A DNA stretch of 44,846 nt from Lachnospiraceae bacterium (GTDB taxonomy: Bacteria; Bacillota; Clostridia; Lachnospirales; Lachnospiraceae), in NCBI GenBank assembly GCA_017474455.1, contig JAFVHP010000006.1, positions 1 to 44,846 of the forward strand. The letters run 5' to 3'. Below the pieces are notes generated by a model. It worked only from the letters and a program-made list of their open reading frames with translations. It was not told where the DNA came from and searched no databases. Below are positions 1-44,846 of this stretch, in pieces (position 1 is the stretch's first letter; every line of letters starts with the position of its first letter). The position numbers and the translations under genes are program-made.

Positions 1-2
1 AT

Positions 3-140
3 TACAACACGCCGCTGGAAGCCGAGTACGACGGTTCAGGTCTTGGCCTGATGGGCCCTTACTGTGACCTTGGGAAGGGAGCAGGAAACTATAAACTGGA
101 TTCTCACGCTACCGAACGTAAACTGTTGCTTGTCTGGTAA
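3..140 (+). CDS. C-terminal end of an unidentified protein (partial)
   Basis: An open frame enters from the left edge and stops at TAA 138-140, giving 45 residues that end in LLLVW. The composition is protein-like (Gly-, Leu- and charge-rich) and the frame is followed about 60 bases later by a strong terminator, as expected for the end of a transcription unit. I do not recognise the family from this fragment, and most of the gene lies outside the window. Confidence 0.5.
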   Translation, partial: YNTPLEAEYDGSGLGLMGPYCDLGKGAGNYKLDSHATERKLLLVW

Positions 141-199
141 ATCGGAGAGAGTAGATACGAACAGGGAATGGACCCGGTATTTACGCGGGTTTGAAATTG

Positions 200-240
200 A
201 AAAAGCCTTACTGCAGCATCAGCCGCAGTAAGGCTTTTTT
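200..240 (+). terminator. Rho-independent terminator
   Basis: A 15-bp perfect stem (AAAAAGCCTTACTGC at 200-214 against its complement at 225-239) with a 10-base loop ends in a run of T. The A tract on the 5' side means it could also work in reverse. It closes the gene that enters from the left edge. TetR-like coding sequence begins directly behind it. Confidence 0.9.
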
Positions 241-531
241 GAATTAACGACAGCTTATTTTGAGGATGTAATAAAGAATAAAAAGGCCTACAAGACCTTT
301 TTGGCGAGTCGGCAGGAAACAGCTTTGCCTCAACACTGGTGGAATTTTTCAGTTCAGGTTATGTTCCCGTTAATAAGCAAAAACGATGAGTTCACGGATC
401 GTTTTATTCGTCTGTATATTGCCAACGGAACTGTTGGCATGCTTCGTGAATGGGTTGAAAAGGATTGCCCGGTCAGCAGCGAAAAAATGGCAGAAATGAT
501 GTATTCCCTTTCACGGAAAGTCATTGTCTGA
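232..531 (+). pseudogene. TetR/AcrR-family regulator, C-terminal remnant
   Basis: From base 232, directly behind the terminator, the frame encodes about 99 residues resembling the ligand-binding C-terminal domain of TetR-family regulators. An early YFEDVIKNKKAYKTFLAS stretch is followed by ANGTVGMLREWVEKDCP and SSEKMAEMM, the usual last helices of that domain. The N-terminal helix-turn-helix is absent: the in-frame TAA at 229-231 and the terminator stem occupy its place. The only possible start is a TTG at 301 without a clear ribosome binding site. I read it as a decayed gene that lost its DNA-binding half. A separately translated stub is possible but unlikely. Confidence 0.6.
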
Positions 532-577
532 TGAGAAACGCATAACTCAAAGACGCGGCATTATACCGGGATCGATT

Positions 578-901
578 TTATCTGCCGATCTTTATTGTCG
601 AAACGACAGCATATATAACAACAGCCAGAATGAGTGGTATCTCAAGCAGATCGATCCTGGTATCAAAGAAGATTATCGATGATCCGATAATAAGAAACAA
701 AAGGCTTAAAAGAAGGAAAACGATCGCTGACTGCCTGTAAAGGGGCTTTTTATCCATTGCCTCCCGTTCTTCCTTTGAGGCATAAATATATGCGTTATTG
801 AATAAAAAGCCCCTGTTTCTGAAACTTCTGAAGCTGATCACGGCAAATGTGACCGCAATTATAAATACCACTGCCGCGGCGATCCACTCTGTTGAGGTCA
901 T
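578..901 (-). CDS. DUF3784-family small membrane protein
   Basis: A protein of 107 residues with a hydrophobic helix at about 8-25 and two more at about 59-79 and 86-103. Between helices one and two is a conserved-looking cytosolic stretch containing FNNAYIYASKEERE and MDKKPLYRQ, typical of the DUF3784 family of Firmicutes. Its function is unknown. It lies 47 bases downstream of the M13 peptidase on the same strand, with an AGGCGG-like ribosome binding site before ATG 901, so the two are probably co-transcribed. The family call rests on motif recognition only. Confidence 0.75.
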   Translation of the reverse strand: MTSTEWIAAAVVFIIAVTFAVISFRSFRNRGFLFNNAYIYASKEEREAMDKKPLYRQSAIVFLLLSLLFLIIGSSIIFFDTRIDLLEIPLILAVVIYAVVSTIKIGR

Positions 902-948
902 ATCGTATACCGCCTGTTTCGCGTCTGCAACGCCGTCGGCAGTGCGGT

Positions 949-3039
949 TTACCAGACGGCCACCCGGTCTTCGGGCGCGATATACATACCGTCACCCTCC
1001 GTGATCCCGTAGAAGTTCAGGAAATCATCAAACTGGGCGAGGGTGGCGTTTATGCGCAGATAATGCGCCGGGTGTACGTCCATCAGGATCGCCTCCCTTA
1101 CGGCTTCCGGCGTCGACTGGTCGCGCCACAGTTTCGCGTACTGACGGAAGAATGTATCATAATCAAATCCCTCCATCTGTTTTGCTATATAGAGAAGGCA
1201 CTTCATACTCGTCATATCGGCGATCGCCTCTGTCTTGATCCTGTCACCGGAATACTTCAGGCCTTCCATCGGGACAAATCCGTCATACCAGGCCACGAGC
1301 TTCGCGACACGGTCCTGGAACGTCGTATAGTCCTCGTCCGTCCACCAGTTTATTCTGCGTCCGTCCTTATCGTACTCCGCACCGCTGGTGTCAAAAGCAT
1401 GGGAGATCTCATGGCCGATGATCATTCCGATCCCGCCCATTTTCTGTTCGAAGCTCATATCGTCGGCGTAGATCTCACCGACCAGGACCCCGGCCTGTAT
1501 ATTGATGGAATTGTTGTAGGGCGAGTAAGCTGCGTTGACCGTGGATGCCGGAAGATCGATCTGGTTCCATTTATATATATCGGCTTTTGTCCCTAACTTA
1601 GCGGCTTTCCGCTCGGTTTTGAACCTTTCGATCGCCCTGCGTGCCTCAAGGAGGCTTCCTCCTTCGTCGGGCCCGGCAAAATCAAGTCCGGACCAGTCTT
1701 CCAGTTCATCAGGGAAGACAACATTCACCCGCATATTGTCCAGCTTTTCTATGGCGGCTTTCCTGGTCTCGGGACTCAGCCAGTCAACTTCGTTTTCAAG
1801 CATTTCCCGGTAATACTTTTTGAAATCTTCAACGATCGCGGCGATATCTTCCTGCTGCTGCTCGGTACAATACGTCCGGATATACAGGTTATCCATCGGG
1901 ATGGGCAGGTACCCCGCGACCGTTGACAGCACGATCAGATCTTCATTGGCCTCCGAATCGAGCCCGGCCATCGCTCCATACATTTCCGCAACCGTTTTGC
2001 TCGTCTCCTTATCCAGAAGGTCGGTCAGTTCAGAGGCTGTCCTGACAGCAAGCCAGTCTTTGATCAGCGGGACGTTTTCTTCGGTAAATATGTCTTTCAG
2101 TGCGGAAAAATACTCCGGAACCGTGATGCATATCGTATCAGCGCCGGAAAGGCCGGACGCATCCAGCATCTTATCGACCGGAACACCTTCGGACATTTCC
2201 GTAAACTCCTCGAGGGTGTAGCAGTCTTCAGCGTCCGTATTCTTGCTCCGCTGATGCTTATCGGAAGGGATCGCTTCAGCCAGCAGTGCTTCATAGGCGA
2301 TCGAATTCTCGAACATATCCGACGCCTCTTCTTCGTTAAATCCCAGCCTTACGAGCATATAATCCGAAACCTGCTTTGCCTCGTCGTAAAACAGATCTCC
2401 GACATCGGTCCGGTTCCGGTATTCTTCTTCCGTTCCGAGCGTCAGGCCCGGCGGATCAAGATAGGTGATATAGACTGAAGAATCGACCGGATCCGCATCT
2501 ACATTCATCGTGAACGGATACAGCTGCATCAGATTGTGCTCTGAACACATATAGTCGTAGAGTTCGTCCAGGCTGTCTATGTCCCTGATGGCATCCATGT
2601 AAGGCTTCGCGGGTTCAATTCCCTGGGCGTCACGATAATCCCAGTCTGACACAAGCGCATAGAGTTTATGCACAAGTTCCGCGTCATGCCCTGTAAGGCT
2701 GTCATCTGTGAGGAGCTTCATCTTCCGGTCCATCAGGATCAGCTCGGCTTCACCCAAAGACGTGAGTGAAGGCACCAAATCCGGAAGTGTCGTATTCAAT
2801 ATCCAGTCTTTATTGACATATAATGCGAAATTATCCTTCAGCTCTGCAGGCGTATCTTCCGTAACGTTTCCGATGATATCCGGATTCAGCCAGCGCCCGT
2901 CAGGAATCTTCGTGTCGTCAGCGGCAGGCACGGCAGTTATCTCTGCACCGCCTGCGGCAGTTACGGCAGGAATTTCGACCGAACATGCAGTGGTTCCCAG
3001 CAGGGCCAGAAGCAGAAGTCCACATATTATCCTTTTCAT
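949..3039 (-). CDS. M13-family zinc metallopeptidase, lipoprotein (PepO/neprilysin-like)
   Basis: A protein of 696 residues, normal length for peptidase family M13. The N-terminus is a lipoprotein signal (MKRIICGLLLLALLGTTAC, lipid-modified Cys at 19), so the enzyme should be anchored on the outer face of the membrane. The zinc site is visible: HEISH at 543-547 gives two His ligands, and EAIAD at 604-608 gives the third ligand Glu and the supporting Asp. A substrate-binding NAAY motif and a C-terminal PEDRVAVW (family ending near RxxxW) complete the set. Family members cut oligopeptides. AAAGGAG precedes the ATG at good spacing. It is followed by the DUF3784 gene, and LysR lies upstream on the same strand with a 127-base gap. 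Confidence 0.95.
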   Translation of the reverse strand: MKRIICGLLLLALLGTTACSVEIPAVTAAGGAEITAVPAADDTKIPDGRWLNPDIIGNVTEDTPAELKDNFALYVNKDWILNTTLPDLVPSLTSLGEAELILMDRKMKLLTDDSLTGHDAELVHKLYALVSDWDYRDAQGIEPAKPYMDAIRDIDSLDELYDYMCSEHNLMQLYPFTMNVDADPVDSSVYITYLDPPGLTLGTEEEYRNRTDVGDLFYDEAKQVSDYMLVRLGFNEEEASDMFENSIAYEALLAEAIPSDKHQRSKNTDAEDCYTLEEFTEMSEGVPVDKMLDASGLSGADTICITVPEYFSALKDIFTEENVPLIKDWLAVRTASELTDLLDKETSKTVAEMYGAMAGLDSEANEDLIVLSTVAGYLPIPMDNLYIRTYCTEQQQEDIAAIVEDFKKYYREMLENEVDWLSPETRKAAIEKLDNMRVNVVFPDELEDWSGLDFAGPDEGGSLLEARRAIERFKTERKAAKLGTKADIYKWNQIDLPASTVNAAYSPYNNSINIQAGVLVGEIYADDMSFEQKMGGIGMIIGHEISHAFDTSGAEYDKDGRRINWWTDEDYTTFQDRVAKLVAWYDGFVPMEGLKYSGDRIKTEAIADMTSMKCLLYIAKQMEGFDYDTFFRQYAKLWRDQSTPEAVREAILMDVHPAHYLRINATLAQFDDFLNFYGITEGDGMYIAPEDRVAVW

Positions 3040-3166
3040 TACGTGCTCCTTTCAACAGTGATCATGAAGTTGATATAATTCATTATAATTCATACGGATA
3101 TGTACGGAAACAGGCAGGCCGCCTGACGTATCTGCATGACTTCAATCCCGATTCATTCAGGAATGT

Positions 3167-4039
3167 TTAACGGTGCAGCGAGCGGAATAATCCCCCAAGT
3201 TCGGAAACAGGAAGCGCGGCTTTTCGGTACAAAGGACAGACCAGAAACGTCTTATCAAGTTTCCGGGGCCGGATCGGGACTGCGCAGAGTCCGTAATAAT
3301 CTGCCAGGGGCTTTATTCCGACGGCTATTGACTTACCGGAAGCCACGCGTACCGACATGACATCATAATTTGTTGATGACATCCTGTCCACTTTTACGCC
3401 AGGCGGCAAAAGCGTTTCTTTCTGTGTGTTCCTGGTAAGTTCTTCCGTTTCAACAAAAAAAGTCTCTTCTTCCAGCTCTTCCAAATGTACAGATCTTTTC
3501 CCGGCAAGCGGATGCTCTCTGCTGACCAGAATGCAGCGTTCAAAAGAAAACAGGTGTTCTTTATAAAACCTGGTGTTATCACGGAAAGGTCCCATGAGCT
3601 TTTGAGGGAGGACGGCTATATCCCATTCCTGAGATGCAGCCAGCTTATAGATTTCGTTTTCCTCCACTGACCAGGACTGGAGTATGAGATTCGGATGCTG
3701 TTCAGAAAAAACCATTTCCGCGTGCGCAAGACGAAGAGCCGCCATACGCGGTGTGGAAACACAGCGGATGACCTGCCGGCCTTTGTATTGAAGCATTGCT
3801 GACTCCAGCGCTTTTGCAGAGTCCAATACAGGCTGTGCAAACCGTATAAATGTTTCTCCTGCTTCTGTCAGGGCAACAGACCGTGTATTGCGGATAAAGA
3901 GCGGTGCTTCCAGTGTTTTTTCGATTTTCCTGATCTGCTGAGAAAGGGCTGCCTGTGATATGAACAGGCTCTCTGCAGCCTTTGTAAAGCTCTTCTGACG
4001 TGCCACCTCTGTTATGTAACGGATCTGAAACAGCTCCAT
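3167..4039 (-). CDS. LysR-family transcriptional regulator
   Basis: A protein of 290 residues, typical LysR length. The winged helix-turn-helix occupies about residues 1-60 (SFTKAAESLFISQAALSQQI, then LTEAGE), followed by a linker helix and a periplasmic-binding-like effector domain that reads through to the C-terminus. A strong AGGAGG lies ahead of ATG 4039. The gene is divergent from the tryptophanase gene across about 200 bases, the classical layout in which a LysR protein controls its neighbour. Regulation of tryptophanase is therefore inferred from position. The effector could be tryptophan or another amino acid. Confidence 0.93.
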   Translation of the reverse strand: MELFQIRYITEVARQKSFTKAAESLFISQAALSQQIRKIEKTLEAPLFIRNTRSVALTEAGETFIRFAQPVLDSAKALESAMLQYKGRQVIRCVSTPRMAALRLAHAEMVFSEQHPNLILQSWSVEENEIYKLAASQEWDIAVLPQKLMGPFRDNTRFYKEHLFSFERCILVSREHPLAGKRSVHLEELEEETFFVETEELTRNTQKETLLPPGVKVDRMSSTNYDVMSVRVASGKSIAVGIKPLADYYGLCAVPIRPRKLDKTFLVCPLYRKAALPVSELGGLFRSLHR

Positions 4040-4078
4040 TGCAAATCCTCCTGATCACTACCTTACTGATCCGATGAT

Positions 4079-4097
4079 TTATAAGCGCAGATTATAA
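4079..4097. promoter_or_regulatory. Candidate LysR-binding dyad
   Basis: TTATAA at 4079-4084 and TTATAA at 4092-4097 flank a 7-base GC-richer centre, giving a dyad with the T-N11-A geometry of LysR sites. It lies 40 bases upstream of the LysR start and about 145 bases from the tryptophanase start. AT-rich hexamers of this kind occur by chance, so this is only a suggestion. Confidence 0.3.
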
Positions 4098-4242
4098 GAT
4101 GATTATATTTATGTATTATCCCTTTGTAAAACTTTACTTTATGATGAAACTGTAATGCGGTTCGAAAAGTTCGTCATCAGTTGTAAACCACCATTCTGAA
4201 CCGGTCGGTACTTACCATAAAACAGTAAAAGGAGGTATTACC

Positions 4243-5910
4243 ATGTCTGATGAATACAAACTGAACGTTCCGGCTCCCAGCCATTTTGCTTACGCCGTAC
4301 GAGATATTCCTTCCGTAACTGTGGCACAGCGGGAACGTGCGCTGAAAGCAACACATTATAACGAATTTGCATTCCCTTCAGGTATGCTGACCGTGGATAT
4401 GCTCTCAGATTCCGGCACGACAGCAATGACAAACCATCAATGGGCTTCGCTTTTTCTCGGCGATGAAGCTTATGGCCGTAATACAGGCTACTATGTACTG
4501 CTCGATACATTCCGGGATATTTTTGAGCGCGGCGGGGAAAAGAACTGGAAAAAGGTAATAGACCTTGTGCGCACAGACTGCCGCGATGTGGAAAAGATGA
4601 TGGATGAAGTCTATCTGTGTGAGTATGAAGGCGGTCTCTTTAACGGTGGTGCCGCTCAGATGGAACGTCCCAATGCTTTTATAATTCAGCAGGGCCGCGC
4701 TGCAGAGTCCGTGCTTATGGAGATCGTCAAAAAGATCCTTGCGCAGCGTTATCCGGGTAAAGTATTTACGATTCCCTCAAACGGCCATTTTGATACGACT
4801 GAGGGCAACATTAAACAAATGGGCTCTGTCCCGAGAAATCTGTATAATAAAGAACTGCTCTATGAGGTGCCGGAAGGCGGACGTTATTCCAAAAATCCGT
4901 TTAAGGGAAATATGGATCTGGATAAACTCCGGAAACTGATCGACACCGTCGGACCGGAAAATGTTCCCCTGATCTTTTCCTGCATTACCAATAACCCGGT
5001 TTGCGGACAGGCTGTCGCCATGGCTAACATCCGAGCCGTCAGCGAGATCGCGCACAGCTACAATATCCCATATATACTCGATGCCGCGCGATGGGCTGAG
5101 AATGCATACTTCATTAAAATGAACGAAGAAGGATATGCCGACAAGTCGATCGCCGAGATCGCTACGGAAATGTTCTCATACTGCGACGGTTTTACGATGT
5201 CCGCAAAAAAAGATGGTCACTCCAATATGGGCGGAATGCTCGCATTCCGTGATAAAGGCCTGTTCTGGAAAAACTTCTCGGATTTTAACGAAGACGGCAC
5301 AGTAAAAACAGACGTGGGCGTACTTCTTAAAGTCAAGCAGATCTCCTGTTATGGAAATGACAGCTACGGCGGCATGAGCGGCCGCGATATCATGGCTCTT
5401 TCGGTCGGACTTTATGAAAGCTGCTGCTTTGAATACCTGGATGAGCGCGTCCGCCAGGTCAACTATCTCGCGGAAGGGTTTTATGATGCCGGTATCAAGG
5501 GCGTAGTTCTTCCTGCCGGAGGCCACGCTGTTTACATCAATATGGATGAATTCTTTGACGGCAGGCGGGGACACGATTCGTTTGCCGGTGAAGGTTTTTC
5601 TCTTGAACTGATCCGCCGCTACGGGATCCGTGTTTCAGAACTGGGCGATTACTCAATGGAGTACGATCTGAAGACTCCGGACCAGCAGGCGGAGGTCGCC
5701 AATGTGGTCCGTTTTGCAATAGACCGCAGCCGTTTGACCAAAGAACACCTTGATTATGTGATCGCGGCAGTGAAGGCTTTGTACGAAGACCGTGACTCCA
5801 TCCCCAATATGAGGATCGTCTGGGGCCATAACCTTCCAATGCGTCATTTTCACGCATTCCTTGAGCCGTATGCGCCTTCTGAAGATCAGCTCTGCTGCAA
5901 TAAGAACTGA
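4243..5910 (+). CDS. tnaA: Tryptophanase-family PLP lyase, long form
   Basis: A protein of 555 residues against about 470 for typical tryptophanases. It belongs to the beta-eliminating PLP lyases that split tryptophan into indole, pyruvate and ammonia. Visible family features are GDEAYG (73-78), the QQGRAAE cofactor-phosphate region (149-155), the D280-AARWAENAYF strand with the Asp that contacts the pyridine nitrogen, and SAKKD with the PLP lysine at 323. An insertion of roughly 45-50 residues (about 96-145) separates the first helices from the QGR motif and explains much of the extra length. The late motif reads IRVSELG: Leu stands where tyrosine phenol-lyases carry the phenol-binding Arg, so tryptophanase is favoured. 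AGGAGG precedes ATG. I saw no TnaC-like leader peptide upstream. Confidence 0.88.
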   Translation: MSDEYKLNVPAPSHFAYAVRDIPSVTVAQRERALKATHYNEFAFPSGMLTVDMLSDSGTTAMTNHQWASLFLGDEAYGRNTGYYVLLDTFRDIFERGGEKNWKKVIDLVRTDCRDVEKMMDEVYLCEYEGGLFNGGAAQMERPNAFIIQQGRAAESVLMEIVKKILAQRYPGKVFTIPSNGHFDTTEGNIKQMGSVPRNLYNKELLYEVPEGGRYSKNPFKGNMDLDKLRKLIDTVGPENVPLIFSCITNNPVCGQAVAMANIRAVSEIAHSYNIPYILDAARWAENAYFIKMNEEGYADKSIAEIATEMFSYCDGFTMSAKKDGHSNMGGMLAFRDKGLFWKNFSDFNEDGTVKTDVGVLLKVKQISCYGNDSYGGMSGRDIMALSVGLYESCCFEYLDERVRQVNYLAEGFYDAGIKGVVLPAGGHAVYINMDEFFDGRRGHDSFAGEGFSLELIRRYGIRVSELGDYSMEYDLKTPDQQAEVANVVRFAIDRSRLTKEHLDYVIAAVKALYEDRDSIPNMRIVWGHNLPMRHFHAFLEPYAPSEDQLCCNKN

Positions 5911-5955
5911 TCAGGTACGGCTGAAACATTACAGAAAATCCCGGAGGCCATTAAG

Positions 5956-5991
5956 AAAGGGGGCCCGCATCTTCTGATGCGGACCCCCTTT
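5956..5991 (+). terminator. Terminator between convergent genes
   Basis: A 16-bp stem with one mismatch (AAAGGGGGCCCGCATC against GATGCGGACCCCCTTT) around a TTCT loop. The A-run on one side and T-run on the other are short, but it lies 45 bases after the tryptophanase stop and 35 bases from the stop of the convergent transporter, so it may serve both. Confidence 0.75.
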
Positions 5992-6025
5992 GTCGATGCC
6001 TGTTTATGACCGGATCAGAACCGGA

Positions 6026-7423
6026 TCACTTCTTTGCACGTTTTGCAGCCAGGCGCGCGCGTACGCCGTCCATATAGCCGGGCTTATCCAGTGAGTAGAT
6101 CAGCAGAGGGATGATGCCGATAAAGAAGAAGAGTGCCGGTACGATGTTGACCGCAACGTTTATTCCGCTGAGGATGTGGTCGGTAACATGATCCATGTCG
6201 GTGTATCCGTAAAGGCCCAGAATACCAAGGCAGATCGCGTTTCCGATCGCGCTGCCGACCTTGGTGCCGAGACCCTGGAAGGAGAACGCCATACCGTCGT
6301 TGCGGATACCGTGCTTGTCCTCGAAATCATCGATAGCATCGATCATCATGATACCGCCGCAGGGACCTGCGATATAACCAAGTCCGTAGTAGATCAGGAC
6401 GATAGTCGTGAACAGCAGATTCTCGGAAGGACCGAAGAACAGGATAATCAGTGCGGTGCCCTGGATGACCATGGAGATGATCGCGGTGGTGCGCTTGCCG
6501 AATTTTTCAATAAATGCAGGTGCGAAGGGCATGATGATGGTCCCGACGATCATCTGCATCATCATGAACATGGTGACGTAATTGAAGTGGAAACTGCCGA
6601 TGGCAAAAATATCAGCAAAGACTTTCGGGTTCTTGGGTCCGATGCCGAGATAGAAGTAAACAGCTACGGCGATCCTGCCCAGCATGCCGGTCATGTTGAA
6701 GATGGCATAGAAGATAGCGCATACAAGGTTCTTGTTGCTGAATACCAGCTTGAGGCCCTCCAGTATGGAACCCTGGTCTTCCTTCTTAACGGTGATCCGT
6801 TCCTTGCAGAAGAATGCAACAGCCCAGAACATCGGCAGAGCGACGAGCGCAAGGACGATAGCGGTGGTGTGATAGCCGGCAGCCTGGTCGCCGTGCCCGA
6901 ACATGGTGATCAGCGGCAGCACAGTGGCGTTCAGGACGATCTGGCCGATCGTCATGCCCATCATCTGGGCACTCATCAGGCGGTTGACTTCATGAGGCTC
7001 GGAGCTCATAACTGCAGGAAGTGCAAGATAAGGAACGTTCGTTACTGTGTAGGCCATGCCCAGTCCGATGTAGGTGATGTAAGCATAAGCCAGCTTGGCG
7101 CCGCTGCCGAAGCCCGGGACTGTGAATGTCAGGATAGTGAAGAGAACGAGTACCGGCGCACCAAGGAAGATGTACGGACGGAACCGTCCGAAGCGGGTAT
7201 GGGTGCGTTCCATGATGGTGCCCATCATAGGATCGTTAACACCGTCCCAGATCCTGGCAATGAGCATCAGGATCGCGACGATTCCGGGAGCGAGACCGAA
7301 TACGTCCGTATAGAAGATCGAGAGATAGGTGCTGACCATAGTCCATGACATCTGGGACGCGAAATTGCCCATGCCATAGACGAAGTACTCTTTAAATCCG
7401 AGAGGCTTCAGCGTTTTTTCCAT
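6026..7423 (-). CDS. GPH-family sugar:cation symporter (MelB-like, MFS)
   Basis: A protein of 465 residues with about 12 hydrophobic helices. Motifs fit glycoside-pentoside-hexuronide:cation symporters: an early GMGNFASQM, then ARIWDGVNDPMMG carrying the cation-site acidic residues, and RFGRFRPYI in the loop after helix 2. It should import a glycoside or uronide with Na+ or H+. I chose the ATG at 7421-7423 because AGGAAAGGAAAT lies at correct spacing, while an upstream ATG (7465) would add 14 unlikely residues and has no clear site. It is divergent from butyrate kinase and convergent with tryptophanase. The substrate cannot be told from sequence. Confidence 0.92.
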   Translation of the reverse strand: MEKTLKPLGFKEYFVYGMGNFASQMSWTMVSTYLSIFYTDVFGLAPGIVAILMLIARIWDGVNDPMMGTIMERTHTRFGRFRPYIFLGAPVLVLFTILTFTVPGFGSGAKLAYAYITYIGLGMAYTVTNVPYLALPAVMSSEPHEVNRLMSAQMMGMTIGQIVLNATVLPLITMFGHGDQAAGYHTTAIVLALVALPMFWAVAFFCKERITVKKEDQGSILEGLKLVFSNKNLVCAIFYAIFNMTGMLGRIAVAVYFYLGIGPKNPKVFADIFAIGSFHFNYVTMFMMMQMIVGTIIMPFAPAFIEKFGKRTTAIISMVIQGTALIILFFGPSENLLFTTIVLIYYGLGYIAGPCGGIMMIDAIDDFEDKHGIRNDGMAFSFQGLGTKVGSAIGNAICLGILGLYGYTDMDHVTDHILSGINVAVNIVPALFFFIGIIPLLIYSLDKPGYMDGVRARLAAKRAKK

Positions 7424-7626
7424 GATTATTTCCTTTCCTGTGAAATCGGAACCGTCCCAATACAATTATGAAGGCTGAAACAACGGATGCACGTGCTGTG
7501 GGCGATCCTTTTTGTGCAACGGATATATTCTATAATGAAAGCGCTGAAGTTGGAAGAGTCACTGGTACCTGTGCATGATAGAATGAGTGCAGAAGTAATT
7601 TTGTTTATGGGGGAAAGCAGGGAACT

Positions 7627-8748
7627 ATGGATAAGAAAATGAAGATCTTTGCGCTGAACATCGGATCGACATCTACCAAGGTCGCCATGTTCGAAGGCAG
7701 GGAAAAGGTCTATGAAGGAAAGGCGGAGCATGATGCGGGCAGGATCAGGAGCTATAAGTCCATCATGGACCAGAAGGAAATGCGGGTCGAGGGGATCAAA
7801 GAACTGCTGCAAAAGGCCGGGCTGACGCTGGAAGGCTGCGATGCCGTCGTCGCCCGGTGCGGCGGAACCGGCCCTATTCCCGGAGGAACTTATGTCGTTA
7901 ACAAAACACTGGTGGAGAGGCTGACGGACCCGTCCACACACAAGCATAATGCGGACCTGGGAGGTGTGATCGCGGACATGCTGGCCAGGGAGTACGGCTG
8001 TCGTGCTTTCTTCGTGGATTCACCGGAGACGGATGAATTCCAGCCGCTGGCGAGGATCACGGGATTTAAGGATGTGTATAAGGTCTGTTCCACGCACACG
8101 CTGAACCAGAAGGCTGTCTGCCGTTTCTATGCGGAAAAATGCGGGAAAAAGTATCAGGACCTGAACCTGGTCGTCGCGCATATCGGCGGCGGGGTATCCG
8201 TATCCGCGCATCGCAGGGGCCGTATCATTGATTCGACTAACCTTATCAAAGGCGACGGTCCGATGGCGCCGACGAGGAGCGGCGAGATCCAGGCCATGAC
8301 GATCATTGACTTGGCTTATTCCGGCAAGTGGGAGAGAAAGGCGCTGGAAGACCGCGTGAACATGGGCGGCGGCCTGATGGATCATCTGGGTACGGCGGAT
8401 GTCGTGGAGATCCGCAGAAGGATCGATAACGGGGATAAGTATGCGGAATACGTTTATGACGGAATGATCTACCAGATCGGGAAATACATCGGGATGATGG
8501 GAGCCGTGCTGGAAGGCGCAGTCGATGCCGTCCTGCTGACAGGCGGGATCTCCAGGGATGAATATCTCGTGGGGAAACTTAAAAAGATGTGCGGGTATCT
8601 TGCACCGGTCGAAGCCATCGCCGGTGAGTTTGAGATGGAAGCGCTCGGGCTTGGCGCGTATCGTGTCCTCTCCGGGGAGGAAGAAGCCCGTGAATACGAG
8701 GAAGAGTTTACATTTACGGGAATCGAGGACCTGCTGAAGGATTATTGA
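7627..8748 (+). CDS. buk: Butyrate kinase (acetate kinase superfamily)
   Basis: A protein of 373 residues, near the family's usual length of about 355. It catalyses butyryl phosphate + ADP to butyrate + ATP or a related short or branched acyl phosphate. The N-terminal phosphate loop LNIGSTSTKVAMF, the conserved RCGGTGPIPGG and HIGGGVSVSAH, and the late LTGGISRDE adenosine motif are all present. Phosphotransbutyrylase, the usual partner upstream, is absent: the neighbour is a divergent transporter. Instead it heads a run of redox genes with 39 bases to the next start. ATG 7627 has an AGGGA site; an in-frame ATG at 7639 is an alternative. Its real acyl substrate here is unknown. Confidence 0.93.
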   Translation: MDKKMKIFALNIGSTSTKVAMFEGREKVYEGKAEHDAGRIRSYKSIMDQKEMRVEGIKELLQKAGLTLEGCDAVVARCGGTGPIPGGTYVVNKTLVERLTDPSTHKHNADLGGVIADMLAREYGCRAFFVDSPETDEFQPLARITGFKDVYKVCSTHTLNQKAVCRFYAEKCGKKYQDLNLVVAHIGGGVSVSAHRRGRIIDSTNLIKGDGPMAPTRSGEIQAMTIIDLAYSGKWERKALEDRVNMGGGLMDHLGTADVVEIRRRIDNGDKYAEYVYDGMIYQIGKYIGMMGAVLEGAVDAVLLTGGISRDEYLVGKLKKMCGYLAPVEAIAGEFEMEALGLGAYRVLSGEEEAREYEEEFTFTGIEDLLKDY

Positions 8749-8787
8749 CAGGACCTTAAGGAAAAACAGATCAAAGGGGGGAGCGGA

Positions 8788-10062
8788 ATGCATTATGTGA
8801 TCATCGGTTTTGGCTGTGCCGGTTACTATGCTGCCAAGACCATCAGAGAAAACGATACGGGAGGAGAGATCACGGTCTTCAGCGAGCATGGCTACGCGCC
8901 TTACAATCCCATGCTCACGACCTATTATGCGGCGGACAGGATCCCGTTCAGCGCCCTTTTCCCGTTCGGGAGCATGGAGGATATCAGCAGCAGCCTGAAG
9001 CTGGATGTCCGTACCGGAGTAAAGGTCAGTCGTGTCGACGCGAAGGCAAAGACGGTGATCCTGGATAACGGTGAAAAAGTGAACTACGACAGGCTGCTTA
9101 TTTCCACCGGTGCTTCGGCCTTTGCACCGGGCTTTGAAGGTCTGGATCCGGGTGAAGCGTTCTATATGCGCACGGTACAGGACGCAGTCGCGCTGAAGGA
9201 GGAACTGGATCGGAATCCGCATGAGAAGGCTCTTGTCGTTGGCGCTTCCATGGTGGGCATCAAGGTCGTGGAACTGCTGGTGGACCGTGGTATCAGGACG
9301 GTGCTTTCGGATATGGCGCAGAAGATGTTCCCGCTGGCTGCCTATGATGACGTGGCTGCACAGATCGCGGAACGCCTGGAGAAGAAAGGGGTCATCCTGG
9401 AGCTTGGGAATGCCCTGAAGAGTGTGCAGAAGGACGGCGGGCTATATCACTGTTTAATGAACGACGGTACATCTGTCGATGCGGACCTGATCGTACTCTG
9501 TATCGGTACCCGTGCCAATACCGGGATCGTGAATACAGATGAAGTACGCGTCGGGCGAGGCATCATCGTGGATGAGAACATGCGCACGTCGGATCCGGAT
9601 ATCTATGCTGCCGGCGACTGCTGCGAGGGCAATGAGCTGCAGAGCAGCAATACCATGATCATCGGTCTGTGGGCCAACGCCGCCCATCAGGGCACGACGG
9701 CAGGCGCCAATATGGCCGGGGCCAGGGCAGAGTTTGACGGGAACTTCATGCATAATATCACACACTTCATGGATATGGACTTTATCGGATTCGGCGACAA
9801 CCGTATACTGGGTGAAGTTCTCACGTCCGGAAACATCCACAGCGGACTGTTCGTGGAAGCTGTCATGAAGGATCACCGGCTGGCCGGTGTCAACATCCTG
9901 GATAATTACCGTATCAGCGGCGCGATCAAAAACTACCTGTACGCGGTCATGGAGAACGGTGCAGTTGACATTTCGCCGATCCAGAAGGGCATCCTGATCA
10001 AGGAAGGGCTGAAACCTTCGTTCATAGAAAAATTAGAGGGGAATTACAATGCAGAACATTGA
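8788..10062 (+). CDS. FAD-dependent NAD(P)H oxidoreductase (pyridine nucleotide-disulfide fold)
   Basis: A protein of 424 residues. The N-terminal FAD Rossmann motif IIGFGCAG (residues 5-12), the second dinucleotide motif VGASMVG (151-157) for NAD(P)H and the FAD-closing DIYAAGDC (271-278) appear in order, as in NirB-like and rubredoxin/ferredoxin reductases. No CxxxxC redox disulfide is seen, so electrons probably pass from NAD(P)H via FAD to an iron-sulfur partner. A very strong GGGGGGAG site precedes ATG. The 3' end overlaps the molybdenum enzyme by 14 bases, which implies translational coupling. I infer that it is the electron input module for that enzyme. Confidence 0.92.
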   Translation: MHYVIIGFGCAGYYAAKTIRENDTGGEITVFSEHGYAPYNPMLTTYYAADRIPFSALFPFGSMEDISSSLKLDVRTGVKVSRVDAKAKTVILDNGEKVNYDRLLISTGASAFAPGFEGLDPGEAFYMRTVQDAVALKEELDRNPHEKALVVGASMVGIKVVELLVDRGIRTVLSDMAQKMFPLAAYDDVAAQIAERLEKKGVILELGNALKSVQKDGGLYHCLMNDGTSVDADLIVLCIGTRANTGIVNTDEVRVGRGIIVDENMRTSDPDIYAAGDCCEGNELQSSNTMIIGLWANAAHQGTTAGANMAGARAEFDGNFMHNITHFMDMDFIGFGDNRILGEVLTSGNIHSGLFVEAVMKDHRLAGVNILDNYRISGAIKNYLYAVMENGAVDISPIQKGILIKEGLKPSFIEKLEGNYNAEH

Positions 10063-12172
10063 TTATGAGCATGGAAAGATCCCGGGAGAGGAAAGCGGCA
10101 TCGTCTGTAAGCATACGCTCTGCGATATCTGTTCACCGGCCATGCACTGCGGGCTGAACGCTTATGTAAAGGACGGAAAGGTCGTCAAAGTCGAAGGGAT
10201 CGATGGCTTTCCCATGAGTAACGGGAAACTCTGCACCAAAGGCGCAGGCAACAGGCAGTACGTCTACAGGGAAGACCGTGTGCTTTATCCGCTGAAGAGA
10301 GTCGGCGAAAGAGGCGAAGGCAAATTTGAGCGTATCAGCTGGGATGAGGCGATCAGGCTCATTTCAGACAAGTTCCTGCAGGTCCGTAACGAGTACGGGG
10401 CGGACAAAGCGGCCTTTTATTCCGGATACAGCAAGTATTACCGCTTCATGTTCCGGCGGTTTGCCTATGTCTTCGGCTCCCAGCATTACGGTACGGAATC
10501 CAGTGCCTGCATGACCTCCGGCCTGATGGCATGGCTGCTGGCTTCCGGTGTCGGGATGGGCCCCGACCTGATGCGAGCTGACCTGATGATCGGATATGCC
10601 CTGAACGGGTATCATTCCAAATATCCTTTTGTCAATAATACATTGCGGAACAGGGACGGCAGGGGAATGAAGATCGTGATCATCGATCCGCGCATCACAC
10701 CCGGCAGCCAGCGCCTGGGGGACCTGCACCTGCGTCCCCATCTGGGTACGGACGGCGCCCTGGCCCTGTCCATCGCCAACGTCCTGATACGGAATGACTG
10801 GATCGATCATGAATTCATCGATAAGTACGTACACGGCTTTGAAGAATATAAGGCGTATGTGGCGCAGTTCACACCGGAAAAGGGAGAAGAACTGACCGGT
10901 GTCCCTGCCGCGGATATCATTCGGACTGCAGAGATGATCCGCGACGCGAAGAGCGTTTCCGTTGCGGAAAGCAGTACGATGGGCCATCACAGGAACGGTA
11001 TGCAGAACTACAGAGCTATGATGTCGCTGCTCATCATTACCGGCAACGTGGACGTGCCCGGGGGACAGCAGTTCTCACCCAATACGTTCATGGAAAGGTC
11101 AAGCGGATTTGCTACCCATGAGCATGAGTTCGAATGGGACCGCTTCCCGGAGGCTGCCGCGCCGGCGATCGCTTCAGAGAGATTCCCTCTCTGGTATTAT
11201 CTCCGGAAGGACATGCAGGCCATGGATCTGGCCAACAATATCCTGGCGGAAGACGAGAACTCCGTGAAGGTCATGCTGAGCCTCGGTATGAACATCAGAA
11301 TGTTCCCGGATGACCGGAAGCTCATCGAAGCGCTGAAGAAGCTGGAAATGTTCGTGGACGTGGACCTGTTCCTCACCGATACAGCAAAGTACGCGGATAT
11401 TGTGCTGCCCGCGTGCACTTCGCTCGAAAGAGAGCAGTTCATGACCTATCCGGGAGGCAGAGTCTGGTATACGAACCGGGTCATCGAACCGCTGGGTGAA
11501 TCCAGGTCTGATCCCGATATCCTCACGGCGCTGGCCAGGGCAATGGATCTGGATGACGATCTGCTGAAGGCCGGATATGAGGAGTGCATCCGTTATGTCA
11601 TCAGGGATCTGCCGGTCACCATAGAGGAGATGAAGGCGGCCGACCAGCCGATGGTACTGCCCGGATTCAGGCCCGCATGGCCCACCGGATACTGGCTGGA
11701 GAACGGGATCCCTACGCCTACCGGCAAGTTTGAACTGTATTCGTCCGTCATCGGCGATCATCCCGAATGGGGGCTGGATCCGCTGCCGACTTATACAGCA
11801 CCCTGGAATCCGGATCCCGAAAAGTATCCTTTCACGCTCTGTGCGGGGGCGCGCCTTCCCAATGCGCTCCATTCCAGACTCCATGACGTGCCGTGGGAGA
11901 GGAGCCTGCAGCCGGAGCCTTCCGTGGAAATGAGCATGGAGGACGCGGACAGACTGGGGATCGAACTGGGCGACGACGTGGAGATCACCACCGACCTGGG
12001 TTCGCTTACCTTCAAGGCGATCCCCAGCGCCACGATCCTGAAGGGAGAACTGTTCATCTATCACGGATACAGGGAGAAGGATATCAACAGCCTGCTGAAC
12101 GGGGACAATCTGGACCCGTATACGGGCTTTCCCGCATACCGCAGTGCTTACTGCAGTCTGAGGAGGGTATGA
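10049..12172 (+). CDS. Molybdopterin (bis-MGD) oxidoreductase, catalytic subunit, cytoplasmic
   Basis: A protein of 707 residues of the DMSO reductase superfamily. The N-terminal iron-sulfur motif is C25-x2-C28-x5-C34 with C62 in GKLCTKG, followed by the usual YREDRVLYPLKRVG and ISWDEA. SSACMTSGLMA places Cys154 where periplasmic nitrate reductases hold the Mo ligand (CMAS), so Cys154 is the likely metal ligand. VIIDPR and the C-terminal molydop-binding barrel (about 585-705, with LCAGARLPN and the LGIELGDDVEI stretch) follow. There is no twin-arginine signal, so the enzyme is cytoplasmic. The stop overlaps the ferredoxin start. Substrate unknown: nitrate, formate and aromatic dehydroxylase-like roles cannot be separated by eye. 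Confidence 0.93.
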   Translation: MQNIDYEHGKIPGEESGIVCKHTLCDICSPAMHCGLNAYVKDGKVVKVEGIDGFPMSNGKLCTKGAGNRQYVYREDRVLYPLKRVGERGEGKFERISWDEAIRLISDKFLQVRNEYGADKAAFYSGYSKYYRFMFRRFAYVFGSQHYGTESSACMTSGLMAWLLASGVGMGPDLMRADLMIGYALNGYHSKYPFVNNTLRNRDGRGMKIVIIDPRITPGSQRLGDLHLRPHLGTDGALALSIANVLIRNDWIDHEFIDKYVHGFEEYKAYVAQFTPEKGEELTGVPAADIIRTAEMIRDAKSVSVAESSTMGHHRNGMQNYRAMMSLLIITGNVDVPGGQQFSPNTFMERSSGFATHEHEFEWDRFPEAAAPAIASERFPLWYYLRKDMQAMDLANNILAEDENSVKVMLSLGMNIRMFPDDRKLIEALKKLEMFVDVDLFLTDTAKYADIVLPACTSLEREQFMTYPGGRVWYTNRVIEPLGESRSDPDILTALARAMDLDDDLLKAGYEECIRYVIRDLPVTIEEMKAADQPMVLPGFRPAWPTGYWLENGIPTPTGKFELYSSVIGDHPEWGLDPLPTYTAPWNPDPEKYPFTLCAGARLPNALHSRLHDVPWERSLQPEPSVEMSMEDADRLGIELGDDVEITTDLGSLTFKAIPSATILKGELFIYHGYREKDINSLLNGDNLDPYTGFPAYRSAYCSLRRV

Positions 12173-12681
12173 TGGCGTTAAAACTGGAACTTGATCTTTC
12201 AAAATGCTGCAACTGCGGCGCATGTGCGATCGCATGCATGGACCAGAACGATATCGATCTTTCCAAAGGCCAGAGGCCTTTCCGCGTGGTCTTCCGTCAG
12301 GAGACCAGAAAGACCGGGGCCATAGAGTACTATTCCATGTCCTGCATGCACTGTGACAACGCGCCTTGTATCACGGCATGTCCTTCCGGATGCCTCTATA
12401 AGGATCCGGAAACCGGTCTGACGCTCTATGATAATACGAACTGCATCGGCTGCCACAGCTGTGCCATGGCCTGCCCCTTCGGGGCGCCGACCTTTGGACC
12501 CGACAATAAAATGCGCAAATGCGACGGCTGTATCGACCGGGTAAGGGCAGGGCTCCTTCCCGCCTGTGTGAAGGGCTGTACCTTCGATGCCCTGAAGCTT
12601 GTGGATGCCGATGATGATCCGGTGCCGGCAGAGAATTCGCTGGTCGCCATATGCAGGACACTGTCCGACAGGCAGAAATGA
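12172..12681 (+). CDS. Four-cluster [4Fe-4S] ferredoxin subunit (DmsB/NrfC-like)
   Basis: A protein of 169 residues with four cysteine groups: C12/13-C15-C18-C22, C58-C61-C66-C70, C91-C94-C97-C101 and C117-C120-C132-C136. This is the arrangement of electron-transfer subunits of DMSO-reductase-type enzymes, here with no membrane anchor. Two ATGs stand in tandem. The second (12172) sits 5 bases after AGGAGG and shares its A with the stop of the molybdenum subunit, so I prefer it; 12169 is the alternative. It most likely wires the FAD protein to the catalytic subunit. Confidence 0.95.
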   Translation: MALKLELDLSKCCNCGACAIACMDQNDIDLSKGQRPFRVVFRQETRKTGAIEYYSMSCMHCDNAPCITACPSGCLYKDPETGLTLYDNTNCIGCHSCAMACPFGAPTFGPDNKMRKCDGCIDRVRAGLLPACVKGCTFDALKLVDADDDPVPAENSLVAICRTLSDRQK

Positions 12682-12716
12682 GCAGGGACTGATTTACGCT
12701 GAAAGAGCTGATCCTC

Positions 12717-13238
12717 ATGGCCATGCTGGCCGTGATGGGGATGGTGCTGAAGCCTTTCCTTTCGCCGTTGTTCAACCTGCTGACGGATTTCATACGGATC
12801 CCGGGAGGGAGCGCTGTCGCGGGTATCAGTGAACTGTTCCTGGTGGCTGCCGCAGCACTGATCGGGAAAAAGGGAACAGCGCTGATCACAGGGCTGCTGC
12901 AGGGCCTGATCTCACTGACGACGGGAATATCCGCTGCTGCGGGAGTCCTGGTGCTGATCACTTATTCCCTGCCGGGACTGGCTGTTGATCTGGTAATGCT
13001 GTTGCCGGCTTTTGACCGCCTTTCGGTAAAAAACAGGATGATGCTGGCCGGCGGGCTGGGTGTCCTGGCCGGTGCCGCATCGACCAATGTGCTGTATTTC
13101 AGGCTGCCGGTGATACCGTTTATCCTGTTCTATGCCATCGGTATCCTTTCAGGCGCGGCAGGAGGGTGGCTTGCCTGTCTGATCGTTCACCGGCTGCCCG
13201 CATCTGTAAGGGAAGGCATCGGGAAAAACAGGATATAA
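12717..13238 (+). CDS. ECF transporter S-component-like membrane protein
   Basis: A protein of 173 residues with about five to six hydrophobic helices and short loops, resembling substrate-binding S components of energy-coupling factor vitamin transporters (N-terminal ...ELILMAMLAVMGMVLKPF, then GGSAVAG and GKKGTALITGLLQG). The ATG at 12717 has no ribosome binding site. The frame is open upstream to 12693, and a CTG at 12699 would give the more typical S-component start (M)KELILMAMLAV, so the true start may be non-standard. No ECF ATPases or T component are nearby, so it would rely on shared ones. The cargo is unknown; a link to cofactor supply for the molybdenum enzyme is only contextual. 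Confidence 0.7.
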   Translation: MAMLAVMGMVLKPFLSPLFNLLTDFIRIPGGSAVAGISELFLVAAAALIGKKGTALITGLLQGLISLTTGISAAAGVLVLITYSLPGLAVDLVMLLPAFDRLSVKNRMMLAGGLGVLAGAASTNVLYFRLPVIPFILFYAIGILSGAAGGWLACLIVHRLPASVREGIGKNRI

Positions 13239-13275
13239 GAAAAGAGTATTAAGACAGAGGAGATAAGGACAAAAG

Positions 13276-13788
13276 ATGTCAGAAAACAAAAAGAGTATCC
13301 TCAAGATCACTACAACAGTTGTGATCATTGCCATACTGGTCATCCTGGTCATAGTGAACCGGAGGAACGCATCGGTAAACGACGCTATGGCCGCTGCACA
13401 CCGGCTGGAGATCGAGAGCGCGGCCGGCAGCGCCGAATATGCTTTTAGCGAAGACGACACGTATTTTACCTGCTTTGATACACAGATGAGACGAAAGAAC
13501 GGCGATGTTTTTGACAAGCATTATTCCGGGATCGAGTTCCGCCGGATACTGGAAGAAATGGGACTGACAGCTGATGACAGCACAGACTGTGTCTTTATCT
13601 GTGCGGACCAGTATGAGATCAGGGTCGCCGGGAGCGAGATCCGGGAGCCAGGCAATGTATGGCTCGTGACCAGGGAAGACGACCTGCCTCTGGATGAAGA
13701 GCAGGGACCCTTTATGCTGGTCATAAACAATGACGAATTCTCCACCAGATGGGGCCGTCAGATCGTAAAGATAAAAATCGGTGAATAA
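13276..13788 (+). CDS. Membrane-anchored protein with molybdopterin-binding-domain-like fold
   Basis: A protein of 170 residues. An N-terminal transmembrane helix (about 8-28) is followed by an extracytoplasmic domain. The domain's order of motifs, a YxGxxFRRILEEMG helix, a VFICADQYEI strand, LVTREDDLPL, then EEQGPFMLVI and RWGRQIVKIKI, matches small single-domain relatives of the sulfite-oxidase molybdopterin domain. Whether a cofactor is bound is uncertain: a candidate ligand Cys lies in YFTCFD and others in DCVFIC. An AAGGACA site precedes ATG. The end overlaps the MobA fusion gene by 8 bases, which ties it to the cluster. Some relatives may serve as non-catalytic binding proteins. Confidence 0.65.
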   Translation: MSENKKSILKITTTVVIIAILVILVIVNRRNASVNDAMAAAHRLEIESAAGSAEYAFSEDDTYFTCFDTQMRRKNGDVFDKHYSGIEFRRILEEMGLTADDSTDCVFICADQYEIRVAGSEIREPGNVWLVTREDDLPLDEEQGPFMLVINNDEFSTRWGRQIVKIKIGE

Positions 13789-14995
13789 CAGGATAATCGT
13801 CGAAAATGACAGATGTATAAAGAAAGTCTTCCGTGACAGGATCGCATTTGAAAATGAGCGGAAGATCTATGAACTGCCGGGAGCGACGGGATCGGTCCCG
13901 GCGCTTTATTCGTGCGGGGATCTGTGCCTGAATATCGAAAAGAAGAACGGAAAGACCCTTTCGGCGTTTCTGGATGAAACCGGCATATCTTCTGCGAAAA
14001 GATCCTGCCCTGCAGGCCGGGATGCATGCTGCGGAAGCGATGAGATGATCCCGCGTCTTGCGAAAGCTTTAGCTGACTGGATGATACAGTTCCAGGCCGC
14101 CTTTCATGCCGGGACCGGCGACTGGATGGTCAGTGAGGACCTGAATCCGCGGGGGATGCTGGTGACGGATGAGGACCTTCATATCTGCGGGATCGATTTT
14201 GAATACTGGCATATTGGCAGCAAAGAAGAGGCTTTTGCTGCCCTGCCTGCCATGCTCTGTTCCCTGGATCTTGCAGATGACCGGGAAAAACGCCTGGCTG
14301 AGATGGTCTGTGAAAGCTATGGTGATTCCGTAGAAAAGACCCTCCTGGACAGCTGCGTCGAAAAAAGGCTGCAGGAGATCCGGCTTGCCCGGAGCGCCAT
14401 GAAACGCATCAGGGTATCTTCATGCGGGATCCTGGCAGGCGGGAAGGGCTCCCGTATGGGCCATATTGATAAGGCTGGCCTTATGCTGGGAGATTACAGC
14501 TTTCTGGAGCACATCCTGCATACAGTGCAGTGCTTCGACAGGATCCTGGTCAGCACGGCCGAAACGGATCTGCATCCCGGATCAGGCCCTATGGGAGGCC
14601 TGGAAGCCCTGCTCACAGCCTGTCAGACGGATACGCTGCTGGTGATCCCCTGCGATACCCCGCTGATCAGAAGAAGCAGTATCTTCCGGCTGTATCAGGA
14701 GCTGGACGAACAGTGCGAGGCTGTGATATGCCGATGCGGAGGAAGAGTATATCCTACCTTCGGGATCTATCGGAAAGGTATCCTGCCGAAAGTCTGTGCG
14801 GCGGTAAAGGAAAAGGATCTCCGGATGATGTCCCTGCTGGACCGGATCAGCGTCAGATACGCAGAGCTGGATATCGGCAAAGAGCTGCAGAACGTCAATA
14901 CCCCGGAGGATCTGGAGCGCCTCCAAAGGGCATACGAGAGGAGTCACGGGGCCTGTCCCCATGACTTGCGGAACAATTTGGTAAAGAGAGTATGA
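13781..14995 (+). CDS. mobA: Kinase-like domain fused to MobA (molybdenum cofactor guanylyltransferase)
   Basis: A protein of 404 residues in two parts. Residues about 210-404 are MobA: LAGGKGSRMG (218-227) with a following Lys (231), GPMGGL (269-274) and PCDTPLI (290-296). MobA attaches GMP to molybdopterin to make the MGD form needed by DMSO-reductase-type enzymes, matching the enzyme encoded upstream. Residues 1-205 resemble an aminoglycoside/choline-phosphotransferase fold: KKVFRDRIAFENE near the N-terminus, EDLNPRGML (119-127) at the catalytic loop and GIDFEY (137-142) at the metal loop. The catalytic-loop Asn of the usual HGDxxxxN is Gly125, so activity is doubtful. The start is GTG 13781, overlapping the previous gene; the ribosome binding site is weak. 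Confidence 0.88.
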   Translation: MNNRIIVENDRCIKKVFRDRIAFENERKIYELPGATGSVPALYSCGDLCLNIEKKNGKTLSAFLDETGISSAKRSCPAGRDACCGSDEMIPRLAKALADWMIQFQAAFHAGTGDWMVSEDLNPRGMLVTDEDLHICGIDFEYWHIGSKEEAFAALPAMLCSLDLADDREKRLAEMVCESYGDSVEKTLLDSCVEKRLQEIRLARSAMKRIRVSSCGILAGGKGSRMGHIDKAGLMLGDYSFLEHILHTVQCFDRILVSTAETDLHPGSGPMGGLEALLTACQTDTLLVIPCDTPLIRRSSIFRLYQELDEQCEAVICRCGGRVYPTFGIYRKGILPKVCAAVKEKDLRMMSLLDRISVRYAELDIGKELQNVNTPEDLERLQRAYERSHGACPHDLRNNLVKRV

Positions 14996-17481
14996 ATACA
15001 GATCAGCCAAAGAAAATAGAAGTAAGAGGCGCGCGCGTCCATAACCTGAAGAATATCGATGTGGATATTCCGCTTCACAGTATCGTCGGCATAGCAGGCG
15101 TATCCGGTTCCGGAAAATCTTCTCTTGCTCTGGGTGTACTTTATGCCGAGGGGTCAAGACGATATCTGGAATCTCTTTCGACCTATACAAGACGGCGGAT
15201 GACACAGGCTTCGCGGGCCGATGTGGATGAAGTGCTTTATGTTCCTGCATCTCTGGCACTGCACCAGCGGCCGGGTGTTCCCGGGATCCGATCGACTTTC
15301 GGTACGGGCACGGAACTTTTGAACAGCCTGCGGCTGATGTTCTCCAGACTTGCCTCACACCGCTGTCCGAACGGTCACTATGTAAAACCTGGAGTTCAGG
15401 TGGCTTTGATGCAGGAGATCGTCTGCCCGGAGTGCGGAGTGCATTTCTACGGGCCAGGTGCGGAAGAACTTGCTTTCAATTCCCAGGGAGCCTGCAAATG
15501 CTGCGGCGGGACCGGAACGGTACGGACGGTAGACAGGACCACGCTGGTGCCCAATGAAGATCTGACGATCGATGAAGGCGCTGTGGCACCGTGGAATTCA
15601 CTGATGTGGTCGCTGATGACGGATGTCTGCCGGGCCATGGGTGTGAGGACCGATATCCCCTTCAGAGACCTGACTGATGAGGAAAAAGAGATCGTTTACG
15701 ATGGCCCGATGGAAAAGAGGCATATTTTTTACCGGCCTAAGAAGGCGGATACGGCTACTGCCGGTGAGATGGATTTTACTTATTACAGCGCTGTGGCGAC
15801 TGTACTTAACGCGCTGAACAGGGTCAAAGATGAAAAAGGCATGAAGCGTGTGGAGAAATTCCTGAAGGAGGATATCTGCCCGGAATGCCATGGTACGAGA
15901 TTGTCAGAGGAAGCCAGAGCGCCGAGGCTGATGGGGATCTCTCTGGATCAGGCCTGTGCGATGTCCCTGAAGGATTCTATCGGCTGGGTGCGGGAAGTTC
16001 CGGGTTCTATGCCGGACGAGATGAAGCAGATGGCAGCCGGTATCTGCGAGTCTTACCTGGAAGCTGCCGCGCGGCTGATGGAGCTTGGGCTGGGATATCT
16101 TACACTGGACAGGGCAACCTCGACTTTATCTACCGGCGAGCGGCAGCGGATGCAGCTGGCCCGGGCGGTCCGCAACCGGACTACAGGCGTCCTGTATGTA
16201 TTGGATGAACCTTCCATCGGACTGCATCCCGCCAATATCGTCGGGCTGAACGGGGTCATGCATGATCTGGTACGGGATGGTAATTCTGTTCTTCTGGTAG
16301 ATCATGACACGCAGATCCTGAAGGAATCAGACTGGCTCATTGAAATGGGGCCGGAAGCCGGTGCAAAGGGCGGCACAGTGATCGCCGAAGGGACAGTGGA
16401 AGAGATCGGGAGAAGTGATGTCTCTGTCATCGGCGGATACTTAACCGGAAAGCTCCGGCCGTCCCGTCCAGGCAGTGTAAAAGACGCCTTTGCAAACGGT
16501 GAGATCAGGATGGAGACAGATCAGATCCACACAGTAAAGCCGTTGTCAGTCCGTATCCCCAAAGCCGGGCTTACTGTTATAACAGGCGTATCGGGTTCGG
16601 GCAAGACGACTCTGATCCTGGAAAGCCTCGTTCCGGCACTGGACGCTCTCTGCAACGGGAAGAAACTGCCGGAGCATGTGAAATCGGTCGAAGCGGAGGG
16701 AATAAGACATATCAAGCTGATCGATGCGACGCCCATCGGTATCAACGTCCGCTCCACGGTCGCCACATATGCCAACGTGCACGATGAACTCCGCAAGATC
16801 TATGCGAGAACAAAAGCTGCAAAACAATATGGATACAAGGCAGGAGACTTTTCATATAACACAGGGTCTCTCCGATGCCAGGTCTGCGACGGAACAGGGC
16901 AGATATCCCTGGATGTGCAGTTCCTTCCTGATGTGAATATTCCATGTCCCGAATGCCGCGGTTCCCGTTATGGCAAAGATGCCATGAGGATCCGATATAA
17001 GAACAGATCCGGCAGAGAGCTGTCTCTTCCGGAACTTATGGATATGGATGTAAACTCTGCCCTTGATTTCTGCTGTGAGATGAATACGGTACGCTCAAGA
17101 CTGGAGACCCTGCGCGATCTGGGCCTGGGTTATCTGACTCTGGGAGAAGAGACGCCGGGATTGTCCGGCGGAGAGGCGCAGCGCCTTAAGCTTGCGTCCG
17201 AAATGGGCAAAGTGCAGGATGATTCCGTCTTCGTTTTTGACGAACCGACTATAGGCCTTCACCCGAAAGACGTGGAGACACTGCTGAATGTTTTCCAGAC
17301 CCTGATCGGACATGGCGCTGCTGTCATCGTGATCGAGCATGATCTCGATGTGATCCGTTCTGCGGACTATGTTATCGATATGGGCCCGGAAGGCGGTGAA
17401 GGCGGCGGCAGGATAGTGGCCTGCGGGACGCCTGACGAGATCCGGAAGTGTGCGGAGAGTGTGACCGGAAGGTTTTTATAA
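14992..17481 (+). CDS. UvrA-like ABC ATPase lacking the UvrB-binding domain
   Basis: A protein of 829 residues against about 940 for UvrA. Two ABC modules are complete: GVSGSGKSSL and GVSGSGKTTL Walker A motifs, LSTGERQRMQLA and LSGGEAQRLKLA signatures, and DEPSIGLHP and DEPTIGLHP Walker B motifs. A zinc module (CQVC...CPEC) sits in the second half. Between RLASHRCPNGH and LAFNSQGACKCC only about 40 residues occur, where UvrA has about 150 including the UvrB-binding domain. It therefore resembles UvrA2 and drug-resistance paralogues, not the repair subunit. It is coupled to the MobA fusion by a 4-base ATGA overlap. Its role in that operon is unexplained; DNA-damage or intercalator tolerance is family-based inference. 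Confidence 0.92.
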   Translation: MNTDQPKKIEVRGARVHNLKNIDVDIPLHSIVGIAGVSGSGKSSLALGVLYAEGSRRYLESLSTYTRRRMTQASRADVDEVLYVPASLALHQRPGVPGIRSTFGTGTELLNSLRLMFSRLASHRCPNGHYVKPGVQVALMQEIVCPECGVHFYGPGAEELAFNSQGACKCCGGTGTVRTVDRTTLVPNEDLTIDEGAVAPWNSLMWSLMTDVCRAMGVRTDIPFRDLTDEEKEIVYDGPMEKRHIFYRPKKADTATAGEMDFTYYSAVATVLNALNRVKDEKGMKRVEKFLKEDICPECHGTRLSEEARAPRLMGISLDQACAMSLKDSIGWVREVPGSMPDEMKQMAAGICESYLEAAARLMELGLGYLTLDRATSTLSTGERQRMQLARAVRNRTTGVLYVLDEPSIGLHPANIVGLNGVMHDLVRDGNSVLLVDHDTQILKESDWLIEMGPEAGAKGGTVIAEGTVEEIGRSDVSVIGGYLTGKLRPSRPGSVKDAFANGEIRMETDQIHTVKPLSVRIPKAGLTVITGVSGSGKTTLILESLVPALDALCNGKKLPEHVKSVEAEGIRHIKLIDATPIGINVRSTVATYANVHDELRKIYARTKAAKQYGYKAGDFSYNTGSLRCQVCDGTGQISLDVQFLPDVNIPCPECRGSRYGKDAMRIRYKNRSGRELSLPELMDMDVNSALDFCCEMNTVRSRLETLRDLGLGYLTLGEETPGLSGGEAQRLKLASEMGKVQDDSVFVFDEPTIGLHPKDVETLLNVFQTLIGHGAAVIVIEHDLDVIRSADYVIDMGPEGGEGGGRIVACGTPDEIRKCAESVTGRFL

Positions 17482-17498
17482 CAATACAGCCTGGTGAT

Positions 17499-17738
17499 CT
17501 ACCGGCAGAATGCTCGGTTGCTGTCAGCTGAATCAGGACCTGCAGCACCGGATAAATACCGCGCACAAAACTCTTTATTGATATCGCGGATCTCTTTTTT
17601 GCCTTCAATGTAATCCTTATACATCTCCGCAAGCCCGGCCGCACAGCCGTCGCAGGCACCGTCGATATTTCCGATGGATTCCGCGACGATCCGTTCGCGT
17701 TCTTCCCGGGTGGTATCTTTGATCAGGATAGAATTCAT
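17499..17738 (-). CDS. Conserved small clostridial protein, function unknown
   Basis: A protein of 79 residues starting MNSILIKDTTREERERIV, with ACDGC in the middle and YIEGKKEIRDINKEF later. I recognise this pattern as a small protein common in Clostridia, with a Cys pair of unknown function. An AAGGGTG ribosome binding site lies 8 bases before ATG 17738. It is convergent with the UvrA-like gene, 17 bases away, with no terminator visible between them. The last 15 or so residues look less conserved, so the C-terminus could be altered. Confidence 0.65.
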   Translation of the reverse strand: MNSILIKDTTREERERIVAESIGNIDGACDGCAAGLAEMYKDYIEGKKEIRDINKEFCARYLSGAAGPDSADSNRAFCR

Positions 17739-17956
17739 TCTGTCACCCTTTGCTTTTTCCGCAGACCTCGTGATCAGCTGTCAGAATTACGGTTCTGATT
17801 TTACAACATCTCCGCTTATCTCAACAGAAGGCAGGGAACGAAACAGATCTGTCTGGTGGAAAATACCGGTAAAGCATGTTACTCTTATCCCACGTGCCTT
17901 CGCCGGCTGAAAGATAAGCTCATTGATCCTAAACAGAACATGGAGTTCCGTTACTG

Positions 17957-18862
17957 ATGTATCAGACACTGGTCCTGCAGTTTACCATATTCGGTACCAT
18001 GGCCGTCGGCCTTCTTATGAGGAAACTCAAGGTCGTGGGTCCTGACGCGAGAAAGGACCTCACAGCCCTGGTCCTCAACGTCATTCTGCCCTGTAACATC
18101 ATCAACAGCTTTATGACTTCAGTGTCGAAAGAACTGGTAAGGGACTGCCTCATCATACTTGTGATCTCGATCGCCATTCAGTTTATGGCAGTGCTGTACG
18201 GAAAACTCATCACCAGGCATGAAACTGCAGACCGGGCAGTGAATATCCGGTACGGTATTATCTGTTCCAATGCTGGCTTTCTCGGGAATCCTGTGGCAGA
18301 AGGCGTTTTCGGAGCAGCCGGCCTGATGCTGGCCAGCATATATCTGATTCCTCAGCGTATTATGATGTGGTCGGAGGGACTCGCGCTTTATTCCGGTTCT
18401 TCCGATAAAAGACAGACGGTCCGGAAAGTGCTGACACATCCGTGCGTGATCGCCTGTTTCATAGGCATTATCCTGATGCTGACAGGATATACGCCTCCCT
18501 CCGTAATTATGACGCCGGTACGGACTATAGGCCGCTGCAATACCGCCATGTCAATGATGGTCATTGGCATGATACTGGCGGAGATCGATATGAAGGATAT
18601 CCTGGACAGGTCCGTTATCCTTTACACGGTCCATCGGCTCGTGATCATCCCTCTGATCATACTGATCATACTGAAGATCCTTCCTGTCAGTCCGCTGGTC
18701 CGCGGATTAAGCGTCCTGCTTGCCGCCATGCCGGCAGGAGCAACCACCAGCATGCTGGCGTCACAGTACGACCGGGATCCTCAATTTGCCGTTAAACTGG
18801 TGGTCTTTTCAACGATCTGCTCAATACCCGCCATTATCCTCTGGAGTCTGGTGCTGGGCTGA
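17957..18862 (+). CDS. AEC-family permease (auxin efflux carrier / malonate-type)
   Basis: A protein of 301 residues with about 10 hydrophobic helices in two repeats. NVILPCNIINSF in helix 2 and the matching AAMPAGATTSMLASQYD near the end are the paired broken helices typical of the AEC/BART superfamily; SNAGFLGNP is another family motif. Members export or take up organic anions or small hydrophobic acids. Upstream, 17739-17956 holds no gene; a short CAGAA/TTCTG hairpin followed by ATTTT lies near 17780, too weak to call. The substrate is unknown. Confidence 0.92.
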   Translation: MYQTLVLQFTIFGTMAVGLLMRKLKVVGPDARKDLTALVLNVILPCNIINSFMTSVSKELVRDCLIILVISIAIQFMAVLYGKLITRHETADRAVNIRYGIICSNAGFLGNPVAEGVFGAAGLMLASIYLIPQRIMMWSEGLALYSGSSDKRQTVRKVLTHPCVIACFIGIILMLTGYTPPSVIMTPVRTIGRCNTAMSMMVIGMILAEIDMKDILDRSVILYTVHRLVIIPLIILIILKILPVSPLVRGLSVLLAAMPAGATTSMLASQYDRDPQFAVKLVVFSTICSIPAIILWSLVLG

Positions 18863-18916
18863 ATCGCATTAAACTCTGAAACCGGTCGGAGAATCAGAAC
18901 AGCTGCACCGGCAGCT

Positions 18917-19117
18917 TCAGTTTCCGCTTGGACGAAAGCCCTTATCGAACTCCTCCACTTCGGAATCCTTCATATAATACCCCTGCTGCGTCCGGTAGAC
19001 TCCTGTAACGCCGTCCAGGTCCTGCGGCTTTCTCCAGGGAGTGATCGAGCAGGACTTTTCCAAATATCCTCTTACTTCGGATCTGCATGATAATAATAGA
19101 GTAGAAGTAGAAGTCAC
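18917..19117 (-). pseudogene. Possible gene fragment in an otherwise empty 383-base gap
   Basis: In the gap 18863-19245 the minus strand holds 66 codons. The last 50 look like genuine protein: a SEVRGYLEKSC stretch, ITPWRKPQDLDGVTGVYR and GYYMKDSEVEEFDKGF. The first residues (Thr/Ser/Leu run) are not, and there is no ribosome binding site before the GTG at 19117. I read it as the C-terminal remnant of an unknown gene, or a short gene with a misplaced start. The rest of the gap is AT-rich (TATAAT at 19126-19131) and probably carries the promoter for the sugar transferase. Confidence 0.35.
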
Positions 19118-19245
19118 AAAAAACTATAATATATATATCCATATTATACAGGTTTGAGACGCGCCATTATTTGCCAGCCGGACAGCTTTTTGCGGCCGGT
19201 GCATGCAGAAAAAACAAATAAAGCAACCAATGGAGAGCAGTAAAA

Positions 19246-20736
19246 ATGTATAAACGAAGGATACGCGGCTGGTCCCAGCATATTGATTTTATGGCCCTGG
19301 ACAATCTTTGTGTTTTTGTCTCCATCCTGGTGGGGTTCCTTATCGTTCAAAAGGGAGGCGTGCTGGCTTCCCGCTTTTTCTGGAGCACGGTACTGGAAGC
19401 TGTCCTGATAAATCTGGTCGTGATGATCGTCCTGGACACCTATCACAGTGTGCTGCATCACACACCCTGGGATGAGATGATTCGGCTTCTCAGCCAGACG
19501 GGGTATGTGGTCCTCATCCTTCTGATCTTCCGTCTGCTGAACCAGACGTCGGAAGCCGATCTGCCGAAGATTGCGGTCTATGCCATCCCACTGTATATTC
19601 TGTCCTGCTATATCATGCGGCAGACATACAAAAGTTTCCTGAAGAAAAAGCATCACATTCTTAACCGGCATACCCTGCTCATTGCGCTTGAAGCTTCCCA
19701 GATTCCTGCTGTCGTTCCGCGGATCATCCGTTCGAATTACGGGATCTACCGGTTCATCGGCTTCGCGATCATGGGAGCCGAACCATCCGAGGAAAAGGCG
19801 CGGGAAGCCCTGCGTGAACTAAGGACCCAGTATCCTGAGGTCGAAACGATACCCATAGTCGCTACTGCTGATACATTGGTGCAGTATCTGACCAATAACT
19901 GGGTGGATGAAGTATATCTGGATGTGTCGCCTAAAGCCGATATGCCCGTGGATCTGATCAACAGCCTCATGCGTATGGGCATCACCATCCATACCGCTCT
20001 CACGAACCTGGACGATATCGAATCAAGGCATAAAAATGTGGAATGGATCTGCGGTCATCTGACCATTACGACTTCCCTGGGCTACGTTACGGGCCGTGAT
20101 GTATTTCTTAAGAGGCTCATGGACATCGTGGGCGGGCTGATCGGTTCACTGATCACCCTGATCCTGATCCCGCCTGTGGGACTGGCTATTTATCTGTCCG
20201 ATCCGGGACCCATCTTCTTTTCGCAGACGCGGATCGGTGAAAACGGGAAAAGATTCCAGATGTATAAGTTCCGCAGCATGTATATGGATGCGGAAGAACG
20301 TAAGAAGCAGGTCATGCAGAACAGCGGCCAGGAGGACCAGCTCATGTTCAAGCTCGAGCATGACCCGCGGATCATCGGACAAAAGGAGCTGCCTGACGGA
20401 AGATGGAAAAAAGGAGTCGGCGGATGGATCCGTGAACTGTCTATTGATGAGTTTCCCCAGTTTTTCAATGTCCTGAAAGGGGATATGTCCCTGGTCGGCA
20501 CCCGGCCGCCAACTGTGAATGAATGGGAGCGATATGAACCTTTCCACCGGTCCAGAATGTCTACGCGGCCGGGGATCACCGGGCTTTGGCAAGTCAGCGG
20601 CCGCAGCAAGATCCGTGACTTTGATACGGTGGTCCGTCTGGATCGTGAATACATCGAGAACTGGTCTCTCAAACAGGACTTTCATATCTTATTCAAAACG
20701 GTATGGGTCGTACTTGCCAGAAAAGGGGCAATGTAG
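19246..20736 (+). CDS. Polyprenyl-phosphate glycosyl-1-phosphate transferase (initiating sugar transferase)
   Basis: A protein of 496 residues with the three-part layout of WbaP/CpsE-like enzymes. There are hydrophobic helices in residues 1-125, a cytosolic Rossmann-like CoA-binding-type domain (about 140-260), and a C-terminal bacterial sugar transferase domain (from KRLMDIVGG) with an insertion helix and the motifs FRSMYMDAE, SIDEFPQFFNV, GTRPP and TRPGITGLWQVSGRS. It loads the first sugar phosphate onto undecaprenyl phosphate at the membrane to start exopolysaccharide or capsule repeat units. No glycosyltransferases, flippase or polymerase lie nearby, so it acts with genes elsewhere. A GGAGAG site precedes ATG. 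Confidence 0.95.
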   Translation: MYKRRIRGWSQHIDFMALDNLCVFVSILVGFLIVQKGGVLASRFFWSTVLEAVLINLVVMIVLDTYHSVLHHTPWDEMIRLLSQTGYVVLILLIFRLLNQTSEADLPKIAVYAIPLYILSCYIMRQTYKSFLKKKHHILNRHTLLIALEASQIPAVVPRIIRSNYGIYRFIGFAIMGAEPSEEKAREALRELRTQYPEVETIPIVATADTLVQYLTNNWVDEVYLDVSPKADMPVDLINSLMRMGITIHTALTNLDDIESRHKNVEWICGHLTITTSLGYVTGRDVFLKRLMDIVGGLIGSLITLILIPPVGLAIYLSDPGPIFFSQTRIGENGKRFQMYKFRSMYMDAEERKKQVMQNSGQEDQLMFKLEHDPRIIGQKELPDGRWKKGVGGWIRELSIDEFPQFFNVLKGDMSLVGTRPPTVNEWERYEPFHRSRMSTRPGITGLWQVSGRSKIRDFDTVVRLDREYIENWSLKQDFHILFKTVWVVLARKGAM

Positions 20737-20784
20737 CAGCAAATGCTGCTGACCGCTGTTCAATAAAAACATAAGACAATTCTG

Positions 20785-21441
20785 ATGAAGACAATAGATA
20801 CAGACGGGATCGCAAACTTAAGACCGGTACCCGGAGCAGCTGCCGGCTGGTATTACGGGATCGATCATGAGCATGGAGATCTGTATGAAGCGGAGGAGAT
20901 ATTTAAGCAAGGTCTGCCGGTAAAGGGGCGGAAGCTCTGTCTGGTCCATTACCCGGACGGGAAGAAGTATGTGCCGGTACCAAAGGCAGAAGGGCAGTAC
21001 TGCGGTGAACCTGTCTGTTTCGACGGCAGCATCTATATAGTGAATGTGGATTTTTATAAGGACCTGATCCTGATCATAGGGTTTGACTGTACAGACCACA
21101 GGATCGAGATTAAAGCCGAACTGCCGCTCTCGTCCGTAAAGGACTGCTATAACCTCAGTTTGCAGGTCGCCCCGCTGACTCTTACCAGACAGTGTGTCGG
21201 GACCAATGAGTTTGAGATCCTGTGGCCTGAAAAGGTACATATGGAGATGGGAGATCACGACTCATTCTTTCTGAGGGACAATGACAGGCTTTTCTTTAAC
21301 AGATGGCATGAAGAGGGTGACGGAGAAGATTACAGATACTGGGAAGAGACTATTATCAGGAATCTGGAAGGGAATATTCTGGAAACTCTTCCCGGTGATG
21401 TCATGATGATGCCAAACGGGGAAATATGGCATTTGAAGTAA
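20785..21441 (+). CDS. Hypothetical protein, 218 residues
   Basis: I do not recognise this protein. It is soluble, rich in Asp, Glu and aromatic residues, with GWYYGIDHEHGDLYEAEEIF near the start, a repeated-looking beta-strand pattern and a Trp/Asn-containing end (NGEIWHLK) reminiscent of beta-propeller or WD-like closures. It has no signal peptide and no clear ribosome binding site before ATG. It lies 48 bases after the sugar transferase and is followed 19 bases later by an acetyltransferase gene, so a small operon is possible. Confidence 0.7.
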   Translation: MKTIDTDGIANLRPVPGAAAGWYYGIDHEHGDLYEAEEIFKQGLPVKGRKLCLVHYPDGKKYVPVPKAEGQYCGEPVCFDGSIYIVNVDFYKDLILIIGFDCTDHRIEIKAELPLSSVKDCYNLSLQVAPLTLTRQCVGTNEFEILWPEKVHMEMGDHDSFFLRDNDRLFFNRWHEEGDGEDYRYWEETIIRNLEGNILETLPGDVMMMPNGEIWHLK

Positions 21442-21460
21442 AGGGGTACCCGAACTCGCT

Positions 21461-21961
21461 GTGGAACTGAGGAAGATCAATATGCAGGACGCGTTTGCCC
21501 AGTGGGAATACACAACAGCGCTGCCCGCAGATGAGAATGGACTGACGAATCCCTATCACGGTGTGACTTATGACGAGTACGTCAAAAAAGTGCTGCCTGA
21601 GTTGATCTCTTACGAACATCCTGTCCATATGCCGGACTGGTTCGTGCCTGAGACATACTACTATCTGTGGGAAGGCGATCGTCTGATCGGTGAATTCCGC
21701 ATCCGGCATTATCTGACGGATGCGCTGCGTAACGGAGCGGGTCATATCGGGTACAGCATCCGGAAGGATGAGCGCGGTCATGGCTACGGAACCGCTGGTT
21801 TGAAGCTGACGATCGAGATCGCAAGGGATATCATTCCGGAGGATGAGATCTTTTTACGTGTCTATAAAGATAATACCGCATCACAAAAAGTCATGCTGAA
21901 GAATGGAGCCCGTATAGCAGGTGAGGATGATGAGCACTATTTTATGCGGATTCCGAAATAA
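21461..21961 (+). CDS. GNAT-family N-acetyltransferase
   Basis: A protein of 166 residues. The acetyl-CoA pyrophosphate loop reads RGHGYGTAGL (about 108-117) after the strand GHIGYSIRKDE, and the late NTASQKVMLKNGA stretch is the usual final helix and strand of the fold. It resembles predicted acetyltransferases acting on small molecules or protein N-termini; the acceptor is unknown. The likely start is GTG 21461, with AAAGGGG about 13 bases upstream, 19 bases after the preceding gene. Confidence 0.9.
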   Translation: MELRKINMQDAFAQWEYTTALPADENGLTNPYHGVTYDEYVKKVLPELISYEHPVHMPDWFVPETYYYLWEGDRLIGEFRIRHYLTDALRNGAGHIGYSIRKDERGHGYGTAGLKLTIEIARDIIPEDEIFLRVYKDNTASQKVMLKNGARIAGEDDEHYFMRIPK

Positions 21962-22096
21962 GCAGCTTTGCAGCAGCTTCCGGTAATGATCCTGATGAAT
22001 TTCTCTGAAGCTATAAATTGTGTTGCACATAATTATGATCAGTGTCATGAATGGAAGCCGGGACTTTTATGAACAGGGAAAGGCCAGTAGGCAGAT

Positions 22097-22333
22097 ATGA
22101 AAAATAAAGGATTAAATTTCACTACCAAAGATGCTGTCCTTTATAAAAACTGGAGAAAAGAACGAGCTTATAAAATGCTTGAAGATGGTTCTGCCTCGGT
22201 GATCGACAGCAGTTTAAAGCCTAAAAAGAACATGTTGACCGGAGAGATCGAGATCACGACGCCCGATGGGAAGAAAGAAGTCTATAAGGAAGAATGCAGT
22301 CTGACCGGAAGAAAATATAAGAAAGTGAGATAA
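22097..22333 (+). CDS. Hypothetical small protein, 78 residues
   Basis: I do not recognise this protein. It is basic (many Lys), soluble, and contains two beta-hairpin-like stretches, GEIEITTPDGKKEVYKEE and a C-terminal GRKYKKVR. The start ATG has an AGGCAG-like site. The 135 bases before it contain no gene but are AT-rich and may carry a promoter. It could be a DNA- or RNA-associated accessory protein, but nothing in the sequence proves this. Confidence 0.55.
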   Translation: MKNKGLNFTTKDAVLYKNWRKERAYKMLEDGSASVIDSSLKPKKNMLTGEIEITTPDGKKEVYKEECSLTGRKYKKVR

Positions 22334-22398
22334 GGGTCCTGCCAGGATGAGAGACAGCCGGTTTTCGTGCAGATTATAATTCTGATGGGAGGATATAT

Positions 22399-22797
22399 AT
22401 GAAACGTGATCTGGGGATAGCAAGATGCGGACTGGCATGCTGCCTTTGTTCGGAAAATGTTGTCTGCAAGGGCTGCAGGCGCGACGGGTTCAAGGAGCTG
22501 TCCTGGTGCAGGGATGCCGAATGGTGCGAGGTCCGAAGATGCGGGATCGATAAGAACCTGGCAGGCTGTTATGAATGTGAACCTGCAGACTGCCGCAAAG
22601 GGCTTTATGCCGATAAGATCAAAGCCCGGGCTTTTGCGGAGTTTGCCCGCAGGTATGGTGTCGAGACTCTGCTGGATTGTCTTGAAAGGAACGAAAAGGC
22701 CGGTATCGTCTATCATCGCGAAGGGATCATGGGGGATTATGATGAATTTGACGATCTGGAAGAACTGATCAGTTTTATAAAGACCGGAGTAAGGTAA
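22399..22797 (+). CDS. DUF3795-family cysteine-rich protein
   Basis: A protein of 132 residues with 13 cysteines, most in the first 75 residues: RCGLACCLCSEN, CKGCRRDG, CEVRRCG and CYECEPADC. This is the DUF3795 pattern, thought to bind metal or an iron-sulfur cluster. The second half is a helical, acidic tail with no cysteines after position 75. GGGAGG lies 7 bases before ATG. It lies 24 bases upstream of the macro/NADAR gene and is probably co-transcribed with it. Function unknown. Confidence 0.82.
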   Translation: MKRDLGIARCGLACCLCSENVVCKGCRRDGFKELSWCRDAEWCEVRRCGIDKNLAGCYECEPADCRKGLYADKIKARAFAEFARRYGVETLLDCLERNEKAGIVYHREGIMGDYDEFDDLEELISFIKTGVR

Positions 22798-22821
22798 TAC
22801 CGATAGCATCTAAGGACACAG

Positions 22822-24276
22822 ATGATGGAAAAGATAGAGATCAGGAAGATCAGTATAACCAGGCTGGATACGGACGCGATAGTGAATGCGGCGAATGAAG
22901 GCCTCCGCGCGGGAGGCGGCGTCTGCGGCGCCATATTCAATGAAGCCGGGCACAGCCGGCTTCAGAAGGCCTGTGATGAGATCGGCCATTGTGATACGGG
23001 TTCTGCGGTTATTACTCCGGGGTTTGACCTGAAGGCAGAATATATCATCCATGCGGTCGGGCCGGTCTGGAGAGGCGGTACATACAATGAAGAAAAGCTG
23101 CTTTACAGTGCGTACCGGGAATCATTAAAACTGGCTGTTAAAGCCGGATGCAGGTCGGTCGCCTTTCCGCTGATCTCTGCCGGCATATTCGGATATCCGA
23201 TAAAGGAGGCATGGGAAACAGCTGTCGCCGCGTGCAGGGACTATCTGGAACAGTATCCGGATGCCGGTCTGAGTATCATCTTCGCTGTCCTGGATGATGA
23301 AATATTAAAAACAGGACAGGGAGTCCTTGAAACGGCCTCAAAGTCAGGCACACCAGCCGTGAAGAAAAGTGACTGGAAAGCGCTGGACATGCCGGAGGAG
23401 AATGCGAAATTTATACTGTATCGTCCTTTCTCGGATCAGCAGATGAATACCTTAAGAAAGGGACATATTCCGGAGGCCATGGAAGATAAATGGTTCTGGT
23501 ACATGGAAGGGGAGACGCTGTCTGCCCACAGGAGCTGGACCGGATACTGTATTTACCGGATGGAATTCAAACCGGATAATAAGCACTTCGTGACAGTGAA
23601 CATGAACACTGAACAAACCGGCTTTGGAAGCATGGAAGAAGCTGCAAAAGGACTGAATGACCTGCTTAACTGGTGGGTGCAGGATCATTATGATTATTAC
23701 AGCGAATGGCTGTCAGAAACGGTACAGGGCCTTGAAAAAGCCGGAAAGCTGAAAGAAAAACTGAAGATCAATGGCAATGAATATGATGCTTACTATTTCC
23801 ATAAGCCGGATGGATCGAACGGTTACCTGAGCAACTGGTTTATGTCGGCCTTTGAACTGGAGGGTATCCGCTTTACTTCGGCTGAACAGTACATTATGTA
23901 CCGGAAGTGCCTGCTGTTTGGAGATAAAGACGCAGCAGCGGCAGTCCTGGCGGCAGATGATCCAGGCGTCCAGCAGAAGATCGGGAGAAAAGCAGCGGGT
24001 TATATTGAACCCGTCTGGAGCGGCGCACGTCAGGTAATTGCTATTCAGGGACTCTATGCCAAATTCAGCCAGAATGCTGATCTTAAGGAAATGCTGCTTA
24101 ATACAGGGGATGCATATCTGGTCGAATGTGCAGTGACGGATACAGCCTGGGCATGCGGGATCAGTATAGATGATGACAGAAAATGTGACGCCGCCAACTG
24201 GAAGGGCAGTAATATTCTTGGATCTGCGCTTATGGAAGTCCGGCGGCTTATCAGGGAAGGCCTATCGGTTTCATGA
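22822..24276 (+). CDS. Macro domain + unknown domain + NADAR fusion (ADP-ribose processing)
   Basis: A protein of 484 residues in three parts. Residues 1-170 are a macro domain with DAIVNAANE (18-26), GGGVCGAI (31-38) and PLISAGIFGYP (116-126), which binds ADP-ribose and often removes it or its acetyl esters. Residues about 190-305 form an uncharacterised domain (FILYRPFSD, IPEAMEDKWFWY, HRSWTGYCIY) that I have seen beside ADP-ribosyl hydrolases. Residues about 320-480 are NADAR: GYLSNWF (334-340), SAEQYIMYRK (353-362) and NWKGSNILGSAL (459-470). NADAR proteins remove ADP-ribose from guanine in DNA or act on NAD-derived metabolites. No DarT-like toxin is adjacent. The 3' end overlaps the convergent transporter gene by 6 bases. 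Confidence 0.88.
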   Translation: MMEKIEIRKISITRLDTDAIVNAANEGLRAGGGVCGAIFNEAGHSRLQKACDEIGHCDTGSAVITPGFDLKAEYIIHAVGPVWRGGTYNEEKLLYSAYRESLKLAVKAGCRSVAFPLISAGIFGYPIKEAWETAVAACRDYLEQYPDAGLSIIFAVLDDEILKTGQGVLETASKSGTPAVKKSDWKALDMPEENAKFILYRPFSDQQMNTLRKGHIPEAMEDKWFWYMEGETLSAHRSWTGYCIYRMEFKPDNKHFVTVNMNTEQTGFGSMEEAAKGLNDLLNWWVQDHYDYYSEWLSETVQGLEKAGKLKEKLKINGNEYDAYYFHKPDGSNGYLSNWFMSAFELEGIRFTSAEQYIMYRKCLLFGDKDAAAAVLAADDPGVQQKIGRKAAGYIEPVWSGARQVIAIQGLYAKFSQNADLKEMLLNTGDAYLVECAVTDTAWACGISIDDDRKCDAANWKGSNILGSALMEVRRLIREGLSVS

Positions 24277-25848
24277 CGCTTTCTGCTCTTCTATGGTAGC
24301 GGTAACAATATCCCCAGTCGTGTTTATAAGATTCTGGACGATTCCCAGGGCTGCCTCAAAGAAGATCGCGATAAATGTGTACTTGGTATCATTCAGGCCA
24401 AAATACTTCAAAATGATCATCGAGCCGATCAGCATGCCGCCCGGCTGGTTTGGAGCACCAAGGGACAGGAAAAAGACGAGCAGCGCGGTTATCAGGAGAA
24501 TGAACCATGTAATATTAACACCCAGGCAAAAGGCGATAAACAAAGCCACGCTCATCAAAAGATAGCAGTTGCCGTCAAACATGATCTGGGCGAGTATCGG
24601 CAGCATTCTCTCCAGCCGTTTCCGGTTCATTCCGTAATTGCGGACGCAGTAGCGTATATTGAATGGGACTGCGTCAATAGCGGAATTGATCCTGCAGTTT
24701 TCCATAAGAAGAGAAGGGATCTTTTTCAGGAACGAGAGGATCTTTACACCGCCAATCTTCAGCCGTATCAGATAAAAAACTGCGAGAGAGGCGCTTCCTG
24801 CCAGGATCAGCAGGGAGCCTCCTATCAGGAACTGCAGGATGACAAGATCATTTATAAGCAATAATTCCAGAAACATAACAAAAAAGATGCACGGGAAAAC
24901 GTAAAGAACCAATCCGATCATGCTGGAAAACACGGAGTAACAGATGTCGACTGTCTGTTTAAGCTTCATAAAGTGCTTGCCGGATGAACAGAGGGCATAG
25001 GTGTTGATCAGCGCCAGGACGATAAGGGGTATTGGCGAAACTGTTTCGAAGGGTTCAAAAATACTGGCAGGAATGATCTCCGCTATCAGCTCCGTAAGGC
25101 CGCCTGCTGATTCCCTTTCCACGTACACTCCCGGGATCTGATAGTGGGAAAGGAGGAGGAATCCCATAATGATGGCCAGAAGGATCGAAATCACGGAGGT
25201 CGTCACGGCCTTGATACCAAGCCTCCTGACGATGGAATCCCGTTCTGAAAGAATATAGGTGTTTGTCAGGTTCCTCAAAAGTGAAAGAAAGGTGACCGGG
25301 GCGCCGATCATGAAAGCGGCATTCCCGAAGACCTGCTGTATCGGCTGGAGATAGTTCACCACTATATTATGCTGTTCGTCTTTTGTCATCAGACCGCGGA
25401 TGGGAAGATAAGCCAGAAATGCGCACAGGATCCCGATCCCGCAGTACAGAAGCGAGCGCAGGTGTTTCCTTTTTACAGTGATCTGAAATGAGTTGATGCC
25501 GGAGATATAGCTGCTGTTGAGCCTGTCTTCATAGGCCTGCAAAATGTGGTTTTCAGGGGAGATCTCATCATCTTCCTCCGAAAACAGATATGCCATTTTC
25601 CCTTTATACCTGATCTGGATCACGACATTGCCGAGGTTTTTCCGGCAGGACAGATTCAGTGTCGTTTTACGACTGAGCCCCTGTGCCAGCAGATTATGGA
25701 ACAATGCTTCGATGACCAGCATGGTCTCCATGACGATCTCTTTACTGATAGCTTCATCATCCAGCCGCTGCCGGAAAAAGCGCAGCGCCTGATCGATGTT
25801 TTCTTTCGCGGCAGGCAATTCTATCGAGGTGACTCTTTTTTCTTTCAT
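24271..25848 (-). CDS. Dicarboxylate/amino-acid symporter (SDF-like) with N-terminal anti-sigma-type ATPase domain
   Basis: A protein of 525 residues. Residues 1-125 are soluble and resemble the HATPase fold of anti-sigma factors such as SpoIIAB/RsbW: a first helix, then METMLVIEALFHNLL with the ATP-binding Glu/Asn helix and a strand NVVIQIRYKG. From about 133 on there are eight or more hydrophobic helices resembling the sodium:dicarboxylate family, including NCRINSAIDAVPFNIRY, MFDGNCYLLM and GAPNQPGGMLIGS near the substrate-site region. It may be an organic-anion transporter whose soluble domain senses ATP or binds a regulator. The ribosome binding site is weak. It is divergent from the hydrogenase-sensor operon. 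Confidence 0.75.
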   Translation of the reverse strand: MKEKRVTSIELPAAKENIDQALRFFRQRLDDEAISKEIVMETMLVIEALFHNLLAQGLSRKTTLNLSCRKNLGNVVIQIRYKGKMAYLFSEEDDEISPENHILQAYEDRLNSSYISGINSFQITVKRKHLRSLLYCGIGILCAFLAYLPIRGLMTKDEQHNIVVNYLQPIQQVFGNAAFMIGAPVTFLSLLRNLTNTYILSERDSIVRRLGIKAVTTSVISILLAIIMGFLLLSHYQIPGVYVERESAGGLTELIAEIIPASIFEPFETVSPIPLIVLALINTYALCSSGKHFMKLKQTVDICYSVFSSMIGLVLYVFPCIFFVMFLELLLINDLVILQFLIGGSLLILAGSASLAVFYLIRLKIGGVKILSFLKKIPSLLMENCRINSAIDAVPFNIRYCVRNYGMNRKRLERMLPILAQIMFDGNCYLLMSVALFIAFCLGVNITWFILLITALLVFFLSLGAPNQPGGMLIGSMIILKYFGLNDTKYTFIAIFFEAALGIVQNLINTTGDIVTATIEEQKAS

Positions 25849-25957
25849 ACCAGGTATAAACTCTTATCCTTTCCGGCAGGAGATGTCAGGACTGTTCAGT
25901 ATCAACTGATCATATATTTTACAATACAATCCTGTCCTGTTGCTATGCCGCGTTGTT

Positions 25958-25986
25958 TTTACATTAAAAACAGTCAGGGATATACT
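25958..25986 (+). promoter_or_regulatory. Sigma-A promoter of the hydrogenase-sensor operon
   Basis: The -35 hexamer TTTACA (25958-25963) and the -10 hexamer TATACT (25981-25986) are separated by exactly 17 bases, each one mismatch from consensus. The transcript would start near 25993, giving a leader of about 55 bases before the GTG at 26048. Confidence 0.75.
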
Positions 25987-26047
25987 ATTCAATATAACTT
26001 CGATAAGTTGGAGCTTTATAGCGTTCGATCAAAAAGGAGATAATAAC

Positions 26048-26287
26048 GTGACAGTAACGATCTGTGTAGGTTCTTCCTGCCATATAAAGGGATCCCGCCA
26101 AGTGGTGGAACAGCTGCAGGAACTGATTGCCGGGGAAAACCTTAGTGATAAAATTATATTAAGCGGGACCTTTTGTCTGAACAAATGCCAACAGGGTGTA
26201 TGTGTCACTGTAGATGACGAATTCTTTTCCGTGTCGCCTGAAACTGTGTCGTCATTCTTTGAAAAAGTAATAAAAGCGAGGTTATAG
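26048..26287 (+). CDS. Thioredoxin-like [2Fe-2S] ferredoxin (NuoE/HydC-type)
   Basis: A protein of 79 residues starting at GTG 26048, with AAGGAG about 8 bases upstream. The open frame extends further 5' but the extra residues do not look like protein. The four cluster ligands follow the NuoE pattern: C6-x4-C11 near the N-terminus, then C-x3-C in FCLNKCQQGVC. This is the short single-domain form of the subunit that carries electrons in NADH dehydrogenase and electron-bifurcating hydrogenases. The next gene begins 3 bases after the stop. It probably exchanges electrons with that hydrogenase-like protein. Confidence 0.88.
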   Translation: MTVTICVGSSCHIKGSRQVVEQLQELIAGENLSDKIILSGTFCLNKCQQGVCVTVDDEFFSVSPETVSSFFEKVIKARL

Positions 26288-26290
26288 ATC

Positions 26291-27967
26291 ATGCCGAACT
26301 GTCTGACACTGAAAAAATCCAACTGCAAAAACTGTTATAAGTGTATCCGTTACTGTCCGGTGAAATCCATCCGGTTTTCCGGAAACCAGGCCCACATCAT
26401 CGGCAATGAGTGTATACTGTGCGGCCGCTGTTTCGTAGTATGTCCGCAGAATGCCAAGGAGATCGTGGATGAAACGGAAAAAGCCAAAGTGCTGATACAG
26501 AGCGGTGATCCGGTGGTGGTATCCCTTGCGCCGTCCTTTGTGGCCAATTATGAAGGCGTGGGCATTGAATCCATGCGGGAAGCGCTGAAGAAGCTGGGCT
26601 TTTACGACGTGGAGGAAACCGCCCTGGGAGCCACGCTGGTCAAGCGTGAATACGACCGTATCCTGAAGGAGGAAGACAGGGACATTGTTATCTCTTCCTG
26701 CTGCCATTCAGTCAACCTGCTCATCCAGAAGTATTTTCCGCAGGCACTGCCGTATCTGGCCGATGTACTTTCGCCGATGCAAGCCCATTGCGAGGATATC
26801 AAACGACGTATACCCAACGCCAAAACGGTATTCATCGGTCCCTGCGTTGCGAAAAAAGATGAAGCGGAATACTACGGGGGCAGCGTAGACGCTGTGCTGA
26901 CCTATGAGGAACTGACCGAATGGCTGAAAAAAGAAGGGGTCGAGCTTAAACAGGAAAAACACCAGGACCCCTGCAGTCTGGCCCGTTTCTTTCCTACGAC
27001 CGGCGGAATCCTTAAAACTATGGCGAAGGACGCGCCTGGCTATACATATCTTGCACTGGATGGAGTAGAGAACTGTATCGCGGCTCTGAAGGAGATCGAA
27101 CAGGGCAGGATCCACCGCTGTTTCATCGAAATGAGCGCATGCACGGGCAGCTGCGCGGGCGGCCCGGTGATGGAAAAGCATGGCCGCAGTCCGGTAAAGG
27201 ATTATCTGGCCGTGGCGGAGTACGCCGGGGACAGGGATTTTGAGATCAGTCAGCCGGAGATCCGTGATCTGCACAAGCACCTCGAGCCTATTGACCGGTG
27301 GGCGTCCGTGCCCAATGAAGAAGAGATCCGTGCGATCCTCCGGGAGATGGGGAAATTCAAGCCCAGCCAGGAGCTGAATTGCGGCTCCTGCGGCTACAAC
27401 ACCTGCCGTGAAAAGGCCGTCGCCATCTACCAGGGCAAGGCGGAGATCTCCATGTGCATGCCTTATCTGATGGAAAAAGCGGAGAATGTCAGCGACACCA
27501 TCTCCCGCAACAGCCCTAACGGCATTCTGATGCTTAATGACATGTTGGAGGTTCAGCAGATCAATCCCGCAGCCCTTAAGATCCTGAATCTGAGATCGGG
27601 AAGCGCTGTCCTGGGTGATCAAGTGGTCCGGATCCTGGATCCTACGCCTTTCCTTAAAGTGAGGGACACCGGCCGGGGGATTTTCAACCAGCGTACTTAC
27701 CTGGCGGAATATGACTGCACTGTCGAGCAGACCATCGTGCCTGCCGAGGATGGGCGAATGCTGCTGTGCATCATGCGCGATATCAGCCGGGAAGAGGAAG
27801 CCCGCAGGCAGAAGGAAGAGCTCAGCCGTCAGACAGTGGAAGTAGCCGATAAGGTGGTGGACAAGCAGATGCGTATCGTTCAGGAGATCGCCAGTCTGCT
27901 GGGGGAGACCGCTGCCGAGACCAAGATCGCTCTGTCCAAACTCAAGGAGTCTATTACTAATGAATGA
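26291..27967 (+). CDS. [FeFe]-hydrogenase-like sensor protein with PAS domain (HydS type)
   Basis: A protein of 558 residues. Two [4Fe-4S] ferredoxin motifs (C12-15-18-22 and C41-44-47-51) precede the H-cluster domain (about 70-300), then a four-Cys iron-sulfur motif (C364, C367, C372, C389), a PAS domain (about 403-500) and a C-terminal helix. The H-cluster loops are altered: L1 is SSCCHS (canonical TSCCP), L2 is GPCVAKK (Met replaced by Gly183) and L3 is MSACTGSC (Met replaced by Ser282). The cluster Cys residues 138, 185, 284 and 288 remain, and so does the proton-relay Cys137. The domain order and the neighbouring phosphatase fit putative sensory hydrogenases, which sense rather than turn over H2 rapidly. 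It overlaps the next gene by 8 bases. Confidence 0.9.
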   Translation: MPNCLTLKKSNCKNCYKCIRYCPVKSIRFSGNQAHIIGNECILCGRCFVVCPQNAKEIVDETEKAKVLIQSGDPVVVSLAPSFVANYEGVGIESMREALKKLGFYDVEETALGATLVKREYDRILKEEDRDIVISSCCHSVNLLIQKYFPQALPYLADVLSPMQAHCEDIKRRIPNAKTVFIGPCVAKKDEAEYYGGSVDAVLTYEELTEWLKKEGVELKQEKHQDPCSLARFFPTTGGILKTMAKDAPGYTYLALDGVENCIAALKEIEQGRIHRCFIEMSACTGSCAGGPVMEKHGRSPVKDYLAVAEYAGDRDFEISQPEIRDLHKHLEPIDRWASVPNEEEIRAILREMGKFKPSQELNCGSCGYNTCREKAVAIYQGKAEISMCMPYLMEKAENVSDTISRNSPNGILMLNDMLEVQQINPAALKILNLRSGSAVLGDQVVRILDPTPFLKVRDTGRGIFNQRTYLAEYDCTVEQTIVPAEDGRMLLCIMRDISREEEARRQKEELSRQTVEVADKVVDKQMRIVQEIASLLGETAAETKIALSKLKESITNE

Positions 27968-29129
27968 CTTAACCTGTGATATTGGCTATAAAAGCATAAA
28001 CCATGTCGGTGAGCAGCTCTGCGGTGATCATGTGGAGATAGTGGAGCAGGAAGACGGCTCCACCGTGGCCGTGCTGGCGGACGGGCTGGGCAGCGGTGTG
28101 AAAGCCAGCATCCTGTCCACCCTCACCAGCAAGATCATTTCCACTATGCTGGCTGCCGGACTGTCTATAGAGGAATGTGTGGAAACCATTGCCGCTACAC
28201 TGCCGGTATGTTCGGAGCGCGGTGTGGCCTATTCCACCTTTACCATCATCCGTATCATCCAGAACCACACTGCAGAGCTGATCCAGTATGATAATCCCCA
28301 GATGATCGTGCTTCGCAACGGTGAAAACTGGGAGTATCCCCGTACGGAAACCACCATCGGAGGAAAGCAGATCTTCCGGTCCCTGATCAGGCTGCAGGAG
28401 GACGATGTTTTCATCGCCATGAGCGACGGCTGCCCTCACGCCGGAATCGGCCTGGCCTATAATTTCGGCTGGAAACGGGAAGATATTATCCCGTTCATGG
28501 AGGCTATGAGTCTGTGCGGCTACACCGCCAGAAACCTTGCCGCCCTGCTGGTAGATGAATGCAATAAACTTTACGGCGGAGAACCCGGAGATGACGCGAC
28601 TGCCTGTGTGGTGCGTATCCGTAAGCGTGTACCTATGAATATACTTTTCGGCCCGCCCAGCAACCGGGATGATGTCGAGAGAATGATGAACCTGTTCTTT
28701 TCCAAGGAGGGAAAGCATATAATCTGCGGCGGCACCACTTCCTCCATAGCGGCAAAATGGCTGCGTAAGCCGCTGCGGCCATCACTGGACTTTACGGGCG
28801 ATATTCCGCCCATCGCTTATCTGGAAGGGGTCGATCTGGTTACCGAGGGCGTGATCACCGTCAACCGTGTGGTGGAATACGCAAAGGATTATCTTGGAGA
28901 GAACAAGAGCTATGAAACATGGAGCAGCGGCAAGGATGGTGCATCCCTGATCAGCCGTCTGCTGTTCGAAGAAGCCACCGACATCAATTTCTATGTTGGC
29001 AAGGCAATAAATCCGGCTCACCAGAATCCTGACTTGCCCATCAACTTCAATATCAAAATGAATCTGGTGCAGGAATTGTCTGAAGCACTCAAAAAGATGG
29101 GTAAGCGCATCAAAGTCAGTTATTTCTGA
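27960..29129 (+). CDS. SpoIIE-family PP2C serine phosphatase, hydrogenase-associated
   Basis: A protein of 389 residues. The N-terminal half is a PP2C/SpoIIE phosphatase: VLADGLGSGVKAS (metal-binding Asp-Gly, about 38-50), a VAYSTF strand, FIAMSDGCPHAG and GDDATACVV carry the metal-site acids. The C-terminal half (about 222-389: NILFGPPSN, IICGGTTSSIAAKW, a long helical end) is a separate domain often seen next to sensory hydrogenases. It is translationally coupled to the PAS-hydrogenase gene, so the redox or H2 signal is probably passed to this phosphatase. The phosphoprotein target is not in this operon; the ATPase-like domain of the divergent transporter is one speculative partner. Confidence 0.9.
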   Translation: MNDLTCDIGYKSINHVGEQLCGDHVEIVEQEDGSTVAVLADGLGSGVKASILSTLTSKIISTMLAAGLSIEECVETIAATLPVCSERGVAYSTFTIIRIIQNHTAELIQYDNPQMIVLRNGENWEYPRTETTIGGKQIFRSLIRLQEDDVFIAMSDGCPHAGIGLAYNFGWKREDIIPFMEAMSLCGYTARNLAALLVDECNKLYGGEPGDDATACVVRIRKRVPMNILFGPPSNRDDVERMMNLFFSKEGKHIICGGTTSSIAAKWLRKPLRPSLDFTGDIPPIAYLEGVDLVTEGVITVNRVVEYAKDYLGENKSYETWSSGKDGASLISRLLFEEATDINFYVGKAINPAHQNPDLPINFNIKMNLVQELSEALKKMGKRIKVSYF

Positions 29130-29242
29130 AAAAATCATGCGCGGACCAGCAGGGCGGAAGAGTATTATAGCATATATCGGATCAGTAAGCAGGAATCAAT
29201 AAACAAGAGAAGGAAGCATTCATTGATGTACAGGAGGGTTTT

Positions 29243-30478
29243 ATGGAAAGAAAGATCAAAGTAGGCGTAGTTGGCTGCGGCGGCATCTGCAAAGGCACAT
29301 ATATGGACAACATGGTCAACAAGTTTGAGGTGATCGATGTTATCGCATGTGCAGACAAGATCGAATCACACGCTAAATGGATGGAGGATCATTATCCCGG
29401 CGTTAAGGCAATGAGCGTGGAAGAACTCATGAATAATCCCGAGGTACAGGTCGTCGTCAACCTCACATATCCTGAATCCCATGTTGAGATCTCCAAAATG
29501 GCGTTTGAGCATGGCAAGCATGTGTACTGTGAAAAGATGATGGCTCCCACATTCAAGGATGCCAAAATGCTGTATGACCTGGCTGCTGAAAAAGGCCTGA
29601 TGTTTACGACGGCACCGGATACGTTCCTGGGAGCATGGGAACAGTCCGCCAGGAAGTATCTGGATGACGGGATCATCGGAAGACCCATCACCGTTCATGC
29701 TCAGGTTTCCAGACATTACAATCCGGAATCTCCTTTCTTTGACACGAAGCCGAAGCATTTCTTCTTCCCGCTCCACTACGGCGGAGGTTTCCCGTTCGAT
29801 CTCGGCGGCTATTACCTGCACGAGATGATCAATCTTTTCGGATCCATTAAAAGGGTAGCCGGTTTCGGCGGAAACCTTTTCCCGGAAAGGACCTTTGAGA
29901 ATCCGAAGCACCCGAAATATAAACAGCAGTTTATCGTTGATACGCCCACAACGCTGCTGGCGGCGCTGGAATTTGAAAACGGCGTACTCGGGACATTGAA
30001 TATCTCTTCCGATACTTCGACCAGTCACTTCTTCAATGTCGGCGGAACAGACGGTTACCTGACGCTGGGCGATCCGAACATGTTCGGCGATAAGCTGATC
30101 GTCACCCGCTGCGGAGCGGATCCCGGGGATGTCAAATTGCCTGCATTCATGTTAAGGGCACAGGATCCCAATGATGACGACGTTCAGCAGCTGGGTGAAT
30201 GGGTCCCCGAACAGTCTGTGCAGCTGCCGCTCCTGCACGGCTTCTATGAGTCATCCCGCGGCGTCGGCCTGGCGGATATGTGCTACGCGCTTTTGAACAA
30301 CAGAAGACCGAGGGCTCATTGCGATATCGGACTGCATGCGTGTGAAGTAATAGATGCGATCCAGGAATGCTGCAGGACAGGAAAAGTGTACGAGATGACC
30401 ACCAGATGTGAGCGCCCTGCGCCGATACGTCCTTCAGCCTATTCACAGACCTGCCAGGAAGCCACACTGGATGACTGA
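29243..30478 (+). CDS. Gfo/Idh/MocA-family NAD(P)-dependent dehydrogenase
   Basis: A protein of 411 residues. The N-terminal Rossmann fold starts GVVGCGGICKG. The catalytic-region motif is EKMMA in place of the more common EKP, and GGGFPFDLGGYYLHE carries the Asp and His of the C-terminal sugar-binding domain. Members oxidise or epimerise sugars and cyclitols in the cytoplasm. AGGAGG lies 6 bases before ATG and a strong terminator follows, so it is a single-gene unit. The surrounding genes suggest plant-sugar metabolism. The substrate is unknown. Confidence 0.92.
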   Translation: MERKIKVGVVGCGGICKGTYMDNMVNKFEVIDVIACADKIESHAKWMEDHYPGVKAMSVEELMNNPEVQVVVNLTYPESHVEISKMAFEHGKHVYCEKMMAPTFKDAKMLYDLAAEKGLMFTTAPDTFLGAWEQSARKYLDDGIIGRPITVHAQVSRHYNPESPFFDTKPKHFFFPLHYGGGFPFDLGGYYLHEMINLFGSIKRVAGFGGNLFPERTFENPKHPKYKQQFIVDTPTTLLAALEFENGVLGTLNISSDTSTSHFFNVGGTDGYLTLGDPNMFGDKLIVTRCGADPGDVKLPAFMLRAQDPNDDDVQQLGEWVPEQSVQLPLLHGFYESSRGVGLADMCYALLNNRRPRAHCDIGLHACEVIDAIQECCRTGKVYEMTTRCERPAPIRPSAYSQTCQEATLDD

Positions 30479-30524
30479 CAGGAGAAAGAGACCAGCTTAA
30501 TACGTTTGATAAGAGCGACATGCG

Positions 30525-30560
30525 GATGCTCCCCAATTTATTCAGGGGAGCATCTTTTTT
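30525..30560 (+). terminator. Rho-independent terminator
   Basis: GATGCTCCCC pairs perfectly with GGGGAGCATC around a 10-base loop, followed by six T. It ends the dehydrogenase transcript and faces the 3' end of the convergent AraC gene. Confidence 0.92.
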
Positions 30561-30626
30561 ATCACCATTGTTAAAGTAAGGTGAAATAGCTTTGGCAGCA
30601 GTGTGGTGTGTCCGCAGCGATTCCGG

Positions 30627-31463
30627 CTACTGAAGCAGTTTGCGGAGCTCTTTCGGAGTTTGGCCGTAGATCTCCCGGAACATGCGGCTGAACAGTTTGT
30701 AATCAGTCAGGCCGTTGTTTTCCAAAAGTTCCATGATGGGGGCATCTCCGGTGACAAGGTCGTGGTAAAAGTGCGCGATCCGCACCCGGTTGATATGCTG
30801 GGAGAAAGTAATGCCAAGGGACCTGTGGAAAAGGCGGCTGAAGTATTCCCGGCTGAGTCCGAATTCCGAAGCAATCATAGAAAGCGGGACCGGTTCGGCA
30901 TAATGCTCCTCTATATAAGCCAGGATCTGCTGTATTCTGGTCTGCTCCTGCGGCTCGCCGGGTTCATCGGCAGCTGCTGTATAAGAGAAGTGCTGTACAA
31001 GGCAGTACAGGATCTCCAGGACAACGGATTCCGTTTTCAGTCTGAAACCTTCCGGTTCATTTACGTAGAGCGGGACCAGTTCTTTGAACAGGTCACAGAT
31101 CTCCAGATATGGTTCAAGCTGGCTGCTTTCGATTTCTTCACGTATACAGCTGTAGACACGATGTGATTCATAACCTGTCCTCATGGCAAGGAATTCCTTA
31201 TCGATCCGGACGCGGATCTGCATAAAGTTTTCCTTGCATTGCAGCTCAAATACATGGTTTGAATCAATGGCGATAAAGTCTCCCTGGACAAGACTGTAAT
31301 TTTTTCCGTCCAGGACTATATGCGCGTTTCCGTTCAGAAAATAGATCAATTCCAGCTCATTCAGCCAGTGGGAAGCATGGTATTGCCCGTGATCCGTGAC
31401 AAAGTCGACGGATATACGGTCATCCTGCGCCTGATAGTGCTTCTGATATCGTGTAATAGTCAT
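30627..31463 (-). CDS. AraC-family regulator with cupin sensor domain
   Basis: A protein of 278 residues. An N-terminal cupin-like sugar-sensing domain (about 20-110, with LELIYFLNGNAHIVLDG and GDFIAIDSNHVFEL) is followed by two helix-turn-helix motifs at the C-terminus (MIASEFGLSREYFSRLFHR, then LTDYKLFSRMFREIYG). AAGGAG lies 8 bases before ATG. The 140-base region upstream contains a direct repeat typical of AraC sites. It probably controls its own promoter and the divergent small gene, or the nearby sugar genes; the ligand is unknown. Confidence 0.93.
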   Translation of the reverse strand: MTITRYQKHYQAQDDRISVDFVTDHGQYHASHWLNELELIYFLNGNAHIVLDGKNYSLVQGDFIAIDSNHVFELQCKENFMQIRVRIDKEFLAMRTGYESHRVYSCIREEIESSQLEPYLEICDLFKELVPLYVNEPEGFRLKTESVVLEILYCLVQHFSYTAAADEPGEPQEQTRIQQILAYIEEHYAEPVPLSMIASEFGLSREYFSRLFHRSLGITFSQHINRVRIAHFYHDLVTGDAPIMELLENNGLTDYKLFSRMFREIYGQTPKELRKLLQ

Positions 31464-31488
31464 CGTTATACTCCTTTTTTACCCTTGA

Positions 31489-31517
31489 ATGTCAATATAA
31501 CCATAAAATATGTCAAT
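31489..31517. promoter_or_regulatory. Direct repeat, candidate AraC-type operator
   Basis: ATGTCAAT occurs at 31489-31496 and again at 31510-31517, 21 bases apart (two helical turns), just upstream of the AraC gene. AraC proteins bind direct half-sites with this spacing. The match to this regulator is inference from position. Confidence 0.45.
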
Positions 31518-31535
31518 TTTCAACGTTATATGCAT

Positions 31536-31557
31536 CAGATAACGGGAGTATTATCTG
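31536..31557. promoter_or_regulatory. Inverted repeat in the divergent region
   Basis: CAGATAA (31536-31542) and TTATCTG (31551-31557) form a perfect 7-base inverted repeat around an 8-base centre. It could be an operator for a second regulator or a weak hairpin. No T-run follows. Confidence 0.3.
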
Positions 31558-31603
31558 TCCTTGTCATGAAGCCTGATGTTCATTTTATAAAGGAGGATAT
31601 GAT

Positions 31604-31735
31604 ATGACAAAGATACAGAAACTAAAGAAATATTATGAAGATAACGCGCTTCTGTTCCTGGCGGCATCCTGTGTTATGAGCGGCAGCTTATACGCGTTTT
31701 ATGAAGGATGTGTCCGTGAACAGGAAAATGCCTGA
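31604..31735 (+). CDS. Small membrane protein, 43 residues
   Basis: A short gene with an ideal AGGAGG at 31591-31596, 7 bases before ATG 31604, and a stop at 31733-31735. The product has a basic N-terminus (MTKIQKLKKYYED), one hydrophobic helix (ALLFLAASCVMSGSLYAFY) and a short charged tail, so it is probably a single-pass membrane protein. A strong terminator follows, so it forms its own transcription unit divergent from AraC. Its function is unknown. I trust it because of the start signal and the independent terminator. Confidence 0.65.
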   Translation: MTKIQKLKKYYEDNALLFLAASCVMSGSLYAFYEGCVREQENA

Positions 31736-31790
31736 AAACTGAATGAATCAATATTTACCAAATTCAGTTTCAATTCAATATGTTTATCAG

Positions 31791-31823
31791 ATAAGCCCGG
31801 AAACAATTCCGGGCTTATTTTTA
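31791..31823 (+). terminator. Rho-independent terminator
   Basis: ATAAGCCCGGAA pairs with TTCCGGGCTTAT around an ACAA loop and is followed by TTTTAT. It ends the small membrane-protein gene and lies 40 bases from the convergent UPF0303 gene. Confidence 0.9.
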
Positions 31824-31864
31824 TCTGCAGCAGTTATACATTATATCTTAAGGCGGATATTGCA

Positions 31865-32374
31865 TTACCGGCTCTGCTCTTCGAAATACCTCTTCAATGC
31901 TTCGATCAGAAATTCGTGGTCGTTTTGGTCACCGGGGCCGGAAGCGGCCAACACACCGATCACACCTGCGCCCTTTACATTGATAGGGAAACCGCCTCCG
32001 CAGAAAACGATCTCTCCTGACGGTATTACTTCCGGTTTGCGCTTATTGCCCAACTGGTCAAAAAACGCCCAGGTCCGCATGGTGCTCCATCCCATCGTCA
32101 TGACTGTATTGATCTTCTTTTCCAGCCATATATCATGAGTGCGTTTGGTTCCTTCCGGCAGATATTTGAATACAGTGATGCCGTTCAGATAGATGGCTAT
32201 TGCAAAATCCATGCTGTACTCATCACAGATGGACAGCATGATCTCGCCCATACGGCGGACATTTTTCTGCGTGAAGCAGTCAAACTGGTATTTTTCTTCC
32301 TGCGCGATCAGTTCAGATAGTTCAAAAAGCGGTTCTGAAGCGCTCTGCGGTGATTCTCCAAGCATAGTTTCCAT
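31865..32374 (-). CDS. UPF0303 / heme-degrading-domain (HbpS/GlcG-like) protein
   Basis: A protein of 169 residues resembling the UPF0303 family: EEKYQFDCFTQKNV near the start, a FAIAIYLNGITVFKY strand pair, WLEKKINTV in the central helix and a Gly-rich GGGFPINVKGAGVIGVLAASG, the core of the haem-degrading/GlcG fold. Its function is not established. Two starts are possible: ATG 32374, almost touching the AAAGGAG site, and ATG 32365 (three codons later) at better spacing. It stands alone on the minus strand. Confidence 0.85.
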   Translation of the reverse strand: METMLGESPQSASEPLFELSELIAQEEKYQFDCFTQKNVRRMGEIMLSICDEYSMDFAIAIYLNGITVFKYLPEGTKRTHDIWLEKKINTVMTMGWSTMRTWAFFDQLGNKRKPEVIPSGEIVFCGGGFPINVKGAGVIGVLAASGPGDQNDHEFLIEALKRYFEEQSR

Positions 32375-32713
32375 ACTCCTTTACAAATCAGTCACTATTG
32401 ACAGATCACAGCTCATAAATACACCTTTTCGCAGATCCGGGCAACAGTTATTTTATCTGAATCAACAAGGTCCGGCAGCCAGGGCAATTGAAAGAAAGCG
32501 GATTCCCGGCTGGATGCACTCCGGCATTCCGGATCTGCATTTCTTAGTTTTACCAACAGCGGATATACAGACTGCTTTAAATTTTGTACAAATGGTATAT
32601 AACAAAGGATGTTGATCGATAGAATACTTGCTATAATAACTACAACGGGCACTCACAGGGAGCGCCAAAAAGGCAATTTCACAATATTCATTCTATTAAC
32701 AGGAGGTATTTTT
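32375..32713. other. Gene-free intergenic region between UPF0303 and the solute-binding protein
   Basis: These 339 bases hold no convincing gene. The right half is AT-rich and carries an extended -10 element (TGCTATAAT at 32629-32637) and, at its end, the AGGAGG ribosome binding site of the lipoprotein gene (32701-32706). I see no terminator or clear operator. Confidence 0.6.
32629..32637 (+). promoter_or_regulatory. Extended -10 promoter element of the solute-binding protein gene
   Basis: TGCTATAAT matches the extended -10 consensus TGnTATAAT exactly. No good -35 hexamer is visible at 16-18 bases, as is common for extended -10 promoters. The start codon at 32714 lies about 70 bases downstream of the expected +1. 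Confidence 0.55.
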
Positions 32714-34363
32714 ATGAAAAAGAGACAAGTTGCACTTGCTCTTGCGGCTTTAATGACCGTATCGCTGCTTGCTGCATGCGATATGGGTGCTGCCGGGACC
32801 GCTCCTGCAGCACAGGAACCGGCTGCAGTGGCAGAAGAAGCCGCACCTGCGGCGGAAGAAGCTGCTCCGGCTGCGGAAGAAGCCGCTCCGGCTGTGGAAG
32901 AAGCTGCGGAAGAAGCCGCTCCGGCTGCGGTAGAGACAGCTGAAGCTGAAGAATGGCAGGGCGATATTGACGAGATCAATATCCTTCTTGTCGACCAGAG
33001 AGGCAACGGCGAATCTATCAAGAGCATCGAGGATGCCCTGAATGCCATTACCGAGAAAACGATCGGCGTTCACGCGAACATCAAGGTCGCAGGCTTCGGT
33101 GATTATAATACGCAGTTCGGCCTCATCGTCTCCAGCGGCGAATCCCTTGACGTAGCTTCGCTTGTGTTCCAGGCAACGGGCTTCACAACTCTTTATGCCA
33201 ACGGACAGCTGACCGATATCACCGATATCATCGATGAACAGGCTCCCGAACTGATGGATCTGATGGGAGAGTATATCGTTGCCAATTCCGTCAACGGCAG
33301 GATCTTCGGCGTTCCTCCTTACAGGAACTATGCCAGCGCGAACTATCTGTACATGAGGGATGATATCCTGAACGAGCTCGGCATCATGGAAGAAGCCAAA
33401 GCCATCGATTCCTTCAGCGCACTGGAAGAAGTATTCGCCAAAGTCCAGGAGGGCACAAACGTAGCTCCTATCGGCACGGGCGTTATGGAATCCGGCATCA
33501 TCTACACCGGCGACAAGTTTGAAGATTACTACACCTTTGACGCACTTGGCGACGCATACAGGCTCATCTTCACCGACGATGACGGTCATGTCTCACTGCT
33601 TCACGAGAGAGAAGACTACAGGAAGATGATGGATATCGTTAAAGGTTGGTACGATAAGAAATATCTGTATCAGGATATGCTGATCACCGACGACCATGCC
33701 GATACGGTCATGGGAACGGGTGTCCTTTTCTCCAATATCGCTCTTTCCGAAATGGGCGTAGAGACTGCCAAGAAAGCAGCTACAGGTTATGACGTAACCG
33801 TCATCGAGATGTCCAAGAACCTGCTTACTTCCTCCACAGTCAACAAGTTCGGTCTCTGCGTACCGATCACTTCCGAAGAACCCGAAGCGGCTGTCCGTTG
33901 GATCGGCGCGATCTATACAAAGCCTGAACTCATCAATATCCTTAACTGGGGTATTGAAGGCAGGGACTATGTTGTCACAGAATCCGGTGAAGCCGATTAT
34001 CCCGAAGGCGTCGATGCGTCTTCTGTTCCTTATCACGCACAGGATTTCTTCTGGGGCAACTATTTCAATACTATCCCCTGGATCGGGACCGGTGCTGACT
34101 TCAGACAGAGAGCTTATGATTACCTGAAGAGTGCGGATGTTTCTCCGTACATGGGCTTTGCGGCTGACCAGTCAGGCCTTGAGAACGTCGTAGGCGCGAT
34201 CAATACCGTTTATCTGAAATACTACAAGGATATCGGCCTCGGTGCATATGACGATGCGAAGTGGGATGCTTACATCTCAGAACTCTATACAGCAGGCCTG
34301 CAGGATTACCTGGATGCTTATCAGGAACAGCTCGATGCGTGGAGAGCAGCTACGAGTGAATAA
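32714..34363 (+). CDS. ABC transporter solute-binding lipoprotein (DUF3502/LipO-like) with Ala-Glu repeat linker
   Basis: A protein of 549 residues. The lipoprotein signal MKKRQVALALAALMTVSLLAAC puts the lipid-modified Cys at 22. Residues about 26-80 are a low-complexity linker of AEEAAPA repeats. The rest is a family-1-type oligosaccharide-binding protein: EINILLVDQRG, VASLVFQATGF, YRNYASANYLYMRDDIL and a helical Tyr-rich end. It should capture sugars outside the membrane for an ABC importer. No permease or ATPase gene adjoins it, so it must work with components encoded elsewhere. AGGAGG precedes ATG 32714; the frame is open further upstream, but those codons are non-coding in character. The surrounding hydrolases suggest arabinose- or pectin-derived ligands. 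Confidence 0.92.
   Translation: MKKRQVALALAALMTVSLLAACDMGAAGTAPAAQEPAAVAEEAAPAAEEAAPAAEEAAPAVEEAAEEAAPAAVETAEAEEWQGDIDEINILLVDQRGNGESIKSIEDALNAITEKTIGVHANIKVAGFGDYNTQFGLIVSSGESLDVASLVFQATGFTTLYANGQLTDITDIIDEQAPELMDLMGEYIVANSVNGRIFGVPPYRNYASANYLYMRDDILNELGIMEEAKAIDSFSALEEVFAKVQEGTNVAPIGTGVMESGIIYTGDKFEDYYTFDALGDAYRLIFTDDDGHVSLLHEREDYRKMMDIVKGWYDKKYLYQDMLITDDHADTVMGTGVLFSNIALSEMGVETAKKAATGYDVTVIEMSKNLLTSSTVNKFGLCVPITSEEPEAAVRWIGAIYTKPELINILNWGIEGRDYVVTESGEADYPEGVDASSVPYHAQDFFWGNYFNTIPWIGTGADFRQRAYDYLKSADVSPYMGFAADQSGLENVVGAINTVYLKYYKDIGLGAYDDAKWDAYISELYTAGLQDYLDAYQEQLDAWRAATSE
32831..32926 (+). repeat. 21-base in-frame tandem repeat (AEEAAPA codons)
   Basis: Four copies of a 21-base unit of the form GCGGAAGAAGCCGCTCCGGCT, with a 12-base partial unit between copies three and four (32894-32905), encode the Ala/Glu/Pro linker after the lipobox. 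Copy number is likely variable between strains because of slippage. Confidence 0.85.
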
Positions 34364-34406
34364 GCTATAGAATCCAACGGTTATATCCTTATAAAGGTTA
34401 CTATTG

Positions 34407-34437
34407 TGAACGGTCCCGGGTCATCCGGGACCGTTCA
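34407..34437 (+). terminator. Probable terminator of the solute-binding protein gene
   Basis: TGAACGGTCCCGG pairs perfectly with CCGGGACCGTTCA around a 5-base loop, 43 bases after the stop codon. The following TTATCT is only a poor U-run, so termination may be partial or the hairpin may protect the mRNA end. Confidence 0.6.
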
Positions 34438-34519
34438 TTATCTGGTATCATAAAGTGATATCCCGTAAACAACAATGTGAATTGATAAAGCAGGGATCCG
34501 GATCCCGGAGGCAGTCGGC

Positions 34520-35485
34520 ATGAAGTACAGGATGATCGATGAAATAGACAAACCGCTTTCAGTTCTGACGTATGGTTCGCCATGGGCAGCAATCACTGAT
34601 GACAGGAAGAAGGCGTTTCATATATATGACCTTGCATGGGGCGCCGGTTTCAGGACATTTGATACTGCCCACAGTTACGGTTCCGGGGAGGAAGTCCTGG
34701 GAGCCTGGATCGTTGACCGCGGCCACAGAAATGAAGCTGTCATTCTGGATAAGGGATGCAACCCGGGACAGAGCGGCAGCGACGATATTTTCTCCGCGGA
34801 TACGATACGGTCGCAGCTGGAGGAATCCCTGCGGCGGCTTCGAACAGACCATGTAGAACTATATATTCTGCACAGGGACGACCCTTCCCTTCCTGTCGAC
34901 GGGATCGTGGAGGAACTGAACAAGTTAAAGACTGAGGGGAAGATACTCCGGTTCGGAGGATCGAACTGGACGATGGACAGGATCATTGCCGCCAACCGGT
35001 ATGCGGATGAACATGGACTGACAGGGTTTACTGCCGTTAGTCCGGCGTATTCCCTTGCGGAGTTTATCCATGATCCCTGGGGAGGCAGTGTAGCACTCTC
35101 CGGAGAAGCACAGCAGCCCTACAGGGACTGGCTTGAAGAGAAACGGCTTCCTGTTTTTAATTATTCTGCCCTCGGCCGCAGCTATCTGTCGGGGAAATTC
35201 CGGACAGACGGAGGAAAGAAAATAGAAGACTGTATAGGCGCAGCCCCGATCGCGGAGTATGACGCCCCGGTCAACCGGGCGCGTCTGAAAAGGGCGGAGC
35301 AATTGGCACAAGAAAAAGGCTGTACTGTCCCCCAGATCTGCCTGGCGTGGCTCCTGCATCAGAAGATGATGCTTTTCCCGATCATAACGCCTACTTCGGA
35401 GAGCCACATCATGGAAAATGCGGCCGCGCTGGATATCTCACTGACAGATGCCGAATACTCCGTTTTACTCAACGGTATGGACTGA
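34520..35485 (+). CDS. Aldo/keto reductase
   Basis: A protein of 321 residues with the TIM-barrel signatures of the family: FDTAHSYGSGEEVLGAWI (catalytic Asp and Tyr), VILDKG for the catalytic Lys region, LYILHRDDP with the active-site His, and IITPTSESHIMENAAAL near the NADP(H) phosphate site. It reduces aldehydes or sugar carbonyls with NAD(P)H in the cytoplasm. GGAGGCAG precedes ATG. The neighbours point to sugar metabolism. The substrate is not predictable. Confidence 0.92.
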   Translation: MKYRMIDEIDKPLSVLTYGSPWAAITDDRKKAFHIYDLAWGAGFRTFDTAHSYGSGEEVLGAWIVDRGHRNEAVILDKGCNPGQSGSDDIFSADTIRSQLEESLRRLRTDHVELYILHRDDPSLPVDGIVEELNKLKTEGKILRFGGSNWTMDRIIAANRYADEHGLTGFTAVSPAYSLAEFIHDPWGGSVALSGEAQQPYRDWLEEKRLPVFNYSALGRSYLSGKFRTDGGKKIEDCIGAAPIAEYDAPVNRARLKRAEQLAQEKGCTVPQICLAWLLHQKMMLFPIITPTSESHIMENAAALDISLTDAEYSVLLNGMD

Positions 35486-35611
35486 CAAAGGAGGACATCG
35501 TTATGCTGATCACAAATACTGACCTTGGAGAATTGTTCCCGGCCTGCCGCTTGAAAAAAGGCGCAGAAAGGCGCAGTATTTGGGGGTGTATGTTGTTTAC
35601 GGGAGGACATT

Positions 35612-37637
<2,026 letters not shown>

Positions 37638-37649
37638 GGCCTGACCGGT

Positions 37650-38003
37650 ATGAGAAAATACGCCTGGCTCAGGGAACCCTTTCAATACAACGAAAGCGGT
37701 CGGATATATAAAGTAATGCTTTATGAGACTGAAGAAGGATCTTATCTTTTCGGGTATGGCAGTGCGGAAGCGGTCCGGTGCTCATTTGACCGTTTTTATG
37801 CTTCGGTCGAAGAACTGCATGAAGACTGGGACGATCTGATCGATGAAAGAGGCTGGATCGGGATCGAAGATCCTCTGCCATACTGCCAGCACGACGCTTT
37901 TATTCCGGTCCGGGTGAAAGGCCGTAATATCGGCAGACCGGAATGGGGAAAATACGAAATACTAATGGACGGGGAGTGGTTTGATTACACTCCCTCGCCA
38001 TAG
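37650..38003 (+). CDS. Hypothetical protein, 117 residues
   Basis: I do not recognise this protein. It is acidic and rich in aromatic residues (RKYAWLREPFQYNESGRIYKV, DRFYASVEELHEDW, GWIGIEDPLPYCQHDAFIPV), and soluble without a signal peptide. It starts 12 bases after the arabinofuranosidase stop with a weak TAAGG-like site, so it is probably expressed with it. The compact alternating pattern suggests a small alpha/beta protein. Immunity-like or sugar-related roles are guesses. Confidence 0.65.
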   Translation: MRKYAWLREPFQYNESGRIYKVMLYETEEGSYLFGYGSAEAVRCSFDRFYASVEELHEDWDDLIDERGWIGIEDPLPYCQHDAFIPVRVKGRNIGRPEWGKYEILMDGEWFDYTPSP

Positions 38004-38025
38004 TTAATTCATTTTATTCGGGGGA

Positions 38026-38646
38026 TCAGTCCTGTTTTGCCGCTGCTTCCTCCGCCATGTAATCTTCATACATAGCTTCCCACTTTTCGCGGTCGGCGTC
38101 TCCGAGCCGGCGGATCACCCTGCAGGGATTGCCCGCAGCGACGACACCCGGTTCGATATCTTTTGTCACGACGCTGCCGGCGCCGATGATGGAGCCTTCG
38201 CCGATCGTGACCCCGGGAAGGATAGTCACGTTGCCGCCGATCCAGACGTTGTCCCCGATCGTGACGGGCAGAGCTATCTTAAGACCTGTGTTGCGAATCC
38301 TGGCATCGTAGGGATGTACAGGCGTGTAGATGGAGACACTGGGTCCCACGAATACGTTATCGCCGATGAAAATATCAGCTTCATCCAGGATCATGAGCCA
38401 GGCATTGGCGAAAAAGTGCTTGCCGATGTGAACGTTTTTACCCTGGGAATAGTAGAAAGGCGGGATGATGCTGGAACCTTCACCATAGGCGGCAAACACG
38501 TCTGCGAGGCTCTTTTCCTCACCGCGGGTACCAAATCCCCTGTTATTGTACGTATCCAGGAATCCCTTGCCGCTCATCCATTTCTGGTCATGGAGTTTTC
38601 CTGAGTCAAAGAGCCGTCCGGATACTCTGCGTTCTTCATCGTTCAT
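38026..38646 (-). CDS. Maltose/galactoside O-acetyltransferase-like hexapeptide protein
   Basis: A protein of 206 residues with the left-handed beta-helix repeat of hexapeptide acetyltransferases: ADIFIGDNVFVGPSVSIYTPVHPYD (the His of TPVHP is catalytic), then IGDNVWIGGNVTILPGVTIGEG, IIGAGSVVTKDI and the GNPCRVIR end. It transfers acetyl from acetyl-CoA to a sugar hydroxyl. I place the start at ATG 38646, 8 bases after GGAGG; the more upstream candidates overlap the site or have none. The first 55 residues form the usual N-terminal helix (MSGKGF). The genes on either side are unrelated in strand. Confidence 0.92.
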   Translation of the reverse strand: MNDEERRVSGRLFDSGKLHDQKWMSGKGFLDTYNNRGFGTRGEEKSLADVFAAYGEGSSIIPPFYYSQGKNVHIGKHFFANAWLMILDEADIFIGDNVFVGPSVSIYTPVHPYDARIRNTGLKIALPVTIGDNVWIGGNVTILPGVTIGEGSIIGAGSVVTKDIEPGVVAAGNPCRVIRRLGDADREKWEAMYEDYMAEEAAAKQD

Positions 38647-38723
38647 AGTCATTCCTCCTGCTTCATAAGTATCTGAGCTTTTGACTGATCCAAATCCTAC
38701 TATACAGCACGGTACAGAAGAAC

Positions 38724-38860
38724 TCAATTTTCAGCGATCGCATCGGCAGTTACTGATCCGGCGCAAGGAGACGCCGCAGGCAGACGGCGGTAATGCCGGG
38801 GCGTAATACCGAACTCACGACGGAACAGTTTTGTGAAAAAGCTCTGGGAGGAAAAGCTTT
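38724..38860 (-). pseudogene. AraC-family regulator, C-terminal remnant
   Basis: Read on the minus strand from 38858 down to TGA at 38724-38726, the frame encodes SFSSQSFFTKLFRREFG then ITPRHYRRLP, the second helix-turn-helix and closing arginine motif of AraC/XylS regulators, plus a 20-residue unrelated tail. Sequence beyond about 38862 no longer fits the family and no start is present. The rest of the regulator has been deleted. The breakpoint lies just upstream of the glycosidase gene, whose expression may have been altered. Confidence 0.72.
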
Positions 38861-38908
38861 GATATAATGATCTAAATAGTTTAAATGCTGCCTGGGCAGG
38901 GGGAAAAT

Positions 38909-40522
38909 ATGGAAAAACTCAGAATATCTGACGATCGCAGATACTTTATACAAGCAGACGGCAGCCCGTTTGTCTGGCTGGCGGATACTGTTTGGACGAT
39001 GCCGCAGCGAATGCGCTGGGATGATGCGGCGCATTTCATGCGTGAGAGGAAAAAGCAGGGATTTACAGTCCTGCAGATCTGTGCCCTGGATCCGGAACGC
39101 GATGAAGGGATGCATGATCCTGCCGGCAACCCCGCGCTGATCGACGGTGACCTGAACAGGCCGAACGAAGAGTATTTCCGCTATCTTGACAGGATCCTGG
39201 ATACAGCGGAAAGATATGGCTTTTACGTGCTGCTGCTGCCTGTGTGGGGACAATTGGTCGTCGGCGACGACTGGTCCGGAAATACTTTTGAAAAGACGGT
39301 TACTGAAGAGAACGCCTATGCGTACGGCTGTTATATCGGGAATCGATACAAAGACCGCAGCAATATCCTCTGGTGTCTTGGCGGAGACCGCCAGCCGATC
39401 CACAAAAACATCGATTACAGGGGCGTCTGGCGGCTGATGGCGGAAGGTCTGGCAAAGGGTGTGACAGGTAAGGATCTTCATTGGAACCAGCCGGATCCTT
39501 CATGGGAAGAAGTATGCATTACTTATCATACCAATTATGAAATGGAAACCGGTGCCTGTTCCACCATGTGCTACTGGACGGACGAAGAAGCCTGGATCAG
39601 TTTTATCATGCTCCAGACCGGTCATTCGGAAGGGACAAGGAGCTGGGCGTGGGTCGAGCGTGAATACGACCGTGAGCATGCCGCTAAGAAGTTTACCTAT
39701 CAGAAAGACTATCAGATGACATGGAACGTACCGGTTGAAAAAAACATGCGCCGGATGCCGGTGTGGGACGGGGAACCTTACTACGAAAGAGGTCTATCCA
39801 ACTGTTCCCTGATAAGGCACCGTGCCTATTGGAATATGCTGGCCGGCTCTTTCGGATTTACATACGGGAATTGGGCGGTCTGGTCATCCACTTACCAGAA
39901 AGACACCAGGCAGGGGCTGATGGCGGATACCTGGTATGACGCGCTTTCTTCTGTCGGCTCCAGCCAGATGAAACACCTGCGGGCGTTCATGGAAGGCAGC
40001 GGCATCCTGACAGCTGAGCCCTGTCAGGCGATCCTCGGGCAGGACGCTGACGGCGGAGCGCAGCCGGAAGAGGAGACAGCTCTTTTCACGACCCGGAACG
40101 ACATGCCGCTGAATCACAGGCAGGCGGCTGTTTCCGCCGATAAGAGCCAGATCTATATCTATTTCCCGCACGCCGGATCCATAGTCCTGGATCTGACATC
40201 AGAAAGTGTAATAGAATATATTCGTCCATTCTTCAATGCGCATACCCCACAAGAAGACATGAACGTCTTCCTGTGGTGGTATAATCCCAGAACAGGAGTG
40301 TTTGCGGACGGCCCGCAGACAGCGCGGGTCATTGACGGGAAACTGCCTGTCAAAACGCCTGCCGGGAACATAAGGGAAGCGACGCCTAATCCTCTGGATA
40401 CGGACTGGGTACTGATGATACGGAATAAAGAGACTGGCATTCCTTTTACGGAAGCAGGATCATACTGGTCACCTGATGGATCTGATGGAGATCCCGGCAA
40501 AGAAAAAACAGTGTTCTTCTGA
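38909..40522 (+). CDS. DUF4038-type glycoside hydrolase (GH140-like, putative apiosidase)
   Basis: A protein of 537 residues starting at ATG 38909, with CAGGGGGA about 5 bases upstream; an earlier ATG at 38885 lacks a site. The barrel carries FVWLADTVWTMPQRM, RKKQGFTVLQICAL, NILWCLGGDRQP and WDGEPYYERGL, characteristic of DUF4038 proteins related to GH140, which remove apiose or similar side chains from rhamnogalacturonan II. Likely catalytic acids are the Asp in GGDR and the Glu in DGEPYYE. The C-terminal region (about 430-537) is a beta-sandwich-like DUF5605 or collagen-binding-type module. There is no signal peptide, so the substrate is an imported oligosaccharide. Apiose specificity is not proven. 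Confidence 0.85.
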   Translation: MEKLRISDDRRYFIQADGSPFVWLADTVWTMPQRMRWDDAAHFMRERKKQGFTVLQICALDPERDEGMHDPAGNPALIDGDLNRPNEEYFRYLDRILDTAERYGFYVLLLPVWGQLVVGDDWSGNTFEKTVTEENAYAYGCYIGNRYKDRSNILWCLGGDRQPIHKNIDYRGVWRLMAEGLAKGVTGKDLHWNQPDPSWEEVCITYHTNYEMETGACSTMCYWTDEEAWISFIMLQTGHSEGTRSWAWVEREYDREHAAKKFTYQKDYQMTWNVPVEKNMRRMPVWDGEPYYERGLSNCSLIRHRAYWNMLAGSFGFTYGNWAVWSSTYQKDTRQGLMADTWYDALSSVGSSQMKHLRAFMEGSGILTAEPCQAILGQDADGGAQPEEETALFTTRNDMPLNHRQAAVSADKSQIYIYFPHAGSIVLDLTSESVIEYIRPFFNAHTPQEDMNVFLWWYNPRTGVFADGPQTARVIDGKLPVKTPAGNIREATPNPLDTDWVLMIRNKETGIPFTEAGSYWSPDGSDGDPGKEKTVFF

Positions 40523-40592
40523 TAGCGGCAGGTGAGATGCCTCGTTGACTGAAGACGGGCGGCCGCAATTCGTTCGATAGGAGGAAGCAGAT

Positions 40593-41441
40593 ATGTCATT
40601 CAGGATCGTTACGGACTCTGCCAGTGATATCTCTCAGGAAATGGCGGCTCAGTGGGACATTAAGGTATTGCCGCTGAAGATACGCTTCGGCAACACGGAA
40701 TACCTGGATGGTGTAGATCTGACAAACCAGCAGTTTTTCGAGAAGCTGGTCGAATCGGACACGATCCCGAAGACCAGCCAGATCCCTCCCTTAGAGTATG
40801 AAGAAGTTTTTTGTGCCGCTGAAGCGGCCGGAGAGGAAGTGCTCTGTCTGTGTCTGTCCTCCGGCGTTTCGGGCTGTTTTCAGAGTGCCTGTATCGCCGC
40901 AGAGGATCATCCGGGAGTGACAGTCATCGATACAAGGCAGTTCTGCATATCAGAGCTGGTCATTGTGGAGTACGCGGTGGAATGCCGCCGGCAGGGACTT
41001 AGCTGCGCCGAAACGGCAGAAAATATCCGCAGCGTACTGGACAGAGTCCATGTGATCGCCATGTTTGATACCCTCGAATATCTGAAGCTGGGAGGAAGGC
41101 TTTCCTCAGCCGGCGCTCTCGCCGGTGCGCTTTTGTCCCTGAAACCTGTCCTTACCATCGATGAGGGCGTTGTGCGCGTTATCGGAAAAGCAAGGGGTTC
41201 CCGCAGCGGCAACAACCTTCTTCGGGAATCTGTGGAAAAGATGGGCGGCATCGACTTTTCCATGCCTGTCTGCCTGGGTTATACCGGGTTTTCCGACGAA
41301 CTGCTCAAGAAATACGTGGATGATTCCGCTTATCTGTATGAAGGCTATGAGGATCACTTAAAGACCGTGAGCGTCGGCGCATGCATCGGTACCTATGCCG
41401 GACCGGGCGCGATCGCGTTTGCTTTCTTTACTCAAATTTGA
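40593..41441 (+). CDS. DegV-family fatty-acid-binding protein (FakB-like)
   Basis: A protein of 282 residues, the family's usual size. The N-terminus has TDSASDIS, followed by TSQIPP, SSGVSGCFQSA and a LEYLKLGGRLSSAGALAGALLSLKP stretch that lines the lipid pocket. DegV/FakB proteins hold a fatty acid and present it to the kinase FakA. A strong AGGAGG precedes ATG. The gene lies between the glycosidase and MarR; no FakA gene is in the window. Confidence 0.94.
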   Translation: MSFRIVTDSASDISQEMAAQWDIKVLPLKIRFGNTEYLDGVDLTNQQFFEKLVESDTIPKTSQIPPLEYEEVFCAAEAAGEEVLCLCLSSGVSGCFQSACIAAEDHPGVTVIDTRQFCISELVIVEYAVECRRQGLSCAETAENIRSVLDRVHVIAMFDTLEYLKLGGRLSSAGALAGALLSLKPVLTIDEGVVRVIGKARGSRSGNNLLRESVEKMGGIDFSMPVCLGYTGFSDELLKKYVDDSAYLYEGYEDHLKTVSVGACIGTYAGPGAIAFAFFTQI

Positions 41442-41473
41442 CATGTCTGTCATTGAAACGTATCTTAAGTAAT

Positions 41474-41929
41474 ATGAAGTCTGAATCACAGCTTGCAGCA
41501 TCCAGAAAACTGGGCCAGTACCTGCAGAAAATAGACAAACAGATACGTCTGAAGGCGGACAGGATCATTGAACAGGCGGATCTGACTGTCTCGCAGGATG
41601 CTGTCCTTAATTATCTTATGACCCGCGAAGGAGAGGAAGTCAGCCAGACGGATGTCCAGAATGCGTTTGGACTCACGAATCCGGCAGTTACTAAGATGTG
41701 TCATCGCCTTGAACAGAAAGAGATGATACATATTGAGGTCAGCCCGCGGGATATGCGCCTGCGTCTTCTTTCTGTTACAGAGAAGGGAAAAACTGCCCTG
41801 AAAAAGGCAGATGTCCTAAAGATTCCGTTTGAAGTCACGACCCTGGAGGGGTTCAGTGAAGCGGAGACCGAACAGCTCCTTTCCTATATGGAGCGCATCT
41901 GGCAAAATATTTCCTCAACAAACAGATAA
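41474..41929 (+). CDS. MarR-family transcriptional regulator
   Basis: A protein of 151 residues starting at MKSESQLAASRKLG; upstream in-frame codons overlap the DegV end and are not protein-like. The winged helix-turn-helix is clear: TVSQDAVLNYLM, VSQTDVQNAFGLTNPAVTKMCHRLEQKEMIH for the recognition helices, then SPRDMRLRLLSVTEKGK for the wing. Flanking helices form the dimer domain. The ribosome binding site is weak, and the gene may be read partly from the DegV transcript. A 34-bp palindrome 36 bases after its stop is the obvious target, so it probably represses the downstream flavoenzyme and itself responds to that enzyme's substrate. Confidence 0.93.
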   Translation: MKSESQLAASRKLGQYLQKIDKQIRLKADRIIEQADLTVSQDAVLNYLMTREGEEVSQTDVQNAFGLTNPAVTKMCHRLEQKEMIHIEVSPRDMRLRLLSVTEKGKTALKKADVLKIPFEVTTLEGFSEAETEQLLSYMERIWQNISSTNR

Positions 41930-41935
41930 TACAGC

Positions 41936-41964
41936 TTGACACCAGGTCGGTGCATGCGTAGTAT
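41936..41964 (+). promoter_or_regulatory. Sigma-A promoter of the flavoenzyme-ferredoxin operon
   Basis: A perfect -35 TTGACA (41936-41941), a 17-base spacer and -10 TAGTAT (41959-41964). The start point would fall near 41971, inside the palindrome that follows, so a bound MarR dimer would block it. Confidence 0.7.
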
Positions 41965-41965
41965 T

Positions 41966-41999
41966 ATTAAATAACCAGTTATATAACTGGTTATTTAAT
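41966..41999. promoter_or_regulatory. Perfect palindromic operator (MarR type), site 1
   Basis: A 34-base perfect palindrome with core AACCAGTTATATAACTGGTT (41973-41992) and 7-base arms ATTAAAT/ATTTAAT. It begins just after the -10 element, the position of a classical repressor operator. Binding by the adjacent MarR protein is inferred. Confidence 0.8.
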
Positions 42000-42008
42000 T
42001 CGATGTAT

Positions 42009-42028
42009 AACCGGTTATGTAACTGGCT
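42009..42028. promoter_or_regulatory. Imperfect second operator copy, site 2
   Basis: AACCGGTTATGTAACTGGCT matches the core of site 1 at 17 of 20 positions. The centres lie 36 bases apart, so two dimers could bind cooperatively about 45 bases before the start codon. Confidence 0.6.
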
Positions 42029-42072
42029 TGTAAGGCAGGAAGACTTACGCATCGGGATATGGGGAGGAGATC

Positions 42073-44163
42073 ATGCATAGATATCATAAAATGCTGGAAC
42101 CGCTCACGATCAGGGGCAAGAAGCTGAAAAATCGTCTGGCGGCTTCGAAGTTTGGACCTGTGTATTCGGATTTTGATTTTGATACCGCCTATCTGAAAAG
42201 AATCGGTGAGAACGGAGCGGCTATCGTAACGATCGCTTTCGGCAGCTGGTCCGGCAGGGATCTTGAACTGCTGCCGGATGGCAGGCCGGTCCGTTTTCCC
42301 GATCTAATGGATCTGACAGATCCGGTGGTACGGGAAAAGTATGCGGAGATGATCAGGCAGATCCAGTCGACCGGATCGATCGTTACAGTATCCCTTATGC
42401 TCAATGAACCGATATACAGCGGGCTGTCTTCTTTTGATGGTTATGAAGACATTATGAAGCAGGGTGAATACGCCCAGATCATGAATTTCCGCAAGAGAGA
42501 AATGACGACGCAGGAACTCGAGCACATGACGGATGAACTGGCCTGGAGGGCTAAGGACCTGCACGATCTTGGTGCAGACATGGTCACTTTTTACATGTGC
42601 TACCGCTCCTCGATCCTGGCACAGTCACTGTCACCTGTTTTGAACAGAAGGACAGATCGATTCGGCGGCAGGACCATGAGAGAAAGAGCAGCACTGACAC
42701 GGGAGCTTTTTGAAAAGATGCGTGCTCTGTGTGGCGATGATATCCTCATTGAGATCCAGACTTCTGCGGAGGAGGATCAGCCGGGATATACTTCTGACGA
42801 CTGGGTCGAATACTGTCATCTTGTACAGGATCTGGTCGATATCGTCCAGATCAGAGCGACAGGCTGCTCGTGGGAGCATGCGACCGGCATGCTGCTTGGC
42901 AGGGAAAGTGAACCGCCCATGCTGCGTTTCGCGAGGAAGCTCAAAGAGTCCGGCTGCACCCTTATAACTGCTCCTGTCACAGGTTTTTCAGATCCGGATA
43001 AAATCGAAAAGTATCTCGAAGACGGAGACACAGACCTCGTGGTCATGGCGCGCCGTTTTGTATCAGATAATGATTTTATCAGGAAGATAGAGAATGAAAC
43101 GCCGGAAGATCTGATCCCATGCCTTCGATGCAATGAATGCCATCAGCCTAATCCCTCCTGCGCAGTTAATCCGAGAGCAGCGGATCTGACTGTTTATCCG
43201 TCCCCGCAAAAGGTAAAAAAGGTCGCTGTGATCGGCGGTGGTATAGCGGGCATGGCAGCAGCCCTGTTGTGTGAGAGAAGAGGACACGATGTTACGCTGT
43301 ACGAGAAAAGCGGAGCCCTTGGAGGACAGCTGTTGAAAGCATGCGTACCGGACTTTAAATGGCCTGTCAGGGATTATCTGGACTTTGTGCTTCGTAAGGT
43401 GGAAACATCCGGTATCCATGTCCTTATGAATACGGAAGCAGATCCTGAGACCATGAAAAAAGAGAACTATGACGTGATCGTATGCGCGCTTGGCTCAGAG
43501 CCAAAGTCCATACCGGTCGAAGGGGCTGATCAGCCATTCATTCATTTTGCAGACAGTATTTTTGGGCATGAGGATGAGCTTGGACATAAAGTGGTCGTTA
43601 TAGGAGGTGCTGATACCGGAAGAGAAGCAGCGCTTCATCTGGCAAGACTGGGACACGAAGTGACCATGATCACCAGGAAGCAGGCTAAATTCTGGCATGA
43701 TAACCATACACAGAAGGCAGAAGAGGAAGCGTTCCTGCATCAGCCCGGTCTGACTTACATTGAACATGCACAGGTCGTCAGGATCTCTGAAGGCAGTATC
43801 GAACTGGCTGTCAAGTATGGGATACCCAGGCAGGTACAGGGTTTTGCCGCGGTCGGTCCTTTAGGAATGGGATTTGTGCCTACGCCGCTTGTTCCCGAAT
43901 CACTTCCGCTTCCCAATGGCGCGATGATGTTTGAAAACGGGCAGTTCTGTCCGAGACCATATGATGAAACGAATGCTGTGACTGAGAATAGGACTCTTAC
44001 TTTTGACAGTCTTGTGGTTTCCGGTGGACGAAAGAGCAACATGGATAAGGCGGAACAGTTCCGCGGACTTGCCGGAGAATACTATGTGATCGGGGACTGC
44101 GTTAAGCCGGGCGATATCAAAGCGGCCAATGCGTCTGCCTACGAAGTGGCAATGAAGATCTGA
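42073..44163 (+). CDS. Old-Yellow-Enzyme-type flavoprotein with C-terminal FAD/NAD(P) module (2,4-dienoyl-CoA reductase/BaiCD-like)
   Basis: A protein of 696 residues. An FMN-binding TIM barrel (1-370) ends with LVVMARRFVSDNDFIRK, an iron-sulfur motif C-x2-C-x2-C-x6-C (LRCNECHQPNPSCAVNP) follows, and then a dinucleotide-binding module (VAVIGGGIAGMAAALL; VVVIGGADTGREAALHL; a final VIGDCVKPGDI). This is the layout of 2,4-dienoyl-CoA reductase, BaiCD and cinnamate-type enoate reductases. The barrel motif normally reading HAAHGYL before the SLSPVLNRRTDRFGG stretch is FYMCYRSSIL here, so the usual substrate-proximal residues are missing and the substrate is probably atypical. GGGGAGG precedes ATG. 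The ferredoxin gene follows by 60 bases. Confidence 0.93.
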   Translation: MHRYHKMLEPLTIRGKKLKNRLAASKFGPVYSDFDFDTAYLKRIGENGAAIVTIAFGSWSGRDLELLPDGRPVRFPDLMDLTDPVVREKYAEMIRQIQSTGSIVTVSLMLNEPIYSGLSSFDGYEDIMKQGEYAQIMNFRKREMTTQELEHMTDELAWRAKDLHDLGADMVTFYMCYRSSILAQSLSPVLNRRTDRFGGRTMRERAALTRELFEKMRALCGDDILIEIQTSAEEDQPGYTSDDWVEYCHLVQDLVDIVQIRATGCSWEHATGMLLGRESEPPMLRFARKLKESGCTLITAPVTGFSDPDKIEKYLEDGDTDLVVMARRFVSDNDFIRKIENETPEDLIPCLRCNECHQPNPSCAVNPRAADLTVYPSPQKVKKVAVIGGGIAGMAAALLCERRGHDVTLYEKSGALGGQLLKACVPDFKWPVRDYLDFVLRKVETSGIHVLMNTEADPETMKKENYDVIVCALGSEPKSIPVEGADQPFIHFADSIFGHEDELGHKVVVIGGADTGREAALHLARLGHEVTMITRKQAKFWHDNHTQKAEEEAFLHQPGLTYIEHAQVVRISEGSIELAVKYGIPRQVQGFAAVGPLGMGFVPTPLVPESLPLPNGAMMFENGQFCPRPYDETNAVTENRTLTFDSLVVSGGRKSNMDKAEQFRGLAGEYYVIGDCVKPGDIKAANASAYEVAMKI

Positions 44164-44223
44164 CCGGCTTCAGTTTTGGCGATTAAAGCAAACAGGAATG
44201 CTATTTTGGAAAGGAGGTCTGTT

Positions 44224-44460
44224 TTGGCCTATCATATCGATGAACGTAAATGTGTGAACTGCAGACGGTGTGTGGAGAACTGTCCGGTCGGCGCCCCATG
44301 GTTTGACGGAGAGACCTACCAGATCAAGGATGAGATATGCATCGACTGCGGTGTGTGCGCTGACGGATGCCCAATGAAAGCGATCCATGAAGAGGGGTAT
44401 GCAGCACCTGAATCACCGGCCAATAGGAATATTTTCTGTACATGTCAAAACGGACATTGA
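44224..44460 (+). CDS. 2[4Fe-4S] ferredoxin
   Basis: A protein of 78 residues with two ferredoxin motifs: C-x2-C-x2-C-x3-C in KCVNCRRCVENCPVG and again in CIDCGVCADGCPMKA, plus a C-terminal CTC. I place the start at TTG 44224, 6 bases after AAGGAGG (44211-44217); the open frame continues upstream but without a site. It follows the flavoenzyme and is probably its electron partner under the same MarR control. It ends 20 bases from the convergent ftsH. Confidence 0.9.
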   Translation: MAYHIDERKCVNCRRCVENCPVGAPWFDGETYQIKDEICIDCGVCADGCPMKAIHEEGYAAPESPANRNIFCTCQNGH

Positions 44461-44480
44461 CGGAATTTGGGCCAGTGGTA

Positions 44481-44846
44481 TTATGCTCTCGCGTTTTCAT
44501 TCAGGATCCGCATGAACTCTTCACCGGTAATGGTTTCATGTTCATACAGATACGAAGCTAGTTCATCCAACTTACCGCGATTGTCCTTTAGAATGGTCAG
44601 TGCTCTTTCGTGCTGCTTCCGTACCAATTCGACAACCTGTGCATCAATTTTGCTTTGCGTTTCAGCGGAGCAGGCCAGGGACGTATCACCACCAAGATAC
44701 TGATTCGTAACCGTCTCCATGGCGACCATGTCAAAGTCCTCGCTCATTCCGTAGCGGGTGATCATGGCGCGGGCAAGCTTCGTAGCCTGCTCGATGTCGT
44801 TAGCGGCACCCGTGGTAATGGAACCGAACACCAATTCTTCTGCAGC
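44481..44846 (-). CDS. ftsH: ATP-dependent zinc metalloprotease FtsH, C-terminal part (partial)
   Basis: The last 122 codons of ftsH, running off the right edge. AAEELVFGSITTGAANDIEQATKLA and MVTRYG-like MITRYGMS are the hallmark of the protease domain after the HEAGH zinc site, which lies outside the window. The tail includes the helix QHERALTILKDNRGKLDELA and ITGEEF. FtsH degrades membrane and regulatory proteins. The AAA domain and zinc site cannot be checked here. Confidence 0.95.
   Translation of the reverse strand, partial: AAEELVFGSITTGAANDIEQATKLARAMITRYGMSEDFDMVAMETVTNQYLGGDTSLACSAETQSKIDAQVVELVRKQHERALTILKDNRGKLDELASYLYEHETITGEEFMRILNENARA

Follow-up and report, generated by a model that had tools for sequence, protein, structure and literature searches.

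Organization of the cluster

The window is the whole stretch of DNA analyzed, 44,846 nucleotides in length; G numbers denote genomes, L numbers denote loci, and G000 is the window's own genome. Gene order, gene families, riboswitches and the failure to find MoaA, MoaC, MoeA and ModB are computed results. Seven genes of the forward strand span positions 7627–14995 (Table 1). The original prediction had described seven genes on one strand with very tight junctions, and the coordinates agree: there are overlaps of 14, 1 and 8 bases, together with gaps of 39 bases (butyrate kinase to FAD gene), 35 bases (Fe-S gene to ECFS) and 37 bases (ECFS to SUOX). FES has an alternative ATG at 12169. A scan for promoters and terminators gave results at chance level. 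Next comes an eighth gene (14992–17481), which encodes a short paralogue of UvrA and overlaps the kinase–MobA gene by 4 bases.

Table 1. Features of the cluster and the matches on which their assignment rests.
Feature	Position	Strand	Match (cut-off)	Remark
Butyrate kinase	7627–8748	+	TIGR02707, 381 bits (289)	judged a neighbor, not part
FAD/NAD(P)H oxidoreductase (FAD)	8788–10062	+	PF07992 (Pyr_redox_2), 184 bits	adjoins MOP in relatives
Molybdenum enzyme, DMSO-reductase family (MOP)	10049–12172	+	PF00384, PF01568, PF04879 (Molybdopterin, Molydop_binding, Fe4S4)	
DmsB-like ferredoxin (FES, Fe-S protein)	12172–12681	+	PF13247	neighbors MOP in relatives
Fe-S/ECFS junction	12682–12716	+	RF01055 scans	riboswitch site in relatives, none here
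ECF transporter S-component (ECFS)	12717–13238	+	PF09819, 35.2 bits (25.2)	
Membrane-anchored SUOX-fold protein (SUOX)	13276–13788	+	PF00174, 21.0 bits, below cut-off (24)	proposed pterin receptor
Kinase–MobA fusion	13781–14995	+		
Kinase-like domain of fusion	13781–14407	+	hhalign 99.8%	to stand-alone kinases beside MobB
MobA domain of fusion	14408–14995	+	PF12804 (NTP_transf_3), 85 bits (27)	

The molybdenum enzyme and its redox partners

MOP is a member of the DMSO-reductase (bis-MGD) family: it possesses the molybdopterin and dinucleotide-binding domains, the 4Fe-4S cysteines and a ligand residue. The Fe-S cysteines (C25, C28, C34 and C62) and C154 are invariant in all 26 aligned MOP proteins; judged by its position, Cys154 is likely to be the metal ligand. 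A sequence search of the PDB gave thiosulfate reductase, formate dehydrogenases and acetylene hydratase as the best solved matches. The profile match of FES is DmsB-like, under the equivalog cut-off. A genome search of G000 with MOP returned no second match at E 0.001.

Inspection of the translation showed no twin-arginine motif at the N-terminus of MOP, as had been claimed. The original prediction had also drawn a complete path from NAD(P)H through the FAD protein and the ferredoxin to the bis-MGD enzyme: a soluble FAD protein, an Fe-S protein of the four-cluster type, a bis-MGD-type enzyme and MobA do occur in conserved order, and electron flow from NAD(P)H to MOP is an inference. Gene neighbors were considered as a guide to the substrate of MOP. 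Judged by eye, the genes beside more distant triads or MOPs encode MalY-type lyases, MmgE/PrpD and racemase-like proteins, M20 hydrolases or a UbiD-like protein, and this approach was rejected: neighbors so varied point to no single substrate.

Conservation among relatives

Homologues of MOP (E 1e-100) occur in 16 of the 299 genomes of the window's family, G000 included. The closest relatives are mostly rumen and gut metagenome assemblies. The FAD–MOP–FES triad recurs elsewhere, and ECFS, SUOX and kinase–MobA are found beside a triad in nine relatives, seven with the in-line arrangement (L023, L024, L025, L026, L027, L101 and L102) and two with a convergent one (L092 and L093); the gene order is thus conserved beyond the window's strain and beyond chance. 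Two further loci show variants. L022 stops inside ECFS, and all three genes, from ECFS to kinase–MobA, are present on L094, another contig of the same genome. L021 has the kinase–MobA gene immediately after the Fe-S gene, and a divergent ECFS–SUOX pair lies elsewhere in its genome (L095). Searches of plasmids with an ECFS and with the kinase gave no match.

The conserved unit is six genes: FAD, MOP, FES, ECFS, SUOX and kinase–MobA (8788–14995). Co-occurrence of all seven families had been envisaged, and the six-gene order is indeed kept in relatives; butyrate kinase is not. It has no match in 49 related loci or in a second set of 17, and where at least 2 kb upstream of the triad is visible (11 of the 17) it is beside none. 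Two more copies above the family cut-off are located elsewhere in G000. Butyrate kinase was rejected as a member of the cluster because it is not kept with the cluster in relatives, and with it falls the acyl-phosphate link that had been proposed for the head of the cluster.

ECFS and the Moco riboswitch

Relatives of the window's module (here termed compact, as distinct from the full type described below) carry an RNA element ahead of the importer gene. Rfam scans placed the Moco riboswitch RF01055, above its gathering score, directly upstream of ECFS in 11 of 11 scanned compact loci that hold ECFS, the window apart (L022, L023, L024, L025, L027, L092, L093, L095, L101, L102 and L129; L026 and L094 were left out of the RNA scan). 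The printed alignments show a P3 stem in all 11 aptamers. PMC2408646, in which this RNA was described, ties P3 forms to Moco and forms lacking P3 to tungsten-cofactor genes in 17 of 19 organisms.

The window itself gave no RF01055 match at the gathering score, nor with the E limit relaxed to 5, and none was found in L021 or in L028 of G307. A few bases separate the stop codon of the Fe-S gene from the ECFS frame, which is interrupted by a TGA at 12690, so that both the riboswitch and the normal start region of ECFS are missing. Alignments with relatives put conserved N-terminal residues before the first ATG, behind the TGA at 12690, and the profile match (12690–13226) spans one TGA. The ECFS of L024 also has an in-frame stop and was left out of the alignments. 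Given the missing riboswitch, the short N-terminus and a glycine in place of a Mg-binding asparagine in the kinase domain (see below), the window copy may be decaying or constitutive. No gene labeled EcfA or EcfT adjoins the window cluster.

The SUOX-fold protein

The window's SUOX protein shows weak sulfite-oxidase-fold similarity behind one hydrophobic stretch. The PF00174 cut-off is passed by two compact relatives (25.3 and 28.4 bits) and by full-type SUOX proteins, and not by the window's. Compact and full-type SUOX match at 99.8% by hhalign, and the G261/G305 SUOX pair at 98.5%. Against the PDB, the full-type profile matches sulfite dehydrogenase, 7kom (1.7e-4), an Oxidored_molyb-domain protein, and 7kos (4.9e-4), the pterin-binding PruR (of the two only 7kos bears that name); compact profiles returned no sensible match. 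The only cysteine invariant in eight of eight proteins is C109, behind a YSGIE motif. The Mo-binding cysteine of catalytic sulfite oxidase is missing from its expected motif place, which we take to be that of the YedY/SUOX motif. A review (PMC13259868) describes PruR as a periplasmic protein that lacks the Mo-binding cysteine and binds small pterins, with a pocket likely too small for full Moco; it adds that the route of pterins across membranes is not known.

The kinase–MobA fusion

The MobA motif residues are kept in nine of nine proteins; the window's score against the MobA equivalog TIGR02665 is 96.4 bits, below the cut-off of 151.85. An APH/RIO-type kinase is expected to have a catalytic Asp and a Mg-binding Asn and Asp: in the kinase domain D120 and D139 are present in 10 of 10, and the Mg-binding N125 in nine, with Gly in the window. 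A Pfam search with the window's domain gave nothing at E 0.1. The kinase profile found Bud32, RIO, amicoumacin and choline kinases, and many protein kinases with weaker scores; the stand-alone kinases in Table 1 are those of full-type loci. The kinase accompanies ECFS–SUOX and is absent from the MobA of G307, which fits a kinase that acts on the imported compound; the exception to this pairing is the G261 stretch, where no kinase was seen. A tentative candidate for its substrate is dephospho-Moco, an assignment in which our confidence falls slightly short of even.

Moco synthesis in carriers of the module

If SUOX, ECFS, kinase and MobA supply cofactor, then their carriers may lack Moco synthesis. 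This prediction was put to the test with two sets of genomes. Set A, whose members hold a bis-MGD enzyme, comprised the 13 carriers of the compact module (G000, G261, G299–G306, G308, G371 and G410), G305 entering by its divergent pair, with a SUOX hit of only 4.9e-4. Set B comprised 10 genomes in which MOP has a homologue and SUOX gave no hit (G262, G191, G253, G229, G298, G219, G050, G021, G117 and G307). MoaC was found in none of the 13 genomes of set A, and nor was ModB above its cut-off (11 have weaker matches to other permeases); with the exception of G261 these are not independent counts, the kinship among the genomes not being given, and Fisher values, which leave kinship out of account, were not taken as proof. 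MoaA above cut-off and MoeA were each absent from 10 of 10, G261, G371 and G410 standing outside the count and MoaA having weak sub-cut-off matches. Set B yielded MoaC in 9/10 (G021 the miss), ModB in 10/10, MoaA in 10/10 and MoeA in 9/10 (G307 the miss). Completeness figures are given for two of the 13 set-A genomes: 96.55% for G000 and 100% for G261. G000 seems to be a Moco auxotroph, as judged from MoaA, MoaC, MoeA and ModB, the four proteins that the search covered, none of which was found.

Two genomes bear on independence. G307 falls within the module-bearing clade in a tree of 26 MOP proteins (clade support 0.997; exact place 0.19–0.30), yet MoaA, MoaC and ModB are all present there, SUOX gave no hit and MobA comes without the kinase domain: a combination in favor of salvage by the missing genes. 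G261, a complete genome of the window's family, carries a divergent ECFS–SUOX–MobA arrangement with a P3-type Moco riboswitch beside a formate dehydrogenase (TIGR01591, 842 bits versus 666) and has no match to MoaC or ModB; it constitutes an independent case.

Several genomes remained outside the counts. G309 fits neither set: MoaA, MoaC, MoeA and the SUOX hit are all absent, and a contig end truncates its MOP. G136 has MOP. In G267, of the window's genus, the limit applied gave no MOP; this genome has MoaC and MoaA but not MoeA, and ModB scores 180.0 bits, just below the cut-off of 182.6. G231, G085, G159 and G295 all have MoaC and ModB.

A wider family of ECF loci

The ECFS profile matches 21 of 391 genomes of the class, G000 included. 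The survey of this wider family covered the 20 other genomes plus G423 (L103), 21 loci in all. BLAST with the parts of G423 (1e-8) detected a MobB-like gene in 17, a small SUOX protein in 18 and a stand-alone kinase in 16; EcfA/EcfT genes lie beside ECFS in 19. These are the full type, larger operons in other Clostridia that combine ECF genes with SUOX, MobB and a kinase. One genome, G534 (L145), has an ECFS-like gene and none of the other parts. Of the 19 genomes with full-type loci, 16 have MoaC, so the wider ECF family is not limited to auxotrophs.

Riboswitches again accompany the genes: RF01055 was found in 16 of 20 loci (G261 excluded), giving 20 aptamers. None of the 20 has a P3 stem, as established by alignment for five, by spacing for 11 and by reading of the string for four (L136, L140, L144 and L146). 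By eye, Moa/Moe-like and tungstate-transporter-like genes adjoin L130 and L137, and a tungsten aldehyde-oxidoreductase-like gene adjoins L103. On the strength of P3 (11/11 aptamers of compact loci, 0/20 aptamers of full-type loci) and the tungsten-related neighbors, the compact type looks to be Moco-linked and the full type tungsten-cofactor-linked.

A proposed salvage route for Moco

We consider it probable, on the evidence of computation alone, that the six genes encode a soluble, uncharacterized bis-MGD enzyme and, for the provision of its cofactor, a module for Moco salvage. Both membrane proteins and the domain resembling a kinase had been counted as parts of the redox cluster; along with MobA, they look instead like a set for cofactor acquisition. 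The host cell would make no Moco and would lack ModABC. The SUOX-fold protein would catch a Moco-type pterin outside the cell, and ECFS would bring it in by means of a shared ECF energizing module; the kinase domain would put back the phosphate lost outside and the fused MobA would add GMP, yielding the dinucleotide cofactor for MOP. In relatives the riboswitch would limit production of the importer to times of Moco shortage, a control that the window copy would lack. The cargo and the order of these steps are what we infer: since neither MoeA nor ModB was found, the cargo is likelier to be the metal-loaded cofactor than metal or cPMP. Further support comes from ECF operons elsewhere, where kinases and SUOX proteins of related families accompany MobB, and from the match of full-type SUOX to PruR. 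Against it weigh the altered window copy, the pocket size of PruR, the lack of a PDB match for compact SUOX, G309, the missing kinase of G261 and the presence of MoaC in most full-type genomes.

The ECF module might instead import molybdate or tungstate, with the SUOX-fold protein and kinase as accessories. The Moa/Moe-like and tungstate-transporter-like genes near two full-type operons would fit, as would the riboswitches of those operons, which according to PMC2408646 control metal transporters too. Compact genomes lack MoaA, MoaC and MoeA, so that metal alone could not yield Moco, and the kinase is left with no role; plain metal import is disfavored for the compact type and we regard it as unlikely. 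Alternatively, ECFS and SUOX could import a small pterin for folate or signaling, Moco being made by a pathway as yet undescribed. PruR, a small-pterin binder, is among the matches of full-type SUOX, and the 2018 survey of PMC6147048 itself suggests new components of Moco biosynthesis; but the module stands under Moco-type riboswitches, its neighbors are MobA, MobB and bis-MGD enzymes, and ModB was not found either, making this quite unlikely.

It is very unlikely that MOP and its neighbors are remnants, or a Mo-independent form that needs no cofactor supply: alterations to the window's ECFS N-terminus, riboswitch and kinase asparagine, and the stop in the ECFS of L024, are of the kind expected from decay, but all 26 MOP proteins retain their Fe-S and ligand cysteines, the window's other frames are open and the module persists beside the triad in nine relatives. 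A single pathway made up of butyrate kinase and the redox chain, in which ATP would come from an acyl-phosphate product, has in its favor a shared strand and a short gap, and is rendered extremely unlikely by the absence of the kinase from related loci and by its two further genomic copies.

Returning to salvage, a broader claim also seems reasonably probable, if held a shade less firmly than that for the six genes: that gut and rumen bacteria possess a complete Moco salvage system (SUOX receptor, riboswitch-controlled ECF importer and activation of metal-loaded cofactor by kinase–MobA), which would explain some bacteria with orphan molybdenum enzymes, and that a sister system serves the tungsten cofactor.

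Relationship to known systems

The 2018 survey (PMC6147048) reports bacteria that possess Moco enzymes but no complete Moco pathway, 292 of them lacking nitrogenase and 13 having it; most also lack known Mo transporters, a finding left unexplained there. The cluster offers a candidate explanation with named genes. Should it hold, microbes would share Moco as a common good, Moco synthesis could no longer be deduced from the presence of a molybdenum enzyme, and Moco would join the known cargoes of ECF importers. Our search of open-licence PMC articles found no report of a bacterial Moco importer or salvage system, and no description of Moco as cargo, of the receptor pairing or of a kinase–MobA fusion. 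The nearest precedent found is a sentence in PMC12282271 suggesting uptake of molybdopterin by type 11 secretion proteins. The transporter type (ECF) is already known; the proposed cargo, the receptor pairing and the fusion are new to the literature searched.

The solved structures that best match MOP in sequence include thiosulfate reductase (2vpw) and acetylene hydratase (2e7z); MOP differs in having a FAD partner gene. SUOX resembles PruR (PDB 7kos) in being a single SUOX-like domain of ∼170 aa, extracytoplasmic and devoid of the Mo-binding cysteine. PruR signals through DcpA, whereas SUOX is partnered with a transporter and its pterin binding is proposed. As in the RF01055 regulon (PMC2408646), the aptamer precedes cofactor-supply genes; here, in contrast, the gene behind it is that of an importer and searches of the genomes found no synthesis genes, and the main text of that paper nowhere uses the word ECF. 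Caenorhabditis elegans likewise obtains mature Moco from outside, from its diet (PMC9793310), although it is an animal and the transport mechanism there is unknown. Further parallels in design are the ECF vitamin importers with salvage enzymes, such as QrtT for queuosine with QueK/QueL (PMC11477304), which share the small S-component, intracellular enzymes for re-use and a riboswitch; the module described here departs from these in its proposed cargo, Moco, in its SUOX-fold partner and in a kinase fused to MobA.

Altered junction and interrupted reading frames

At the Fe-S/ECFS junction of the window (12682-12716), the riboswitch and the conserved start region of the ECF transporter S-component (ECFS), both found in relatives, are absent, and a TGA at 12690 lies in frame with ECFS. 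The window copy may have been altered here through deletion or decay.

Two compact-module relatives, both metagenome assemblies, show interrupted frames (left uncorrected): an in-frame stop interrupts ECFS in L024 (3376-3882), and the kinase-MobA fusion is split between two frames in L027 (13995-15073). Genome searches of G309 (locus L031) found the molybdenum enzyme without MoaA, MoaC or MoeA, and without a SUOX match.

Other genes of the window and of full-type loci

No full match to the window's UvrA paralogue was found beside the module in the relatives compared for gene neighborhood. Domain searches identified consecutive genes (window 25940-29129) for a thioredoxin-like [2Fe-2S] protein, an [FeFe]-hydrogenase-like protein containing a PAS-like match, and a SpoIIE phosphatase. 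Three successive reading frames at window 36115-38003 look, by eye, like a single broken arabinofuranosidase gene.

The large proteins beside full-type operons range from 646 aa (cut) to 1515 aa; that of L137, the sole one of the four scanned for domains, carries SLH and PF00174 domains.

Features of the window and of full-type loci (RF01055, Moco/tungsten-cofactor riboswitch)
Feature	Location	Remarks
Tryptophanase-family lyase, 555 aa	window 4243-5910	longer than 463-position family model
Short UvrA paralogue, 829 aa	window 14992-17481	4-base overlap with kinase-MobA gene
Macro-NADAR domain fusion	window 22822-24273	domain search
Very large protein	L133:1165-5703	adjoins full-type operon; own RF01055
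Very large protein	L136:1234-5772	adjoins full-type operon; own RF01055
Very large protein	L137:895-5442	adjoins full-type operon; own RF01055
Very large protein	L138:1-1940	adjoins full-type operon; own RF01055
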